A stretch of 64,000 nt of DNA from contig NZ_JAMTCS010000003.1 in the NCBI RefSeq assembly GCF_024171955.1, positions 310,001 to 374,000 on the forward strand, given 5' to 3'. This document shows positions 1-64,000 of the stretch, one piece after another. The stretch is from Promicromonospora thailandica. Lineage in GTDB: Bacteria > Actinomycetota > Actinomycetes > Actinomycetales > Cellulomonadaceae. Within the stretch, counting starts at the first letter, position 1; each line of letters opens with the position of its first letter. The translations under genes and the position numbers were made by a program. The notes below the pieces were generated by a model. It searched no databases. It was given only the letters and a program-made list of their open reading frames with translations, and had not been told where the DNA came from.

Positions 1-399
1 CACAACGACTTCATCTTCGCGGTCATCGGCGAGGAGCTCGGGCTCTTCGGCACAGTGCTCGTGCTGGCGCTGTTCGCGGTGCTCGGCCTGGCCACCAGCC
101 GCGTGATCCGGCGGCACACCGACCCGTTCGTCAAGGTGACCACCGCCGCCGTCGCGTGCTGGATCGTGGGCCAGGCGTTCATCAACATCGGCGTGGTGAT
201 CGGCCTGCTGCCGGTGATCGGCGTCCCGCTGCCCCTGGTCTCGGCCGGCGGTTCGGCCCTGATCACCACGATGGCCGCGCTCGGCATGCTGATCTCGTTC
301 GCGCGGACCGAGCCGGGGGCTGCCAAGGCGCTCGCTGCACGCGGTAGCGTCGTCCGCAAGTCACTGGCCGTGCTGGGCGGCGCGGTCCGGAGACGGTAG
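1..399 (+). CDS. ftsW: FtsW, C-terminal part (5' end outside window)
   Basis: SEDS-family lipid II polymerase of the divisome, an integral membrane protein. The frame is open from the first base and begins HNDFIFAVIGEELGLFG, the conserved SEDS region; the GEELG motif and the following membrane segments up to a basic tail (VRRR) are visible. The start codon and most membrane helices lie upstream of the window. It is followed after about 100 bases by murG, the usual order in the division and wall cluster. RodA is the alternative SEDS protein, but the murG-murC-ftsQ-ftsZ context argues for FtsW. Confidence 0.93.
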   Translation, partial: HNDFIFAVIGEELGLFGTVLVLALFAVLGLATSRVIRRHTDPFVKVTTAAVACWIVGQAFINIGVVIGLLPVIGVPLPLVSAGGSALITTMAALGMLISFARTEPGAAKALAARGSVVRKSLAVLGGAVRRR

Positions 400-496
400 A
401 AATGTGCACGGTGGTCTGACTTGTGGCGGCGATCCGTCACGGCGGCCGCTTCGAACCGCCCGGACGGCACGTCCGGGCGACGACGAGAAGGTGATG

Positions 497-1654
497 ATGA
501 GCTCAGCAGTGGTGTCGGTGGTGCTCGCCGGCGGCGGTACCGCCGGACACGTGAACCCCTTGCTCGCGGTGGCCGACGAGGTGCGCCTGCGCCGGCCCGA
601 CGCGCGCGTGCTCGCGCTCGGGACCACGACTGGCCTGGAGGCCGACCTGGTGCCCGCGCGCGGCTACGAGCTGCGGCCCATCCCGCGTGTGCCGATGCCG
701 CGCCGGCCGAGCGCCGACCTGCTGCGCCTGCCCGGCCGCCTGACGTCCGCCGTCCGCGCTGCCGAGGACGCGATCGACGAGATCGGCGCGCAGGCGGTGA
801 TCGGCTTCGGCGGCTACGTGGCCACGCCGGCGTACCTCGCCGCGAAGCGCAAGGGCGTGCCGATCGTGATCCACGAGCAGAACGCCCGGCCCGGTTTGGC
901 CAACAAGCTCGGCGCCCGCTGGGCGGCCCGCGTCGGCCTCACCTTCCCGGGGACGCCGCTGCGCGGCGGCACCCTGACGGGCCTGCCGCTGCGGCAGGCC
1001 ATCGCGGGCCTCGTGCGGGAGCGCGAGGCCGACGCCGCGGGCGTGCGCGCCCGGGCCGCCGCAGAGCTGGGCCTCGACGCCGCGCTGCCCACGCTCGTCG
1101 TCACGGGCGGCTCGTCCGGCGCGCTGAACGTGAACCGGGCCGTGTCGGGCGCCGCGGCCGACGTGCTGGCCACGGGCGCGCAGGTGCTGCACCTGACCGG
1201 CCGCGGCAAGAGCGACGAGGTGCGTGAGACGCTCGCCGCCGCGGGCGTCGGGCCCGAGCGCTACCAGGTGCGCGAGTACCTGGAGCAGATGGAGCTCGCC
1301 TACGCGGTGGCCGACCTCGTCGTGTGCCGGTCCGGCGCCGGCTCGGTGGCCGAGCACGCCGCGCTCGGCGTCCCCGCCGTCTACGTGCCCCTGCCCATCG
1401 GCAACGGGGAGCAGCGGCTCAACGCGCTGCCGCTGGTCGAGGCGGGCGGCGGCGTGCTGGTGGACGACGCGGAGCTGACGCCCGCCTGGGTGTCGCGAGA
1501 GGTCCCCACGCTGCTCGCGGACCGCGAGCGGCTCGGTGTCATGGCGAAGGCCGCCCGGTCGGCCGGCACCACCGACGGCGCGGCGCGCGTCGTCGATCTC
1601 GTCGAGCAAGCCGTACGGTCAGCAGGTACCGACACCACGGAGGTCAGGTCATGA
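497..1654 (+). CDS. murG: UDP-N-acetylglucosamine transferase MurG
   Basis: Peripheral inner-membrane GT28 glycosyltransferase that adds GlcNAc to lipid I, making lipid II. The N-terminal glycine loop GGGTAGHVNP lies at about residues 12-21. The second domain holds the donor-binding stretch (VTGGSSGALNVN, then CRSGAGSVAEHAALGVPAVYVPLP). Length is 385 residues, normal for the family. I chose ATG 497 because AGAAGG (486-491) gives a five-base spacer; ATG 494 and a start at 404 are also in frame but badly placed. The stop overlaps the murC start (ATGA), so the two are translationally coupled. Confidence 0.95.
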   Translation: MSSAVVSVVLAGGGTAGHVNPLLAVADEVRLRRPDARVLALGTTTGLEADLVPARGYELRPIPRVPMPRRPSADLLRLPGRLTSAVRAAEDAIDEIGAQAVIGFGGYVATPAYLAAKRKGVPIVIHEQNARPGLANKLGARWAARVGLTFPGTPLRGGTLTGLPLRQAIAGLVREREADAAGVRARAAAELGLDAALPTLVVTGGSSGALNVNRAVSGAAADVLATGAQVLHLTGRGKSDEVRETLAAAGVGPERYQVREYLEQMELAYAVADLVVCRSGAGSVAEHAALGVPAVYVPLPIGNGEQRLNALPLVEAGGGVLVDDAELTPAWVSREVPTLLADRERLGVMAKAARSAGTTDGAARVVDLVEQAVRSAGTDTTEVRS

Positions 1655-3156
1655 GCACCACGGTCACGGATCAGACGACGGACAGTGTCGCCCGGCTCGG
1701 ACGCGTCCACATGATCGGCATCGGCGGCGCGGGCATGTCCGTCGTCGCGCGCCTGCTGGCGGGCCGTGGCGTCGCGGTGCAGGGTTCGGACGCCGCCGGG
1801 TCGGACACGCTGGAGGCCCTGCGGTCCGAGGGCGTCCAGGTGTGGGTCGGGCACGACCCGGCGCACCTGGCGGGCGTCGACACCGTGGTGATCTCCAGCG
1901 CCGTGCACGAGGAGAACCCCGAGCTGGCCGCGGCCCGGGCCCGCCGGCTGAACGTGCTGCACCGCTCGCAGGCCCTGGCCGCCCTCATGGAGGGCTCGCG
2001 CGGCGTGGCCGTCGCGGGCGCGCACGGCAAGACGACGACGTCGGCCATGATCGCGACCATCCTGCGCGAGGCGGGCCTCGACCCGTCCTACGCGATCGGC
2101 TCCACGGTGCGCACCGCGGACGGTGCGACCCCGGGCGGCCACCTGGGCACGTCCGACGTGCTCGTGGCGGAGGCCGACGAGTCGGACGGCTCGTTCCTCA
2201 ACTACACGCCCACCATCGCCGTGGTGACCAACGTCGAGGCCGACCACCTGGACCACTACGGCACGCCCGAGGCGTTCAACGGCGCGTTCATCCGGTTCGC
2301 CCGCCGCCTGGTGCCCGAGGGCTGGCTCATCGCGTGCGCCGACGACGAGGGCTCGCTCTCCGTGGGCGCCACCATCTGCGCCACGGGCGGCCACGTCATC
2401 ACCTACGGCACCGACGCGACCGCGCGCGTGCGCGTCACGGACATCTCCACGACGCCCGAGGGCACGACGGCGGTGCTGCGCGGCGACGTGCTCGGCACCA
2501 ACGAGCAGGTGGCCGACGGCGCGGGCGTGTCCGGCGACGTGCCGGGCATCCCGATGCGGCTGGCCGTCCCCGGCAAGCACAACGTGCTCAACGCGACCGC
2601 CGCGGTCATCGCGGCGGTGAAGCTGGGCGTCGACCCGCGCCAGGCCGTCGCGGGCGTCGAGGCGTTCGCGGGCACGGGCCGCCGCTTCGAGGACAAGGGC
2701 ACCGCCGCGGGCGTGCGTGTGATCGACGACTACGCGCACCACCCCACGGAGATCCGTGCCGTCGTCACGGCCGCCCGTGAGATCGCCGACGGCGGGCGCG
2801 TGCTCGTGCTGTTCCAGCCGCACCTGTACTCGCGCACCAAGGCCTTCGCCGAGGCCTTCGCGAGCGAGCTGTCCGCCGCCGACGAGGTGGTGGTCACGGA
2901 CGTCTACGGTGCACGTGAGGAACATGACCCGTCGGTCACGCCCCGCACCATCGTCGACCGCATGACCGACCACGGCTCCGCGTACGCCGTCCCGGACCGG
3001 CTCGACGCCGCGCACGCGATCGCCGACCTCGCCCGCCCGGGCGACGTGGTGCTCACGGTGGGCGCGGGCGACGTGACCCAGCTCGGCCCCGCCGTCCTGG
3101 CCCGGCTCAACGGTCGCGTGGCGACCGGCTCGGCCACGGGGCTGGGCGAGGACTGA
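1651..3156 (+). CDS. murC: UDP-N-acetylmuramate--L-alanine ligase MurC
   Basis: Cytoplasmic ATP-dependent ligase that adds L-alanine to UDP-MurNAc. Visible are the N-terminal Rossmann part (MIGIGGAGMS), the ATP loop GAHGKTTTS around residues 122-131, the central NVEADHLDHYG motif, and the C-terminal ligase domain with DDYAHHPTEI. Length is 501 residues, normal. It starts inside the last codons of murG and its stop overlaps the ftsQ start, so murG-murC-ftsQ form a tightly coupled block. Confidence 0.96.
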   Translation: MSTTVTDQTTDSVARLGRVHMIGIGGAGMSVVARLLAGRGVAVQGSDAAGSDTLEALRSEGVQVWVGHDPAHLAGVDTVVISSAVHEENPELAAARARRLNVLHRSQALAALMEGSRGVAVAGAHGKTTTSAMIATILREAGLDPSYAIGSTVRTADGATPGGHLGTSDVLVAEADESDGSFLNYTPTIAVVTNVEADHLDHYGTPEAFNGAFIRFARRLVPEGWLIACADDEGSLSVGATICATGGHVITYGTDATARVRVTDISTTPEGTTAVLRGDVLGTNEQVADGAGVSGDVPGIPMRLAVPGKHNVLNATAAVIAAVKLGVDPRQAVAGVEAFAGTGRRFEDKGTAAGVRVIDDYAHHPTEIRAVVTAAREIADGGRVLVLFQPHLYSRTKAFAEAFASELSAADEVVVTDVYGAREEHDPSVTPRTIVDRMTDHGSAYAVPDRLDAAHAIADLARPGDVVLTVGAGDVTQLGPAVLARLNGRVATGSATGLGED

Positions 3157-4220
3157 TGCGTCCGCCCGCGCGCCCTCGCGCGGCGGGCACGGCACGGCCG
3201 CGCCCCGCAGGCCAGGGTGCTGGTGCTGCTGGTGCCGGCGCACGACAGGACGTGGGGCACGCCGCGGAGCCGGCCGCCCCGTCCGGGCGGGCCGCCGCTC
3301 CCGCGGGCCGGGGCCGTGCGGCGCTCCCGGTCGAGGACCGGCGGGCGGACGCCGAGGCGCAGGCCCTGCGGTTTCCCGCGGGGCGGGCCTCCGCCCGGCC
3401 GGCCGCCGGGCCCGCCGCGCGGCCCGCCGCCCGGCCCGCTGACGAGGTGCCGGGTCGGGACGGTGCTCGGGACGGTGTCGTGTCGGACCGCCTCGCCGAC
3501 CGCCTCGCCGAGCGCACGGCGATGGCCCGCCACCGGTTCTGGCGCCGGCTCGGCGGCACGGTCGCGACGGTGGCGGTGCTCGCGGGCCTCGGGTGGGCGG
3601 CGTTCTTCTCGCCGCTGCTCGCGCTGGACCCGGACCAGGTGCGGATCACGGGTCAGGGCACGACGGTCGACGTCGAGCAGGTGCGCGACGCCGTGACGGC
3701 CGAGGCCGGCGTGCCGTTGCCGCGGCTGGACACGGTGGGCCTGCGCGAGGAGATCCTCGGGCTGAACGCCGTCAAGAACGTGCGGATCGAGCGGGTGTGG
3801 CCCGACGGCCTGGCGGTCACGCTCACGTCCCGCGAGCCCGTCGCGGCGGTGCCCGAGTCCGGTGGCCGGTTCGCGCTCATGGACGCCGACGGCGTACGGG
3901 TCGCCACCGCGAAGGAGGTCCCGGAGGGCCTGCCGTCCATCGTGGTCTCCCTGTCCGACGGCGACGTCGGGCACCGCGCCATGGACGCGGCCCTCGCCGT
4001 GCTCGGCGCCCTGCCGGCGAGGCTCGCGTCCGACATCAGCACGGTCAGCGCGGCCACGCAGGACGACGTCCGCACCACGCTGTCCGACGGGCGGGTCATC
4101 CGGTGGGGGAGCGGGGACGACGTCGAGCTCAAGACCCGGGTGGCGCAGGCGCTGCTCCGTGCGGAGCCGTCCGCCCGGACGATCGACGTGTCGTCGCCGG
4201 CGCTGCCGGTCACGAACTGA
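3156..4220 (+). CDS. ftsQ: Division protein FtsQ with long Ala/Pro/Arg-rich N-terminus
   Basis: Bitopic divisome protein linking FtsL/FtsB to the wall synthases. A single membrane helix is seen at about residues 133-153, followed by a POTRA domain (DPDQVRITGQGTT onward) and the FtsQ beta domain ending near residue 354. The first about 125 residues are a low-complexity basic Ala/Pro/Arg/Gly segment predicted to be cytoplasmic and disordered; actinobacterial FtsQ proteins often carry such tails. The start overlaps the murC stop (TGATG). No RBS is needed if coupled; in-frame internal starts cannot be excluded. Confidence 0.88.
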   Translation: MRPPARPRAAGTARPRPAGQGAGAAGAGARQDVGHAAEPAAPSGRAAAPAGRGRAALPVEDRRADAEAQALRFPAGRASARPAAGPAARPAARPADEVPGRDGARDGVVSDRLADRLAERTAMARHRFWRRLGGTVATVAVLAGLGWAAFFSPLLALDPDQVRITGQGTTVDVEQVRDAVTAEAGVPLPRLDTVGLREEILGLNAVKNVRIERVWPDGLAVTLTSREPVAAVPESGGRFALMDADGVRVATAKEVPEGLPSIVVSLSDGDVGHRAMDAALAVLGALPARLASDISTVSAATQDDVRTTLSDGRVIRWGSGDDVELKTRVAQALLRAEPSARTIDVSSPALPVTN

Positions 4221-4302
4221 TCGTCGCAGGTCGGAGCGTTGCAGGGGACCTCTCGGCACATTCGGGGCGGGTTCCCGACGCGGCCCGCGTCGCTGGCGGC
4301 GG

Positions 4303-4322
4303 AAATCACACGCATGTGATTT
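4303..4322. promoter_or_regulatory. 20-bp palindrome upstream of ftsZ
   Basis: Sequence AAATCACACGCATGTGATTT: perfect 8-base arms around CGCA. It lies in the 272-base ftsQ-ftsZ gap, about 170 bases before the ftsZ start. Related copies occur at 6710-6729 (before sepF) and 9596-9615 (before a secreted repeat protein). Spacing and symmetry fit a dimeric regulator; the protein is unknown. The rest of the gap holds the AT-richer stretch at 4411-4440 that may carry the ftsZ promoter. Confidence 0.6.
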
Positions 4323-4492
4323 GCTGCGTGCATCGGAGTGCGACACGCGCGACGATGTCTTCGACACACCTCGACGGCGCACCTACCGTCGAACTCAGCA
4401 GCAACCTGACATAACTCTAACCCTCTACCTCAACCTGAGACTTTGGGAGGGACGAGAGTCGGGACTCGGGACCCGAATCGAAAGGCGACGAC

Positions 4493-5821
4493 GTGGCAAC
4501 TCCGCAGAACTACCTGGCAGTGATCAAGGTGGTCGGCATCGGCGGCGGTGGTGTGAACGCCGTCAACCGCATGATCGAGGTCGGCCTCAAGGGCGTCGAG
4601 TTCATCGCGATCAACACCGACGCGCAGGCGCTCCTCATGTCGGACGCCGACGTGAAGCTGGACGTGGGCCGCGAGCTCACGCGTGGCCTCGGCGCCGGCG
4701 CGGACCCCGAGGTGGGCAAGAAGGCCGCCGAGGACCACGCCGAGGAGATCGAGGACGTGCTGCGCGGCGCCGACATGGTCTTCGTGACCGCGGGCGAGGG
4801 CGGCGGCACCGGCACGGGCGGTGCCCCGGTCGTGGCGCGCATCGCCCGCTCGCTCGGCGCGCTGACCGTCGGCGTGGTGACGCGCCCGTTCACGTTCGAG
4901 GGCCGCCGTCGTGCGGTGCAGGCCGAGAGCGGCATCGAGAACCTCCGCGACGAGGTCGACACGCTGATCGTCATCCCGAACGACCGGCTCCTGTCGATGT
5001 CGGACCGGAACGTCTCCGCGATCGCGGCGTTCCACTCGGCCGACCAGGTGCTGCACTCCGGTGTGCAGGGCATCACCGACCTCATCACCACGCCGGGCCT
5101 GATCAACCTCGACTTCGCCGACGTCAAGTCCGTCATGCAGGGCGCGGGCTCCGCGCTCATGGGCATCGGCTCGGCCCGGGGCGAGGACCGCGCGGTGCAG
5201 GCGGCCGAGCTGGCCATCTCGTCGCCGCTCCTGGAGGCGTCGATCGACGGCGCCCACGGTGTGCTGCTCTCCATCCAGGGTGGCAGCGACCTCGGTCTGT
5301 TCGAGGTGCACGAGGCGGCGCGCCTGGTGCAGGAGGCCGCGCACCCCGAGGCGAACATCATCTTCGGTACGGTCATCGACGACGCCCTGGGCGACGAGGT
5401 GCGGGTCACCGTCATCGCGGCGGGCTTCGACGGCGGCCTGCCCAAGGAGCGCAAGGACAACCGTGCCCTCGGCCAGGTCGCCGGCGCGGGCACGCGCAGC
5501 CCGGCGACGGCTCCCGTCCCGCTGCCCGACGTGTCGGACGCGGCGCGCCGTGCCCCCGAGCAGCCGGGCGTCAACGGCATGCCGCCGTCGGTCCCGCCGG
5601 CGCACCCGGCTCCTGTCTCGACGCTGCCCCGCGTGATCGACGACGAGACGTCGGACGACGTGCCGCGCACGCTGGACGAGCCGGCCGTCGTGGTGCAGGG
5701 CTCGTTCAACCGGCAGGAGGTCGGCCGCGAGCAGGGCGAGCGCGTCGAGGTCCCGCCGCTCTACGAGGAGAACCCCCGCCGCAACGCCGAGGACCTGGAC
5801 GTCCCCGACTTCCTGAAGTGA
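4493..5821 (+). CDS. ftsZ: Cell division GTPase FtsZ
   Basis: Tubulin-like GTPase that polymerises into the Z-ring. Shown by [12 protein letters not shown] near residue 14, the tubulin signature [10 protein letters not shown] near residue 103, the T7-loop region [11 protein letters not shown], a variable Pro/Ala linker after about residue 320, and the C-terminal anchor peptide DLDVPDFLK that binds SepF. Length is 442 residues. The GTG start follows a purine-rich GAAAGGCGACGAC. It has its own long upstream region with a palindrome (4303-4322), suggesting a separate promoter from murC-ftsQ. Confidence 0.98.
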
Positions 5822-5855
5822 TCCGCGGCTCGGACCGGCCGGTACGCTCGCACCC

Positions 5856-6650
5856 GTGAGCGACTCCCGGAGCCTCCCCGGCGTGCACCCCGTCGACCTC
5901 GGCGACGGGGTGCGCGCCTTCTTCACGTCGGGGGCGGGTGGCGTCTCGCCGGCGCCCTGGTCCACGGCGGCGGACGGCGGCGGCCTCAACCTCGGCCTCA
6001 ACGTGACTGACGACCCGGCGCGGGTCGCGGCCAACCGGTCGCGCGTCGCGGGGCGGCTCGGAGCGCCGGTCGCGTACGCGACGCAGGTGCACGGTGACAC
6101 GGTGCTCGAGCTCGGCGCCGCCGAGCGGGACCGCTGGGCCGGCGAGCACCCGCCGGCGACGGCGGGGGAGGGCGACGCCCTGGTCACCGCCGAGCCGGGT
6201 CTCGGGCTGGCGGTCCTGGTCGCCGACTGCGTGCCCGTGCTGCTGGCCGACCCGGTGGCGCGCGTGGTCGGCGTGGCGCACGCCGGCCGGCAGGGGCTCC
6301 TGGCCGGCGTGGTGCACCGGGCCCTCGACACGCTCGTTGCGCGCGGCGCCGACCTCGCGCGCGTACGCGCCGCCGTCGGCCCCGCGGTGTGCGGGCTGTG
6401 CTACGAGGTGCCCGCCGCGATGCGGGACGAGGTGGGCCGCGCCGTACCCGAGACGGTCGCGACGACCCGGGCAAAGACGCCGGGCCTCGACCTGCCCGCC
6501 GGGGTGGTCGCGCAGCTCTCCGCTCGGGGCGTCGGGGCGGTGCGCGTGCCGCGCTGCACGCTGGAGGATCACGCCCTGTTCTCGCACCGCAGAGCCACCG
6601 CGGCCGCTACCACAACCGGTCGCCAGGCCGGCATCATCGCGCTCATTTGA
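5856..6650 (+). CDS. pgeF: Peptidoglycan editing factor PgeF / YfiH (YlmD) family
   Basis: Member of the laccase-domain DUF152/YfiH family. Homologues remove wrongly incorporated serine from wall precursors (PgeF in E. coli) or act as purine nucleoside enzymes, so the exact activity here is inferred. The metal-site residues are visible in TQVHGDTV, ADCVPVLLADP and HAGRQGLLAGVV. Length is 264 residues. TACGCT (5843-5848) ends seven bases before the GTG start, so this looks leaderless. It follows ftsZ by 34 bases, its normal place in Gram-positive division clusters. Confidence 0.88.
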   Translation: MSDSRSLPGVHPVDLGDGVRAFFTSGAGGVSPAPWSTAADGGGLNLGLNVTDDPARVAANRSRVAGRLGAPVAYATQVHGDTVLELGAAERDRWAGEHPPATAGEGDALVTAEPGLGLAVLVADCVPVLLADPVARVVGVAHAGRQGLLAGVVHRALDTLVARGADLARVRAAVGPAVCGLCYEVPAAMRDEVGRAVPETVATTRAKTPGLDLPAGVVAQLSARGVGAVRVPRCTLEDHALFSHRRATAAATTTGRQAGIIALI

Positions 6651-6709
6651 CGGCCTCGTGCCCTGCTCCGGGCCGGGGCGACACGCCGACGACAACCCTC
6701 TGACCTGCG

Positions 6710-6729
6710 AAATCACACGGATGTCGTTT
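6710..6729. promoter_or_regulatory. Degenerate copy of the ftsZ-type palindrome, upstream of sepF
   Basis: AAATCACACGGATGTCGTTT matches the ftsZ element (4303-4322) at 17 of 20 positions. The left arm is perfect and the right arm has two changes. It lies about 190 bases before the sepF start. Confidence 0.5.
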
Positions 6730-6745
6730 TTAGCGAGCGTTCGCT

Positions 6746-6768
6746 GAACAACTTTGGCAAAGTTGTTC
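6746..6768. promoter_or_regulatory. 23-bp perfect palindrome upstream of sepF
   Basis: Arms GAACAACTTTG (6746-6756) and CAAAGTTGTTC (6758-6768) are exact reverse complements around one G. Directly to its left is a smaller inverted repeat AGCGAGCGTTCGCT (6732-6745). The element is AT-rich against its surroundings. No T-run follows, so an operator is likelier than a terminator. Confidence 0.55.
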
Positions 6769-6916
6769 GCGGCACGGCGTGTCGCACTTCCGGGTCGGAT
6801 TGCGTCGGGCTACTTTTGTCAAGGCGATCCCGACGAGGGGTCAAGGCCGGACCTGTTGAACGGCCCAGCTGGACCGACAGAAGGACGCACAGCAGGCGAC
6901 GAACGGAGAGAGAGCG

Positions 6917-7387
6917 ATGGCCGGAGCGCTTCGCAAGACCATGCTGTATCTGGGCCTCGCCGACGATCAGGGCGAGCAGGAGTACCTCGACGACTACGAC
7001 GAGGGCCTGGAGGAGAACGTGGAGGACCACCGGCACGCACAGGTCACGCCGTTGCACCGCGACGGTGTGCCGCGCGAGGCCCTGTCCTCTTCCGACCTGC
7101 GCCGCATCACGACGGTGCACCCCCGGTCGTACAACGACGCACGGAGCATCGGCGAGGCCTTCCGCGCCGGGACTCCCGTCATCATGAACCTCTCCGACAT
7201 GGACGACGCGGACGCCAAGCGCCTGGTCGACTTCTCCGCGGGGCTCATCTTCGGTCTGCACGGTTCGATCGAGCGGGTGACCAACAAGGTCTTCCTGCTC
7301 TCGCCCGAGCACGTGGAGATCGCCGCGGAGGAGCACGTCTCCCCGGACAAGCCGAACGGGCGCGGCGGGTTCTACAACCAGAGCTGA
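6917..7387 (+). CDS. sepF: Cell division protein SepF
   Basis: FtsZ membrane anchor; in actinobacteria it replaces FtsA/ZipA. The N-terminal amphipathic helix begins [14 protein letters not shown], followed by an acidic linker and the SepF/YlmF domain ([41 protein letters not shown] and [10 protein letters not shown], cited here in parts). Length is 156 residues. RBS GGAGAGAGAG is just upstream of ATG. A 266-base upstream region holds two palindromes, so it is probably regulated apart from ftsZ-pgeF. No ylmE (PLP-binding) gene lies between pgeF and sepF. Confidence 0.96.
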
Positions 7388-7404
7388 CCTGACACGAGAC
7401 CTGG

Positions 7405-7438
7405 GCGGAGGGCGGTCGCTACGGCGGACGCCCTCCGC
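7405..7438 (+). terminator. Hairpin after sepF
   Basis: Arms GCGGAGGGCG (7405-7414) and CGCCCTCCGC (7429-7438), 14-base loop, no T-run. Position 18 bases after the sepF stop suggests a terminator or mRNA-end hairpin. Confidence 0.5.
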
Positions 7439-7534
7439 TCACGTCTGTCCGCGCCCTGCTGCCTGCCGTTCTGCTCGCCCCTCGTCCGTGGCGGCTCATG
7501 TGTTCCGGGGTCGGAACGCGTTAGGTTGTGCCTT

Positions 7535-7831
7535 GTGACTTTGATCCTGCAGTTCATCGGCTTCCTGCTGTGGCTCTTCATCCTGTTCCTCATCGGGCGG
7601 CTCGTCTTCGACTGGGTGCAGTTCTTTGCCCGGGACTGGCGCCCGCGTGGTGTTCTGCTCGTCATCGCCGAGGCGGTGTACACGGTGACCGACCCGCCGC
7701 TGCGGTTCCTGCGCCGGCTCATCCCGCCGCTCCGGCTGGGTCAGATCCAGCTGGACCTCGCCTTCATCGTGCTGTTCTTCGGGGCCTCGCTGCTCTCCTC
7801 GCTCGTCGGGAGGTGGGCCCTGTACGTCTGA
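7535..7831 (+). CDS. YggT-family membrane protein (YlmG)
   Basis: Small integral membrane protein of the YggT/YlmG family, roughly 98 residues, with hydrophobic helices at both ends and the family stretch TDPPLRFLRRLIPP in the middle. Homologues next to sepF affect division site or nucleoid distribution; molecular activity is unknown. The upstream TAGGTT (7522-7527) ends seven bases before GTG 7535, arguing for a leaderless transcript starting there rather than at TTG 7526, which is also in frame. Confidence 0.88.
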   Translation: MTLILQFIGFLLWLFILFLIGRLVFDWVQFFARDWRPRGVLLVIAEAVYTVTDPPLRFLRRLIPPLRLGQIQLDLAFIVLFFGASLLSSLVGRWALYV

Positions 7832-8108
7832 GCCGACGCCCCCTGCGGGCGAAAAAGTGGTGGAGATGTGCCGGTTTGCAGGCTGATCGGTGCGTGCCCC
7901 ACGGACCAAGGCCACACAACCGATTACCTATGCATGGATCCAGGCTGGGGTGAGGCGGCACACTCTGTGAGGAAATCGTGCCCGGGGGTGCTCCCGGTGT
8001 CCGGCGCCGATCTCGTCCGCTACCGTGGGTTGCGGCGAAGGGCGCGCGGCTGGGCAGCGCCGACGTCCGAGACCAGCGTTCCTACGTTCTAACTTTCGAG
8101 GTGACACG

Positions 8109-8750
8109 ATGGCACTGCTCACTGCAGAGGACATCCTCAACAAGAAGTTCTCCGCGACGAAGTTCCGCGAGGGCTACGACGTCGAGGAGGTCGACGACTT
8201 CCTGGACGAGGTCGTGCGGACCCTGACCAACGTCCAGGAGGAGAACGAGGGCCTGCGGCAGAAGGTCGCGGCCGCCGAGCGCCGGATCGCGGAGCTGTCG
8301 CGCAACGAGGCCGCCGCCCCGGGTCGCGCGCAGGCCGCGCCGGTCGCCGCGCCCGTGATGCAGCCCGGTGCTGCCGGTGGCAAGGCGGGCGGCCCCGAGC
8401 CGGAGTCCGCGACCGGGATGCTCCAGCTGGCGCAGAAGCTGCACGACGACTACGTGCGCTCGGGCCAGGAGGAGGGCGACCGTCTCATCGCCGAGGCCAA
8501 GACGGAGGGTGCGCGCATCGTGCGCGACGCCGAGGAGACCTCGCACCGCACGCTGTCCCAGCTCGAGCAGGAGCGTTCGCTGCTGGAGCGCAAGATCGAC
8601 GAGCTGCGCCTCTTCGAGCGCGACTACCGCACCCGCCTGAAGAGCTTCCTGCAGAACCTGCTCGGTGACCTCGACGCCCGCGGCTCGGCCCTGCCGCCGC
8701 GCAACAACCAGCAGTCCGGCCGCCCGGCCGAGATGGCCCAGGGCATCTGA
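8109..8750 (+). CDS. divIVA: DivIVA / Wag31 polar growth protein
   Basis: Curvature-sensing coiled-coil protein that marks poles and septa and directs tip growth in actinobacteria. The N-terminal lipid-binding domain is plain (LTAEDILNKKFSATKFREGY, then DVEEVDDFLDEVV). A first coiled coil, an Ala/Pro/Gly linker (about residues 70-100), and a second coiled coil up to residue 185 follow. Length is 213 residues. ATG 8109 gives the conserved MALLTAEDI start after a GAGGTGACACG leader. A 277-base gap precedes it, which fits an independent promoter. Confidence 0.96.
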   Translation: MALLTAEDILNKKFSATKFREGYDVEEVDDFLDEVVRTLTNVQEENEGLRQKVAAAERRIAELSRNEAAAPGRAQAAPVAAPVMQPGAAGGKAGGPEPESATGMLQLAQKLHDDYVRSGQEEGDRLIAEAKTEGARIVRDAEETSHRTLSQLEQERSLLERKIDELRLFERDYRTRLKSFLQNLLGDLDARGSALPPRNNQQSGRPAEMAQGI

Positions 8751-8772
8751 CGACGCAGGGCATCTGACGACG
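8739..8772 (+). repeat. 17-bp tandem duplication across the divIVA stop
   Basis: CAGGGCATCTGACGACG occurs twice back to back (8739-8755, 8756-8772). The first copy holds the divIVA stop codon, the second duplicates it just outside the gene. Looks like a recent slippage event with no effect on the protein. Confidence 0.85.
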
Positions 8773-8843
8773 CGCGCGGCGGCCGGCGTCCCCACCTCGC
8801 CGACCGGTCGCCGCGCGCGACACGCGGGACCCACCCATCATTG

Positions 8844-8868
8844 GGGGCACGCCACATCGGCGTGCCCC
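8844..8868 (+). terminator. Hairpin after divIVA
   Basis: GGGGCACGCC and GGCGTGCCCC form a perfect 10-bp stem with loop ACATC, followed by the moderately T-rich GTTGTGCGTTTG. Likely the divIVA terminator. Confidence 0.75.
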
Positions 8869-8939
8869 GTTGTGCGTTTGCCTCCTTGTGCTTACGCTTC
8901 GTGGACTTGACCACCGGGGGCGACCGCGAAGGGGAACCC

Positions 8940-9407
8940 ATGACCAAGATCTCGACTGCCACACGAGCCGCGATCAAGCAAGAGTTCCCGAACCTGGCGC
9001 GCGACGTGAAGAAGTTCCCCGTCCGCGCGGGCGAAGAACCCTGGACCTTGCGCGAGGCCGAGGAGCTGGCCGCGCTCCTGCTCGAGGACAAGGAGCGGCT
9101 GGAGCGCGAGCTGCACGTCGCCGACCGCGAGCTGTCGGAGCTGCTGCGCAACTCCGGCGACGGCGCCGGCGACGACCAGGCCGACTACGGGTCCAGCGCG
9201 CTCGAGCGCGAGCAGGAGCTCACGCTCGTCAACAACATGCGCGACCTGCTCGAGCAGACGAACCACGCGCTCGACCGCATCCGCAAGGGCACCTACGCCA
9301 CGTGCGAGATGACCGACCTGCCGATCGGCAAGGCGCGCCTGCAGGCGTTCCCCCGGGCCACCCTGTCGGTGGAGGCGAAGGCTCGCGAGGAGCGCCGCGG
9401 GGCCTGA
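8940..9407 (+). CDS. DksA/TraR-like protein lacking most zinc-finger cysteines
   Basis: DksA/TraR/YteA-type fold: an N-terminal helical part, a long coiled-coil hairpin (about residues 40-120) with acidic tip residues (DDQADYGSSALERE), and a C-terminal zinc-finger-like region. DksA-type proteins enter the RNA polymerase secondary channel. The finger region reads GTYATCEMTDLPIGKARLQA and then PRATLSVEAK: only one of the usual four cysteines is kept, so zinc binding is doubtful. Length is 155 residues. ATG 8940 is preceded by a GAAGGGGAA box. Stands alone between two hairpins; probable role is transcription modulation, not proven. Confidence 0.75.
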   Translation: MTKISTATRAAIKQEFPNLARDVKKFPVRAGEEPWTLREAEELAALLLEDKERLERELHVADRELSELLRNSGDGAGDDQADYGSSALEREQELTLVNNMRDLLEQTNHALDRIRKGTYATCEMTDLPIGKARLQAFPRATLSVEAKAREERRGA

Positions 9408-9595
9408 CGGCCGCGTCGCCCCGGGGTGCGCCGAGGGAGATCCCGAACCGATATCAATGCTGTGATGTCTGGGTGAGGGGTATTCCTGCCGAAATGGCGC
9501 CGGAGTTCGGTCCTGGAATGTCGTTTTTCGGGTTGAGTGTGCCTTCTTTCGTTCCGATTGACAGGGTGAATTTCTCGCCTGATGCTCGTCGAGGT

Positions 9596-9615
9596 GAATC
9601 TCACGCGTGTGATTC
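9596..9615. promoter_or_regulatory. Third copy of the division-gene palindrome
   Basis: GAATCTCACGCGTGTGATTC matches the ftsZ element at 16 of 20 positions and keeps the TCAC...GTGA symmetry. It ends 37 bases before the start of the small secreted repeat protein. The region 9460-9600 is also less GC-rich than its surroundings, as expected of a promoter. Confidence 0.5.
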
Positions 9616-9652
9616 ATTGCAGTTACGACGAGCTATTCAAGGGGGAGACACA

Positions 9653-10225
9653 ATGATCCGAGGAATCCGTGCAACCTGCCGTGCAGGGGCAGCCGTGGTG
9701 ATGTCGGCCGGTCTGGTCGTCGCCGCGGCGTCGGGTGCCAGCGCGATGGTGCAGGGCGACGCGCCCGAGGCGATCAGCGCACCCGTCACCGGCAGCGCGA
9801 CGGACGCGGCCGCCCACGCGGCGGACGTGCTCGGCACCACGAGCCCGCTGGGCGTGGTCGGCGTCGACGGCGCCCTGGACGTGCTCGAGGGCTACGGCAC
9901 CACCGAGGCGCCGGTGGGCGTCGACGGTGCGATGGTCCCCGAGGAGGTCGCCACCGCCGGTGAGGTCGTCGAGATCCAGAGCGACGGCAGCTTCAACGCC
10001 CTGAACGACGTGTGCGTCGCACCGTGGTACTGGGAGGGCCCGGGCAACGTGGGCAGCACCGCCAACGTGACCGACTACGCGGCCTGCAACGACGGCGACG
10101 CCGAGCTCGGTGGCGACGGTTCGGTCAACATCCTGAACAACGTCTGCGTCGCGCCGTGGCACTGGGACGGCCCGCTGAACCTGTTCAACACGGGTAACTT
10201 CACCACCTACGCGGCCTGCAACTGA
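9653..10225 (+). CDS. Small secreted protein with two Cys-containing repeats, unknown function
   Basis: I do not recognise this family. A 190-residue protein with a clear Sec signal peptide (basic start, hydrophobic AAVVMSAGLVVAAASGASA, cleavage near residue 33). A low-complexity Gly/Ala/Val/Asp stretch follows, then two about 35-residue repeats at the C-terminus, each with NDVCVAPWYWEGP or NNVCVAPWHWDGP and ending YAACN. Each repeat holds two cysteines, suggesting an internal disulfide. The layout recalls short surface proteins such as chaplins, but no chaplin signature is evident. RBS AAGGGGGAG is strong. Its promoter shares a palindrome with ftsZ, hinting at growth- or division-linked expression. 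Confidence 0.8.
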   Translation: MIRGIRATCRAGAAVVMSAGLVVAAASGASAMVQGDAPEAISAPVTGSATDAAAHAADVLGTTSPLGVVGVDGALDVLEGYGTTEAPVGVDGAMVPEEVATAGEVVEIQSDGSFNALNDVCVAPWYWEGPGNVGSTANVTDYAACNDGDAELGGDGSVNILNNVCVAPWHWDGPLNLFNTGNFTTYAACN

Positions 10226-10279
10226 TCGCAGACCCGTCGGCTTCCGCCGTGCGGTGACACGGTGGCGGTGAGACACCTG

Positions 10280-10317
10280 GCGAGGCCCTTTCCCGGTTTT
10301 CCGGGAAAGGGCCTCGC
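10280..10317 (+). terminator. Strong hairpin after the secreted repeat protein
   Basis: A perfect 17-bp stem: left arm 10280-10296, loop TTTT, right arm 10301-10317, then CGCTTTTG. Among the best terminator candidates in the window. Confidence 0.88.
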
Positions 10318-10377
10318 CGCTTTTGCCGTGGTCGTGGATGGTGCCCGGCACGTCGGCGGCGTGGGAGACTTTGCGTG

Positions 10378-11064
10378 ATGTCTACTCCCGCTGAACCTTC
10401 CGCCGTGGCCGGCGACGCGACCGGTCCCGCGCCCGCCACGAACCCGTCGTCCGGCAGCCGTGCCCTCGTCGTGTGGACCGGCGCGCTGGCGGCCCTCGTC
10501 CTGGCCGTGGACCAGCTCACCAAGTGGTGGGCCGAGTCGGCCCTCGTCCCGAACGCGCCCACGATCCCGGTCGTGGGCGACCTGCTCGGCATCCGGCTGA
10601 TCTACAACCCCGGCGCCGCGCTGTCGATCGCGTCGGGCTACACGTGGATCCTCACCATCGTCGTCACGGTCGTCGTGGTGTTCATCGTCCGCGCGATCGG
10701 GCGGCTCGGCTCGCGCGGCTGGGCCGCGGCGCTGGGCCTGCTCCTCGGCGGCGCGGTCGGCAACCTCGTGGACCGCCTCGCGCGCGAGCCCGGGTTCGCG
10801 CGCGGACACGTGGTGGACTTCATCGACTACGCGGGCTTCTTCGTGGGCAACGTGGCCGACATCGCCGTCGTCGCGGCCGCGGTCCTCATCGCGCTGCTGT
10901 CGCTGCGCGGCATCGGCCTCGACGGCCGCAGGCACACGGACGAGCGGCAGGGCGGCGAGACGTCGGACGGGGCCGGGTCGGACGGGGCCGGGTCGGACGG
11001 GACTGCGTCGGACGCGGCGGCCGGCAGCGCGCCGTCGGACGGCGACCGCGGCGAGACCGCCTGA
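10378..11064 (+). CDS. lspA: Lipoprotein signal peptidase LspA
   Basis: Membrane aspartic protease that removes signal peptides from prolipoproteins. Four hydrophobic helices; the catalytic aspartates lie in GNLVDRL and in [20 protein letters not shown]. An early AVDQLTKWW motif and YNPGAALSI are also family hallmarks. Length is 228 residues, longer than usual because of an about 45-residue hydrophilic tail with [14 protein letters not shown] repeats. A weak GAGACT box ends seven bases before ATG 10378; GTG 10375 is the alternative start. The stop overlaps the next gene. Confidence 0.95.
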
Positions 11065-11993
11065 TGGCGCTGCGGACCCTGCCCGTCCCGGACGGGCTCG
11101 CCGGCGACCGCGTCGACGCGGCCCTGGCCCGCATGCTCGGCTTCTCCCGCACACGGGCGGCCGAGCTGGCGGAGTCCGGCGCCGTGTCGCTCGACGGGCG
11201 CCCCGTGGGCAAGTCGGACCGCGTGGTCGCGGGCGGCTGGCTCGAGGTGGACGTCCCGGAGGAGCGGCCCGCGGCCGAGGTGGTGCCCGAGCCGGTGCCC
11301 GGCATGGGCATCGTGTACGACGACGACGACCTGGTCGTGATCGACAAGCCGGTCGGCGTCGCGGCGCACCCCTCGCCGGGCTGGACCGGCCCCACGGTCG
11401 TGGGCGCGCTGCTCGCGGCGGGCTACCGCGTGTCGACGTCGGGCGCGGCGGAGCGGCAGGGCATCGTGCACCGGCTCGACGTCGGCACGTCCGGGCTCAT
11501 GGTCGTGGCGAAGTCGGAGCCCGCGTACACGGGGCTCAAACGGGCCTTCAAGGAGCGCACGGTCGACAAGGTCTACCACGCGCTCGCCCAGGGGCACCCG
11601 GACCCGACGACCGGCACGATCGACGCCCCGATCGGGCGGCACCCGAGCTCGGACTGGAAGTTCGCGGTGACTGCCGACGGCAAGCCGTCGGTCACGCACT
11701 ACGAGACGCTGGAGATGCTGCCGGCCGCGTCGCTGCTGGAGGTGCACCTGGAGACCGGGCGCACCCACCAGATCCGCGTCCATCTCGCCGCCCTGCGGCA
11801 CCCGCTCGTGGGCGACCTCACCTACGGCGCGGACCCCGTGCTGGCCTCCAAGGTGGGACTGACCCGGCAGTGGCTGCACGCGCACCGGCTGGGCTTCGAG
11901 CACCCCGTCACGGGGCGCTGGGTCGAGGTCGAGTCGGCGTACCCGGCCGATCTCGAGGCGGCTCTGGAGGTCGTGCGCGGGGCGTACCGGTGA
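11064..11993 (+). CDS. rluD: RluD-type 23S rRNA pseudouridine synthase
   Basis: RluA/RluD family enzyme that converts uridines in RNA to pseudouridine. An N-terminal S4 RNA-binding domain ([20 protein letters not shown]) is followed by the catalytic domain with [16 protein letters not shown], where the Asp is the nucleophile, and by [11 protein letters not shown]. Length is 309 residues. The ATG overlaps the lspA stop (TGATG), the usual lspA-rluD pair. Exact target sites cannot be read from sequence, so RluD is the closest group, not a proven assignment. Confidence 0.92.
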
Positions 11994-12054
11994 TGTGATC
12001 TTCCGCTCGGCGTTTGCTCTCGGTCGTGTCGGTGGTGCGTTCTAGACTCGCCGC

Positions 12055-15000
12055 ATGCCCACCGCCACGAAGGACGACTTCGTCCACCTCCACGTCCACA
12101 CCGAGTTCTCGATGCTGGACGGCGCGGCCCGGATCGGCGACCTCATGGAGGAGGTCGCGCGGCAGGGGCAGCACGCGATCGCGACCACCGACCACGGGTA
12201 CCTGTTCGGCGCGCACGAGTTCTGGGCGCAGGCGCAGAAGGCGGGCATCAAACCGATCATCGGGGTCGAGGCGTACGTCACCCCGGGCACGAGCCGGTTC
12301 GACCAGACCCGGGTGCGCTACGGCGAGGCGGGCCAGGAGTCGGACGACGTCTCGGCGCGCGGTGCGTACACGCACATGACGCTGCTGAGCAAGAACAACA
12401 CCGGCATGCACAACCTGTTCCGGGCGTCCTCCCTGGCCTCGCTGGAGGGCCAGATGGGCAAGTGGCCCCGGATGGACCGGGAGCTGCTGGAGAAGTACTC
12501 CGACGGGCTGATCGCGACCACGGGCTGCCCGTCGGGCGAGATCCAGACGCGGCTGCGGCTCGGGCAGTGGGACGAGGCGGTCCGCCAGGCGGGCGAGCTG
12601 CAGGACATCTTCGGCAAGGAGAACTACTACGTCGAGCTGATGGACCACGGGCTCGACATCGAGACCCGGGTCACCAAGGAGCTCCTGGAGCTGGCCAAGA
12701 CCATCGGCGCTCGCCTGGTGGCCACGAACGACCTGCACTACGTGCGCGAGGAGGACGCGACCAGCCAGGAGGCGCTGCTCGCGATCAACTCGGGCTCGAC
12801 GCTGGACGACCCGAACCGCTTCAAGTTCGACGGCACCGGCTACTACGTGAAGTCCGCGGCCGAGATGCGCCGCATCTTCAAGGAGCTGCCCGAGGCGTGC
12901 GACAGCACCCTGCTCATCGCCGAGCAGTGCGAGGTCTCGTTCGACACCTCGGCCAACTACATGCCGCGCTTCCCCGTGCCGGACGGCGAGGACGAGATCT
13001 CGTGGTTCGTCAAGGAGGTCGAGGCGGGCCTGCTGCGGCGCTACCCGGACGGCTACTCGGACGCGGTGCGCAAGCAGGCCGACTACGAGGTCGAGGTCAT
13101 CATCCAGATGGGCTTCCCGGGGTACTTCCTCGTGGTCGCCGACTTCATCAACTGGTCCAAGAAGCAGGGCATCCGCGTGGGACCGGGCCGTGGCTCGGCC
13201 GCCGGGTCGATGGTGTCCTACCTCATGGGCATCACCGAGCTCGACCCGCTGGAGCACGGGCTCATCTTCGAGCGCTTCCTCAACCCGGAGCGCGTGTCCA
13301 TGCCCGACGTCGACGTCGACTTCGACGAACGTCGTCGCGGCGAGGCCATCCGGTACGTCACCGAGAAGTACGGTGACGACCGCGTGGCGCAGATCGTCAC
13401 CTACGGCACCATCAAGGCCAAGCAGGCCATCAAGGACTCCTCGCGCCTGCTCGGCTTCCCCTTCGCCATGGGGGAGAAGCTGACCAAGGCGATGCCGCCT
13501 GCCGTCATGGGCAAGGACATCCCGCTGTCGGGCATCTTCGACCCGAAGCACCCGCGGTACCCCGAGGCGTCCGAGTTCCGCCAGGTGCACGACACCGACC
13601 CCGAGGCGCAGCGCGTGGTCGAGCTCGCCCGCGGTATCGAGGGCCTGAAGCGGCAGTGGGGCGTGCACGCCGCCGGCGTCATCATGTCGAGCGACCCGCT
13701 GATCGACATCATCCCGATCATGAAGCGCCCGCAGGACGGCGCGATCATCACGCAGTTCGACTACCCGACGTCCGAGGGCCTCGGCCTGATCAAGATGGAC
13801 TTCCTGGGCCTGCGCAACCTCACGATCCTCGACGACGCGCTCGAGAACATCGTGATGAACGGCAAGGACCCGGTCGACATCGAGAACGTCGCCCTGGACG
13901 ACAAGCCCACCTACGACCTGCTCGCCAGCGGCAACACGCTCGGCGTGTTCCAGCTCGACGGCGGCGCGATGCGGTCCCTGCTGCGGCAGATGCGGCCCGA
14001 CAACTTCGAGGACGTCTCCGCCGTCATCGCCCTGTACCGGCCCGGGCCGATGGGCATGAACTCGCACATCAACTACGCGCTGCGCAAGAACGGCCAGCAG
14101 CAGATCGAGGCCATCCACCCCGAGGTCGTCGAGCCGTTCGCGGAGATCCTGGACGAGACCTACGGCCTCATCGTCTACCAGGAGCAGGTGCAGCGCGCCG
14201 CCCAGATCATGGCCGGCTACTCGCTCGGACAGGCCGACCTGCTGCGCCGCGCCATGGGCAAGAAGAAGCCCGAGGTGCTGGCCAAGGAGTACGTCAACTT
14301 CGAGAAGGGCGCCAAGGAGAAGGGGTACAGCGCCGGCGCGATCAAGGCGGTGTGGGACACCCTGGTCCCGTTCGCCGGCTACGCGTTCAACAAGGCGCAC
14401 TCCGCGGGCTACGGCCTCGTCGCCTACTGGACCGCCTACCTCAAGGCCAACTACCCGGCCGAGTACATGGCGGGCCTGCTGCAGTCGGTGGGCGACAACA
14501 AGGACAAGATGGCGCTCTACCTCAACGAGTGCCGTCGCATGGGCATCACGGTGCTGCCGCCGGACGTCAACGACTCCTCCGCCAAGTTCACCGCCGTGGG
14601 CGGCGACATCCGTTTCGGCCTGACCGGTGTGCGGAACGTGGGCCGCAACGTGGTGGACGCGATCGTCGAGGCGCGCGAGGCCAAGGGCGCCTTCACGTCC
14701 TTCCAGGACTTCCTCGACAAGGTGCCCGCCCCGGTCTGCAACAAGCGCACCATCGAGTCGCTCATCAAGGCGGGCGCCTTCGACTCGCTCGGGCACACGC
14801 GGCGCTCGCTGCTCGTGGTGCACGAGCAGGCGGTCGACTCGGTGATCAGCGTCAAGCGCAAGGAGGCCGAGGGCCAGTTCGACCTCTTCGCCGACTTCGG
14901 CGGGGACGACGACGCGGGCATGGGCTTCTCGGTCGAGGTGCCGGACCTGCCGGACTGGGAGAAGAAGCAGAAGCTCCAGTTCGAGCGCGAGATGCTCGGC

Positions 15001-15591
15001 CTGTACGTGAGCGACCACCCGCTGTCCGGCCTGGAGCACGTGCTGCAGCGTGCCGCCGACACCTCGATCGCGTCGCTGCTGGCCGACGAGCACCGCCCGG
15101 AGAACTCGGTGGTGACCGTCGCGGGCCTGCTCACCTCGGTGCAGCGCAAGATGAGCAAGAACGGCAACCCGTGGGCGGCCGTGACGGTCGAGGACCTGGA
15201 GGGCGCCGTCGAGGTCATGTTCTTCGGCGAGACGTACCTGGCCTACTCGACGATGCTCGCCGAGGACCAGGTGGTCGTGCTGCGCGGCAAGGTGCGCCGA
15301 CGGGACGAGTCGATGTCGCTGCAGGCCATGGAGGTGGCCCTGCCGGACATCACCGTCGGCTCCGACTCGCCGCTGGCCGTGACCGTGCCGCACACCCGCG
15401 CGATCGAGCCCACCATGGTGCGGCTGCGCGAGGTGCTCGCGACCCATCCGGGGTCCGCGGAGGTGCACATCGCCGTGGCGGAGCCGGGCAAGAAGACCAT
15501 CGTGCGGGCCGCCGACACGCTGCGGGTCGAGAAGTCCCCGGCCCTGTTCGGCGACCTCAAGGCGCTGCTCGGCCAGGGCTGCCTGTCGTGA
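12055..15591 (+). CDS. dnaE: DNA polymerase III subunit alpha DnaE
   Basis: Catalytic subunit of the replicative polymerase. Order: N-terminal PHP domain (VHLHVHTEFSMLDG), the C-family polymerase core with aspartates in MPDVDVDFDERR (D418, D420, D422), helix-hairpin-helix region, and a C-terminal OB fold (VTVAGLLTSVQRKMSKNG). Length is 1178 residues, normal for DnaE1. TAGACT (12043-12048) ends six bases before the ATG with no RBS, so it is probably leaderless. The PHP residues in the N-terminal domain look intact, which fits actinobacterial DnaE1 proofreading. Confidence 0.97.
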   Translation: MPTATKDDFVHLHVHTEFSMLDGAARIGDLMEEVARQGQHAIATTDHGYLFGAHEFWAQAQKAGIKPIIGVEAYVTPGTSRFDQTRVRYGEAGQESDDVSARGAYTHMTLLSKNNTGMHNLFRASSLASLEGQMGKWPRMDRELLEKYSDGLIATTGCPSGEIQTRLRLGQWDEAVRQAGELQDIFGKENYYVELMDHGLDIETRVTKELLELAKTIGARLVATNDLHYVREEDATSQEALLAINSGSTLDDPNRFKFDGTGYYVKSAAEMRRIFKELPEACDSTLLIAEQCEVSFDTSANYMPRFPVPDGEDEISWFVKEVEAGLLRRYPDGYSDAVRKQADYEVEVIIQMGFPGYFLVVADFINWSKKQGIRVGPGRGSAAGSMVSYLMGITELDPLEHGLIFERFLNPERVSMPDVDVDFDERRRGEAIRYVTEKYGDDRVAQIVTYGTIKAKQAIKDSSRLLGFPFAMGEKLTKAMPPAVMGKDIPLSGIFDPKHPRYPEASEFRQVHDTDPEAQRVVELARGIEGLKRQWGVHAAGVIMSSDPLIDIIPIMKRPQDGAIITQFDYPTSEGLGLIKMDFLGLRNLTILDDALENIVMNGKDPVDIENVALDDKPTYDLLASGNTLGVFQLDGGAMRSLLRQMRPDNFEDVSAVIALYRPGPMGMNSHINYALRKNGQQQIEAIHPEVVEPFAEILDETYGLIVYQEQVQRAAQIMAGYSLGQADLLRRAMGKKKPEVLAKEYVNFEKGAKEKGYSAGAIKAVWDTLVPFAGYAFNKAHSAGYGLVAYWTAYLKANYPAEYMAGLLQSVGDNKDKMALYLNECRRMGITVLPPDVNDSSAKFTAVGGDIRFGLTGVRNVGRNVVDAIVEAREAKGAFTSFQDFLDKVPAPVCNKRTIESLIKAGAFDSLGHTRRSLLVVHEQAVDSVISVKRKEAEGQFDLFADFGGDDDAGMGFSVEVPDLPDWEKKQKLQFEREMLGLYVSDHPLSGLEHVLQRAADTSIASLLADEHRPENSVVTVAGLLTSVQRKMSKNGNPWAAVTVEDLEGAVEVMFFGETYLAYSTMLAEDQVVVLRGKVRRRDESMSLQAMEVALPDITVGSDSPLAVTVPHTRAIEPTMVRLREVLATHPGSAEVHIAVAEPGKKTIVRAADTLRVEKSPALFGDLKALLGQGCLS

Positions 15592-16115
15592 CCGACGCCG
15601 GTACCGCGGGCTCACCCGCCGCGACCGACCGCTACCGCGAGGGCGACCACGAGCGCTTCGCCCTGGTGCCCGCCGCCTACCTGTTCCTCCGGCGCGAGGG
15701 TCAGGTGCTGCTCCAGCTGCGGCAGGGCACGGGCTACCGCGACGGCTTCTGGGCGTGCGCGGCCGCGGGGCACGTCGAGGAGGGGGAGTCGGCCATCGCC
15801 GCGGCCGTCCGGGAAGCCCGCGAGGAGCTCGGCGTGGAGGTCGCGCCGGACGACGTGCGGCCGCTGACGGTGCTGCACCGCGGCGAGCCGGGCGGCCCCG
15901 CGATCGAGCAGCGGGTCGACTTCATGTTCGAGGCCTCCCGCTGGACGGGCACGCCAACCATCCAGGAGCCCGAGAAGGCGGCGGACCTGGCCTGGTTCCC
16001 GTTCGTCGCGCTACCGGAACCGCTCGTCCCGCACGAGGCGGCGGTGCTGCGCGCCCTGCACGACGCGGGCCGCCACGGCACCGAGATGCCGCGCCTCCTC
16101 ACGCTCGGCTTCTGA
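15588..16115 (+). CDS. Nudix hydrolase
   Basis: Small pyrophosphohydrolase. The Nudix box is complete: G(5x)E(7x)REAREELGV, starting GHVEEGESA near residue 64. Length is 175 residues. GTG 15588 overlaps the dnaE stop, so it is translated from the dnaE mRNA. The substrate is not deducible; the fold region around LQLRQGTGYRDGFWACAAAG is like the general NTP/NDP-sugar clades. A long hairpin follows the gene. Confidence 0.9.
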   Translation: MTDAGTAGSPAATDRYREGDHERFALVPAAYLFLRREGQVLLQLRQGTGYRDGFWACAAAGHVEEGESAIAAAVREAREELGVEVAPDDVRPLTVLHRGEPGGPAIEQRVDFMFEASRWTGTPTIQEPEKAADLAWFPFVALPEPLVPHEAAVLRALHDAGRHGTEMPRLLTLGF

Positions 16116-16137
16116 CCCGCGACGCTTCTGATCTCAC

Positions 16138-16187
16138 AACGTGTCAGACCCTCAGGTCGCCGGAGCGACCTGGGGGTCTGACACGTT
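16138..16187. terminator. Long bidirectional hairpin
   Basis: An inverted repeat with about 23-base arms (16138-16160 and 16165-16187), one mismatch and a 4-base CGGA loop, between the convergent Nudix gene and the minus-strand protease. Ends TT on one side and AA on the other, fitting termination in both directions. Confidence 0.82.
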
Positions 16188-16199
16188 CAGGGGCGTTCG

Positions 16200-19100
16200 T
16201 CAGCAGGTGCCGACGTTCTGCCACGGGCCCCAGGGAGAGGTGCCCGGTTCCTGGTTGCGGGTCCACCACTTGGCCCGGAACAGCCGGCCCTCGTGCTCGA
16301 CGGTCTCGCCGCCGGTGTAGACCCAGCTGTCGGTCCAGGCCTGGTACGTCTCGTCGCCGCAGACGACCTCCGCCCCGACCTCGGCCCACGGGCCGTAGGC
16401 GGACTTGCCGGGCTGGTCGCCGCGGGTCCACCACAGGGCCACGTACACGGCGCCCTGGTAGGACACCTCGTCACCGGCCTGGTAGATGGTCTTGCGGTCC
16501 CAGGCCGGGGCCGCGATGCCGGTCACCTCGACGTCGGCCGAGGCCACGGCGGGCTCGTCGAACGGGTTGGACGTGACGTGCTCGGCCTCGTTGGTGTACG
16601 TGCCGCTCTGGGCGTCGGCGTCCACCGTGGTCTCGTACGACAGCGTGACCGGGTCGACGTCCGGCCCCACGTAGTCGAGGCAGATCGAGCCGCCCTCGGT
16701 GAGCGCGGTCGACGGGTCGCCCGCGTTCACGACGGAGGTGCCGAGCGTGCCGGCGAGGTTTTCGATGCCGACGGTCGCGGTCTCGGGCAGGGCCCCGAGG
16801 TCGCCGTACTCGAAGGTGATCTCCGGGCGGTCGTCCGCGACCGAGTTGTAGATCCAGGCCTGGAACGTGCCCACCGAGTTGGACAGGTCGGCGGGGTCGC
16901 CACCGAACTCGAACGGGTCGTCCCACTGGACCACGGCGACCTGGCCGCCGGAGGTGGCCAGCCGCACGCCCCGCTCGTTCGCCAGCGAGAGCTGGAGGTC
17001 CGACCAGAGCGGTGCGATCACGCCGTTCGGGGCGGCCGAGGCCGGCAGCTCCTGTGGCGCCCACGGCTGGCCGCCGTAGCCACCGGCGATCGTGACCAGG
17101 CCGTCCTCGGAGACGGTGAGGTTCGGCGACTGGCCGTCGTAGTGGGGGAACGGTCCGATGTTGCTGAACGCGTTCACGGCCACCGTGTCGTCGTCCAGCG
17201 AGCTGAACCCGACCCCGACCGATCCCAGGTCGAGGAACCCGGCCCACGCCGCGCACTGCGGGTCGTCGGCGGGCGTCGACGCCTCGTAGGAGCCCACCGC
17301 ACCCACCTGCGTCGGCACGTCGACCTCCCACGTGATCGTCTGCCCGTCGACCTCGCCGCCGCCGGTCACCGAGTCCGGGTCGACGGTCAGGCCGTCGGGC
17401 ACCGTGTCGGTGATCGTGTACGTGAGGTCCTCGGGGGTCACGTTGGGCTGGACGGTGATGTCGTACCCGATGGTGTCGCCGACGCCGGCCGCGTCGACCG
17501 ACGCCGTCTTGGTCACGTCGTCCGCCACACGCTCCAGGCGGACGGGGATCTCACCGATGTCGCCGGGGCTGTCCGGGGACGTGCCGAGCACGGCCGTACC
17601 GAAGTACAGGTCGCCCGCGGCGGCGTCGGGCAGGTTCCAGCGGACGCGCACGTCGTACGGCTCGCCCACGGGCACCTCGCCGTCGGGGCCCTCGACGCCC
17701 GCGTTGCCCAGGTCCTCGCCGGGCACGGCGGCCGTCACCAGCGTGTGGGCGTCGGGCTGGTCGCCGCTGCCCTGCCAGTTCTGCACGACGACCCACCAGG
17801 TGCCGGCCTCGGGGTCCGGCACCTCGCACAGCTCGGCCGAGCCTGACGACGTCGACGCGCACACCTGGGTGGCGGCGCTCGGGGTCTCGCCGGTGCCGAC
17901 GAACATGTCGAGGTCGCTCGCCTCGGCGGCGGTGATCTGCGCGACGAGCCGCGCGGCGCCGTCGGGCACCTCGACCGTGGTGACCTCGACCTGGCTCAGG
18001 TCGTCCAGCGCGTCGTCCCGGGTCGGGTCCTGGCTGAGCGAGCCCTCGTGCTGGTCGGCCTTCACCAGGCCCTGCACCGAGCCGGTGAACTCGCTGATCG
18101 CGACCGACTTCAGGCCGGTGACGGCCTGCGAGCCGGTGTCGCGGCGCGTGGTGATGTCGATGTCGGCCGGCAGGATCGCGCCGGACGGGACGACGGCGAC
18201 CGGCAGGGTCACGGTCGGCACGTCCGGGTTGCTCGGCGTCAGCGTGATGCGCCCGAACAGGGTCTCGCCCTCGGGGGCGCCGGCCACGTCGGCCGTGACG
18301 GAGATGCCGAGCGAGTCACCCGGGGACACGGTGTCCTGCGAGAGCGTGACGTCGAGCGAGAGCCCGTCGTCGGACACCGCGGACGGCTCCCACGTGACGT
18401 CGGCGGGGGCCGACGACGGGGCGACGGCCGTGCGCTCCCACGAGCAGGTGGCCAGGCACTGCGTGTCCGCGAAGGACGGCAGGTTGAGGGTGCTCGGGTC
18501 GCCGCCCGCCTCGGGGTCGGCGGCCAGGTAGTTCGCCGGGGTCTCGTCGAACAGGAGGCCCGCCTGCGCGGCGGCCCCGATGTCCATGTGGCCGCTGCCC
18601 TGCTCGTACGGGGTGGCGGGCGAGCCGTCGAAGTCCTGGACGGTCGTGCGCGCCGTGGTCATGAGCGCCGACTGCTGCTGGGCCGGGGTCCAGTCCGGGC
18701 GGGCCTGCGTGAGCAGGGCGCCGGCGCCGGCCACGTGCGGGCTCGACATCGACGTGCCGGAGATGACGCCGTACTCGACGTGGTCGTAGGCGCCGTCGGC
18801 CACGCCGAGGGCGGCGAGGATGTCGACGCCGGGCGCCGTGACGGACGGGACGATCGTGTCGACGGCGCGGTTCGGGCCGCGCGAGGAGAAGCTGGCCATG
18901 GTGTCGCCGCGCTCGTCGTCGATCACGAAGTCCGTGCCGGAGACCGTGCCGGTGTGCCCGGTGCCCTCGGCGAGCCAGGCCCGCAGGGTCTGGCCGTCCG
19001 CGTAGGAGATGGCCAGGCCGGGGACGGCGAACGCGTCGCCGAGCAGGGAGCCGCCGTTGGGCTCGTCGTTGGTCAGCACGAAGCCCGCCGCGCCCTGGGC

Positions 19101-20606
19101 CGCGACGTTGGACGACTTCTCCACGCGGCCGTTGCCGCCACGGGCGCAGACGACGATCTTGTCGGTGAACTCGGCCTCGTGGCCCGTGGTGGTGGTGCAC
19201 TGCGGGTCGCCCACCGTGGCGGCGTCGACGATCTCGGTCGCGGGCAGCGGACCGGTCAGGGACTTGCCGGCGAGGTCGGGCAGGTCGCCCGCGCTGCTGG
19301 TCAGGTCACCGAGGGTGTTGACCATGTGCCGGTTGTGCGTGGAGGCGCCCACCGACGTGATCCACGGTGCGTCGGCGGGGGAGCCGGTGGTGGCGAACCC
19401 GGGGCCGTCGTTGCCGTTGGAGGTGGCCACGAAGATGCCCGCGGCGCGCGCGTTGAGGAAGCCGATCGCGTCGAAGTCGTTCCACAGGTCCGACGGCGAC
19501 GACGAGCCGATCGAGTAGTTGATGACGTCCACGCCGTCCGCGATGGCCTGGTCGATCGAGGCGGTCAGGCCCGCGGTGGTGCAGCAGCCGCGGTAGCTGA
19601 TGACGTTGGCGTGCGGGGCCACGCCCGAGACGTCGAACGTCGGCGGGTCGGTGCCCTCCGGCGCGGTCGGCGTCACGTCGTCCACCACGTTGCCGCCCGA
19701 GGTGGAGGCCGTGTGCGAACCGTGGCCGTCCTCGTCCAGCGCGCTGCGGTCGTCCGCGCTCAGGAACCCGTAGGCGCCGATGAGCTTGCCGTTGCAGGGG
19801 AAGTCGGGGTCGTACTGGTCGGTGTTCGCGGGGTCGCAGACGCCCAGGTAGTTGCCGGCGCCCAGCGGGTTGGTGTGGGTGTAGCCGTCGTCGCCCGTCT
19901 CGGCGAAGGAGGGGCTGCCCGGGTGGATGCCGGTGTCGATGGTGCCGATGACGACACCCTCGCCCTTGTAGTCCTCCGGCAGGTTGAGCTCCTCGACGGC
20001 GTTCCACAGCGCGTCGGCGTTGCTCCAGACCGGTCCGGCGTCGGTGTGCAGCTCGCGCTCCTCGTCGAGCGCGATGTGCGCGACCGCCGGGTCCTTGGCG
20101 ACCTCGGCCGCCTCCTGGGGCGTCAGCACGGCGGACAGGCCGTTGACCGCGTACTGGTAGGTGAAGGGCACGTCGACGTCGTGGCCGACGGTGCGCTCCA
20201 TGCGGGTGACGAAGTCGTCCTGCTCGGCCTCGAGGAACTCCGTGTACTCCCGGACGCGCGGGGTCGACGGGTCCAGCGTGCGGCCGGCGCGCGGGGCGGT
20301 GGCCGCGAGGCCCTGGACGCCGCCGTCGTAGCTCGGCACCGCGGCGTCGGCCAGGCGGATCAGGTAGGTGCGCTCGGCCTTGCCGCGGCCCAGCGCGAAC
20401 TTCTGGATGCTCGCGTCGCGCTCGACGCCGGCCTGCGGGGTGGTCTCGGCCGGGACCAGGTTCTCGGCGAGCAGGTCGCGCGGGTCGACCTTGTCGGTGG
20501 TCTGGGGTGCGGCGGGTGTGACGGCGGCGGCCGCGGGCATGAACGCCGCCGCCAATGCTGTGACAGCCGCTGTGACGAGCAGGGGCGTTCTGGACCGTTG
20601 TGACAT
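16200..20606 (-). CDS. Large secreted subtilisin (S8) with C-terminal chitin-binding modules
   Basis: Secreted serine protease of 1468 residues. Order: signal peptide (to about residue 28), inhibitor-type propeptide (about 75-185), S8 catalytic domain with D224 (GTIDTG), H295 (DGHGSHTA), oxyanion Asn near 397 and S619 (ISGTSMSSPHVAG). A PA domain (about 455-555) is inserted before the Ser. Fibronectin-like and conserved-repeat regions follow, then two CBM5/12-type chitin-binding modules at about 1370-1415 and 1421-1468 (WDRKTIYQAGDEVSYQGAVY, FRAKWWTRNQEPG). Targeting a protease to chitin suggests attack on chitin-protein matrices. RBS GAGGGAG lies upstream; its own promoter is likely in the 133 bases before it. 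Confidence 0.93.
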   Translation of the reverse strand: MSQRSRTPLLVTAAVTALAAAFMPAAAAVTPAAPQTTDKVDPRDLLAENLVPAETTPQAGVERDASIQKFALGRGKAERTYLIRLADAAVPSYDGGVQGLAATAPRAGRTLDPSTPRVREYTEFLEAEQDDFVTRMERTVGHDVDVPFTYQYAVNGLSAVLTPQEAAEVAKDPAVAHIALDEERELHTDAGPVWSNADALWNAVEELNLPEDYKGEGVVIGTIDTGIHPGSPSFAETGDDGYTHTNPLGAGNYLGVCDPANTDQYDPDFPCNGKLIGAYGFLSADDRSALDEDGHGSHTASTSGGNVVDDVTPTAPEGTDPPTFDVSGVAPHANVISYRGCCTTAGLTASIDQAIADGVDVINYSIGSSSPSDLWNDFDAIGFLNARAAGIFVATSNGNDGPGFATTGSPADAPWITSVGASTHNRHMVNTLGDLTSSAGDLPDLAGKSLTGPLPATEIVDAATVGDPQCTTTTGHEAEFTDKIVVCARGGNGRVEKSSNVAAQGAAGFVLTNDEPNGGSLLGDAFAVPGLAISYADGQTLRAWLAEGTGHTGTVSGTDFVIDDERGDTMASFSSRGPNRAVDTIVPSVTAPGVDILAALGVADGAYDHVEYGVISGTSMSSPHVAGAGALLTQARPDWTPAQQQSALMTTARTTVQDFDGSPATPYEQGSGHMDIGAAAQAGLLFDETPANYLAADPEAGGDPSTLNLPSFADTQCLATCSWERTAVAPSSAPADVTWEPSAVSDDGLSLDVTLSQDTVSPGDSLGISVTADVAGAPEGETLFGRITLTPSNPDVPTVTLPVAVVPSGAILPADIDITTRRDTGSQAVTGLKSVAISEFTGSVQGLVKADQHEGSLSQDPTRDDALDDLSQVEVTTVEVPDGAARLVAQITAAEASDLDMFVGTGETPSAATQVCASTSSGSAELCEVPDPEAGTWWVVVQNWQGSGDQPDAHTLVTAAVPGEDLGNAGVEGPDGEVPVGEPYDVRVRWNLPDAAAGDLYFGTAVLGTSPDSPGDIGEIPVRLERVADDVTKTASVDAAGVGDTIGYDITVQPNVTPEDLTYTITDTVPDGLTVDPDSVTGGGEVDGQTITWEVDVPTQVGAVGSYEASTPADDPQCAAWAGFLDLGSVGVGFSSLDDDTVAVNAFSNIGPFPHYDGQSPNLTVSEDGLVTIAGGYGGQPWAPQELPASAAPNGVIAPLWSDLQLSLANERGVRLATSGGQVAVVQWDDPFEFGGDPADLSNSVGTFQAWIYNSVADDRPEITFEYGDLGALPETATVGIENLAGTLGTSVVNAGDPSTALTEGGSICLDYVGPDVDPVTLSYETTVDADAQSGTYTNEAEHVTSNPFDEPAVASADVEVTGIAAPAWDRKTIYQAGDEVSYQGAVYVALWWTRGDQPGKSAYGPWAEVGAEVVCGDETYQAWTDSWVYTGGETVEHEGRLFRAKWWTRNQEPGTSPWGPWQNVGTC

Positions 20607-20739
20607 CGACGAGGCTCCCTCGGCAGCGATGGACGAGCGCGTGCACGTGCGTGCTATTCCTCGCCTACGCCGACAGGGCGTGTCAATGCTTCTGTACGGG
20701 TTTCACCCAGTTACCGCTCAGGCACCCGTACGGGGCCGG

Positions 20740-22065
20740 TCAGTGGAAGCGGCCGCGGACCGCCTCGCCGTGCGCCGGCAGGTCCTCGTCGTTGGCGACG
20801 GCGACGATCCGGTCGGCCAGCTCGGCCAGGGCGTCGCGCCCGTACTCGACCTGCTGCACCGACTTGAGGAAGCTGTGCACGCCGAGGCCGCTCGCGAAGT
20901 GGGCCGTGCCGCCCGTGGGCAGCACGTGGTTCGAGCCGGCCATGTAGTCGCCCAGCGACACCGGCGACCACGGGCCCACGAAGATCGCGCCCGCGCTGTG
21001 CACCCGGGCGGCCACGGCGTCGGCGTCGGCCGTCTGGATCTCCAGGTGCTCCGCACCGTAGGCGTTGACGACGGCGAGCCCCGCGTCGACGTCGTCCACC
21101 AGGACGACCGCCGACTGCGGCCCCTCCAGGGCGCGCGCGACCCGCACCGCGTGCTTGGTGGCGGACGCGAGGTCCTGGACCCGGGCCTCGACGGCGGACG
21201 CCAGCTCGACGGAGTCGGTGACCAGCACCGACGCCGCCATCGGGTCGTGCTCGGCCTGGCTGATGAGGTCGAGGGCCACGTGGCCCGGGTCGGCGGTGGC
21301 GTCGGCCAGGACGGCGATCTCGGTGGGCCCGGCCTCGGCGTCGATGCCGACGACGCCGCGCACCAGGCGCTTGGCCGCCGCGACGTAGACGTTGCCCGGG
21401 CCGGTGACGACGTCGACCGGCTCGCACAGCGTCGCGCCGTCCTGCGGCTCGCTGCCCGCCGCGCCGTAGGCGAACATCGCCACGGCCTGCGCGCCGCCCA
21501 CCGCGTACACCTCGTCGACGCCGAGCAGCGCGCACGCCGCCAGGATGGTCGGGTGGGGCAGGCCGCCGTTGTCCTTCTGCGGCGGGGAGGCGACGGCGAG
21601 CCCGGGCACGCCCGCCTCCTGCGCCGCCACCACGTTCATCACGACCGACGACGGGTAGACCGCGAGCCCGCCGGGCGCGTACAGGCCGACGCGCTGGACC
21701 GGGATCCAGCGCTGCCGCACGGCGGCACCGGGCGCCAGCTCGGTCACGTGGTCGGCGGGCAGCTGGGCGGCGTGCACCCGGCGGACGCGCCGGATGGCCT
21801 CCTCCAGGCCCTCGCGCACCAGGGGTGTGAGGCTCTCGACCGCGGCCGTGAGCGCCGCGGCGGGCACGCGCAGGTGCTCGGGGGCCACGCCGTCGAACCG
21901 CTGCGCGATCTGGCGCAGGGCGGCCGCGCCGCCCTCGCGCACCTGCAGGATCAGGGGCTCGACCGCATGGACCGCATCGTCCACCCCTACCTCGGCACGG
22001 GGCAGGACGTCGAGGAGCTCGCGGCGGCCCAGGGACCGCCCGCGCAGGTCGATGCGTTGGATCAC
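20740..22065 (-). CDS. hisD: Histidinol dehydrogenase HisD
   Basis: Zinc enzyme for the last two steps of histidine synthesis (histidinol to histidine, two NAD reductions). Family motifs are plain: [33 protein letters not shown] and [18 protein letters not shown]. Length is 441 residues. The GTG start follows TAGACT (22072-22077) by six bases, so the mRNA is probably leaderless. Unusually, it lies on the opposite strand and about 6.9 kb from hisC-hisB-hisH-priA, with six unrelated genes between. Confidence 0.97.
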
Positions 22066-22071
22066 CCGGCC

Positions 22072-22098
22072 AGTCTAGGGCGCGCGACGGGGGACAAT
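22072..22098. promoter_or_regulatory. Back-to-back leaderless promoters of hisD and the S4-protein gene
   Basis: Minus-strand -10 TAGACT (22072-22077) ends six bases before the hisD GTG. Plus-strand -10 GACAAT (22093-22098) ends six bases before GTG 22105. The start codons are only 39 bases apart, so each promoter's -35 region lies inside or beside the other gene. Confidence 0.6.
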
Positions 22099-22104
22099 GC
22101 TGTG

Positions 22105-22344
22105 GTGTCCAGCTCTGAGTCGAACGTCCCCGAGGTCCCGATCCGTGACGAGGTCATCCGCCTCGGCCAGTTCCTGAAGCTCGCCGACCTCGCCGAGGAC
22201 GGCGCGCAGGCCCGCGACCTCATCGCCGACGGCGAGGTGCGGGTCAACGGAGAGGTCGAGACCCGGCGCGGGCGCCAGCTCGTGCGCGGCGACGTGGTGA
22301 GCGTGGCCATGCCCGCGGGCCAGGAGTCGGCCCAGGTCGGCTGA
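22105..22344 (+). CDS. Small S4-domain RNA-binding protein (YaaA-like)
   Basis: A 79-residue protein made almost only of an S4 domain: EVIRLGQFLKLADLAEDGAQ, DLIADGEVRVNGEVETRRGRQL, DVV. Homologues (YaaA/YbcJ/RlbA group) bind structured RNA, perhaps ribosomal; exact role is unknown. GTG 22102 and 22105 are both in frame; the -10 spacing favours 22105. It ends four bases before a convergent minus-strand gene, leaving no room for a terminator. Confidence 0.85.
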   Translation: MSSSESNVPEVPIRDEVIRLGQFLKLADLAEDGAQARDLIADGEVRVNGEVETRRGRQLVRGDVVSVAMPAGQESAQVG

Positions 22345-22348
22345 CCGG

Positions 22349-22753
22349 TCAGGACGCCATGTACGTGGACGCCATGACCTTGTCGACGGTCACCCGCAGC
22401 ACGATGCGGTCCGGGTTGGGCTCGAGGTCGCGGTAGCGCCGGGCGTAGCGCGCGACGGCGTCGCCGATCTCGGCCTCGTCGGTGCTGACGGCGATGGTGC
22501 CCTCCAGCGTGATCCACCGGCCGCCCGAGACCTGGCAGAGGGCCGCGCGCGGCGCGGCGCCGTCGGGCCCCGGGACCGCGTGCCGCGCCTTGTACGACGT
22601 GCGGTTGGTGGTGATGCGGGCGACCCCCTGGTCGGCGTCCCAGGTGAAGGCGACGGGGACCACGTGGGGTGTCCCGTCCGGCCGCAGGGTGGTGAGGGTC
22701 GCGAGGTGGCGCTCGGTGACGAACACGAGCTGTTCGGGGTTGAGTCGGAACAC
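22349..22753 (-). CDS. Pyridoxamine 5'-phosphate oxidase-like flavin/F420-binding protein
   Basis: Split-barrel protein of 134 residues: HLATLTTLRPDGTPHVVPV, then FTWDADQG, ITTNRTSYKARH, and GRWITLEGTIAVS. This pattern matches the actinobacterial PPOX/F420-dependent reductase group (often TIGR03618-like); cofactor choice (F420, FMN or heme) is inferred only from the group. GTG start. It is divergent from the chitinase gene, with 109 bases between. Confidence 0.82.
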   Translation of the reverse strand: MFRLNPEQLVFVTERHLATLTTLRPDGTPHVVPVAFTWDADQGVARITTNRTSYKARHAVPGPDGAAPRAALCQVSGGRWITLEGTIAVSTDEAEIGDAVARYARRYRDLEPNPDRIVLRVTVDKVMASTYMAS

Positions 22754-22812
22754 GTCGTGAGTCTAGGTGGGTCACCAGGTGCGGGTGTGGGTTCCCCGTA
22801 TATGCCGCACCA

Positions 22813-22845
22813 CCGGATATGGCTAGTGTCCTGACAAATATCCGG
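22813..22845. promoter_or_regulatory. Inverted repeat in front of the chitinase gene
   Basis: Arms CCGGATAT (22813-22820) and ATATCCGG (22838-22845), 17-base spacer, ending 17 bases before the chitinase start. AT-rich core in a GC-rich genome; probably promoter and operator. It is not the DasR type (ACTGGTCTAGACCAGT). Confidence 0.4.
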
Positions 22846-22862
22846 CGTCGAAGGGGAGCCCC

Positions 22863-24191
22863 ATGAAGCCGCGTACCTCGTTCCTGGCGGTGGGCGTCGC
22901 CGCCGTGCTGTCCCTCGGGCTGGGCGCCGGGCTGGTGGTGCCCGCCGTCGTGGCGCAGGCGGGACCGGCGTCGGCCCAGGCCGCCGACTGCACCGCCGCC
23001 GCCTGGGCGGAGGGCCGTACCTACGCACGGGGCGACCACGTGACGCACCGGGGCCGCGGGTACACCGCACTGGTCGCGCACACGGCGCACGCGGGCGCCG
23101 GGTGGAGCCCCGACGTCACACCCACGCTCTGGACCGACGACGGCGCGTGCGCCACGCAGCCCGACCCCGACCCGACCGACCCGACGCCGGACCCCGACCC
23201 CACCGACCCGACCCCGGACCCCGAACCCACGCCCACCGACTGCAGCCAGCGGCCGCGCCCGTCGGGCAAGGTGCTGCAGGGCTACTGGGAGAACTGGGAC
23301 GGGGCGAGCAACGGCGTGCACCCGGGCCTGGGCTGGATCCCGGTCACGGACTCGCGCATCACCCAGCACGGCTACAACGTGGCCACGCTCGCCTTCCCGG
23401 TGATCCGCTCCGACGGCACGGTGCTGTGGGAGGACGGCATGGACGCCGGCGTCCGGGTGCCGAGCCCCGAGGAGATGTGCGCCGCCAAGGAGGCCGGGCT
23501 GACGATCCTCATGTCGATCGGCGGGGCCACCGCCGGGATCGACCTGTCGTCGCAGGCCGTGGCGGACCGGTTCGTGCAGACCATCGTGCCGATCCTGCGG
23601 GAGTACAACTTCGACGGCATCGACATCGACATCGAGACGGGTCTGACGGGCAGCGGCAACATCAGCCAGCTCTCGACGTCGCAGGCCAACCTCATCCGGA
23701 TCATCGACGGCGTGCTCGCCGGCATGCCGGCCGGGTTCGGGCTGACGATGGCGCCCGAGACCGCGTACGTGACCGGCGGCAGCGTCGTCTACGGGTCCAT
23801 CTGGGGCTCGTACCTGCCGATCATCAAGAAGTACGCGGACAACGGTCGTCTGTGGTGGCTCAACATGCAGTACTACAACGGGTCGATGTACGACTGCTCC
23901 GGCAACTCGTACGCCGCGGGCACCGTGGCCGGCTTCCGAGCGCAGACCGACTGCCTGGACGCGGGGCTCGTCATCCAGGGCGTCACGATCCGCGTGCCCT
24001 ACGAGAAGCAGGTGCCCGGCCTGCCCGCCCAGCAGGGCGCGGGCGGCGGCTACATGGCGCCGTCGCTGGTCTCCGAGGCATACCGGTCGTACAACGGGGC
24101 GCTCAAGGGCCTCATGACCTGGTCGATCAACTGGGACGGGTCGCGGGGCTGGACGTTCGGCGACACCGTGAAGGGGCTCCAGGGGCGGTAG
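22863..24191 (+). CDS. Secreted GH18 chitinase with N-terminal chitin-binding module
   Basis: Hydrolyses beta-1,4-GlcNAc links. Order: signal peptide (about 1-40), CBM5/12-type module (about 43-96: YARGDHVTHRGRGYTALVAH), acidic Pro/Thr/Asp linker with DPDPTDPTP repeats (about 99-125), GH18 barrel from about residue 136. The catalytic line DGIDIDIE puts the acid at E258. Other barrel hallmarks: ILMSIGGAT, MAPET and GLMTWSINWD. Length is 442 residues. RBS AAGGGGAG precedes ATG. Lies near the chitin-binding subtilisin, so both may act on chitinous material. A strong hairpin follows. Confidence 0.95.
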   Translation: MKPRTSFLAVGVAAVLSLGLGAGLVVPAVVAQAGPASAQAADCTAAAWAEGRTYARGDHVTHRGRGYTALVAHTAHAGAGWSPDVTPTLWTDDGACATQPDPDPTDPTPDPDPTDPTPDPEPTPTDCSQRPRPSGKVLQGYWENWDGASNGVHPGLGWIPVTDSRITQHGYNVATLAFPVIRSDGTVLWEDGMDAGVRVPSPEEMCAAKEAGLTILMSIGGATAGIDLSSQAVADRFVQTIVPILREYNFDGIDIDIETGLTGSGNISQLSTSQANLIRIIDGVLAGMPAGFGLTMAPETAYVTGGSVVYGSIWGSYLPIIKKYADNGRLWWLNMQYYNGSMYDCSGNSYAAGTVAGFRAQTDCLDAGLVIQGVTIRVPYEKQVPGLPAQQGAGGGYMAPSLVSEAYRSYNGALKGLMTWSINWDGSRGWTFGDTVKGLQGR

Positions 24192-24229
24192 CCGCCGCGT
24201 CGGTGAACGACGACGGGCTTGGTGGTGAA

Positions 24230-24265
24230 GGGCCCGGTGGCGAGCTGTCGCTCGCCACCGGGCCC
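24230..24265. terminator. Hairpin after the chitinase
   Basis: A perfect 16-bp stem (24230-24245 with 24250-24265), loop TGTC, between the convergent chitinase and aldo/keto reductase genes. Probably terminates both. Confidence 0.82.
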
Positions 24266-24292
24266 CGCTGCGGCGGGGTGTCTGCCAGCGGC

Positions 24293-25162
24293 TCAGGCGC
24301 CGATCGAGCTCAGCACCGCCAGCTCGTCGTCGGGCAGAGCGAGGTCCGCGGCCGCGACGTTCTCCCGCAGGTGCGCCACCGACGAGGTGCCGGGGATGAG
24401 CAGGATGTTCGGCGAGCGCTGCAGCAGCCACGCCTGCGCCACGGCGGCCGGCGTGCTGCCCAGCCGGGCCGCGACGGCGTCCAGCCGGCCCGACTGCAGC
24501 GGGGAGAAGCCGCCGAGCGGGAAGTAGGGCACGTAGGCGATGCCCTGCTCGGCCAGGGAGTCGATGAGGTCGTCGTCCTGCCGGTTGGCGATGTTGTAGA
24601 AGTTCTGCACGGTCGCCACGGGTGCGATGGACTGCGCCTCGGCCACCTGCTCCGCGGTGACCGTGCTGATGCCCAGGTGCCGGATCAGGCCCTCGGCCTG
24701 CAGCTCCGCCAGCGCGGTGAACGGGCGGGCCACCGAGCCCGGCTCGGGCCGCCGCTCCCCGCCCACGCGCAGGTTGACGAGGTCGAGCCGGTCGAGCCCG
24801 AGGTGCTCCAGGTTCTGCTCGACCTGCCGGCGCAGCTGGCCGGGCTCCCGGGCGTGCGGCCAGCCGCCCTGGTCGTCGCGCACGGCGCCGACCTTGGTGA
24901 CGACGTGCAGGTCCGCCGGGTAGGGGTGCAGGGCCTCGCGGATGATCTCGTTGGTGACGTAGGGGCCGTAGAAGTCGGCGGTGTCGACGTGGGTGATGCC
25001 GAGCGCCACGGCCTCGCGCAGGACGGCGACCGCCGCCGCGCGGTCCGCGGGCGGGCCGAAGACGCCGGGGCCCGCGAGCTGCATGGCGCCGTAGCCGATC
25101 CGCGAGAGGGTCAGGTCACCGGCGAGCGTGTAGGTGCCGCCGGGGTGTGTCTGTGTGGTCAT
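24293..25162 (-). CDS. Aldo/keto reductase
   Basis: NADPH-dependent carbonyl reductase of 289 residues. Motifs: IGYGAMQLAGPGVFG, ITHVDTADFYGP with catalytic Asp and Tyr, VVTKVG, IRHLGIST, and C-terminal IPGTSSVAHLREN for NADP binding. The lysine and a Gln/Asn in place of the usual His (LVNLRVG) suggest a divergent subgroup. It is divergent from an HTH regulator (117 bases between) that probably controls it. Confidence 0.9.
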   Translation of the reverse strand: MTTQTHPGGTYTLAGDLTLSRIGYGAMQLAGPGVFGPPADRAAAVAVLREAVALGITHVDTADFYGPYVTNEIIREALHPYPADLHVVTKVGAVRDDQGGWPHAREPGQLRRQVEQNLEHLGLDRLDLVNLRVGGERRPEPGSVARPFTALAELQAEGLIRHLGISTVTAEQVAEAQSIAPVATVQNFYNIANRQDDDLIDSLAEQGIAYVPYFPLGGFSPLQSGRLDAVAARLGSTPAAVAQAWLLQRSPNILLIPGTSSVAHLRENVAAADLALPDDELAVLSSIGA

Positions 25163-25212
25163 GACACCCACGCTGCGCCCCGCGGCGTGGGACAGGGAGT
25201 GCCCGGAGGATC

Positions 25213-25257
25213 CTGGTAGTGCGGGGACTGGTAGTGAGGGGACCAGGCAGTGCCGCG
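25213..25257. repeat. 15-bp direct repeats in the AKR/regulator gap
   Basis: CTGGTAGTGCGGGGA (25213-25227) and CTGGTAGTGAGGGGA (25228-25242) differ at one base; a third degenerate unit begins CCAGGCAGTGC at 25243. They end just before the -10 (TACCGT, 25268-25273) of the regulator gene. Candidate binding sites for the adjacent HTH protein. Confidence 0.55.
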
Positions 25258-25279
25258 CGTCCCGCCCTACCGTGGACGT

Positions 25280-26197
25280 ATGGCCGACAACACCCTGGGC
25301 GAGTACCTGCGGGCGCGCCGCGAGCTGGTGACGCCGGGCGATGTCGGGCTGCCCGCCGCGGGCGTGCGCCGGGTGCCCGGACTGCGCCGCGAGGAGGTCG
25401 CCCTGCTCGCGGGGATCAGCGCCGACTACTACCTGCGCCTCGAGCAGGGCCGGGACCGGAACCCGTCCGTGCAGGTGGTGGAGTCGCTCGCGCGCGTGCT
25501 GCAGCTGGACGAGCCGGCGACGCGGTACCTGCTCAAGCTCGCGGCCCCCGCACCCCGACGGCGGCGTCGCACCCGGCGCGAGGTGGTGCCCGCCGGGACG
25601 CTGCGCCTGCTGGACCGTGTGGGCGTGCCCGCGTACGTGGAGGGGCGGTACTTCGACGTGCTCGCGGCCAACGACGTGGCGGGGGCGCTCTCGCCGAACC
25701 TGCGGCCGGGGCACAACCGCCTCCGGGACCTCTTCCTCGACCCGGCCGAGCAGGCGCTGCACACGGGCTGGCCCGGTGTGGCGCCGATGATGGTCGCGCG
25801 GTTCCGCGAGGCCGTCGGCACGGACACGGACGACGAGCGCGTGGAGCGGCTGGTGGGGGAGCTCTCGCTCGCCTCGGGGCGGTTCCGGACCCTGTGGGCC
25901 CGGCACGACGTGAACCTCGGCACCCCGCACACCACCCGGATGATGCACCCGCAGGTCGGGCAGCTGGACCTGGACATGGAGAAGCTCGCCGTGATGGGTA
26001 CCGACCGCCAGATGCTCGTGCTGCTGCACGCCGACGCGGCCTCGCCCACCGGGGAGCGGCTGGCGCTGCTGGCGTCGCTGGCGGCGTCGACGGCACCCTC
26101 GTCGGCGCCCGCCGAAGCGCCTGCCGAGTCGTCCTCCGCACCAGCAGAGGGCGCGGGCTCCGCGTCCCCGACCACCCGGCCCACCGACACGACCTAG
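25280..26197 (+). CDS. HTH transcriptional regulator with MmyB-like ligand domain
   Basis: N-terminal Xre-type helix-turn-helix (LRREEVALLAGISADYYLRLEQGRD, in parts; about residues 36-65), then the MmyB-like sensor domain (about 105-270: YFDVLAANDVAGAL, NRLRDLFLDP). This class usually represses a nearby divergent oxidoreductase gene, here the aldo/keto reductase. A Ser/Ala/Glu-rich tail of about 40 residues ends the protein. Length is 305 residues. TACCGT ends six bases before ATG 25280, so the mRNA looks leaderless. Ligand unknown. Confidence 0.9.
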   Translation: MADNTLGEYLRARRELVTPGDVGLPAAGVRRVPGLRREEVALLAGISADYYLRLEQGRDRNPSVQVVESLARVLQLDEPATRYLLKLAAPAPRRRRRTRREVVPAGTLRLLDRVGVPAYVEGRYFDVLAANDVAGALSPNLRPGHNRLRDLFLDPAEQALHTGWPGVAPMMVARFREAVGTDTDDERVERLVGELSLASGRFRTLWARHDVNLGTPHTTRMMHPQVGQLDLDMEKLAVMGTDRQMLVLLHADAASPTGERLALLASLAASTAPSSAPAEAPAESSSAPAEGAGSASPTTRPTDTT

Positions 26198-26264
26198 CGG
26201 TCCGCCACCCGGGCCTGTGGACAACCGGCTCGCGGTGTCGGTGGCCTCTCCTAGGATCGATGAC

Positions 26265-28841
26265 GTGACCAAGGACCCCTTCGCAGACCTGCCCTTCGCC
26301 ATGGAGGAGCCGCCGGACGACGCCCTCCTGACCGAGGTCGGTGATCCGGCGCTGCCCCCGTCGGCGCGGAACACGCCCGAGGCGCAGGCGGCGAAGCTGC
26401 AGATGCTGCGCGGTCTGCTGGACGACGGCGGCGTGGCGCCCCCGGCGCCGGCGCCTCGCCGGGCAGCGGTGGACGGGTCGGAGGAGGGCGGCGGCGCGGT
26501 GCCCGACGACGGGTACGCCGTCGCGGACGAGCCGGCGCACCAGCCCGAGGTCGAGCCCGAGCCCGAGGCCGAGGACGAGGTCGAGCCGAGCGTCCCGGTC
26601 ACCGCGGCGGCGCCCGGGGCCTCGCTCCGGGAGGAGGCCGAGGCGGCCCTGCGCGAGCTCGTGGGCCGTGACGACGCCCGCCTGCGCGAGGACCAGTGGA
26701 CGGCCATCGAGGCGCTCGCGGCCTTCCGGCGGCGGGCGCTGGTCGTGCAGCGCACGGGGTGGGGCAAGTCGGCCGTCTACTTCGTGGCCACCACGCTCCT
26801 GCGCGCCCGCGGCGCCGGACCCACGGTGATCGTGTCGCCGCTGCTGGCCCTCATGCGCGACCAGATCGCTGCCGCGTCCCGGGCGGGCATCCGCGCGGTG
26901 ACCATCAACTCGGCGAACATGACGGAGTGGGACGAGGTGCACGCCGCGATCGCCCGCGGCGAGGTCGACGTGCTCCTGTGCTCGCCGGAACGCCTGAACA
27001 ACCCCGGCTTCCGCGACGAGGTGCTGCCGCGCCTGGCGGCCGACGCCGGGCTCGTGGTCATCGACGAGGCGCACTGCATCTCCGACTGGGGTCACGACTT
27101 CCGGCCGGACTACCGGCGCATCCGCACCCTGCTCGCCGACCTGCCCGCCGGCATCCCCGTGCTGGCCACGACGGCCACCGCGAACGAGCGCGTCACGCAG
27201 GACGTGGCGGAGCAGCTCGCCGTGCACGCGGACGGCGCGGCGGACGAGGACGTGCTGGTGCTGCGCGGCGCGCTCGACCGGGAGTCCCTGCACCTGGCGG
27301 TGCTGGAGCTCGGTGACCAGCCCACGCGGGTCGCCTGGCTGGCCGAGGCGCTGCAGGACATCGACGGGTCCGGCATCGTCTACTGCCTCACGGTGTCCGC
27401 GGCGGAGCAGGTGGCCGAGCAGCTGCGGGGCTACGGGCTCGCGGTAGCCGCGTACACCGGGCGCACCGAGCCCGCCCAGCGTGAGCAGCTCGAGGCGGAC
27501 CTCAAGAACAACGAGGTCAAGGCGCTGGTGGCCACCTCGGCGCTCGGCATGGGTTTCGACAAGCCGGACCTGGCGTTCGTGGTGCACCTGGGCGCGCCGT
27601 CGTCGCCCATCGCGTACTACCAGCAGGTGGGCCGCGCGGGCCGCGGTGTCGACCAGGCGCTCGTGGTGCTGCTGCCCGGTACCGAGGACAAGGCCATCTG
27701 GGACTGGTTCGGCGAGCAGGGCTTCCCGGCCGAGGGGCAGGTGCGCGTCACGCTCGACGCGCTCCGCTCGGGCGGCACCATGTCCACGGCCGCGCTGGAG
27801 ACCCAGGTGGACCTGCGCCGGTCCCGCCTGGAGACGATGCTCAAGGTGCTGGACGTCGACGGCGCGGTCCGGCGTGTCCGCGGCGGCTGGGAGGCCACCG
27901 GGCAGGACTGGTCCTACGACGCCGAACGGTACGCGCGGGTCGCGGCCACCCGGGCGGACGAGCAGCAGGCGATGGTCGGCTACGTGGCGACGCCGGGCTG
28001 CCGGATGGCCTACCTGCGCGCCCAGCTCGACGACCCGGACCTGGCCCCCGGCTGGCGGTGCGGGCGCTGCGACCGGTGCGGCGCCGTCGACCTGCCGGAG
28101 GCGCCGGACGTGGAGGCGGTGGCCGCCGCCCGTGCCGAGATGGACCGCCCGGGCGTCGAGGTGGAGCCCCGCAAGATGTGGCCCACCGGGCTCGCGTCCC
28201 TCGGTCTCGACCTCAAGGGCAAGATCCCGCCGGCGGAGCTGGCCGAGCCCGGCCGCGCCGTCGCACGCCTGGACGGCCTCGGCTGGTCCGGCCCGCTGCG
28301 CGACCTGCTCGCCCCGAACGCGACCGACGGCGAGCTGCCCGTGCCGCTGCGCCGGGCGGCCGCGCGGGTGCTCGACGAGTGGCCCGCGCTGCGCCCGTCG
28401 CCCGCAGCGGAGGCGGGGGACGCGACGGCAGCGGACGAGCCGGCGGCGGACGAGCCGGCGGGCGCCGACGGCACCGAGCCCGGCCCTCTCGTCGTGGAGG
28501 CCGTCGTGGCGGTGCGCTCGGTCCGGCGCCCGCAGCTCTCCTACCACCTGGCCACCGGGCTCGCGAAGTACCTGGGGGTGCCCATGATCGGCGCCATCGG
28601 TCCCGCCACCGGGCAGGAGGAGCCGGGCCGGCACGACCTCAACTCGGCCATGCGGCTCGCGGGCGTGGCCCGCCGTCTGCAGCTCCAGCTCGGCGAGGGG
28701 GCGCTGCGCGGGCTGCCGGGCCGGGCGGTGCTGCTCGTCGACGACTACACCGACTCGGGCTGGACCCTCACGGTCGCCTCCCGGCTGCTGCGCCAGGCGG
28801 GCGCGTCGGCGGTGTACCCGTTCGTCCTGGCGATCCGGTGA
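26265..28841 (+). CDS. RecQ-like DEAH helicase fused to a phosphoribosyltransferase-like domain
   Basis: 858 residues. An acidic, disordered N-terminus (about 1-125), a RecA-like pair with Walker A around K168 (TGWGKS), DEAH box D267-H270 (IDEAHCISDWGHDFRPDY), and helicase C motif QVGRAGRG. A zinc-type cluster C579, C599, C602, C605 follows as in RecQ. The last about 110 residues form a PRTase-like domain with LLVDDYTDSGWTLT (about 823-836), resembling the PRPP loop of ComF-type proteins. RecQ unwinds forks and recombination intermediates; the fused domain's job is unknown. GTG 26265 follows TAGGAT by seven bases (leaderless). Confidence 0.9.
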   Translation: MTKDPFADLPFAMEEPPDDALLTEVGDPALPPSARNTPEAQAAKLQMLRGLLDDGGVAPPAPAPRRAAVDGSEEGGGAVPDDGYAVADEPAHQPEVEPEPEAEDEVEPSVPVTAAAPGASLREEAEAALRELVGRDDARLREDQWTAIEALAAFRRRALVVQRTGWGKSAVYFVATTLLRARGAGPTVIVSPLLALMRDQIAAASRAGIRAVTINSANMTEWDEVHAAIARGEVDVLLCSPERLNNPGFRDEVLPRLAADAGLVVIDEAHCISDWGHDFRPDYRRIRTLLADLPAGIPVLATTATANERVTQDVAEQLAVHADGAADEDVLVLRGALDRESLHLAVLELGDQPTRVAWLAEALQDIDGSGIVYCLTVSAAEQVAEQLRGYGLAVAAYTGRTEPAQREQLEADLKNNEVKALVATSALGMGFDKPDLAFVVHLGAPSSPIAYYQQVGRAGRGVDQALVVLLPGTEDKAIWDWFGEQGFPAEGQVRVTLDALRSGGTMSTAALETQVDLRRSRLETMLKVLDVDGAVRRVRGGWEATGQDWSYDAERYARVAATRADEQQAMVGYVATPGCRMAYLRAQLDDPDLAPGWRCGRCDRCGAVDLPEAPDVEAVAAARAEMDRPGVEVEPRKMWPTGLASLGLDLKGKIPPAELAEPGRAVARLDGLGWSGPLRDLLAPNATDGELPVPLRRAAARVLDEWPALRPSPAAEAGDATAADEPAADEPAGADGTEPGPLVVEAVVAVRSVRRPQLSYHLATGLAKYLGVPMIGAIGPATGQEEPGRHDLNSAMRLAGVARRLQLQLGEGALRGLPGRAVLLVDDYTDSGWTLTVASRLLRQAGASAVYPFVLAIR

Positions 28842-28929
28842 CCGGTCGCACGCGGTCCGTGACCGGCGGCACACGCCCGGTGGGCGGACTCACACCGGGC
28901 CGGCACCGCGCGCTTCGTAGACTGGTGCG

Positions 28930-30165
28930 GTGATGACCCACTCCGTCGACCAGCACGGCGCCTCCGCGTCCTCGGTACGGCTGCCGCTGCGTCCGGAGCT
29001 GGCGGACGAGAAGCCCTACGGCGCGCCGCAGCTCGACGTGCCGGTGCTGCTGAACGTCAACGAGAACCCCTACCCGCCCGGCGAGGACGTGGTGGCGACC
29101 ATCGCCGAGGACGTCGCCCGGGCCGCCCGCGGCATGAACCGCTACCCCGACCGCGACGCCACGGTGCTGCGCCAGGACCTCGCCGACTACCTCACGCTGG
29201 AGACCGGCGTCGGCCTGAACCACTGCGACGTGTGGGCGGCGAACGGGTCCAACGAGGTCATGCTGCACGTGCTGCAGGCGTTCGGCGGGCCGGGCCGTAC
29301 GGCGCTGTCCTTCGCGCCGACCTACTCGATGTACCCGGAGTACGCGCGCGACACCCACACGGCCTGGGTGGTGGGCCGCCGCGAGGCCGACTTCACGCTC
29401 GACCCGGAGTACGCCGCGCGGCAGATTCGCGAGGTGCGCCCCTCGGTGATCCTGCTGGCCAGCCCCAACAACCCGACGGGCACCGCGCTGCCTGCGGCCA
29501 CCGTCGAGGCGGTCTGCGAGGCGGCGCTGGAGGTGGACCTGGACGGGGCGCGCCCCGTCGTCGTGGTGGACGAGGCGTACGCCGAGTTCCGCCGCCCCGG
29601 TACGCCGTCCGCGGTGGCGCTGCTGGAGCGCTACCCGAACCTGGCCGTGACCCGCACCATGTCCAAGGCGTTCGCCGCGGCCGGGGCACGGCTCGGTTAC
29701 CTCGTCGCGTCGAACGACTTCGTGGACGCGCTGCGGATCGTGCGCCTGCCGTATCACCTGAGCGCCATCACGCAGGCGGCCGCCGGCGCCGCGCTGCGCC
29801 ACCGCGAGTCGCTCATGGCCCAGGTGGCCACCCTGCGTGCCGAGCGGGACGCGACGGTGGCGTGGCTGCGCAAGCAGCACCTGCCGGACGGGCGCCCGTT
29901 CGAGGTCGCGGAGAGCGACGCGAACTTCGTGCTCTTCGGCCGGTTCGACGACCGGCACGCCGTCTGGCAGGGTCTGCTGGACCGGGGGGTCCTGATCCGC
30001 GAGACCGGCCCCGAGGGCTGGCTGCGGGTGTCGATCGGTACGTCCGCCGAGATGGCCGCCTTCCGCGCGGCCCTCACCGACGTGCTGCAGCGGCCGCAGG
30101 ACCAGGCCGACGCACAGCAGCAGGCCGACGCACAGCAGCAAGGACAGGAAGAGGCACGGGCATGA
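28930..30165 (+). CDS. hisC: Histidinol-phosphate aminotransferase HisC
   Basis: PLP enzyme, class I/II aminotransferase fold, that makes histidinol phosphate. Motifs: [38 protein letters not shown], and the PLP lysine in [16 protein letters not shown] (about residue 246). Length is 411 residues with an odd Gln/Asp-rich repeat tail ([13 protein letters not shown]). TAGACT (28918-28923) lies six bases before GTG 28930 and nine before the in-frame ATG 28933; the leaderless rule favours GTG. Head of the his cluster; overlaps hisB. Confidence 0.95.
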
Positions 30166-30761
30166 GCAGGTCAGCACGCGTGGAGCGCGCCACCTCCGAG
30201 TCGAAGGTGCTGGTCGAGCTCGACCTCGACGGTACCGGGCGCACCGAGATCAGCACGAGCGTGCCGTTCTACGACCACATGCTCACGGCCCTGGGCAAGC
30301 ACTCGCTCATCGACCTCACCGTCCAGGCCACCGGCGACACGCACATCGACGCCCACCACACGGTGGAGGACGTCGCCATCAGCCTCGGTGAGGCCCTGCG
30401 CCAGGCGCTCGGCGACAAGGCCGGCATCTCGCGGTTCGGCGACGCGCTCGTGCCGCTCGACGAGGCGCTCGCCCAGGCCGTCGTGGACGTGTCCGGCCGG
30501 CCGTACCTGGTGCACGAGGGCGAGCCCGCGGGCCAGGAGTACCACCTCATCGGCGGCCACTTCACCGGTTCGCTGACCCGGCACGTCCTCGAGTCGATCG
30601 CGCACCACGCGGGCATCTGCCTGCACGTGCGCGTGCTCGCGGGGCGCGACCCCCACCACATCGTCGAAGCACAGTTCAAGGCGCTGGCCCGTGCGCTGCG
30701 CGCCGCCGTCGCCCTCGACCCCCGTGTCGAGGGCATCCCGTCCACGAAGGGTGCGCTCTAG
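30162..30761 (+). CDS. hisB: Imidazoleglycerol-phosphate dehydratase HisB
   Basis: Mn-dependent dehydratase of histidine synthesis. The metal-binding motifs are [11 protein letters not shown] and [21 protein letters not shown], and the family [14 protein letters not shown] is present. Length is 199 residues, a stand-alone dehydratase without the phosphatase domain seen in enterobacteria. It overlaps hisC by four bases (ATGA-like coupling). Confidence 0.97.
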
Positions 30762-30765
30762 CAGC

Positions 30766-31443
30766 ATGTCCGACAGCACCAGGCCCGACACCCCAGGTTC
30801 CGATCAGAACGGGCCCGACCAGAACGGGCCCGACCGGAGCGGCTCCGACCCGAGCAGCCCCGCCGGCAGCACGCCGCCCGGCAGCACGCCGCCCGGCGAC
30901 GACCTGCCCGACCTCGACCTCGGCGACCTCGAGATCCCGGACGACCTGTCCTCCCTCACCGGCAGCGGCGAGCCCGACTTCGTCGCGCTGATCACGCAGA
31001 TCGCCGGCGCGGAGCCGCTCGCGGCGGCCAGCTCGCTCGCGCAGCTCGACCTGGACGCCGTGCCGACGCCGATCGGCGCCGTCGGCGTGCTGCGGGACCG
31101 GTCCGGTGACGCGCCCGAGCAGGCGGCCGCCGCGATCTCGCAGCTCGTGCGCGGTGTGCCGCTGGTCCTGATCACCCGCACGGGCGAGCAGATGACGGCG
31201 GTGCGGTTCGCGGACGGCGCTCGTGGCGACGAGCTCGCTCCCGGCCTCGTGCTGGGCGGTGCCCCGGACAGTGTCGTGGACCTGCTGACCGGGGCCACGG
31301 ACGTGGCCGACGCCGACGGCGTGGTCGCGTCGACCTCGATCAGCAAGTTCAAGGCGGTGCGGATGCTGACGTCCGCGGCCCGCAAGGCGCGCAAGAGCAT
31401 GGGCAAGGGCGCCGGCGAGGACACCGGCAAGGACGGGGCCTGA
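30766..31443 (+). CDS. Hypothetical protein inside the his cluster
   Basis: I do not recognise a domain. A 225-residue cytoplasmic protein: a disordered Asp/Pro/Ser/Gly N-terminus with repeats ([22 protein letters not shown]), an acidic stretch ([16 protein letters not shown]), then a globular part (about 60-205) with [11 protein letters not shown] and [18 protein letters not shown], and a basic Lys/Gly tail. Starts five bases after hisB and ends one base before hisH, so it belongs to the same transcript. A regulatory or accessory role in histidine synthesis is only guessed from position. Confidence 0.75.
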
Positions 31444-31444
31444 G

Positions 31445-32089
31445 ATGGGCGCGCGCGTCGTCGTCCTCGACTACGGCTTCGGCAACGTCCGTTCGGCCGT
31501 CCGTGCCCTCGAACGGGTGGGCGCCGACGTCACGCTGACCGCCGACCGTGCCGCCGCTCAGGACGCGGACGGCCTGGTCGTGCCCGGCGTGGGCGCGTTC
31601 GCGGCCTGCATGGCCGGTCTGACGGCGGTGCGCGGGCACGAGGTCGTGGGCCGGCGCCTGGCCGGCAACCGCCCGGTGCTCGGCATCTGCGTGGGCATGC
31701 AGGTCATGTTCGACGCCGGCGTGGAGCACGGGGAGCGGGCCGAGGGCATGGGCGAGTGGCCCGGCGTCGTCGAGCGCCTGCGGGCCGACGTGGTGCCGCA
31801 CATGGGCTGGTCGCCCGTGGAGGTGCCGGAGGGGTCGGTGCTGTTCGACGGCGTCGCCGACGAGCGCTTCTACTTCGTGCACTCGTACGCCGCCCAGACC
31901 TTCACCAAGGGGCACGACGAGAACGCCGTGAACGTCTTCCGTCCGCCCCGTGTGACGTGGGCCGACCACGGCGGCCGGTTCGTCGCCGCCGTGGAGGACG
32001 GGCCGCTCTCGGCCACCCAGTTCCACCCCGAGAAGTCGGGCGACGCAGGCTCCCAGCTCCTGGAGAACTGGGTCCGCTCGCTCGCCTGA
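31445..32089 (+). CDS. hisH: Imidazole glycerol phosphate synthase subunit HisH
   Basis: Glutamine amidotransferase half of the HisH-HisF complex; delivers ammonia to HisF. Class I triad: nucleophile C82 in [11 protein letters not shown], and His/Glu in FHPEKS near the C-terminus. Length is 214 residues. hisF is not in the window. Directly followed by a strong inverted repeat (32103-32161) before priA. Confidence 0.96.
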
Positions 32090-32102
32090 CCCCGCACCAC
32101 CG

Positions 32103-32161
32103 CTGAGTGCTGGATCTTCGCCCCCCTGGCACCCGGCAGAGGGCGAAGATCCAGCACTCAG
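32103..32161. repeat. 21-bp perfect inverted repeat between hisH and priA
   Basis: Left arm 32103-32123, right arm 32141-32161, 17-base loop, all 21 bases paired. No T-run. Lies inside the presumed his operon, so it may end or process the message there, or insulate priA. Not seen elsewhere in the window. Confidence 0.85.
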
Positions 32162-32188
32162 AGTTCCGAACCAGAGATTGTGAGAGAG

Positions 32189-32941
32189 ATGACCGACCGA
32201 CTTGTGCTCCTGCCCGCCGTCGACGTGGCCGACGGCCAGGCCGTCCGCCTCGTGCAGGGGGAGGCCGGCTCGGAGACGTCCTACGGCGACCCGCTCGCGG
32301 CCGCCCTGGACTGGCAGGCCGGGGGAGCGGAGTGGGTGCACCTCGTCGACCTGGACGCGGCCTTCGGGCGCGGGTCCAACGCCGAGCTGCTGGCCCGCGT
32401 GGTCGGCGAGCTGGACGTGCAGGTGGAGCTGTCCGGCGGCATCCGTGACGACGCGTCGCTGGAGCGCGCCCTGGCCACGGGCGCCCGGCGCGTCAACCTG
32501 GGCACCGCGGCGCTGGAGGACCCGGCGTGGACGGCCAAGGCCATCGCCGAGCACGGCGACCGGGTCGCCGTCGGCCTCGACGTGCGCGGCACCACGCTCG
32601 CCGCGCGCGGCTGGACCAAGGAGGGCGGCGACCTCTGGGAGGTCCTCGCGCGCCTCGACGAGGCCGGCTGCTCCCGCTACGTGGTCACCGACGTGACCAA
32701 GGACGGCACGCTGCGCGGGCCGAACGTGGACCTGCTGTCCGACGTCGCCGCGCGCACCCCCGCGCACGTCGTCGCCTCGGGCGGCATCTCGTCGCTCGAC
32801 GACCTGCGCGCGCTGCGCGCCCTGGGCACCATCGAGGGTGCCGTGGTCGGCAAGGCGCTGTACGCGGGCGCGTTCACGCTGCCCGAGGCGCTCGACGTCG
32901 CGGGCCGCCCGGGCGAGGCCGGGCACGGGGACGTCGCGTGA
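32189..32941 (+). CDS. priA: Bifunctional isomerase PriA (HisA/TrpF)
   Basis: (Beta-alpha)8 barrel isomerase. In actinobacteria one PriA serves both histidine (ProFAR) and tryptophan (PRA) synthesis; the dual role is inferred from lineage, not proven. Motifs: [39 protein letters not shown], and [17 protein letters not shown]. Length is 250 residues. ATG 32189 sits directly after GAGAGAG, so spacing is poor; GTG 32180 is an in-frame alternative. Overlaps the next gene. Confidence 0.93.
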
Positions 32942-33666
32942 AGTCGATCCAGCCCTCCAGCCAGTTCGCGGGCGACGACGGTTCGGCGGACGCCGAGCTG
33001 ACCCGCCTGCTGGCCGGGCACGTGACGGGAGTGGTGCCGCTGCGCGACGTCGTCGCCCGCCTGGCCGAGACCCGCGTGCTGGTGCCGGTGCTGGCCGAGC
33101 TGGGCGTCGCCGAGCAGAACCCCGAGGGGCTCACGGTCGACAAGGAGGCGTCGTCGGGCGTGGTGGCGCTGGAGGCCCCGGACGGGCGCCGCGCCCTGCC
33201 CGTCTTCACGTCCGTCGAGACGATGCGCGCGTGGCGGGCGGACGCCCGGCCGGTGCCCGTCGAGGCGACCCGGGCGGCCCTCTCCGCGGTCAACGAGAAC
33301 TGGGCACTGGTCGTGGTGGACCCCGCCGGCCCGGCGACGGCGCTGGTGCCCCGCCCGGCCGTGTGGGCACTGGCGCAGGGGCAGCCGTGGCGGCCTGCGC
33401 TGGTGCCGCACGAGGACGGGATCGTCGTCGACCCGGAGGTCGCCTCCGAGGTCGCGGTCGCCGCGGCTCCCGTGCAGCACGTGGTGCGCGCGCACGCCGA
33501 ACCCGGCCGCACGGCCGAGGTCGCGGTGGTGCTGGCCCTGGACCCGGGTCTCGACCGGGCCGGGCTGGACGCCGTGCTCGGGCAGGTCAACGCGCGGCTC
33601 GCGGCGTCCGAGGTCATCTCGTCGCGCGTGGACTCCCTCGAGCTGCGCATCGGCGCGGCCCGCTGA
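32938..33666 (+). CDS. SseB-family protein
   Basis: 242 residues of the SseB family, common at the end of actinobacterial his clusters. Visible: [25 protein letters not shown], and the C-terminal enhanced-sensitivity-type half ([21 protein letters not shown]). SseB proteins are small cytoplasmic proteins of unclear function. GTG 32938 overlaps the priA stop (GTGA), so it is translated with priA. Confidence 0.87.
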
Positions 33667-33672
33667 CCTGCG

Positions 33673-33702
33673 CCGGGCGCCCGGACCGGTCCGGGCGCCC
33701 GG
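33673..33702. terminator. Hairpin between convergent genes
   Basis: CCGGGCGCCCGGACC and its exact complement (33673-33687, 33688-33702) form a continuous perfect palindrome of 30 bases. Probably a two-way terminator for sseB and the protease unit. Confidence 0.75.
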
Positions 33703-33708
33703 TGGGGC

Positions 33709-34467
33709 TCAGCAGCCCTTCGCGGGCGTGAACGCCGTGTCGTCCGCCAGCATGTCCTGGAGCGTCGACAGGGGCACCAGCAGGCTGTTGTCGTCCGCCG
33801 TCTTGGCGTAGACGACGCCGATGACGCGGCCCTTGTCGTCCAGCGCCGCGGACCCGGACGAGCCGGGTTCCACGGGTGCGTCCGTGAGCAGCACCTCGCC
33901 GAGGTTGGCGTTCAGCGGGTCGCGCGTGCTGCCCATGACCTCGCCCCGGGTCACGGTCAGCTCGCCGCCGGCGGGATAGCCCACCACGGTGACCGGGTCC
34001 CCGGGCTCGGGGTCGGCCTCGGCCAGCTCCGGGAACGACGGCAGCGGGTCGGTGGTGCGGACGACGGCGAGGTCGGCCAGCCCCGCCGTGGACGTCGCGC
34101 CGACGGTGATGTCGTGCCCGTCGTACGTGCTGACCTCCAGGCCGCGCGAGTCCGCGACCACGTGCTTGTTGGTGATGAGCGTGTGGTCGTCGATCGCGAA
34201 GCCGGAACCGGTGGACAGCTCCTCGCAGCCGACGTTCCGGATGCGCACGGCCATGCGCTCCACGGCGTCGAAGCCGTCCGGGCTGAGGGCGTCGCCGCCC
34301 GCCGCGGGGGAGAGCGCCACGGGCGCTGACGGCACGATGTCCGTGGGTACCGGCTCGGGCATGGGCGGCAGGACGCCGCAGCCGGACAGCGCGGGCAGCC
34401 CCGCCACGAGCAGCGCGGCGAGCAGGGCGCGGCCCGCACGCGCCGGAGCCCGGCCGACCGTCCTCAC
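33709..34467 (-). CDS. Lipoprotein trypsin-like (S1C) serine protease
   Basis: 252 residues. N-terminal lipoprotein signal with lipobox LSGC (C30), then a trypsin-like fold with H102 (ITNKHVVA), D132 (ADLAVVR) and S204 (PGSSGSA). No PDZ domain, so it is smaller than HtrA. Membrane-anchored protease of the cell surface; substrate unknown. GTG 34467 overlaps the stop of the upstream gene (GTGA) and gives a proper signal peptide; earlier in-frame starts give a bad N-terminus. Third gene of a three-gene unit. Confidence 0.85.
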   Translation of the reverse strand: MRTVGRAPARAGRALLAALLVAGLPALSGCGVLPPMPEPVPTDIVPSAPVALSPAAGGDALSPDGFDAVERMAVRIRNVGCEELSTGSGFAIDDHTLITNKHVVADSRGLEVSTYDGHDITVGATSTAGLADLAVVRTTDPLPSFPELAEADPEPGDPVTVVGYPAGGELTVTRGEVMGSTRDPLNANLGEVLLTDAPVEPGSSGSAALDDKGRVIGVVYAKTADDNSLLVPLSTLQDMLADDTAFTPAKGC

Positions 34468-35012
34468 GGGCGCAGCTCCTGCTGCAGCGCCTGGTTGGCC
34501 CGCTCGGCCTCGTCGCACAGCGCGTTGACCTCGCGCTCGTAGCGGCGCAGGTCCTCGGCCTGGTACTGGTCGGCCTCCTTGAGGTAGCCGACCAGCTGCT
34601 CCTGACCCGACACGCACTGCCCCAGCGCGGAGGCCACGGTGCCTGCGGCGGCGCTCACCTGGGTCTGGTAGTCGAGGTACTGCTGCGAGGCGACGTTCTC
34701 GTCACCGAGCTGCGCCTTCTCGTTCGCCAGGTCGGTGATGCGCGCCGTGGCCGTGGAGAGCTGGTCGCGTGCGGCCTGCAGCTCCGAGCCGGCGGCGTCG
34801 AGCTGCATCCGCAGCGACGCCACCTCCTGCGCGTACTCGTGCGCCTTGTCCTCCCACTGGGCGGCGTTGTGCTGCCAGCGGACGGTCGTCACCCACAGGT
34901 AGGCGCCGACGGCGATGGTGGCCACCAGGAGGACGGCGAGCCAGCGGGAACCCCGGCGCGGACCGGGGGCGGGCGCGGGCCCGGGGGCCGTCACGACGGG
35001 AGCCTCGGTCAT
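34464..35012 (-). CDS. Membrane-anchored coiled-coil protein
   Basis: 182 residues. A short Pro-rich cytoplasmic start, one membrane helix (WLAVLLVATIAVGAYLWVTT, about 24-43), then a long helical coiled coil (about 50-180, heptad-like, Gln/Glu/Ala-rich) outside the cell. Two cysteines in LGQCVSG and NALCDEA. No named family recognised. Overlaps both neighbours by four bases; its tight coupling to a lipoprotein protease suggests a joint surface complex. Confidence 0.75.
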   Translation of the reverse strand: MTEAPVVTAPGPAPAPGPRRGSRWLAVLLVATIAVGAYLWVTTVRWQHNAAQWEDKAHEYAQEVASLRMQLDAAGSELQAARDQLSTATARITDLANEKAQLGDENVASQQYLDYQTQVSAAAGTVASALGQCVSGQEQLVGYLKEADQYQAEDLRRYEREVNALCDEAERANQALQQELRP

Positions 35013-35413
35013 CAGACGACGGAACCCGTGTACTTCTCGCCCGGACCCTCGCCCGGGGCGTCCGGGATGACCGACGCCTCGCGGAACGCGAGCTGGAGGC
35101 TGCGCAGCCCGTCGCGCAGCGAGCGGGCGTGCTGGTTGCCGATGTCGGGCGCGCTCGCGACCACGAGCGCGGCCAGCGCCGTGATGAGCTTCCGGGCCTC
35201 GTCGAGGTCCGTGAGCTCCTCGGCGTCGTCGCCCTCGGCCAGGCCGCACTTGACGGCCGCGGCGCTCATCAGGTGCACGGCGGCGGTCGTGATGACCTCG
35301 ACCGCCGCGACCTCCGCGATATCGCGTGTTGCCTGGTCAGCGCCCACCGGAGCGGTGTCGTCCGGGGCGAGGCCGAAGGCCGCGCCGGTGGTTGTCTCGT
35401 CGGTGCTGCTCAT
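35012..35413 (-). CDS. DUF1844-family protein
   Basis: 133 residues with the DUF1844 core: AVHLMSAAAVKCGLAE, LTDLDEARKLITALAALVVA, then SLRDGLRSLQLAFREASVIPDA. Function unknown; in many actinobacteria it sits near infC, but here infC is 17 kb away. ATG 35413 is chosen because AAAGGA lies eight bases before it; ATG 35422 is in frame but too close to that box. First gene of the three-gene unit. Confidence 0.82.
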   Translation of the reverse strand: MSSTDETTTGAAFGLAPDDTAPVGADQATRDIAEVAAVEVITTAAVHLMSAAAVKCGLAEGDDAEELTDLDEARKLITALAALVVASAPDIGNQHARSLRDGLRSLQLAFREASVIPDAPGEGPGEKYTGSVV

Positions 35414-35545
35414 GGGGACCATCCTTTCATCCCCTCGGGGGTGCGGACGTCCACCGGGACACTCACCGAGACGCCCACCGGGTCGTCCCACCGAGGTGGG
35501 TTAGCCTGCGTGCGTTCAACGGCGACACAGGGGAGGCCCTCTTCG

Positions 35546-38500
35546 ATGCACGACGACATCACACTGACCACCGGGCGCGCGACACGCGTGCTCACGGAGC
35601 GCATCTGGCCGGCCGTCCACGGGACGTCCGTCCCGCTGGAGGTCGAGTGGCACGCCCTGCCGGGGGAGCCGATCCCCCCGACCGAGGGCCTCGCCCTGGC
35701 GATGGAGCCCTACGAGGTCGGCACCCCGTGGGGTCCGGCGTGGGGCACGACGTGGTTCCGGCTGACGGGCACCGTGCCCGCCGAGTGGGCGGGCCGCGCG
35801 ATCGAGGCCGTGCTGGACCTCGGGTTCGACAGCAGCATGCCCGGCTTCCAGGCCGAGGCGTTGGTGTACCGGCCCGACGGCACGACCGTGAAGTCCATCA
35901 ACCCGCGCAACCAGTACGTGCCGGTGGCGGAGCAGGCGGCCGGCGGCGAGCGGGTCGAGCTGTTCCTGGAGGCCGCCTCCAACCCGGTGCTGCTCGGGCA
36001 CGACGCGTTCCGGCAGACCCAGGAGGGCGACGTCCGGACGTCGTCCCCGCGGCCCCTGTACACGACGCGCCGCCTGGACCTGGCGATCTTCGAGGCCGAG
36101 GTGCACGCGCTCGCGCTCGACGTCGAGGTGCTGCTGGAGCTCCAGGCCGAGCTGCCCGCGGGCCCGCGCCGCATGCGTGTGCTGCAGGCGCTGGACGACG
36201 CGCTCGACGTGCTCGACCTGCAGCGCATCCCCCAGACGGCGGCCGCCGCCCGGGCGCGGCTCGCCGACGTGCTGGCCAGCCCGGCCGACGCCAGCGCCCA
36301 CGAGATCTCCGCCGTCGGGCACGCGCACATCGACTCGGCCTGGCTGTGGCCGGTGCGGGAGACGATCCGCAAGGTCGCGCGCACGACGTCGTCCATGGCC
36401 GACCTCATCGACCGCACCGAGGACTTCGTGTACGGCATGTCCTCCGCGCAGCAGTACGCGTGGGTCAAGGAGCACCGCCCCGAGGTGTGGGAGCGGATCA
36501 AGGAGGCCGTGGCCAAGGGCCGGTTCCTGCCGCTGGGCGGCATGTGGGTCGAGTCCGACACGGTGATGCCCTCGGGCGAGGCGCTGGCCCGCCAGTTCTC
36601 GCAGGGGCAGCGCTTCTTCGAGCGCGAGTTCGGCCTGCGCACGCACGGTGTCTGGCTGCCGGACTCGTTCGGCTACTCGCCGGCCCTGCCGCAGCTCGTG
36701 CGCCGCGCGGGCTTCGACTGGTTCTTCACGCAGAAGATCTCGTGGAACCAGGTCAACGTCTTCCCGCACCACACCTTCTGGTGGGAGGGCATCGACGGGT
36801 CCCGCGTGCTGACGCACTTCCCGCCCATGGACACCTACAACTCGCAGCTCTCGGGCGAGGAGCTCGCGCGGGCCACGCGCCAGTTCCGCGAGGCGCGGCA
36901 CGCCACGGGCTCGATCGCGCCGGTGGGCTGGGGCGACGGCGGCGGTGGCACCACCCGCGAGATGACCGGCAAGGCCGAGCGCCTGGCCGACCTCGAGGGC
37001 AGCGCCAAGGTGCGCTGGGAGCACCCGGACGCGTTCTTCGAGCGCGCCCGGGCGGAGATCGACGCGGCAGGGCCGGGTGACAGCGCTGTCTGGGTGGGTG
37101 AGCTCTACCTGGAGCTGCACCGCGCCACCCTGACCTCGCAGCACAAGACCAAGCAGGGCAACCGGCGCAACGAGCAGCTGCTGGTCGAGGCCGAGGCGTG
37201 GGCCGCCGCGGCGTCGGCCCGGACGGGTACGCCGTACCCGTACGACGAGCTGGACGACCTGTGGCAGCAGGTGCTGCTCATGCAGTTCCACGACATCCTG
37301 CCCGGCACGTCCGTGGCCTGGGTGCACCGGGAGGCCGTGGAGCGGCACGCCGTGGTCACGGCGGGCGCCCAGCAGATCATCGAGCGGTCGCTGCGCGCCC
37401 TGGCCGGCGAGGGCGACGTGCCCCTGCGGGCCAACCCGGCGGCGTTCGCCCAGGCGGGCGTGCCCGCGCTCGCGGTGGCACCGGCGCAGGACCCGGAGGC
37501 GTCGTCGAGCACGCTGACCGAGCTGCCGGGCGGCGGCTACGAGCTCGCCAACGACCTCGTCCGCATCACGTTGGACGCGGCGGGGCACGTGACCTCCGCC
37601 GTCGACCTGGCCACGGGCCGCGACGCCGTGGCGCCGGGCCGGGAGGCCAACGTGCTGCAGCTGCACCAGGACTTCCCGAACAAGTGGGACGCCTGGGACG
37701 TGGACCGGTTCTACCGCAACTCGGTGACCGACCTGCGGGAGGCGGAGAAGGTCTCGGCGGCGGTCGAGGACGGCGTGGCCGTGGTGCGCGTGCACCGGGT
37801 GTTCTCGTCCTCCAGCCTCGACCAGGTGCTCACCCTGGCGCCGGGCAGCCGGACGCTCGAGGTCACCATGGCCACCGACTGGCACGAGGCGGAGAAGTTC
37901 CTCAAGGTCGCCTTCCCGCTCGACGTCCGCGCCGAGCACGTGGCGGCCGAGACGCAGTTCGGCTTCCACAAGCGCGTCACCCACACCAACACGAGCTGGG
38001 AGGCCGCGAAGTTCGAGACCTCCATGCACCGGTGGGTGCTGGCCGAGGAGCCGGGCTTCGGCGTGGGCCTGGTCAACGACTCGGTGTACGGGTACGACGT
38101 GACGCGCGAGGTGTCCGACGGCGGCGTCGCGCCGGCGGCGGGCTCGCCCGACGTGACGACGACGGTGCGCCTGTCCCTGCTGCGCGCCCCGCGGTTCCCC
38201 GACCCGGAGACGGACCAGGGCGTGCAGACGCACCGCTACGGTCTGGTCGTCGGCGTGGACGTCGCGGGCGCGACCGAGGCGGGCACGACGTTCGGCGCCC
38301 GGCCGCGCGAGCTGCGGGGCGCGGCGGGCGTCGAGCCGCTCGTGGCGGTGTCCGGCGGCGTGACGCTGTCGGCGGTCAAGCTGGCCGACGACCGGTCCGG
38401 CGACCTCGTCGTGCGGGTCTACGAGGCGCTCGGACGCCGCGCGTCGGGCACCGTGACGGTGGCCGTGCCGGTGTCGGGTGCGCGCACGGTCAGCCTCATC

Positions 38501-38599
38501 GAGGACGACGTCACGGACGGCGCCCTGCCGGTCGCCGACGCCGTCGCGGTCGACCTGGGCCCGTTCGAGGTGCGCACCCTGCGCTTCACGCGCGCCTGA
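35546..38599 (+). CDS. Alpha-mannosidase, GH38
   Basis: 1017 residues, no signal peptide, so cytoplasmic. GH38 features: zinc site in GHAHIDSAWLWP (H261, D263), catalytic nucleophile D373 in WLPDSFGYSPALPQ, and MQFHDILPGTSVAWVH in the linker to the C-terminal beta domains. Family members release mannose from alpha-mannosides; linkage specificity cannot be read. RBS GGGGAGG precedes ATG. It is 187 bases upstream of the sugar-ABC operon, after its own hairpin, so it is probably a separate transcript. Confidence 0.93.
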   Translation: MHDDITLTTGRATRVLTERIWPAVHGTSVPLEVEWHALPGEPIPPTEGLALAMEPYEVGTPWGPAWGTTWFRLTGTVPAEWAGRAIEAVLDLGFDSSMPGFQAEALVYRPDGTTVKSINPRNQYVPVAEQAAGGERVELFLEAASNPVLLGHDAFRQTQEGDVRTSSPRPLYTTRRLDLAIFEAEVHALALDVEVLLELQAELPAGPRRMRVLQALDDALDVLDLQRIPQTAAAARARLADVLASPADASAHEISAVGHAHIDSAWLWPVRETIRKVARTTSSMADLIDRTEDFVYGMSSAQQYAWVKEHRPEVWERIKEAVAKGRFLPLGGMWVESDTVMPSGEALARQFSQGQRFFEREFGLRTHGVWLPDSFGYSPALPQLVRRAGFDWFFTQKISWNQVNVFPHHTFWWEGIDGSRVLTHFPPMDTYNSQLSGEELARATRQFREARHATGSIAPVGWGDGGGGTTREMTGKAERLADLEGSAKVRWEHPDAFFERARAEIDAAGPGDSAVWVGELYLELHRATLTSQHKTKQGNRRNEQLLVEAEAWAAAASARTGTPYPYDELDDLWQQVLLMQFHDILPGTSVAWVHREAVERHAVVTAGAQQIIERSLRALAGEGDVPLRANPAAFAQAGVPALAVAPAQDPEASSSTLTELPGGGYELANDLVRITLDAAGHVTSAVDLATGRDAVAPGREANVLQLHQDFPNKWDAWDVDRFYRNSVTDLREAEKVSAAVEDGVAVVRVHRVFSSSSLDQVLTLAPGSRTLEVTMATDWHEAEKFLKVAFPLDVRAEHVAAETQFGFHKRVTHTNTSWEAAKFETSMHRWVLAEEPGFGVGLVNDSVYGYDVTREVSDGGVAPAAGSPDVTTTVRLSLLRAPRFPDPETDQGVQTHRYGLVVGVDVAGATEAGTTFGARPRELRGAAGVEPLVAVSGGVTLSAVKLADDRSGDLVVRVYEALGRRASGTVTVAVPVSGARTVSLIEDDVTDGALPVADAVAVDLGPFEVRTLRFTRA

Positions 38600-38610
38600 C
38601 GAGAGCACCG

Positions 38611-38660
38611 CACGTGTCGGACGTACGGGTCGCACCGGCGGCCCGTACGTCCGGCACGTG
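38611..38660 (+). terminator. Hairpin after the GH38 gene
   Basis: Arms of 19 bases (38611-38629, 38642-38660) with one mismatch, starting 12 bases after the stop. Separates GH38 from the next promoter. Confidence 0.75.
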
Positions 38661-38674
38661 GGTGGCGTCAGCTC

Positions 38675-38725
38675 TTGACACCCGTGCCGGAGCAGCGGGA
38701 CTCTGGGCGCGCTAAAGCGCTTTAG
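38675..38725 (+). promoter_or_regulatory. Promoter with LacI-type operator for the sugar-ABC operon
   Basis: TTGACA (38675-38680) is a consensus -35; GACTCT (38699-38704) is a weak -10 at 18 bases. The operator CTAAAGCGCTTTAG (38712-38725) is a perfect 14-bp palindrome with central CG, the LacI-family pattern, placed over the start of transcription, so repressor binding would block it. A one-base variant at 50165-50178 precedes the GH18 gene. Confidence 0.75.
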
Positions 38726-38786
38726 TCGGCGCACGGCGACGACATCGACCTCAGGCGCGACGAGGCTTCTGCTGGAAGGAACTGTC

Positions 38787-40079
38787 ATGAACTCACGGAG
38801 GTTCGGGGCCGCGGGCCTCGCCCTGGCCGTGCTGACCGTGCTGCCCCTGGGCGGCTGTGCGCTCGACGGCACGGGCGGCGGCGAGCAGACCGAGGCGGCG
38901 GACGCCTCGGGCGAGGTGACCGGCGAGGTCACGCTCCAGACCTGGGCGCTCAAGCCCAGCTTCACCGGCTACGTCGAGGGCGTCATCGACGCCTTCGAGA
39001 AGCAGTACCCGGGCACCACGGTGACCTGGCTCGACCAGCCCGGCGACGGCTACTCCGAGAAGGTGCTCGCGCAGGCCGCGGCTGGCGAGCTGCCCGACGT
39101 GACGAACCTGCCCCCGGACTTCGCGCTCTCGCTGGCGCGCGAGGGCCTGCTCACCGACCTCTCGACCGTCGACGACACACTGGCGGACACCTACGTGGCC
39201 GGCGCGCTCGACGCGTACCGCTACGGCGGCATCGAGGGCACGTACGGCTACCCCTGGTACCTCACCACGGACCTGAACTACTGGAACACCGAGATGCTCG
39301 AGGAGGCGGGCCTGGACCCCGCCCGCCTGCCCACCACGCTCGACGAGCTCGTCGCCCAGGCGCAGACCATGAAGGACGCGACCGGCGAGTACCTGATGAG
39401 CCGCAAGCCCGGCCTGGGCGACTTCGCCGCGGCGGGCCTGCCGGTGCTGTCGGACGACGGCACGCAGTTCACGTTCGACACGCCCGAGGCAGCGGCGATC
39501 CTGGACGTGTACCGCGACGCGTACGCCGACGGCCTGCTGCCGGACGACGTGCTCACCGACGCCTACCTGGGCAACAGCCAGCTCTTCACCGAGGGCAAGG
39601 TGGCGTGGACCACCGGTGGCGGCAACTTCATCGACAGCGTGCTGGAGAACAACCCCTCGCTGGAGGGCAAGATCACGTCCTCGCCGTACATCGGCGCCAC
39701 GCCGCTGTACGTGCAGGGCGTGTCCGTCTCCCACGGGTCGGACAACCCGGCCACGGCGCTCGCGCTGGCGCAGTTCCTGACGAACGCCGCCAACCAGGAG
39801 GAGTTCGCCGAGCAGGTGCCCGGCATCTTCCCGTCCACCACGTCCTCGCAGGAGAACCCGGAGCTGGCCGAGAGCGACGGCACCCCGCAGGGCGCGGCCA
39901 AGCAGATCGCGTTCGGCAACCTGACCACGGCGCGGGTGCTGCAGCCCGTCGAGGTCACCGAGGCGATGGTGACCATCGTGAACCAGCAGTTCGCGGCGGC
40001 GATCGCGGGGGACAAGACCTCCGCGGAGGCCCTCGAGGCGGCGGTCGACGAGTGCAACAAGCTGCTCGCCGACCAATGA
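38787..40079 (+). CDS. ABC sugar importer, substrate-binding lipoprotein
   Basis: 430 residues. Lipoprotein signal with lipobox LGGC (C24), then a type-I extracellular solute-binding fold (family 1, CUT1): AFEKQYPGTTVTWLDQPGDG, YGYPWYLTTDLNYWNTEML, VAWTTGGGNF, SHGSDNPATALALAQFLTN. Binds a sugar or oligosaccharide; mannose-containing glycans are inferred from neighbours. RBS GGAAGGA. First gene behind the operator; overlaps the next gene by four bases. Confidence 0.93.
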   Translation: MNSRRFGAAGLALAVLTVLPLGGCALDGTGGGEQTEAADASGEVTGEVTLQTWALKPSFTGYVEGVIDAFEKQYPGTTVTWLDQPGDGYSEKVLAQAAAGELPDVTNLPPDFALSLAREGLLTDLSTVDDTLADTYVAGALDAYRYGGIEGTYGYPWYLTTDLNYWNTEMLEEAGLDPARLPTTLDELVAQAQTMKDATGEYLMSRKPGLGDFAAAGLPVLSDDGTQFTFDTPEAAAILDVYRDAYADGLLPDDVLTDAYLGNSQLFTEGKVAWTTGGGNFIDSVLENNPSLEGKITSSPYIGATPLYVQGVSVSHGSDNPATALALAQFLTNAANQEEFAEQVPGIFPSTTSSQENPELAESDGTPQGAAKQIAFGNLTTARVLQPVEVTEAMVTIVNQQFAAAIAGDKTSAEALEAAVDECNKLLADQ

Positions 40080-41059
40080 CCCGCCCAGCGACCCGCCCAG
40101 CGGAACGGACGTCGTCGCGGACGCCGTCCCGCGGGGCCCGGACCCTCCTGGTCCGGGCCCTGCCCGCGGCCGGCCCGGGCCACGCGGCCCGCACCCACGC
40201 GTGGTTCACGCCGTGGCTGCTGGTCGCGCCGGCGCTCGTGTTCCTGCTCGCCTTCAACCTCTGGCCGACGGCGAACGTCGTGTTCCTCGCGTTCACGAAC
40301 GTGCGGGTGCTGTCGGGTGGCGAGCTGGTGGGCCTGGAGAACTTCGAGCGCATGCTCACCGACGAGCAGCTGGCCACGGCGCTGGTCAACTCGATCGTCT
40401 ACATGCTCGTGTGCGTGCCGTTCCTGCTCCTGGTGCCGCTGGGGCTGGCGGTGCTCGTGGAGAAGAAGCTGCCCGGCATCGCGTTCTTCCGCACCGCGTT
40501 CTACACGCCCGTGGTGGCCTCGGCGGTCGTGGTGGCCCTGATCTGGGGCTGGCTGCTCGACGACCGGGGCGTCATCAACGCCATGGCGCTGCGGCTCGGG
40601 TTCGTCACGGAGGCGATCCCGTTCCTCACCGACCGCTGGCTCGTCATCTTCAGCGCCATCAGCCTGACGATCTGGAAGGGGCTGGGCTACTACATGGTCA
40701 TCTACCTGTCGGCCCTCGGGGGCGTGCCGCGCGAGCTGCACGAGGCCGCCGCCGTCGACGGCGCGGGCGCGCTGCGCCGGTTCTGGTCGGTCACCGTGCC
40801 GGGCGTGCGCAACACCATGCTGCTGGTGTCGGTGATGATCACCGTGTCCGCGCTGCGCGTGTTCGCCGAGCTCTACGTGCTCACGGACGGGACGGGCGGG
40901 GTCGGGGGCGCCGACGTGTCCGTGGTCATGCTCATCCAGATGTACGCGCGCGGGTTCAGCGGCAACCTCGGGTACGCCTCGGCGCTCTCGCTGCTGCTGT
41001 TCGTCGTCACGCTCGCGCCGCTGCTCCTCATCGCGCGGATCAACCGGGGGCGGGGCTGA
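40076..41059 (+). CDS. ABC sugar importer permease 1 (MalF-like)
   Basis: 327 residues, six or more membrane helices after a basic N-terminus. The EAA loop is EAAAVDGAGALRRFWSVTVP, the ATPase contact. CUT1 family. No ATPase gene in the operon, so a shared one (MsiK-type) elsewhere must drive transport. Overlaps both neighbours. Confidence 0.93.
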   Translation: MTRPATRPAERTSSRTPSRGARTLLVRALPAAGPGHAARTHAWFTPWLLVAPALVFLLAFNLWPTANVVFLAFTNVRVLSGGELVGLENFERMLTDEQLATALVNSIVYMLVCVPFLLLVPLGLAVLVEKKLPGIAFFRTAFYTPVVASAVVVALIWGWLLDDRGVINAMALRLGFVTEAIPFLTDRWLVIFSAISLTIWKGLGYYMVIYLSALGGVPRELHEAAAVDGAGALRRFWSVTVPGVRNTMLLVSVMITVSALRVFAELYVLTDGTGGVGGADVSVVMLIQMYARGFSGNLGYASALSLLLFVVTLAPLLLIARINRGRG

Positions 41060-41931
41060 TGGGCGCCCGGGTCGTCACCGCCCGCACCGGCGCGCGCGGC
41101 TTCTCGACGCCGTCGCCCCGCGAGGTCGTGCTGCGGTACCTGCTCCTGGTGGTGGCGCTGTTCGTGACGGTCGGCCCCTTCCTGTGGCAGCTGTCGACGT
41201 CGCTCAAGGGCGCGGGGGAGGACGTCTACACCTCGACGCCGAGCTTCGTGCCGAGCGAGCCCACCCTGGACAACTACGCCCGGGCGTTCGAGGCCGTGCC
41301 GATCCTGGGGTTCGCCGGCAACTCGCTGGTGGTGGCGGGCATCGTGGTGGTGGGCAACATCGTGGGCGCCACCCTGGCCGGGTACGCGCTGGCGCGGCTG
41401 CGGTTCCGCGGGGCGCGGCTCGTGCTCGGGGCCATCCTGTTCACCATGCTGCTGCCCGGCGAGGCGACGATCGTGGCGCAGTACCTGACCATCCGGCAGC
41501 TCGGCCTCGCCGACACGCTGCTCGGCGTCGCGCTGCCCGGTGCCGTCGGCATGCTCAACGTGCTGCTCATGCGCACGGCGTTCGTCGCCGTGCCCAAGGA
41601 GCTGGACGAGGCCGCGATCGTGGACGGCGCGAACGCCTGGCAGCGGCTGTGGCACGTGGGCGTGCCCAACGTGCTGGGCATGCTGGCGGTCGTGGCGATC
41701 TTCGCGTTCATCGGCGCGTGGGACGACTTCCTGTGGCCGCTCATCGTGCTCACCACGCCGGAGAAGTTCACGCTCACCGTGGGCCTGGAGTACCTGTCCG
41801 GGACGTTCACGAACAACCCGCGCGTCGTGGCGGCGGGCACCATGATCGCGTTCGTCCCGATCGTGGTCTTCTTCGCGGCCCTGCAGCGGTACTTCTTCCG
41901 CGGGGTCGACGAGGGGGCGATCAAGGGGTGA
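41059..41931 (+). CDS. ABC sugar importer permease 2 (MalG-like)
   Basis: 290 residues with six hydrophobic helices. EAA loop EAAIVDGANAWQRLWHVGVP. Starts in the stop of permease 1. Its C-terminus (LQRYFFRGVDEGAIKG) is the conserved MalG tail, needed for ATPase contact. Last transport gene before the regulator. Confidence 0.93.
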   Translation: MGARVVTARTGARGFSTPSPREVVLRYLLLVVALFVTVGPFLWQLSTSLKGAGEDVYTSTPSFVPSEPTLDNYARAFEAVPILGFAGNSLVVAGIVVVGNIVGATLAGYALARLRFRGARLVLGAILFTMLLPGEATIVAQYLTIRQLGLADTLLGVALPGAVGMLNVLLMRTAFVAVPKELDEAAIVDGANAWQRLWHVGVPNVLGMLAVVAIFAFIGAWDDFLWPLIVLTTPEKFTLTVGLEYLSGTFTNNPRVVAAGTMIAFVPIVVFFAALQRYFFRGVDEGAIKG

Positions 41932-42974
41932 CCACAGCACGCCGTCCGGGCCGCAGGCCCACCATCGCCGACATCGCCGCCCGCGCGGGCGTGTCCCCGA
42001 CGGCGGTCTCGTTCGCGCTCAACGACCGGCCGGGCATCAGCGACGCCACCCGGGCGCGGATCCTGGCGGCCGTCGCCGAGCTGGGCTGGCGGCCCAACGT
42101 CGCCGCCCGCGCGCTCGGCGGGCGGCGCGCCGACACGATCGGGCTCGTCGTGGCCCGCCCGGCCCGGACGCTCGGGGTCGAGCCGTTCTTCGCCCAGCTC
42201 GTCTCGGGCCTGCAGGCGCGCCTGTCGGCCGACCTCGTCGCGCTCCAGCTCCTCGTGGTGGAGGACACCGCCGCCGAGCTCGACGTGTACCGGCGGTGGA
42301 CGGCCGAGCGGCGCACCGACGGCGTCGTCGTGCTCGACCTGGAGCAGGACGACCCGCGCCCCGACGCCCTGGTCGAGATGGGCCTGCCCGCCGTGCTGGT
42401 GGGCGGCGACGGCGCGCCCGGGCCCGTGCCCGCGGTGTTCGCCGACGACCACGCCGCGATGACGGCGCTCGCCGAGCACCTCGCCGGGCTCGGCCACGTG
42501 CGCGTGGGTCACGTGGGCGGCATCTCCGCCTACGTGCACTCCGCACGCCGCGTGGCCGCCCTGCACGACGCCGGGGCGCGCCTCGGCCTGGACATCACCA
42601 CCGTGCCGACGGACTTCTCGCAGGACGAGGCCGCGGCAGCGACACGGGCGCTCCTCGCCCACGACGAAAGGCCCACTGCCATCGTGTACGACTCCGACGT
42701 GGCCGCGCTCGCGGGCGTCACCGTGCTGGCCGAGGCCGGCCTCGGTGTGCCCGGGGACGTCTCGGTCGCCTCCTTCGACGACTCCGAGCTGGTGCGCCTC
42801 GCGCACCCGCCGCTGACCGCCATGACCCGCGACACGTTCGAGCTCGGCGAGCTCGTGGCGCGGACCGTGCTGTCGGTGGTGCGCGGCCAGGCGGTGGCCG
42901 ACGTCGTCACCGCGCCCACGCCCGCCCTCACGGTGCGCGGCAGCACGGGTGCGGTCCCGGGGGTGGCGGCATGA
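41928..42974 (+). CDS. LacI-family transcriptional repressor of the mannoside locus
   Basis: 348 residues. N-terminal HTH with hinge helix (PTIADIAARAGVSPTAVSFALNDRP, in two parts; then WRPNVAARAL), followed by a periplasmic-binding-like sensor domain (TIGLVVARP, DGVVVLDLE, VASFDDSELVRLAHPPLT). GTG start overlaps the permease stop. Co-transcribed with what it most likely controls; binding sites at 38712-38725 and 50165-50178 are the proposed targets. Inducer unknown, probably a mannose-type sugar. Confidence 0.92.
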   Translation: MTTARRPGRRPTIADIAARAGVSPTAVSFALNDRPGISDATRARILAAVAELGWRPNVAARALGGRRADTIGLVVARPARTLGVEPFFAQLVSGLQARLSADLVALQLLVVEDTAAELDVYRRWTAERRTDGVVVLDLEQDDPRPDALVEMGLPAVLVGGDGAPGPVPAVFADDHAAMTALAEHLAGLGHVRVGHVGGISAYVHSARRVAALHDAGARLGLDITTVPTDFSQDEAAAATRALLAHDERPTAIVYDSDVAALAGVTVLAEAGLGVPGDVSVASFDDSELVRLAHPPLTAMTRDTFELGELVARTVLSVVRGQAVADVVTAPTPALTVRGSTGAVPGVAA

Positions 42975-45900
42975 CCGGCCCGGCGCACGTCCCCGCCGGC
43001 CGGCCCGGCGTCGGCCTGACCGGCGAGCACGCGCGGCTCGTCGAGCACGACGGCCCCGGCCGCACGGTGGTGCTCGACGGCCTCGACGTGCCCCTGGAGG
43101 CGGGCCTCACCCTGCGCTGGGCGCTGCTGCCCGTGCTCGACGCCGACCTCACCTACCGCTCCACGCACGTCGCCGTCGACCTGCTGCTCGACGACGGCTC
43201 CTGGCTCACCGAGACCGGGCCGGGCCGTGCGCTGACCGACCAGCACGGCATGCCCGCCACCGCGCAGGGCCAGGGCGCGGCCCGCATCCTCGTCGCCGAC
43301 CACTGGAACGTGGTGCGCGTCGACCTCGACGCCGCCGCCGAGGGCCTGCCCGGCCGCCGCGTGCGCGCCGCGGCCGTCGTCACCGCGCCGCCGGACGGCG
43401 GGCGCACCGAGGTCTGGTTCGACGACGTGACCGTGGCCCTCCGGCAGCCGCGCGCCGGCACGGGGCGCACCGACCTGGTGGACACCCGGCGCGGCACGCA
43501 CTCCTCCGGCGCCTACTCGCGCGGCAACAACGTGCCCGCCGCCGCCGTGCCCAACGGCTTCACGCTCTGGGTGCCGCTCACCGACGCCGCGACCGAGCGC
43601 TGGATGTACTCGTGGGCCGCGCACAACGGCCCGGGCAACCGGCCGCGCCTGCAGGGCGTCGGCATCTCGCACGTGCCGAGCCCCTGGATGGGCGACCGCG
43701 ACCAGCTCGCGTTCCACCTCGTCCCCGCACGGGACGGCGTCGAGGTACCCGACGCGGGCCTGGCGGCCCGCTCGCTCGCCTTCTCGCACGACGCCGAGAC
43801 CGCCCGCCCGCACCGCTACGACGTCGACCTGGACGGCGGCGCGCGCGTGGCCGTCGCGGCGTCCGACCACGGCGGCGTGCTGCGGTTCACCTTCCCACCG
43901 GGCGCCGCCACGGGGCACCTCGTGGTCGACGCCGTGAGCGACGCCGGGGCCGACGGCGCCCCCGTCGAGGTCACCGTGCACGACGACGGCACCCTCACCG
44001 GCTGGAGCGACCACGGCAGCACCCTGTCGGTGGGCCGCAGCCGCATGTACGTCGTGGGCCGCATCTCCCGGTCCGTGCTCCGCACCGGGCGGGCCGCCGG
44101 CCGCGACCACGCCACCTACGCGACGGTCGCGCTCGATCCGGCGGCGGGGGAGGCGGGCCGCACGGTCGAGGTGCGCGTGGCGACGTCGTACATCAGCGAG
44201 GACCTCGCCTGGCGCGCGCTCGGGCGCGAGGTGTCCGGCACCTTCGAGGAGGTGGCCGAGCGCACGCGAGCCCTCTGGGAGGAGCGGCTCGGCGTGCTCG
44301 ACGTCGCGGGCGCCACCGACGAGCAGCTCGTCACCCTGTACTCCAACCTGTACCGGCTCAACCTCTATCCCTCCTCCTACACGGAGACCGACGCCGACGG
44401 CGCGCCCGTGCACGCCTCGCCCGTGCTCGACGGCGCCCCCGTGCGCCCCGGCGAGATGTACGTCAACCACGGGTTCTGGGACACCTACCGCACCTGCTGG
44501 CCCGCCTACGCCCTGCTGTACCCCGAGGTCGCCGCACGGCTCGCGGACGGGTTCGTGCAGCAGTACCGCGAGGGCGGCTGGGTGGCCCGGTGGTCGTCAC
44601 CGGGGTACGCCGACCTCATGACCGGCACCTCGTCCGACGTCGCCTTCGCCGACCTCTACCTGCGCGACGTCCCCCTGCCCGACCCCCTGGCCACCTACGA
44701 CGCCGGCCTGCGCAACGCCACCGCCCTGCCGGGGCTGCCCGGGGTGGGCCGCAAGGGCCAGGCCTTCGCGCTCACCCGCGGCTGGGTGCCGCGCGACGTC
44801 GAGGAGTCGGTGTCGTGGGGCCTGGAGGGCTACATCAACGACGCGGGGCTGGCGCGCATGGCGCGGGCGCTCGCCGACGCGCCGTCGACCCCGGACGAGC
44901 GCCGCCGCGCGCTGCGCGACGAGGCCGCCTACCTGCACCAGAGCTCGCTCGGCTACGTGCACCTGTTCGACGCCGGCACGGGCTTCTTCCGCGGCCGCGG
45001 GCGGGACGGCGCCTTCGCGCCCGGCCCGTTCGACCCCGACGCGTGGGGCGGCGACTACACCGAGTCCGACGCGTGGAACTTCCTGTTCCACCCCGTGCAC
45101 GACGGCGCGGGCCTCGCGGCGCTGCACCGCGGGCCCGCGGGCCTGGAGGCGCTGCTGGAGCGGTTCTTCGCGACGCCCGAGCGTGCCGACAAGCCCGGCT
45201 CCTACGGGCAGCCGATCCACGAGATGGTCGAGGCGCGCGACGTGCGGCTCGGGCAGCTCGGGCAGTCCAACCAGGTCTCGCACCACATCCCCTACGTGTG
45301 GTTGTTCGCGGGGCGGCCGGACCGTACGCAGGAGACCGTGCGCGAGATCCTGGCGCGGCTGTGGACCGGCAGCGAGATCGGCCAGGGGTACCACGGCGAC
45401 GAGGACAACGGCGAGATGTCCGCCTGGTACGTGCTCTCCGCGCTGGGGCTGTACCCGCTGGAGATCGGCTCGTCGCGGTGGGCCGTGGGCTCGCCGCTGT
45501 TCGAGCGCGCCGTGGTGCACCGGCCCGGCGGCGACCTCGTCGTCGAGGCGCCGGACGCGGCGCGGCGCTGGTACGTGGCGGGGCTCTGTCTGGTCGACGG
45601 CGCCGGGGCCGAGCGGGCGGTCGAGGTGCCGTCCGTGGAGCACGGCGACCTGACCGGGGGAGCGACGCTGCGGTTCGCGCTGTCGGCGACGCCGGCCGGC
45701 TGGGGTGCGGCGGGCGGCTCGCCGCGACCGTCCGACGGCCCCTGGGGCCGGGCGGCGGGCACCTGGCGCGGCGCGGACGGGCCCCTGCAGGAGCTCACGG
45801 ACGGCGACCTGACGACGCCCGCTCAGGTGTCGGGCGCGCTCGAGTGGCGTCCGGCGGACGCCGGATCGGGCGGGGCGCTCGTCGGCTACACGCTGACCTC

Positions 45901-46105
45901 GGCGGGCGCCGGTGCGCCGCCGTCGGCCTGGCGCCTGGTCGCCGACGACGGGCGGGTGCTGGACGAGCGCTCCGGGGAGCGGTGGCCCTGGCCGGGCCAG
46001 CTGCGCCCCTTCGTGCTCGACGAGCCCGTGCCGCTGACGGGCCTGCGCCTGGAGCTCGCGGACGGCGGCACCCTGACCCAGATCGAGCTCCTGACCCGCC
46101 CCTGA
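42971..46105 (+). CDS. Alpha-mannosidase, GH92
   Basis: 1044 residues, no signal peptide. GH92 layout: N-terminal beta domain (about 1-400, with RRGTHSSGAYSRGNNVP and VPNGFTLWVPLT), then the (alpha/alpha)6 catalytic domain with NHGFWDTYRT, GGWVARWSSPGYADLMTGTS and the calcium/acid site GDEDNGEMSAWYVLSALG (E815). GH92 enzymes remove alpha-1,2, -1,3, -1,4 or -1,6 mannose, calcium-dependent. Overlaps lacI by four bases, so it is under the same operator. A hairpin follows. Confidence 0.93.
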   Translation: MTGPAHVPAGRPGVGLTGEHARLVEHDGPGRTVVLDGLDVPLEAGLTLRWALLPVLDADLTYRSTHVAVDLLLDDGSWLTETGPGRALTDQHGMPATAQGQGAARILVADHWNVVRVDLDAAAEGLPGRRVRAAAVVTAPPDGGRTEVWFDDVTVALRQPRAGTGRTDLVDTRRGTHSSGAYSRGNNVPAAAVPNGFTLWVPLTDAATERWMYSWAAHNGPGNRPRLQGVGISHVPSPWMGDRDQLAFHLVPARDGVEVPDAGLAARSLAFSHDAETARPHRYDVDLDGGARVAVAASDHGGVLRFTFPPGAATGHLVVDAVSDAGADGAPVEVTVHDDGTLTGWSDHGSTLSVGRSRMYVVGRISRSVLRTGRAAGRDHATYATVALDPAAGEAGRTVEVRVATSYISEDLAWRALGREVSGTFEEVAERTRALWEERLGVLDVAGATDEQLVTLYSNLYRLNLYPSSYTETDADGAPVHASPVLDGAPVRPGEMYVNHGFWDTYRTCWPAYALLYPEVAARLADGFVQQYREGGWVARWSSPGYADLMTGTSSDVAFADLYLRDVPLPDPLATYDAGLRNATALPGLPGVGRKGQAFALTRGWVPRDVEESVSWGLEGYINDAGLARMARALADAPSTPDERRRALRDEAAYLHQSSLGYVHLFDAGTGFFRGRGRDGAFAPGPFDPDAWGGDYTESDAWNFLFHPVHDGAGLAALHRGPAGLEALLERFFATPERADKPGSYGQPIHEMVEARDVRLGQLGQSNQVSHHIPYVWLFAGRPDRTQETVREILARLWTGSEIGQGYHGDEDNGEMSAWYVLSALGLYPLEIGSSRWAVGSPLFERAVVHRPGGDLVVEAPDAARRWYVAGLCLVDGAGAERAVEVPSVEHGDLTGGATLRFALSATPAGWGAAGGSPRPSDGPWGRAAGTWRGADGPLQELTDGDLTTPAQVSGALEWRPADAGSGGALVGYTLTSAGAGAPPSAWRLVADDGRVLDERSGERWPWPGQLRPFVLDEPVPLTGLRLELADGGTLTQIELLTRP

Positions 46106-46116
46106 CGCACCACCCC

Positions 46117-46155
46117 CCACCCCCGCACCCCACCGGCACCGGGGTGCGGGGGTGG
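46117..46155 (+). terminator. Hairpin ending the mannoside operon
   Basis: Arms of 15 bases (46117-46131, 46141-46155; CCACCCCCGCACCCC with its complement), nine-base loop. Begins 12 bases after the GH92 stop. Confidence 0.78.
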
Positions 46156-46239
46156 TCCGGCATGTGAGAAGTTTCCGGCGAGCGTTGACGACGGGCAGGT
46201 CTCTTCGTATCTTCTTCGCCATCGAGACAGATCCATTAT

Positions 46240-46249
46240 TCCGATCGGA
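46240..46249. promoter_or_regulatory. TCCGATCGGA palindrome ahead of the SAM-IV riboswitch
   Basis: A perfect 10-bp palindrome in an AT-richer stretch (46200-46268) just upstream of the riboswitch, likely at the promoter. Could be the site of a sulfur or redox regulator; only the symmetry is seen. Confidence 0.35.
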
Positions 46250-46274
46250 CTGATAGGAAAAGTGGATCCGTCCC

Positions 46275-46378
46275 GGCAAGGTCATGAGCTCCGACGCCAA
46301 GCCCCGGCTGGTCGGACGGCAACCCCCCGCGCGGGTGGGTGCCCCGGGTGAGGACCAGGCCCGTCGCCGACCGGCGGC
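46275..46378 (+). ncRNA. SAM-IV riboswitch
   Basis: The core shows GGTCATGAG (46280-46288), then CCAAGCCCCGGCTGGTC, GGCAACC, and GTGCCCCGGGTGAGGACC, in the order and spacing of the actinobacterial SAM-IV class. P1 pairs GGTC with GACC. It binds S-adenosylmethionine and turns downstream genes off. Its targets are the short ORF at 46427 and the monooxygenase at 46739. Confidence 0.85.
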
Positions 46379-46426
46379 GGACAACACGCGTCGCTCGCCG
46401 CAGGCGAGCAGGTGAGGAGAACGACG

Positions 46427-46552
46427 ATGACCCGGAGCACCGCCCCCGCCGTCCACGTGTCCCTGCCGCCCACCGCCTCCGTCCGGCCCTGCGCCGGCCC
46501 GCACGAGGACACCCCGCACGAGGCCATGTCGTGTCGCCGGTCGTGTCGCTGA
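46427..46552 (+). CDS. 41-residue Cys-containing leader ORF
   Basis: ATG behind a strong GAGGAGA box, 50 bases after the riboswitch. Ends AMSCRRSCR, with Cys/Arg codons next to the stop. Short cys-leader peptides of actinobacteria, which sense cysteine supply, have this shape; this one is unproven. The next 186 bases (46553-46738) hold no gene: C-rich and G-poor at 46560-46665, as in Rho-loading sites. Confidence 0.5.
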   Translation: MTRSTAPAVHVSLPPTASVRPCAGPHEDTPHEAMSCRRSCR

Positions 46553-46738
46553 CCGCCGCGACCTCGGTCCGCTGACCGCGCCCGGTCCGGCCGACCCAGC
46601 CCCCACACGTCCTCCGACGTCTCTCGCCTGCCCTCCGGTAGCCCCCCGCCCCGGTGCACCCGCCGTCGCGCGCCCTCCCGCGCCGCCGGCAGGGCGCCGT
46701 GGACGGTCGCGCAGCCGCAGCCCGAACGGAGCCCCGCC

Positions 46739-47893
46739 GTGCCCTACCCTCCGCAGCCCACCTCGCTCAGATCTTCCCTCCGCCCGCTCGCGCTGGGCGT
46801 CGACCTGACCGCCGCCGGCGCCCGACCGGGTGCGCACCGGTCCCGCGGCCCCGTCCCGCCGCGGCCGTTCGACGGCGAGCGCTTCCTGCAGCTCGTGCGG
46901 ACCGCCGACCGCTGCCTGCTCGACCTCGTCACGCTCGACGAGGACTTCCTGCTGCACCCCGGGCGCGGCCAGGTCACCGGCCGGCTCGACACCGTGGTGG
47001 CCGCGGCCCGGGCCGCGCGCGTCACGACCAGCGTGGGCCTGGTGCCCGCGGTCGACACGGTGCACGTCGAGGCCGCGCACGCCGCCGTCGCCCTGAGCAG
47101 CGTGGACCGGGCGAGCGGGGGCCGGGCGGGCTGGCAGGCGGCCCGGCAGACGGCCGTCGCCGAGGCCGACGAGGCCTGGGCGGCGCGCGTCGAGCCGGGC
47201 ATCCAGTCGGTGCACCAGGTCTGGACCGGGCGGCCCGGTTCCGGTTCCGGTGCGGTCGAGCTCGACGCCGACGGCCGGTTCCGGGTGGACCACGACGGCA
47301 TCCGGTTCGCCGTCCGCGGGCGCACGGCGGGCGTCGGCGGGGCGCTGTCACGGGTGCGCCCGCCCGTCGTAGTACGGGTGCGGTCCGCGGCGAGCGCGGC
47401 GCTCGCCGGGCGCACGGCCGACGTCGCGCGCGTCGTGGCGACCGAGACCGCGCAGGCGGCGCGGCTGCGCCGGCTGGTGCGCGACTCGGCCCTGTCCGCC
47501 GGGCGGGACCCGGAGTCCGTCCGGGTGCTGGTCGAGGTGTACGTGGTGCTCGCGCAGGAGCGGGCCGGTGCGCGGGCGCGGCTCGAGCTCGTCGAGGCGC
47601 TCGAGGGGACCGCGCCCATGGGCGGCGCGCTCGTCGTCGCGGACACGCCGGACGAGCTCGCGACCCTCCTGGCGGACTGGGCGGCGGTGGGGGCGGCGGA
47701 CGGTTTCCTGCTGCGGCCCTCCTCGCTCGGCGCGGACCTGGACTCGATCGCGGACCACCTCGTGCCGGCCCTGCAGCGCGCGGGCCTGTTCCGCACCGCA
47801 CGCACGGCGACGACCCTGCGCGGCGCGCTCGGCCTGCCGGACGCCGGGACCGCGCCGCGCGCGGTCCCCACGGGCCGGCTGCTCAGCGCATGA
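46739..47893 (+). CDS. Luciferase-like (LLM class) flavin-dependent monooxygenase
   Basis: 384 residues. TIM-barrel pieces of the LLM family: FDGERFLQLVRTADRC, ARVTTSVGLVPAVDTVHVE, and a C-terminus near ADGFLLRPSSLGADLDSIADHLVPALQRAGLFR (in parts), as in the NTA/SsuD/DszA branch. That branch takes FMNH2 and often cleaves C-S bonds; sulfur scavenging fits the SAM-IV riboswitch upstream. The central part (residues 135-230) is atypical, so activity is not certain. GTG 46739 start, weak RBS. Confidence 0.72.
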   Translation: MPYPPQPTSLRSSLRPLALGVDLTAAGARPGAHRSRGPVPPRPFDGERFLQLVRTADRCLLDLVTLDEDFLLHPGRGQVTGRLDTVVAAARAARVTTSVGLVPAVDTVHVEAAHAAVALSSVDRASGGRAGWQAARQTAVAEADEAWAARVEPGIQSVHQVWTGRPGSGSGAVELDADGRFRVDHDGIRFAVRGRTAGVGGALSRVRPPVVVRVRSAASAALAGRTADVARVVATETAQAARLRRLVRDSALSAGRDPESVRVLVEVYVVLAQERAGARARLELVEALEGTAPMGGALVVADTPDELATLLADWAAVGAADGFLLRPSSLGADLDSIADHLVPALQRAGLFRTARTATTLRGALGLPDAGTAPRAVPTGRLLSA

Positions 47894-47949
47894 CGGGCGC
47901 CGCGAACAGGAAGAAATCCGACGAGTCCACAAAACTTCTCAAGAGTCCA

Positions 47950-48075
47950 TATACTGACCCGATCGCGCACTCCAGGCCGAGAACAGGCCGACGGCGGGGC
48001 AACGCAGCCCTCCCGGCATGTGAGACGGCGAATCAGGGCATTGACGAAACCACCCTGAACGTGAGTGCGTAGCCT
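47950..48075 (+). ncRNA. Candidate structured leader of the nitroreductase gene
   Basis: TATACT (47950-47955) looks like a -10. From about 47962 the leader can close on itself: CGCACTC (47966-47972) pairs with GAGTGCG (48063-48069). Inside are hairpins GGGC-AACGCA-GCCC (47997-48010) and CAGGG/CCCTG (48034-48057). A GGCAAC piece recalls S-box RNAs, but I cannot assign a class. Upstream, GAGTCCA occurs twice (47923, 47943), 20 bases apart. Ends about 20 bases before the RBS. Confidence 0.4.
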
Positions 48076-48098
48076 TCCGTCCACCCCACGGAGCTCTC

Positions 48099-49088
48099 AT
48101 GACAGCCATCGACGCCTTTCCGGTCACCACCCCGACCGAGACCGCTCCCGACCCGACGACCCGACCCGCCGGCCGGACCGCCCACGCCCGGCCGGTCCGC
48201 CACCGCGAGGCGCCCGAGCGGCCCGGCCGCCTCGCCGTGGCACGTGCCCAGGTGGCCGCCCGCTACGGCGTGAGCCGACGCCGGGCCGACGCCGCCGCGC
48301 CGCAGGTCGCCGCCACGGTCGCCGCCGCGGCCGACCTGCCCCGGTCGGTGCTCGACGTCCAGCTCGCCCACCGGTCCGTGCGCCGGTTCCTGCCCCGCCC
48401 GCTCGCGCCGTCGGTGCTGCCCACGCTCGTGGCCGCCGCGCAGTCCGCCCCGACGTCGTCGAACCTCCAGCTCTGGAGCGTCGTCGCGATCACGGACCCC
48501 GCGCGCCTCGCGCGCGTCGCGAAGCTCTCGGGCGAGCAGGACCACGTGCGCTGCGCGCCCCTCCTGCTGGTCTGGGTCGCCGACGTCGCCCGCGTACGCA
48601 CCCTGGCCGCCCGCCGCGGCCGGAGCGTCCCGGCGACCGGGTACCTCGAGACCACGGTGGCCGCGTTCCTGGACGCGGCGCTCGCGGCGCAGAACGCCGT
48701 CGTCGCGGCCGAGTCGCTCGGGCTCGGGACGGTCTACCTCGGAGGCGTCCGGGACGCTCCGGAGGCCCTGGCTGCCGAGCTCCGGCTGCCGCGCGGCGCG
48801 GCGCCCGTGGTCGGCCTCGTCGTGGGTCACCCCGACCCCGGCTGCCCGGGGCGGGTCAAGCCGCGCCTGCCGCAGGCCGCCGTCCTGCACCACGAGACGT
48901 ACGACGTGAACCGCCAGCTGCGGCCGGTGGCCGCCTACGAGCGACGCATGGCCGAGTTCTACCGGGACGAGGGCCTGGAGGGCGGCTGGGTCGCGCGCGC
49001 GGTGACGCGCCTGCGCGGCAACGGCTCGCTGCGCGGCCGGGAGCACCTGCGCTCGGCGCTGGCCGCGCTGGGCCTGCCGTCCTGGTAG
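48099..49088 (+). CDS. Nitroreductase-family flavin reductase (NfsA-like)
   Basis: 329 residues. An N-terminal extension (about 1-80), then the nitroreductase fold: HRSVRRFLPRPL, SAPTSSNLQLWSVVAI for FMN binding, GLGTVYLGGVRD, and VVGLVVGHPDP. The NfsA/FRP group uses NADPH to reduce FMN or nitro compounds. Could supply FMNH2 to the LLM enzyme just upstream (inference). RBS GGAG. Its end forms one arm of a terminator. Confidence 0.85.
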   Translation: MTAIDAFPVTTPTETAPDPTTRPAGRTAHARPVRHREAPERPGRLAVARAQVAARYGVSRRRADAAAPQVAATVAAAADLPRSVLDVQLAHRSVRRFLPRPLAPSVLPTLVAAAQSAPTSSNLQLWSVVAITDPARLARVAKLSGEQDHVRCAPLLLVWVADVARVRTLAARRGRSVPATGYLETTVAAFLDAALAAQNAVVAAESLGLGTVYLGGVRDAPEALAAELRLPRGAAPVVGLVVGHPDPGCPGRVKPRLPQAAVLHHETYDVNRQLRPVAAYERRMAEFYRDEGLEGGWVARAVTRLRGNGSLRGREHLRSALAALGLPSW

Positions 49089-49115
49089 AAGTCCTGGCAG
49101 GGACGGCAGGCCCAG
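49068..49115. terminator. Hairpin at the nitroreductase/GH18 junction
   Basis: CTGGGCCTGCCGTCC (49068-49082) and its exact complement (49101-49115), 18-base loop. The left arm lies in the last codons of the nitroreductase. Serves two convergent genes. Confidence 0.72.
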
Positions 49116-49139
49116 GGGCGGGCCGTGCTCGGGGCAGGG

Positions 49140-50117
49140 TCAGCGGCCGACGACGTCCGCCACGTGCGCGAACCAGGAGGTGCGGTCACCGCCGTCGTAC
49201 CCGACGGAGTTGAAGTACTCCCAGCCGAAGACGCCGCCGAAGTCCGGGTGGCGGGCCACGAGCGTGCCCACCGTGGCGTCGAAGGTGGGCCAGTCGACGT
49301 ACCCGCCGCAGTTGGCGGGGTTGGTCACGGTGCCCGCCACCACGCGGCCCGGGGTGAAGCCGTTGGCGAGGATCTGGTCGTACACCGTGGTCGACCGCAG
49401 GTCGCCCCAGCCGCAGTAGAACTGCGTGTTGTACCAGTCGATCCGGTCGCCGGCCCGCCGCTCCAGCTCGGCGTAGGAGAAGCCGCCCGAGAAGCTGGTC
49501 CGCCCGGCCATGTCGGTGGCCACGGGCGTGAGCGTGACGACGAAGTCCTGGCCGAAGTCGGCGCGCAGCGCGTCGATCAGGTGGATCGTGTCGTCGAGGG
49601 AGAACGTCTCCTCGATGTCGAGGTCCACGCCGTCCAGCCCGTACGTGCGCAGGAAGTCGCGCAGCACAGGGTAGAACCGGTCGAAGTCCTCACGCAGGTA
49701 GCGGTACGTGCCCGGGGCGGCCCCGCCGAGGAAGGCGCTGACCGTGACGCCCTGGTCCTGCATCGTGGCCAGGTCGTCCCACATCACGTCGAGCTCGGGG
49801 TGGTCGGCCGGGATGTCGTTCACGGTGAGCGACGCGTCGGCGTTGAGGTGGATCGCCCCCATGTTGACGTCGGTGACCGAGCCCACGAGGGGCTTCGGGT
49901 CGACGTACCGGCGCACGCCGTCCGAGCCGGTCTCGTAGATCGTCTGGTAGAAGGCGAGGACGCGGTGCGAGGCGTCGTCGGGCGCCTGGTCGAATGCCTG
50001 GTCGAATGCCTGGTCGGGTGCGGGCGGTGGTGCGGAGGCGGCAGGTCCGGCCGCGGCGGTCAGGGCGAGCAGGCCGGCCGCGAGGGCGGCGCCGATTCGG
50101 GCGAGCGAGCGGGACAT
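49140..50117 (-). CDS. Secreted GH18 enzyme, possibly endo-beta-N-acetylglucosaminidase
   Basis: 325 residues. Signal peptide to about residue 29, then a short Asp/Gln/Ala/Phe linker with a 12-bp repeat (DQAFDQAFDQ), then a single GH18 barrel. Catalytic line GLDGVDLDIEE, acid E169. AIHLNADASLTVNDIPADHP and VSAFLGGAAPGTYRYL resemble ENGase-like GH18 more than chitinases with binding modules; there is no CBM. ENGases cut the chitobiose core of N-glycans. RBS AAGGGAG. A LacI-type operator lies just upstream, linking it to the mannoside operon. Confidence 0.85.
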   Translation of the reverse strand: MSRSLARIGAALAAGLLALTAAAGPAASAPPPAPDQAFDQAFDQAPDDASHRVLAFYQTIYETGSDGVRRYVDPKPLVGSVTDVNMGAIHLNADASLTVNDIPADHPELDVMWDDLATMQDQGVTVSAFLGGAAPGTYRYLREDFDRFYPVLRDFLRTYGLDGVDLDIEETFSLDDTIHLIDALRADFGQDFVVTLTPVATDMAGRTSFSGGFSYAELERRAGDRIDWYNTQFYCGWGDLRSTTVYDQILANGFTPGRVVAGTVTNPANCGGYVDWPTFDATVGTLVARHPDFGGVFGWEYFNSVGYDGGDRTSWFAHVADVVGR

Positions 50118-50164
50118 CGTTGGCTCCCTTGGTCTCCGGGCGGTACGAGCGGGCGGTGCGGCGC

Positions 50165-50178
50165 CTAAACCGCTTTAG
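50165..50178 (-). promoter_or_regulatory. LacI-type operator in front of the secreted GH18 gene
   Basis: On the minus strand CTAAAGCGGTTTAG, 13 of 14 bases equal to the operator at 38712-38725. Ends 48 bases before the GH18 start. TAGCGT (about 50193-50198 on the minus strand) may be the -10. Confidence 0.75.
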
Positions 50179-50283
50179 AGGCGCCACCGCCGACGCTAGC
50201 GGCACCACCGGCCGGGTGAAACCCCTCCCGCCGAGCTCGGCGGAAACCCCTCACCACACGAGCGGACACACGAGCGGGCACGT

Positions 50284-50322
50284 GAGAGGGCCGGGGCACC
50301 CCGTGGGGTGCCCGGCCCTCTC
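50284..50322 (-). terminator. Hairpin after katA
   Basis: Arms GAGAGGGCCGGG-g-CACCCC and GGGGTG-CCCGGCCCTCTC (18 pairs, one bulge), 30 bases beyond the katA stop on the minus strand. Confidence 0.78.
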
Positions 50323-50352
50323 GAGCGGGACCCGCTACCGACCCCGGACGGG

Positions 50353-51804
50353 TCAGGCGGCGGCGACGGCCGCGCGCAGCTTGGCGCCCAGCTCCGCGTC
50401 GACGTTCGTCCAGTACTGGAAGAACCGCTCGCGGATGTCGTCGATCGTGATCGACTGGCCCTGGCCGGTCAGGGTCTCCAGCAGACGGGCCTTGGCGCCG
50501 TCGTCGTAGACCTCGCGGTACAGGATGCCGGGCTGCACGAAGTCGCCGTCCTCGCTGTGCAGCGTGGCCGCGGTGCGGACCAGCTCACCGTCCGAGGCCC
50601 AGGCGCCGTCGTGCCCACGGGCCGGGTCGGCGGCGGGGCCACCGAACGAGTTCGGCGCGTAGTTCGGCACGCCGACGTCGTTGAAGTGGTGGCGCTGCGA
50701 GCCGTCCTGCGAGTAGTTGTGCACCGGCGCGGCGTGCGGCTGGTTGACCGGCACCGACTGGTAGTTGGTGCCCACGCGGTAGCGCTGTGCGTCCGGGTAG
50801 GAGAACACGCGGGCCATGAGCATCTTGTCGGGCGAGATGTCCGTACCGGGCACCTGGTTGGCCGGCGACAGCGCGATCTGCTCGATCTCCGCGAAGTGGT
50901 TGCGCGGGTTGCGGTTCAGCGTGAAGTGGCCGAAGTGGATCAGCGGGTAGTCCGCGTGCGGCCACACCTTCGTCAGGTCGAACGGGTTGTACCGGTAGGT
51001 CTTGGCGTCCTCGTACGGCATGACCTGGACCTTGATGTCCCAGACCGGGTTGTCGCCACGCTCGATCGCCTCGTACAGGTCGCGGCGGTAGTAGTCCGCG
51101 TCCGCGCCGGCGATCTGCTGCGCCTGCTCGTTGCTGAGGAACTTCACGCCCTGGCGGGAGATGAAGTGGTACTTGACCCAGAACTTCTCGCCCGCGGCGT
51201 TGGTCCACAGGTAGGTGTGGGAGCCGTAGCCGTTCAGCTCGCGCCACGAGGCGGGCAGGCCGCGGTCGCCCATGAGGTAGGTGACCTGGTGCGCCGACTC
51301 CGGCGACAGGGTCCAGAAGTCCCACTGCATGTCGGCGTCGCGCAGGCCCGACCACGGCAGGCGCTTCTGCGAGTGGATGAAGTCCGGGAACTTGATCGCG
51401 TCGCGGATGAAGAACACCGGGGTGTTGTTGCCGACGATGTCGAGGTTGCCCTCGGTCGTGTAGAAGCGCAGCGCGAAGCCGCGCACGTCGCGCCAGGTGT
51501 CGGGGGAGCCCATCTCGCCGGCCACGGACGAGAAGCGCAGCGCCACCTCGCCCTTCGCGCCGGGCTGGAAGGCCGCCGCACGCGTGTACTGCGACACGTC
51601 ACCGGTGATCTCCCACTCGCCGAAGGCGCCACCGCCCTTTGCGTGCACGATGCGCTCCGGGATGCGCTCGCGGTTGAACTGCGCGAGCTTCTCGACCAGG
51701 TAGCGGTCGTGCAGCACGGTCGCGCCGTCGGCGCCGACCGTGAGCGAGTGGGCGTCGCTGGCGACCGGGGTGCCGGTCTGCGTGGTGGTGTAGGGCGTGG
51801 TCAT
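50353..51804 (-). CDS. katA: Monofunctional heme catalase KatA
   Basis: 483 residues, small-subunit (clade 3) size. Catalytic His is in [12 protein letters not shown], distal Asn in [12 protein letters not shown], and the heme-ligand Tyr in [14 protein letters not shown]. Converts hydrogen peroxide to water and oxygen in the cytoplasm. It lies 90 bases after a Fur-family regulator gene on the same strand, so fur-katA is probably an operon induced by peroxide. Confidence 0.97.
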
Positions 51805-51894
51805 TCAGACGTGCCTTCCTGTGCTGCTAGCGGGGGTTCTTGCGGGTCTGTTCGTGCCGGGCCGGTGCCGGTCCGGTGCGGGGTCGCCGCCGGG

Positions 51895-52323
51895 TCACCG
51901 GCAGTGGGGACACAGGCCCCAGTACGTGACCTCGGCGGTCTCCACGACGAAGCCGTTGTCGTCGCTCGGCGTGAGGCAGGGTGCGTGGCCCACCGTGCAG
52001 TCCACGTCGCCGATCGCCCCGCAGGAGCGGCAGACGACGTGGTGGTGGTTGTCGCCGGTGCGCCGCTCGTAGCGCGCGGGGTGGCCGGCGGGCTCGATCC
52101 GGCGCAGGAGGCCCGCGTCGGTGAGCGCGTGCAGCACGTCGTAGACGGCCTGCACGGACACGGTGCCGAGCTCTGCCCGGACGGAGCCGAGGACGTCGTC
52201 CGCCGTGGCGTGCTGCCGCTCGCCCACCGCGCGCAGCGTGGCGACGCGGGCGGCCGTCACGCGCAGCCCGGCGCCACGGAGGAGGTCCTCGGGCGCGGCG
52301 GGAGCGGGGGCGGTCGACGTCAT
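51895..52323 (-). CDS. Fur-family regulator (FurA/CatR/PerR type)
   Basis: 142 residues. Winged helix ([17 protein letters not shown], then [22 protein letters not shown]) and C-terminal metal domain with [17 protein letters not shown] and CPHCR: two CxxC pairs for structural zinc. This group senses peroxide through a bound iron and represses katA. Short, because the N-terminal arm is brief. A palindrome in its own promoter suggests autoregulation. Confidence 0.92.
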
Positions 52324-52345
52324 AGCCAGCACCTTAACCCCTTTT

Positions 52346-52360
52346 CTGGAATGATTCCAG
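52346..52360. promoter_or_regulatory. Fur/PerR-type operator
   Basis: CTGGAATGATTCCAG is a 15-base palindrome with one central base, 23 bases upstream of the Fur-gene start, in an AT-richer promoter. It resembles known CatR/FurA boxes. Confidence 0.72.
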
Positions 52361-52445
52361 TAACGTGGGCCACGAGTTTCACCCGCTCGTGCGACGGCGG
52401 CCGACCTCACACCGGGTCGCCTGGCGGGAGGGCTCGTCGGCCTGA

Positions 52446-52688
52446 TATCGTGTCCGTACGACCGACCCGGTGAGAGCCGGGTGCGCAAAGTGGATCCCAT
52501 CCCACCCGAGTCACGACAGAGCGCCGCACGGCGCCGACAGAGGCCGGGTCCTTGGTCGGGTACGCAGGGCTGGTGGCGTCGTCACCGGACCTTCGTGTCC
52601 TTTCCTCGTGATGGCCTCCACCTGTGTTCAGGGCGGGGGCCATTTCCCGTTCCTGGTGGTCAATCAACGACTTCTGAGGAGCATCACC
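52446..52688 (+). promoter_or_regulatory. infC promoter and long leader
   Basis: TATCGT (52446-52451) is a likely -10, giving a leader of about 230 bases before infC. A stem ACCCGG/CCGGGT (52465-52482) sits at its start. No large ORF with good RBS is seen, but an in-frame ATG at 52610-52620 exists. Such leaders in other bacteria serve IF3 or L20 autoregulation; here this is unproven. Confidence 0.45.
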
Positions 52689-53630
52689 ATCACCGAGCCT
52701 CGCATCAACGACCGGATCCGTGTCCCCGAGGTCCGTCTCATCGGCCCTGGCGGGGAGCAGGTCGGCGTGGTTGCCACGGCGGTCGCCCTGAAGCTCGCCC
52801 AGGACGCTGACCTCGACCTCGTCGAGGTCGCGCCGGACGCCCGCCCGCCCGTCGCCAAGCTCATGGACTTCGGCAAGTTCAAGTACGAGTCCGACATGAA
52901 GGCGCGAGAGGCGCGGCGCAACCAGGCGAACACGGTTCTCAAGGAGATCCGGTTCCGCCTCAAGATCGACCCGCACGACTACGGCACCAAGAAGGGCCAC
53001 GTCGAGCGCTTCCTCTCGGCCGGCGACAAGGTCAAGGTCATGATCATGTTCCGCGGCCGTGAGCAGTCGCGCCCGGAGATGGGCCGTCGTCTGCTGGAGC
53101 GTCTCGCGGAGGACGTGGCGGAGCTCGGCTTCGTCGAGTCGATGCCGAAGCAGGACGGCCGCAACATGACCATGGTCCTCGGGCCGGTCAAGAAGAAGGC
53201 GGACGCCAAGGTCGAGCAGCGCAAGCGTGCGGCCGAGGTGAACGCGGGCCGGATGACCAAGTCGGAGGCGAAGGCCCAGGCCCGTGCGGCCGAGGAGCCC
53301 GACGTCGACGAGGTCGTCGAGGACCAGGTCGCGGAGCCTGCCGAGGCCGTCGCCGAGGAGCCCGCAGCCGTCGCCACGCCGGAGCCCGTCGAGGAGCCCG
53401 CTGCGCCGGAGCCCGTCGAGGAGCCGGCCGTGGCGGAGTCTGTCGAGGCGCCCGTCGAGGAGCCTGTCGCCGAGGCGCCCGCCCCGGCGGCGCCCAAGCC
53501 GGCGACCAAGCCCGCTGCGAAGCCGGCGGCCAAGCCCGCGGCGAAGGCGGCTCCCAAGCCCGCCCCGACCCCGAAGCCGGTGCCGAAGCCCGTGGCCCCC
53601 AAGCCGCGCGCCCCGCGCAAGGCCGGCTGA
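52689..53630 (+). CDS. infC: Translation initiation factor IF-3, ATC start, long tail
   Basis: 313 residues. IF3 N-domain ([20 protein letters not shown]) and C-domain ([20 protein letters not shown], then [13 protein letters not shown]), ending near residue 175. The remaining about 135 residues are a disordered Glu/Pro/Val then Lys/Pro/Ala tail (EPVEEPA and KPAAKPAAK repeats). ATC 52689 is chosen: GAGGAG (52676-52681) gives a seven-base spacer, and rare ATC/ATT starts are typical of infC autoregulation. ATC 52683 is too close; an ATG near 52613 lacks an RBS. Confidence 0.93.
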
Positions 53631-53726
53631 GGTCGCCCAGACCACAACGGCACCGGGCCGGCTTACCGGCCCTGGTACACGTCGCCGCTCCAGCAGCGGT
53701 GACCGACATGAGGAGAGACGGCAGTC

Positions 53727-53921
53727 ATGCCGAAGAACAAGACGCACTCCGGCTCCAAGAAGCGGTTCCGGGTCACGGGTAGCGGCAAGGTCATGCGCGA
53801 GCAGACCAACGCCCGCCACTACCTCGAGCACAAGTCCAGCCGTCGTACGCGTCGTCTGGCCATGGACCAGGTCGTCGCCCCGGCCGACGTCAAGAAGATC
53901 AAGAAGCTGCTCGGTAAGTGA
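53727..53921 (+). CDS. rpmI: Ribosomal protein L35
   Basis: 64 residues, basic, with [21 protein letters not shown] and [12 protein letters not shown] typical of bL35, in the large subunit. RBS AGGAGAG. Lies 96 bases after infC, the usual infC-rpmI-rplT order. Confidence 0.98.
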
Positions 53922-53986
53922 CCTCGGCGCGCGCCTGACCGGCGCCGCCCGGAACCCTTCCAGCCCCGAAGTACAAGGAGTCTCAC

Positions 53987-54370
53987 GTGGCACGCGTGAA
54001 GCGGGCAGTCAACGCCCAGAAGAAGCGCCGTACAACCCTTGAGCGCGCCGCCGGTTACCGCGGCCAGCGCTCGCGCCTCTACCGGAAGGCGAAGGAGCAG
54101 GTCACCCACTCGCTCGTCTACGCCTACCGGGACCGGAAGGCGCGCAAGGGCGACTTCCGCAAGCTGTGGATCCAGCGCATCAACGCTGCGTCCCGCGCGC
54201 AGGGTCTGACCTACAACCGCCTCATCCAGGGCCTCAAGGCCGCTGGTGTCGAGGTCGACCGCCGCATGCTCGCCGAGCTCGCGGTCAACGACGTGGCCGC
54301 GTTCAACGCCCTCGTCCAGGTCGCCAAGGACGCGCTGCCGGCGGATGTCAACGCCCCGGCCGCTGCCTGA
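53987..54370 (+). CDS. rplT: Ribosomal protein L20
   Basis: 127 residues, mostly basic helices: [40 protein letters not shown], and [21 protein letters not shown]. Early 50S assembly protein and, in other bacteria, autoregulator of this operon. GTG start, RBS AAGGAG. Confidence 0.98.
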
Positions 54371-54372
54371 GG

Positions 54373-55251
54373 TTGAGCAACATCCCGGACGCCCGGACGG
54401 TGCCGGTGCCTGACGCGACGCTCGCGAACCCGCGAGCCGACCGGGTCAGGCAGGTGCGAGCACTGTCCGGGCGTTCGGCGCGCTCGCGGCACGGTCAGTT
54501 CCTCGTCGAGGGCCCCCAGGGCGTGCGCGAGGCCGTGCGGCACGCGCCCGCCGCCGTCCGCGACGTCTACCTGACGCCGGCGGCGGCGGAGCGGTACGCC
54601 GAGATCGTCGGCGACGCGCGCGCCGCCGGCCTGTACCTGCACGTCGGCACGCCCGAGGTGCTCGAGGCGATGAGCCCCGACGCCCAGGGTGTGCTCGCCG
54701 TCGTGCGCGGCGAGGCGCCGACCCTGGCCGACGCCCTGGCCGCGCGCGACCCCGAGCGGGCCGGGCGGCCGTTGCTCGTGGCCGTGCTGGCGGCCGTGCG
54801 CGACCCCGGCAACGCGGGCACGGTGATCCGCGCCGCGGACGCCGCCGGGGCGGACCTCGTCGTCCTGGCGGGGGAGAGCGTCGACGTGCACAACCCCAAG
54901 GTGGTGCGCTCGACCGCCGGCTCCCTGTTCCACCTGCCCGTCGTCGCGGGGATCCCGCTCGACGCGGCGCTGGCCGAGCTGCGGGCCGCGGGCTGCCTCG
55001 TGCTCGCGGCCGACGGCGCGGGCGCGCTCGACCTCGACGACCTGCTGGACGACGCCGGGAGCGGCACCGCGCCCGACCTCGCCGGCCCGACGGCCTGGGT
55101 GTTCGGCAACGAGGCCTGGGGGCTGCCCGAGGAGCACCGGGCCCTGGCCGACGCCGTCGTCCGGGTGCCGATCCGGGGACGGGCCGAGTCGCTCAACCTG
55201 GCGACCGCCGCCACGGTCTGCCTGTACGCGAGCAGCCGCGCGCAGCGCTGA
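54373..55251 (+). CDS. TrmH/SpoU-family RNA 2'-O-methyltransferase
   Basis: About 292 residues. SpoU N-domain (RSARSRHGQFLVEGPQGVREA) and SPOUT knot motifs: AAVRDPGNAGTVIRAADAAG, FGNEAWGLPEEH, RGRAESLNLATAATVCLYA. Methylates a ribose in rRNA or tRNA with SAM; the site is unknown, though many rplT neighbours are TsnR/RlmB-like. TTG 54373 sits close to the rplT stop; GTG 54400 is an alternative with little RBS support either way. Confidence 0.88.
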   Translation: MSNIPDARTVPVPDATLANPRADRVRQVRALSGRSARSRHGQFLVEGPQGVREAVRHAPAAVRDVYLTPAAAERYAEIVGDARAAGLYLHVGTPEVLEAMSPDAQGVLAVVRGEAPTLADALAARDPERAGRPLLVAVLAAVRDPGNAGTVIRAADAAGADLVVLAGESVDVHNPKVVRSTAGSLFHLPVVAGIPLDAALAELRAAGCLVLAADGAGALDLDDLLDDAGSGTAPDLAGPTAWVFGNEAWGLPEEHRALADAVVRVPIRGRAESLNLATAATVCLYASSRAQR

Positions 55252-55305
55252 GCCGTGCCCACGCTCACGGTGTCCGGCCCACGGTGTCCGGACTACCGTG
55301 GTCGG

Positions 55306-55761
55306 ATGAGGTACATCCCTGACCTGAGGCGCATCAGCGAGGCCGCTGCCGAGTCGTTCGGCGTGCGGCAGGTGTACGGCGAGCCGGTGGAGCGCGACGG
55401 TGTGGTCGTCGTCCCGGCGGTGCGCGTGGTCTCCGGAGGCGGTGCGGGCGGCGGGGGTGGCAGCGACGCCGGGTCGGCGGCCGGTCCCGCTGCCGAGCCG
55501 GGCGCCGAACCGGACGACGCGGAGGCCCCGGCCGCCGACGGTGCGCCGGCCGGCGACGAGCCGCGCCCGCCGGCCGAGGGCGGGGGTGGGGGCGTGGGCT
55601 TCGGCCGGCGCGCCGAACCTGCCGGAGCCTTCGTCCTCGACGACCGTGGCGTGCGCTGGGTGCCGGCCCTCGACGTGAACCGGATCGTCCTGGGCGGGCA
55701 GGTGGCGTTCGTGCTGGCGGCCGTCGTCGTCGGCTGGGCGCTGACCCGCCGCCGCAGGTAG
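55306..55761 (+). CDS. GerW/YtfJ-like protein with C-terminal membrane helix
   Basis: 151 residues. RYIPDLRRISEAAAESFGVRQVYGEPVERDGVVVVPAVRVVSGGGAG (in parts), a long Gly/Ala/Pro/Asp linker, GVGFGRRAEPAGAFVLDDRGVRWVPAL, then a membrane helix (VAFVLAAVVVGWAL). Matches the GerW sporulation-protein family, found also in non-sporulating actinobacteria; role unknown. TACCGT ends six bases before ATG, so leaderless. Confidence 0.75.
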   Translation: MRYIPDLRRISEAAAESFGVRQVYGEPVERDGVVVVPAVRVVSGGGAGGGGGSDAGSAAGPAAEPGAEPDDAEAPAADGAPAGDEPRPPAEGGGGGVGFGRRAEPAGAFVLDDRGVRWVPALDVNRIVLGGQVAFVLAAVVVGWALTRRRR

Positions 55762-55797
55762 GGCGGGGCGGGGCGCGCTCGCGCCTAGGATCGTGCC

Positions 55798-56394
55798 GTG
55801 CGGTTGTTCACGGCGGTCGTCCCGCCCCCGAGCGTCCTTGACCACCTCGAGCTCGCGATCGACGGCGTACCCGCGTCGCCGCGCTGGGTGCCGCGGGAGA
55901 ACCTGCACATCACGCTCGCGTTCTACGCCGACCTGCCCGAGGGGACGGTCCCTGAGCTGTGCGAGGAGCTCGCTGCCGTGGCGCGCAAGCACGGCCCGGT
56001 CGACCTGCGGCTGCGTGGTGCCGGGTCGTTCGGTGCCCGCGTCCTGTGGATCGGCGTCGACGGGCGGACGGACGCGCTGCGCGACCTGGCCGCCGACTGC
56101 CTGGCGGCCTCGCCCCGCGAGGTGCCCGACGACGTGAAGCCGCACCGTGCGCACGTCACCGTGGCCCGGGCACGCGCCGGCCAGGTGAAGCCGCCGCGCG
56201 GCCGGGACCGCTGGGGCAAGCGCGGCGGTGGCGAGCCGCGCTCCGCGCTGGAGCCCGCCGCGCAGGCGCTGTCCGTCTACGCGGGGCCGGCATGGACGGC
56301 GGACACCCTCGCGCTCGTCGAGTCGCGCCCCGGGGAGGGGCCGCAGGGCGGGCCGCTCTACGACGTCGTGGAGACCTGGTCGCTCGACGGCTGA
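55798..56394 (+). CDS. thpR: RNA 2',3'-cyclic phosphodiesterase / 2'-5' RNA ligase (ThpR)
   Basis: 198 residues with both catalytic HxTx motifs: HITLAFYADLPEG and HRAHVTVARA. 2H-phosphoesterase fold. Opens 2',3'-cyclic phosphates or joins RNA halves in vitro; its in vivo substrate is unknown. An insert (PRGRDRWGKRGGGEPRS) is basic and Gly-rich. TAGGAT ends six bases before the GTG start. Confidence 0.88.
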   Translation: MRLFTAVVPPPSVLDHLELAIDGVPASPRWVPRENLHITLAFYADLPEGTVPELCEELAAVARKHGPVDLRLRGAGSFGARVLWIGVDGRTDALRDLAADCLAASPREVPDDVKPHRAHVTVARARAGQVKPPRGRDRWGKRGGGEPRSALEPAAQALSVYAGPAWTADTLALVESRPGEGPQGGPLYDVVETWSLDG

Positions 56395-56526
56395 GCCGTC
56401 GCCCACGCACCCGCTCTCCGCCGGCACGCCCGTAGAAAAAGTGTGCCAAGCACGGCGTCCCGTCCCCACCGATCCCGTTGCCCGGTTCCGTGGGCGCATG
56501 GAATGATGGCGGCATGCAGCCGTTGA

Positions 56527-57771
<1,245 letters not shown>

Positions 57772-57772
57772 A

Positions 57773-60331
57773 GTGCCCCTCATCGTGAAGGACTGGCTGG
57801 CCGACCACGTCGAGCTGCCCGCCGACCTCACCGCCGAGCAGCTGGCGGCCGATCTCGTGAAGGTCGGCCTGGAGGAAGAGGCGATCCACCCCGCGGCCGT
57901 GACCGGACCGCTGGTGGTCGGCCGCGTGCTGGAGCAGACGCCGGAGCCCCAGAAGAACGGCAAGACGATCAACTGGTGCCGGGTCGACGTCGGCCCGGAG
58001 CACAACGACGAGCAGGGCGCGCGCGGCATCGTGTGCGGCGCGCACAACTTCGGCGTCGGTGACCTCGTGGTGGTCGCCCTGCCCGGCACCGTGCTGCCCG
58101 GCCCGTTCCCGATCGCCGCGCGCAAGACGTACGGCCACGTGTCCGACGGCATGATCTGCTCGGTCCGTGAGCTCGGCATCGGCGAGGACCACGACGGGAT
58201 CCTGGTCCTGACGCGCGCGGGGCACGACGCCGCCGATCTCACGCCGGGGCAGGACGCGATCGCGCTCCTCGGCCTGGGCGAGGAGGTCCTGGAGATCAAC
58301 GTGACGCCGGACCGCGGCTACGCGTTCAGCTACCGCGGGGTGGCCCGCGAGTACGCGCACTCCACGGGCGCGAAGTTCACCGACCACGGTCTGCCCTCGG
58401 GTGCCGAGCCCGCGGCGACCGCGGACGGCTTCGAGGTGCGCGTCCAGGACGACGCACCGATCAACGGCGTGGCCGGGTGCGACCGGTTCGTGACGCGGAT
58501 CGTGCGGGGCATCGACCCGTCCGCGCCCACGCCGGCGTGGATGAAGCACCGCCTCGAGGGTTCGGGCATGCGCTCGATCTCGCTGGCCGTGGACGTCACC
58601 AACTACGTGATGCTCGACCTGGGGCAGCCGCTGCACGCCTACGACCTCGCCAAGGTCGCTGGCCCGGTCGTCGTGCGCCGGGCCGCGGCGGGCGAGCGGC
58701 TCACGACGCTCGACGACGTGGACCGCGCGCTCGACACGGAGGACCTGCTCATCACCGACTCGCCCGACGGCCCGGGCAGCCGGGTGCTCGGCCTCGCCGG
58801 CGTGATGGGGGGCGCCTCCTCCGAGGTCAGCGACACCACCACGGACGTGCTCGTGGAGGCGGCGCACTTCGACCAGATCACCGTGGCGCGCACCTCGCGG
58901 CGGCACAAGCTCTCGAGCGAGGCCGCCAAGCGGTTCGAGCGCGGGGTCGACCCCCTGCTGCCGCCCGTCGCGGCGCAGCGCGTGGTCGACCTGCTCGTCG
59001 AGCTGGGCGGCGGCACCGCCGACCCGGCCGTGAGCGACCTCGACGAGACCGCGGGGGCGCTGCCCGGGCCCGTCGAGCTCAAGCTGTCGGAGCCCACGCG
59101 GCTCGCGGGCGTCGAGTACACGCCCGAGCAGGTGCGCGGCACGCTCGAGGAGATCGGCGCGACGGTCGAGCCGGCCCGCGAGGGCGTGCTCACCGTCACG
59201 CCGCCCACCTGGCGCCCGGACCTCACCGGACCGGCCGACCTGGTCGAGGAGGTCGTCCGCATCCAGGGCTACGACCAGGTGCCCTCGGTGCTCCCGTCCG
59301 CCCCGGGCGGCCGGGGCCTGACCGCCGAGCAGCGCACGCGCCGGTCGGTCGCGCGGGCGCTCGCAGAGTCGGGCTTCGTCGAGACGCTCAGCTACCCCTT
59401 CGTCGGCACGCCCGAGTACGACGCGCTCGGCCTCCCGGCCGATGACGAGCGGCGTGCGTCGCTGCGCCTGGTCAACCCCATGGCGGACGACAAGCCGCTG
59501 ATGCGGTCGACCCTGCTCGTCACGCTGCTCGACACGGTGCGCCGCAACGTGTCGCGCGGGCTGACCGACCTCGCCGTGTACGAGGTCGGCCTGGTCACGC
59601 GGCCGGCTCCGGGCGCCCCCGCGGCGCCCACGCTGCCCGGCGGCGCACGACCCACCGACGAGCAGCTCGCCGCGCTCGACGCCGCTGTGCCGCACCAGCC
59701 GCGGCTGGTCGCCGGCGTGCTGACCGGCCGGCGTGAGCTCGCCGGCTGGTGGGGTGCGGGTCGCGCGGCCGGCTGGGAGGACGCCCTGGCGGCGGCGCGG
59801 CTGGTGACCGAGCGGGCCGGGGTCGAGGTCGTCGTCGTGCCGGACACGCAGCGGATGCCGTGGCACCCGGGCCGGTGTGCTCGGCTGGAGCTCGCCGACG
59901 GCACCGTCGTCGGCCACGCCGGCGAGCTGCACCCCAAGGTCGTCGAGACCCTCGGGCTGCCCGCTCGCGCCGCGGCGTTCGAGGTGGACCTGACCGTCCT
60001 GGTCGGGGCCGCCTCGGGTGAGCCCGTCGTGGCGACGCCGGTGTCGGCGTTCCCTGCCGCCAAGGAGGACTTCGCCTTCGTGGTCGACGGTGACGTGCCC
60101 GCCGAGGCGGTGCGGTCGGCGATCGTGACCGGCGCCGGTGACCTGCTGGAGGAGGTCGCGCTGTTCGACGTCTTCACCGGCGAGCAGGTGGGCGAGGGGC
60201 GCAAGTCCCTGGCGTACTCGCTCCGCCTGCGGGCCGCGGACCGGACCCTGTCCGCGCAGGAGGTTCGCGCGGTGCGGGACGCCGTCGTGGAGTCGGCGGC
60301 GCAGCGGGTCGGAGCGGTGCTCCGTGGCTGA
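57773..60331 (+). CDS. pheT: Phenylalanyl-tRNA synthetase beta subunit
   Basis: 852 residues. Order: N-terminal tRNA-binding OB domain (about 40-155), B3/B4 editing domain (about 205-400, with DYGVTNYVMLDLGQPLHAYD-like NYVMLDLGQPLHAYD), B5 domain (about 430-500), catalytic-like core, and C-terminal anticodon-binding FDX-ACB domain (ending AVRDAVVESAAQRVGAVLRG). Acts as an (alpha-beta)2 tetramer with PheS. GTG start. Overlaps the following SDR gene by eight bases. Confidence 0.97.
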   Translation: MPLIVKDWLADHVELPADLTAEQLAADLVKVGLEEEAIHPAAVTGPLVVGRVLEQTPEPQKNGKTINWCRVDVGPEHNDEQGARGIVCGAHNFGVGDLVVVALPGTVLPGPFPIAARKTYGHVSDGMICSVRELGIGEDHDGILVLTRAGHDAADLTPGQDAIALLGLGEEVLEINVTPDRGYAFSYRGVAREYAHSTGAKFTDHGLPSGAEPAATADGFEVRVQDDAPINGVAGCDRFVTRIVRGIDPSAPTPAWMKHRLEGSGMRSISLAVDVTNYVMLDLGQPLHAYDLAKVAGPVVVRRAAAGERLTTLDDVDRALDTEDLLITDSPDGPGSRVLGLAGVMGGASSEVSDTTTDVLVEAAHFDQITVARTSRRHKLSSEAAKRFERGVDPLLPPVAAQRVVDLLVELGGGTADPAVSDLDETAGALPGPVELKLSEPTRLAGVEYTPEQVRGTLEEIGATVEPAREGVLTVTPPTWRPDLTGPADLVEEVVRIQGYDQVPSVLPSAPGGRGLTAEQRTRRSVARALAESGFVETLSYPFVGTPEYDALGLPADDERRASLRLVNPMADDKPLMRSTLLVTLLDTVRRNVSRGLTDLAVYEVGLVTRPAPGAPAAPTLPGGARPTDEQLAALDAAVPHQPRLVAGVLTGRRELAGWWGAGRAAGWEDALAAARLVTERAGVEVVVVPDTQRMPWHPGRCARLELADGTVVGHAGELHPKVVETLGLPARAAAFEVDLTVLVGAASGEPVVATPVSAFPAAKEDFAFVVDGDVPAEAVRSAIVTGAGDLLEEVALFDVFTGEQVGEGRKSLAYSLRLRAADRTLSAQEVRAVRDAVVESAAQRVGAVLRG

Positions 60332-61205
60332 GCCGAGCGGAGGGTCGCAGGTGGCGCCGGCGGGACAGGTCCCGCCGGCGCGCACCGCGCTGGTCACAGG
60401 CGCCTCACGTGGCATCGGCCGGGAGATCGCGCTGGGTCTCGCGCGGGCAGGGCTGGACGTCGCCCTGCTCGCGCGGGACGCGGAGCGCATCCGGTCCGTC
60501 GCCGAGGGCGTCCGGGCGCTCGGCGTGACCGCGGTCGAGCTGACCGCCGACGTCTCGGACGCGGCGGCCGTGAACGCCGCCGTGGCGCACGCCGAGGAGG
60601 TGCTCGGCTCGATCGACCTGCTCGTCAACAACGCGGGTGCGCTGGAGTCGGAGCACCCCCTGTGGGAGGCGGACCCCGACGAGTGGTGGTCGGTCTTCGA
60701 GACCAACGTGCGGGGGCCGTTCCTCTTCGACCGTGCGGTGGTGCCCGGCATGATCGCGCGCGGCGGCGGGCGGGTCGTCGACCTGGCCTCCGGGGCCAGC
60801 TCGCACGAGATGCGGGGCGGCAGCTCGGCGTACAACGCGAGCAAGACCGCCCTGCTGCGGCTCGGTGCCAACCTGCACGACGACGGGTTCCGGCACGGGC
60901 TGCGGGTCTTCGAGCTCGCGCCTGGCGTGGTGCGCACCGACATGTCGACCGGCATGACCCTGCACCAGGGCCGCACCGAGTGGACGTCGGTCGAGCGGGT
61001 CACCGACGTGGTGAACGCCATCGCGGCGGGCGAGCTCGACGCCTGCTCGGGCTGGTTCCTGCGGGTCTCCGACGACACGCCGGAGTCCCTGAAGGAGCGC
61101 GCCGCGCAGGTCGCCGCGGAGGGCACCCAGGCCACGGCCCGCCGCCTCCGCGTGCTCCCGGCGGGCAGCGACGACCCGCTGACGAGAGCCCTCACGACCC
61201 GCTGA
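60324..61205 (+). CDS. Short-chain dehydrogenase/reductase
   Basis: 293 residues. Rossmann motif TGASRGIG (about 25-32), NNAGALESE, and the catalytic YNASK pair. NAD(P)-dependent; substrate unknown. C-terminal about 50 residues are an extension (TPESLKERAAQVAAEGTQAT) not typical of the shortest SDRs. GTG 60324 overlaps the pheT end, so it is coupled to it by chance of position. Confidence 0.9.
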   Translation: MAEPSGGSQVAPAGQVPPARTALVTGASRGIGREIALGLARAGLDVALLARDAERIRSVAEGVRALGVTAVELTADVSDAAAVNAAVAHAEEVLGSIDLLVNNAGALESEHPLWEADPDEWWSVFETNVRGPFLFDRAVVPGMIARGGGRVVDLASGASSHEMRGGSSAYNASKTALLRLGANLHDDGFRHGLRVFELAPGVVRTDMSTGMTLHQGRTEWTSVERVTDVVNAIAAGELDACSGWFLRVSDDTPESLKERAAQVAAEGTQATARRLRVLPAGSDDPLTRALTTR

Positions 61206-61284
61206 GTACCCGCCTGGCCCCGCGCCCACCCCGCCCGGCCCCGCCCGGCGCCGCCCGGGGGCCGAGCCGCGCCCGCCCCCTTCT

Positions 61285-61346
61285 CTTCGAGACCGAGGTT
61301 GCTTCGCTTTGACAGGGCTCAAAGCGAAGCAACCTCGGTCTCGAAG
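61285..61346. terminator. Perfect 28-bp inverted repeat
   Basis: Left arm 61285-61312, six-base loop CAGGGC, right arm 61319-61346, all paired. Between convergent SDR and SGNH genes. Lower GC than its flanks. Probably a two-way terminator; unusually long and exact. Confidence 0.8.
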
Positions 61347-61402
61347 GTGATCGGCGGCGGGTGAGGGGGCCAGCGGCGGGTGAGGGGGCCGGCGGCGGGC
61401 CG

Positions 61403-62671
61403 TCAGTGGGTCGAGAGCACCGCGCGCCGGAGGCGGTCCAGCGGCACCGACCGGGCGATCGCCGTCTGCCCCGCGATGTTGGCGTGCACGCCGTCCCCGG
61501 TGTCGTACTCGGGCCGGATCGAGTTGGCGTTCGCCGGGTCCCGCAGCACGGCGTCGAAGTCGAAGACACCGTCGCACGTGCCCGAGCAGTTGCCGCCGCC
61601 GCGCACGAACTGGTTGACGACGGCGCGGCGTGCGTTCTGCTCCGCCGTGTAGCCCGGCCGCGGCGTGATCGGCGTGACGAACACCTTGATCCCCGCCGCG
61701 CGCAGCCGGGCGAACGTGTCGCGGTACGCCGCCAGGATGGTCTCGGCGCTGCAGTTGTTGGCCAGGTCGTTGGTGCCGTAGTAGTAGATGACCGCCTTGA
61801 CGTCGTGCAGGGCGAGCACGTCGCGGTCCAGCCGGGTGACGCCGTCGTTGCCGTCGCCCCCGCACGCCGGTGCCGCCGTCGTCCCGGAGATGCCCTCGTT
61901 GACCACGGAGATCTGGCGGTCGCCCGGCAGCTCGTCGACGACGCGCCGTGCGAGCGTGTCGGTCCAGCGCTGGAAGACGGCGGGCGGCGGGCAGCCGGGA
62001 CCGCAGCTGTCTGCGCCCACGCCGTCGACCACGGAGCTGCCGTACGCCACCACGGTGCCGCCGACGCGGGGGCCGAGCACGTCCACGGCGCTGACCAGGT
62101 AGGTCCAGCCGTGCGTCTCGGGGAAGCCGCCGCCCGAGGTGTCGGTGGTCCGGTCGCCGCCGTTCGGCGTCGAGAAGTAGTTGGTGCGGCCGGCCAGGTC
62201 GTGCAGCATCATCCGGGTGGGGCCGGACAGGTAGAAGCTGACGGCGACGTCGGCCAGGTCGGACGTCGCGAGGGCGACCGGGTCGCTCCAGACCTGCCCG
62301 CCGGCCGGGATCGACACCCTGCGGGCGCCACCGAAGGTGACGCTGCGCAAGCTCTCCGGCCGGACGGCGGCACCCCCGGCGCTCAGGCCCGCCGTCGTGG
62401 CGTCCACCACCAGCGGCGCCGTACCGAACTGGTTCTGCAGCCGTAGGCGCAGCGCGGAGCCGCCCTGCGTCACCCGGGTCACGATACGGACCGACCGGTT
62501 CTGGAAGGTCTCCGGGCTCAGTCCGGAGGCGCGCTGCTGCGACTGCGCCCACGACGTCGACCACGTGTCGGCGCGTGGTGCGGACGCCCCCGCGGTGACG
62601 CCGCCGCTGACGACGACCCCCGCCGCCGTGACGACCGTGATCAGGGCACGTGCAAGGTCTCGGAACACCAT
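61403..62671 (-). CDS. Secreted SGNH/GDSL hydrolase
   Basis: 422 residues. Signal peptide (to about residue 32), an N-terminal beta-rich domain (TQGGSALRLRLQNQFGTAPL), then an SGNH domain. Block I reads AYGSSVVDGVG, so GDS is GSS, block III YGTNDLANN, block V DGVHAN. This GSSVVDG group is common among secreted carbohydrate esterases or lipases; substrate unknown. Several cysteines in pairs suggest disulfides. Start chosen at ATG 62671 because it gives the signal peptide. Confidence 0.87.
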   Translation of the reverse strand: MVFRDLARALITVVTAAGVVVSGGVTAGASAPRADTWSTSWAQSQQRASGLSPETFQNRSVRIVTRVTQGGSALRLRLQNQFGTAPLVVDATTAGLSAGGAAVRPESLRSVTFGGARRVSIPAGGQVWSDPVALATSDLADVAVSFYLSGPTRMMLHDLAGRTNYFSTPNGGDRTTDTSGGGFPETHGWTYLVSAVDVLGPRVGGTVVAYGSSVVDGVGADSCGPGCPPPAVFQRWTDTLARRVVDELPGDRQISVVNEGISGTTAAPACGGDGNDGVTRLDRDVLALHDVKAVIYYYGTNDLANNCSAETILAAYRDTFARLRAAGIKVFVTPITPRPGYTAEQNARRAVVNQFVRGGGNCSGTCDGVFDFDAVLRDPANANSIRPEYDTGDGVHANIAGQTAIARSVPLDRLRRAVLSTH

Positions 62672-62861
62672 CGGTCCACCCGCTTCGCTGCTCGGACTGC
62701 TCGGCACGGCGGACCGCCCGTGCGGCCCGCCAGAGGGGAACGTACGACCCGGGAAACGGACTGTCAACGCTGTCATCAGGAGAGAAGGTTTTTTGCTGGC
62801 ACGCCCGGTGAGCCGTCCGTACGGTGGACGAGCAGCAGTCCCCTCGACCAAGGAGACCACC

Positions 62862-64000
62862 ATGCGCAGTCGTCGTCCCGCACTCGTCGTCGCGACCCTG
62901 GGGGTGGTCGCCCTGCTGGCCACGGCGAACCCCGCCGCGGCGGGTCCCGCCGCAGGCCCGGACCCATCGGGCGACCGGCTCGCGGCGGCCGTCACCCCGC
63001 TCACCGCGAGCAACTTCCGCTACACCCTGTCGCACACGCCGTCGGCGCTGATCTCAGCTCTCGACGCGGCGCTGCCCAACGTGACCATGAGCGCCGTGGC
63101 CGACGACGCCAACCGCACCCCGAGCTGTCCCAGCGCCCCGTCGGTCACGCACCGCACGGCCTACTACTGCTGGAACGACGGCGACCGGGGCACGAGCGAC
63201 TGGTACCCGCAGGGCATCACGACGAGCTCCGACGCGTACGGCGAGGGCACCTACGAGGGCAAGCGCCTCAACCTCGTGAGCTGGTACGACCACGCGGAGG
63301 ACGGGATCGACAAGGGCGTCCGGATCAGCGTCTCGAACCTGTCGGCGAGCGCCTCGGCCCCGCCGTACCGGCACGTGCTGCTGGTGGAGCCGAGCGGCAC
63401 GTCGAGCGCGCCGTCGTACAAGCCGGTGAACGTCCACGCGGGCGGCATCATGTGGTACGGCAACCTGCTGTACGTGGCGGACACGTCGGGCGGTTTCCGG
63501 GTGTTCGACCTGGACCACCTGTGGCGGGTCTCGACGGGGAGCGCGTCGAAGGTGGGTCGTCAGCCGGACGGTTCGTACCACGCGTTCGACTACAAGTACG
63601 TGCTGCCGCAGACGGCGAAGTTCGCCGACTCGACGGTGGGCGGGTACGCGCAGCTGCAGCACTCGTCGGTGTCGCTGGACCGGACGTCGTCGCCGGACTC
63701 GGTGGTGGTGAGCGAGTACCGCAGCAAGGACGACCTCGCGAAGGGCGCTCAGGTGCGCACCGTCCGGGTGCCGATCGACTACACGGACCGGTATCTCGAG
63801 CCGGCGTCGGACGGCGTGATCAAGGCGACGGAGGCGTACCGGACGGATCTGGAGAGCGTGCAGGGGTCGACGGCGATCGACGGGGAGTTCTTCTTCTCCC
63901 AGAGCGACGGGTCGGACCACTCGAACCCGACCTCGGACGGCGACCTGCACACGTTCCGTGCGCCGTCGGGGTCGCTCGTGCGGCACGGGGACGCGCTGAC
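62862..64000 (+). CDS. Secreted protein of unknown function (3' end outside window)
   Basis: The open frame runs to the window end (380 codons seen). RBS AGGAG precedes ATG. Signal peptide MRSRRPALVVATLGVVALLA, cleaved near AAAG (about residue 27). Then a globular secreted part, e.g. AYYCWNDGDRGTSDWYPQGI, YEGKRLNLVSWYDH, RHVLLVEPSG, HAGGIMWYGNLLYVADTSGGFRVFDL. The last stretch looks like a blade of a beta-propeller. No named domain recognised. Divergent from the SGNH gene (190 bases between), so the two may share control. Confidence 0.8.
   Translation, partial: MRSRRPALVVATLGVVALLATANPAAAGPAAGPDPSGDRLAAAVTPLTASNFRYTLSHTPSALISALDAALPNVTMSAVADDANRTPSCPSAPSVTHRTAYYCWNDGDRGTSDWYPQGITTSSDAYGEGTYEGKRLNLVSWYDHAEDGIDKGVRISVSNLSASASAPPYRHVLLVEPSGTSSAPSYKPVNVHAGGIMWYGNLLYVADTSGGFRVFDLDHLWRVSTGSASKVGRQPDGSYHAFDYKYVLPQTAKFADSTVGGYAQLQHSSVSLDRTSSPDSVVVSEYRSKDDLAKGAQVRTVRVPIDYTDRYLEPASDGVIKATEAYRTDLESVQGSTAIDGEFFFSQSDGSDHSNPTSDGDLHTFRAPSGSLVRHGDAL

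Follow-up and report, generated by a model that had tools for sequence, protein, structure and literature searches.

The question raised by this locus is whether a LacI-family regulator encoded within a sugar-importer operon also governs a separate gene for a secreted glycoside hydrolase, and which glycan the two transcription units would serve. The window, that is, the whole 64-kb stretch of DNA that was analysed, contains the following features relevant to this question:

35546..38599, + strand, GH38 alpha-mannosidase (Pfam GH38 domains over cut-off; no signal sequence by eye)
38712-38725, no strand assigned, predicted LacI operator 1, CTAAAGCGCTTTAG, 61 bp upstream of the SBP start codon
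38787..40079, + strand, sugar-binding protein (SBP) of the importer, lipoprotein-like (PF13416, PF01547)
40076..41059, + strand, importer permease A (PF00528)
41059..41931, + strand, importer permease B (PF00528)
41928..42974, + strand, LacI-family regulator (PF00356, PF13377; GTG start overlapping permease B)
42971..46105, + strand, GH92 alpha-mannosidase (PF07971, PF17678; no signal sequence by eye)
49140..50117, - strand, secreted GH18, Endo T-like, probable endo-beta-N-acetylglucosaminidase (PF00704)
50165-50178, no strand assigned, predicted LacI operator 2, CTAAACCGCTTTAG, which reads CTAAAGCGGTTTAG on the GH18 strand, 47 bp upstream of the GH18 start codon

Pfam analysis bore out the gene content proposed in the initial annotation, from the GH38, SBP, two permease, LacI and GH92 genes to the GH18 gene on the minus strand. 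The operon runs SBP-permease-permease-LacI-GH92, bringing importer and alpha-mannosidases together, with the GH38 gene adjoining. The regulator combines a helix-turn-helix with a sugar-binding-like sensor domain, PF00356 and PF13377 both scoring over cut-off (the query protein, P0004, starts at the second codon). The nearest solved structures were 7nsn, a GH92 alpha-1,2-mannosidase, for the GH92 protein (1.1e-216) and 7ufr for the GH38 protein (2.8e-237). The adjacency of GH38 to the operon was confirmed, but the gene, which ends 112 bp before operator 1, has no operator upstream, and its membership in the regulon through a site of its own was dropped. The stretch between GH92 and GH18 holds a SAM-IV riboswitch and two genes, one monooxygenase-like and one for a nitroreductase; neither gene has a site, both stand downstream of the riboswitch, and they were likewise set aside as regulon members.

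Both motifs were found where they had been placed, upstream of the operon and of the GH18 gene. With up to three mismatches tolerated, the window gave no match besides these two, a number far above the chance expectation of 0.14, and two matches were obtained in only 2 of 100 shuffled windows. The initial annotation had also proposed a scan of the full genome; among its 5,380,599 bases CTAAANCGNTTTAG occurred at these two places only, with none for the reversed control, and the number expected from the window base composition was about 0.01 per strand. The site is a 14-bp palindrome with a CG centre, placed upstream of the putatively controlled genes and conserved alongside the regulator. No additional site was detected genome-wide at zero or one mismatch, and allowing up to two added three places, each with two mismatches. 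A larger regulon within this genome was rejected because these three places were fewer than the 11 given by the reversed control. In addition, a TTGACA element was present about 30 bp upstream of the operator 1-type site in all nine aligned upstream regions, in eight of them in the same alignment column.

The absence of beta-mannosidase and ATPase genes noted earlier holds for the window, and not for the genome. A GH5_18 beta-mannosidase gene is located at C1:109602-110819, in another locus that carries a LacI of its own (P0016, 40% identical to the window LacI). The sites of that locus are related but different, sharing the TAAAGCG core and carrying G-TAAA instead of C-TAAA at the outer base pair; control of this GH5_18 gene by the same operator was rejected, CTAAANCGNTTTAG being confined to the window sites. 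Higgins et al. (2021) reportedly treated such GH5_18 loci in actinobacteria from soil and gut. As to the ATPase, the same 683 bp stand at two contig ends and belong to the 3′ portion of a gene for a MalK-type ATPase, the only portion seen (the L122 fragment served as the query of the similarity search).

The presence of this second LacI adjoining GH5_18, with its shared TAAAGCG core, together with the 14 LacI-like matches scored in the genome, would fit real operators that are bound by a LacI paralogue rather than by the regulator of the operon. The distribution across the genus argues against it. Among 13 genus genomes (one of them, G128, 83% complete), we found 12 exact CTAAANCGNTTTAG sites, and none for the reversed control in any of the 13. 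One or two sites were present in 7/7 genomes with an orthologue of this LacI and in 0/6 without it, though all 13 carry further LacI-like matches. The SBP sites of G048, G077 and G117 were placed through their distance to lacI and named equivalents, not by individual reading.

All five genomes that have orthologues of both LacI and permease A carry the GH18 operator, and all six remaining GH18-bearing genomes lack it (permease A was sought in whole genomes, permease B in loci only). Taking LacI alone, the operator was present in 5/7 genomes with the regulator vs 0/4 without it, a difference with a probability of 0.045 if the genomes were independent, and these genomes are related. The two LacI-bearing genomes that nevertheless lack the GH18 operator, G006 and G087, have both lost the permease, which would account for its absence as an explanation found afterwards. 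The starts of the lacI and GH18 matches lie 4.8 to 23.9 kb apart in six of the seven LacI-bearing genomes and on different contigs in one. Genomes without the GH18 site form three groups in the tree of GH18 coding sequences and four in that of the 4-kb surroundings. The two trees differ in topology, and support is very low at some nodes.

Searched alone, the GH18 protein was found only in its own genus (11 positives among 150 family genomes at 1e-40, all from the genus; one among 394 class genomes at 1e-50, the genome itself), and more distant GH18 relatives therefore come from LacI loci. The 79 loci counted here (L036-L114, 1.56 Mb) were selected by likeness to the window LacI and are not a random sample; separate 4-kb loci were left out. 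Exact sites numbered 42, spread over 38 of these loci, against zero for every one of the 19 permuted half-site controls and the 15 alternative centres. Coincidence was rejected on three grounds: the count over the whole genome, the controls with permuted half-sites and the comparison within the genus. The 12-bp core was present in 42 of the 48 loci whose LacI is at least 55% identical to that of the window and in one of the 31 below this line, which was set after viewing the locus list. This association with close relatives of the regulator, added to the 7/7 vs 0/6 distribution in the genus, makes binding by another paralogue very improbable. Eleven loci were inspected, nine of them coreless; seven of these nine have a 14-mer with one mismatch, and the best match in L051 and L083 has two.

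The genes behind the core sites also bear on the substrate. Twenty-nine of the 47 core sites precede GH5_18 genes, nine precede SBP or lacI, four Endo T-like GH18 and two Endo H; of the others, one precedes GH92 and two have no assigned gene. The Endo H genes belong to Myceligenerans pegani and Streptomyces tateyamensis, and their products scored 424 and 437.7 bits against an NCBIfam equivalog cut-off of 300. The 44 sites (of 47) located in front of SBP/lacI, GH5_18, Endo T-like GH18 and Endo H genes point to high-mannose N-glycans.

The window GH18 itself gave two prominent matches among solved structures, 2y8v (1e-62, 41% identity) and Endo T, 4ac1 (7.4e-58, 37% identity), the next being at 1.5e-10. 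By sequence, 2y8v is slightly ahead; it is an Aspergillus fumigatus protein deposited as a putative chitinase (ChiC). The first fold match of the predicted model was Endo T (TM 0.88 on target), and other GH18 structures fell far behind these two. Of the five Endo T residues that PMC3408457 discusses, four are conserved (D167, E169, Y234 and W299), and Phe56 occupies the position of Tyr12; the comparison uses a numbering offset of 4 of our own derivation. The protein had no NCBIfam match at 0.001, and hence none to the Endo H equivalog. The window GH18 resembles Endo T and the protein deposited as a chitinase to about the same degree, and is best described as Endo T-like and a probable endo-beta-N-acetylglucosaminidase.

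The match to ChiC leads to another reading, in which the regulon is real and serves the use of fungal cell walls, with GH18 as a chitinase and GH92 and GH38 acting on mannan fragments. Yeast mannan breakdown also involves GH92 and GH38 enzymes, according to the review PMC10154615, and PMC13170338 describes how a Streptomyces grown with yeast raised GH92 and then GH38 alpha-mannosidases, as well as chitinases. Against this stand the core sites preceding Endo H and GH5_18 genes and the lack of an operator site at the two other GH18 genes found in the genome; moreover, PMC3408457 reports that Endo T plays no part in chitin degradation and that its group is often misannotated as chitinases. We consider the fungal-wall reading unlikely.

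Altogether, sites that are unique in the genome, track LacI in the genus and precede Endo H or GH5_18 genes elsewhere support the N-glycan regulon originally suggested, and it is highly probable that a local LacI regulon joins the importer operon and the secreted GH18 for the scavenging of high-mannose N-glycans. We infer that LacI would be a local repressor binding both palindromes, each just downstream of a promoter, with operator 1 controlling the SBP-permease-permease-lacI-GH92 unit and operator 2 the Endo T-like GH18 gene. Without substrate, both units would be off. When high-mannose N-glycans are present, for example from fungal, yeast or plant glycoproteins, GH18 would cleave the chitobiose core extracellularly, and the importer would take up Man(n)GlcNAc, presumably powered by a MalK/MsiK-type ATPase encoded elsewhere. 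GH92 and GH38 would then act within the cytoplasm to remove the alpha-mannoses, and the GH5_18 enzyme encoded elsewhere may cleave the final Man-beta-GlcNAc bond, an internal breakdown product probably releasing LacI.

Such a pathway resembles several described systems, to the extent that these are covered by the portions of the sources used here. In Bifidobacterium longum (Cordeiro et al. 2022, via the review PMC10154615), release also takes place outside, followed by whole import and GH38 action inside, and the core bond is likewise assigned to a GH5_18 relative; one operon there holds three GH38 genes together with a GH125, whereas here an Endo T-like GH18 would release the glycan, the operon includes GH92, and a single type of predicted LacI operator joins enzyme and importer. 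The actinobacterial N-glycan locus of Cutibacterium acnes combines GH38, GH5_18, GH18 and sugar ABC transporter genes, and those portions of PMC6160142 describe no LacI operator; in Promicromonospora, by contrast, the GH5_18 gene lies apart, beside a second LacI gene. Streptococcus pneumoniae likewise uses an endoglycosidase, a sugar importer and alpha-mannosidases for N-glycans, but its GH92 trims outside, its endoglycosidase is the GH85 enzyme EndoD (PMC5215778, PMC10154615), and the regulation named is by a two-component system (PMC9603416, PMC7075642). Endo T of Hypocrea jecorina (4ac1, PMC3408457) shares the GH18 fold, the catalytic D-x-E and the Tyr and Trp positions, whereas the window protein is bacterial, has Phe for Tyr12 and lies inside a predicted LacI regulon. 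ManR and other LacI-family sugar regulons share the even palindrome with a CG centre and the local scope, their sites being usually CG-centred and 30-140 bp upstream (PMC4052901); a term search of the main text of that source returned neither an N-glycan regulon nor any reference to Streptomyces or glucosaminidase. Judged against this literature, the pathway belongs to a familiar type, and the switch and its pairing with a fungal-type enzyme in this soil bacterium appear to be new.

Taken jointly, the data lead us to lean slightly towards a broader proposal, in which the pairing of CTAAANCGNTTTAG with this LacI would mark a high-mannose N-glycan regulon over several actinomycete orders, with Endo T-like or Endo H enzymes behind one switch. 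Bacterial Endo T-like GH18 proteins would then be a group of high-mannose ENGases, and Promicromonospora would split the pathway between two paralogous LacIs, C-TAAA for release and import and G-TAAA for the core disaccharide.

Actinomycetes often encode their secreted endoglycosidases at a distance from the matching importer, and such enzymes risk being taken for chitinases. The present case is a clear one, the operator being missing wherever importer or repressor is missing, and a rare and specific operator of this kind provides a handle pointing to the endoglycosidase, importer and core mannosidase of a genome. It also suggests that bacterial Endo T-like GH18 proteins may act on N-glycans, which would make them useful for glycoprotein remodelling.

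A search of the whole 5.38 Mb genome (24 contigs, the window lying on contig C3) for CTAAANCGNTTTAG returned only two matches, with about 0.01 per strand expected from base composition. These are the predicted LacI operators preceding the SBP operon (site 1) and the GH18 gene (site 2), and the outcome of this genome-wide scan, which the initial annotation had proposed, supports its claim of a shared motif before the importer operon and GH18. When up to two mismatches were allowed, 5 places matched the motif and 11 the reversed pattern, and the pair therefore stands alone. The region is organized as follows:

35546-38599: GH38 gene
38712-38725: site 1, between GH38 and SBP
38787-40079: SBP gene, followed by permease A and permease B
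41928-42974: lacI
42971-46105: GH92 gene
46280-46392: SAM-IV riboswitch (86 bits; gathering threshold 38)
within 46280-49088, which includes the riboswitch, plus strand: monooxygenase-like gene and nitroreductase gene
49140-50117, minus strand: GH18 gene
50165-50178: site 2, upstream of GH18

From SBP to GH92, neighbouring genes share 1 or 4 bases at their junctions, and the five look like a single transcript. By eye, the GH18 N-terminus resembles a signal sequence, and no such sequence was seen at the start of GH38 or GH92. The riboswitch, the monooxygenase-like gene (weak NtaA/DmoA match) and the nitroreductase gene probably form a sulphur-metabolism unit between the regulon halves. A second secreted-looking GH18 (22863-24191, plus strand), whose N-terminal stretch resembles a chitin-binding module by eye, is devoid of an operator. 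The closest named relatives of the LacI are all from Promicromonospora (88-94% identical).

The nearest structure to GH92 is the alpha-1,2-mannosidase 7nsn, and that to GH38 is 7ufr ('Alpha-mannosidase'), a B. longum enzyme. The matches of GH18 among solved GH18 structures were led by 2y8v (1e-62), an A. fumigatus protein labelled as a putative chitinase, followed by Endo T (7.4e-58); the next was far behind (1.5e-10). Its structural model (mean pLDDT 83) placed Endo T first (TM 0.88 on target, 37% identity) and 2y8v second (TM 0.86-0.87, 41% identity); the likeness to Endo T is to be read with caution, as Phe56 occupies the place of Endo T Tyr12. Endo T is described as releasing high-mannose glycans with no part in chitin degradation, and its group as frequently misannotated as chitinases (PMC3408457).

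Analysis of 79 loci around LacI relatives (1.56 Mb), gathered by likeness to our LacI, revealed 42 exact sites in 38 loci, and none for each of 19 other half-site arrangements and 15 other centres. The 12-bp core of the site was present in 42 of the 48 loci whose LacI is at least 55% identical to ours vs 1 of the 31 below this line, which was drawn after seeing the list. Its 47 occurrences lie upstream of GH5_18 (29), SBP (7), Endo T-like GH18 (4), Endo H (2) and a 38% identical GH92 relative (1), or in the SBP/lacI gap (2), with two (L052, L084) having no assigned downstream gene. One of these GH5_18 proteins (P0010) matches the ScGH5_18 (1.7e-124) and BlGH5_18 structures, and both Endo H proteins exceed the NCBIfam Endo H cut-off, with best Endo H structure matches of 8.8e-105 and 2.1e-112. 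The genera concerned span several orders. Seven of nine core-less loci examined carry a one-mismatch site, such as CTGAAGCGCTTTAG upstream of a Cellulomonas triticagri GH18 67% identical to ours. A GH18 relative in this species (L042:11119-12591) has a long C-terminal tail, at whose end an LARTG-like sorting signal is found together with a hydrophobic stretch, and is perhaps a cell-wall-anchored form. Related one-mismatch sites, e.g. CTAAAGCGATCTAG, occur in Microbacterium between GH38 and lacI and upstream of SBP (L085:9914 and 12519; L095:9913 and 12518), which suggests that the strict consensus covers just part of the operator family.

Within 13 Promicromonospora genomes (about 77 Mb), the LacI orthologue was found in 7 (E <= 1e-120) and GH18 in 11. 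The operator occurs 12 times, twice each in G000, G048, G077, G111 and G117 and once each in G006 and G087; it is absent from the remaining six, and the reversed pattern gave zero matches in all 13. The genomes with two copies have one of them ~13-61 bases upstream of the aligned GH18 start region and the other ~3 kb before lacI, at the beginning of SBP. G006 and G087, whose contig coordinates agree with the P. iranensis records L039 and L037, retain the SBP site alone; in these records, SBP is followed directly by lacI (8706-11041 in both), SBP, LacI, GH92 and GH38 being kept and both permease genes and the GH18 operator absent. Permease A orthologues (E < 1e-170) are present in all five genomes with two operators and in no others; G006 and G087 gave no match at 1e-60. 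Among the genomes that carry GH18, its operator was thus present in 5/5 having both LacI and permease A vs 0/6 lacking one or both (0.002, assuming independent genomes, which they are not); with LacI as sole criterion the split was 5/7 vs 0/4 (0.045, same assumption). Those six fall into three groups in the GH18 gene tree and four in the tree of the surroundings, with some weak nodes. By eye, their promoter-like stretch upstream of GH18 is still alignable, with differing letters at the operator position.

The pathway parts that the initial annotation had reported missing from the window were traced elsewhere, GH5_18 as a gene and the ATPase as partial sequence. The GH5_18 gene (C1:109602-110819; nearest structures 9y4v and BlGH5_18) adjoins a further LacI gene (P0016; 40% identity with our LacI) and faces an SBP and a permease gene across a gap containing GTAAAGCGGTATAC and GTGTAGCGCTTTAC, G-TAAA-type sites (0.01 expected). 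This arrangement (L121:9082-11457), GH5_18 with its own LacI divergent from a second sugar importer, seems to be a sister N-glycan-core locus. Since it has its own LacI and two sites, the last pathway step seems to be under a sister switch; cross-binding between the two may occur. For cleavage of the Man-beta-1,4-GlcNAc bond in N-glycans, GH5_18 is one of three listed families (PMC10154615, PMC6160142). Contigs C12 and C14 each end inside a MalK-type ATPase gene and have 683 bases of it in common, without a difference; its closest matches are SugC and MsmX, and the fragments are either two near-identical gene copies or an assembly effect.

A TTGACA box lies ~30 bp upstream of site 1 in 9/9 aligned relatives, and site 2 lies, by eye, downstream of a TAnnnT-like box common to the genus; a LacI dimer at sites 1 and 2 would block both promoters. 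Endoglycosidase-importer-mannosidase systems are of an already known kind. Neither the operator strings (in text) nor a LacI regulon of this kind (by title or abstract start) appeared in the literature searched, which took in a minority of subscription papers, so this absence is no proof of novelty. The proposed LacI-linked N-glycan regulon is a variation on this known type of system, apparently undescribed. The best reading of its substrate is high-mannose N-glycan, given that Endo H and GH5_18 genes also stand behind this switch.
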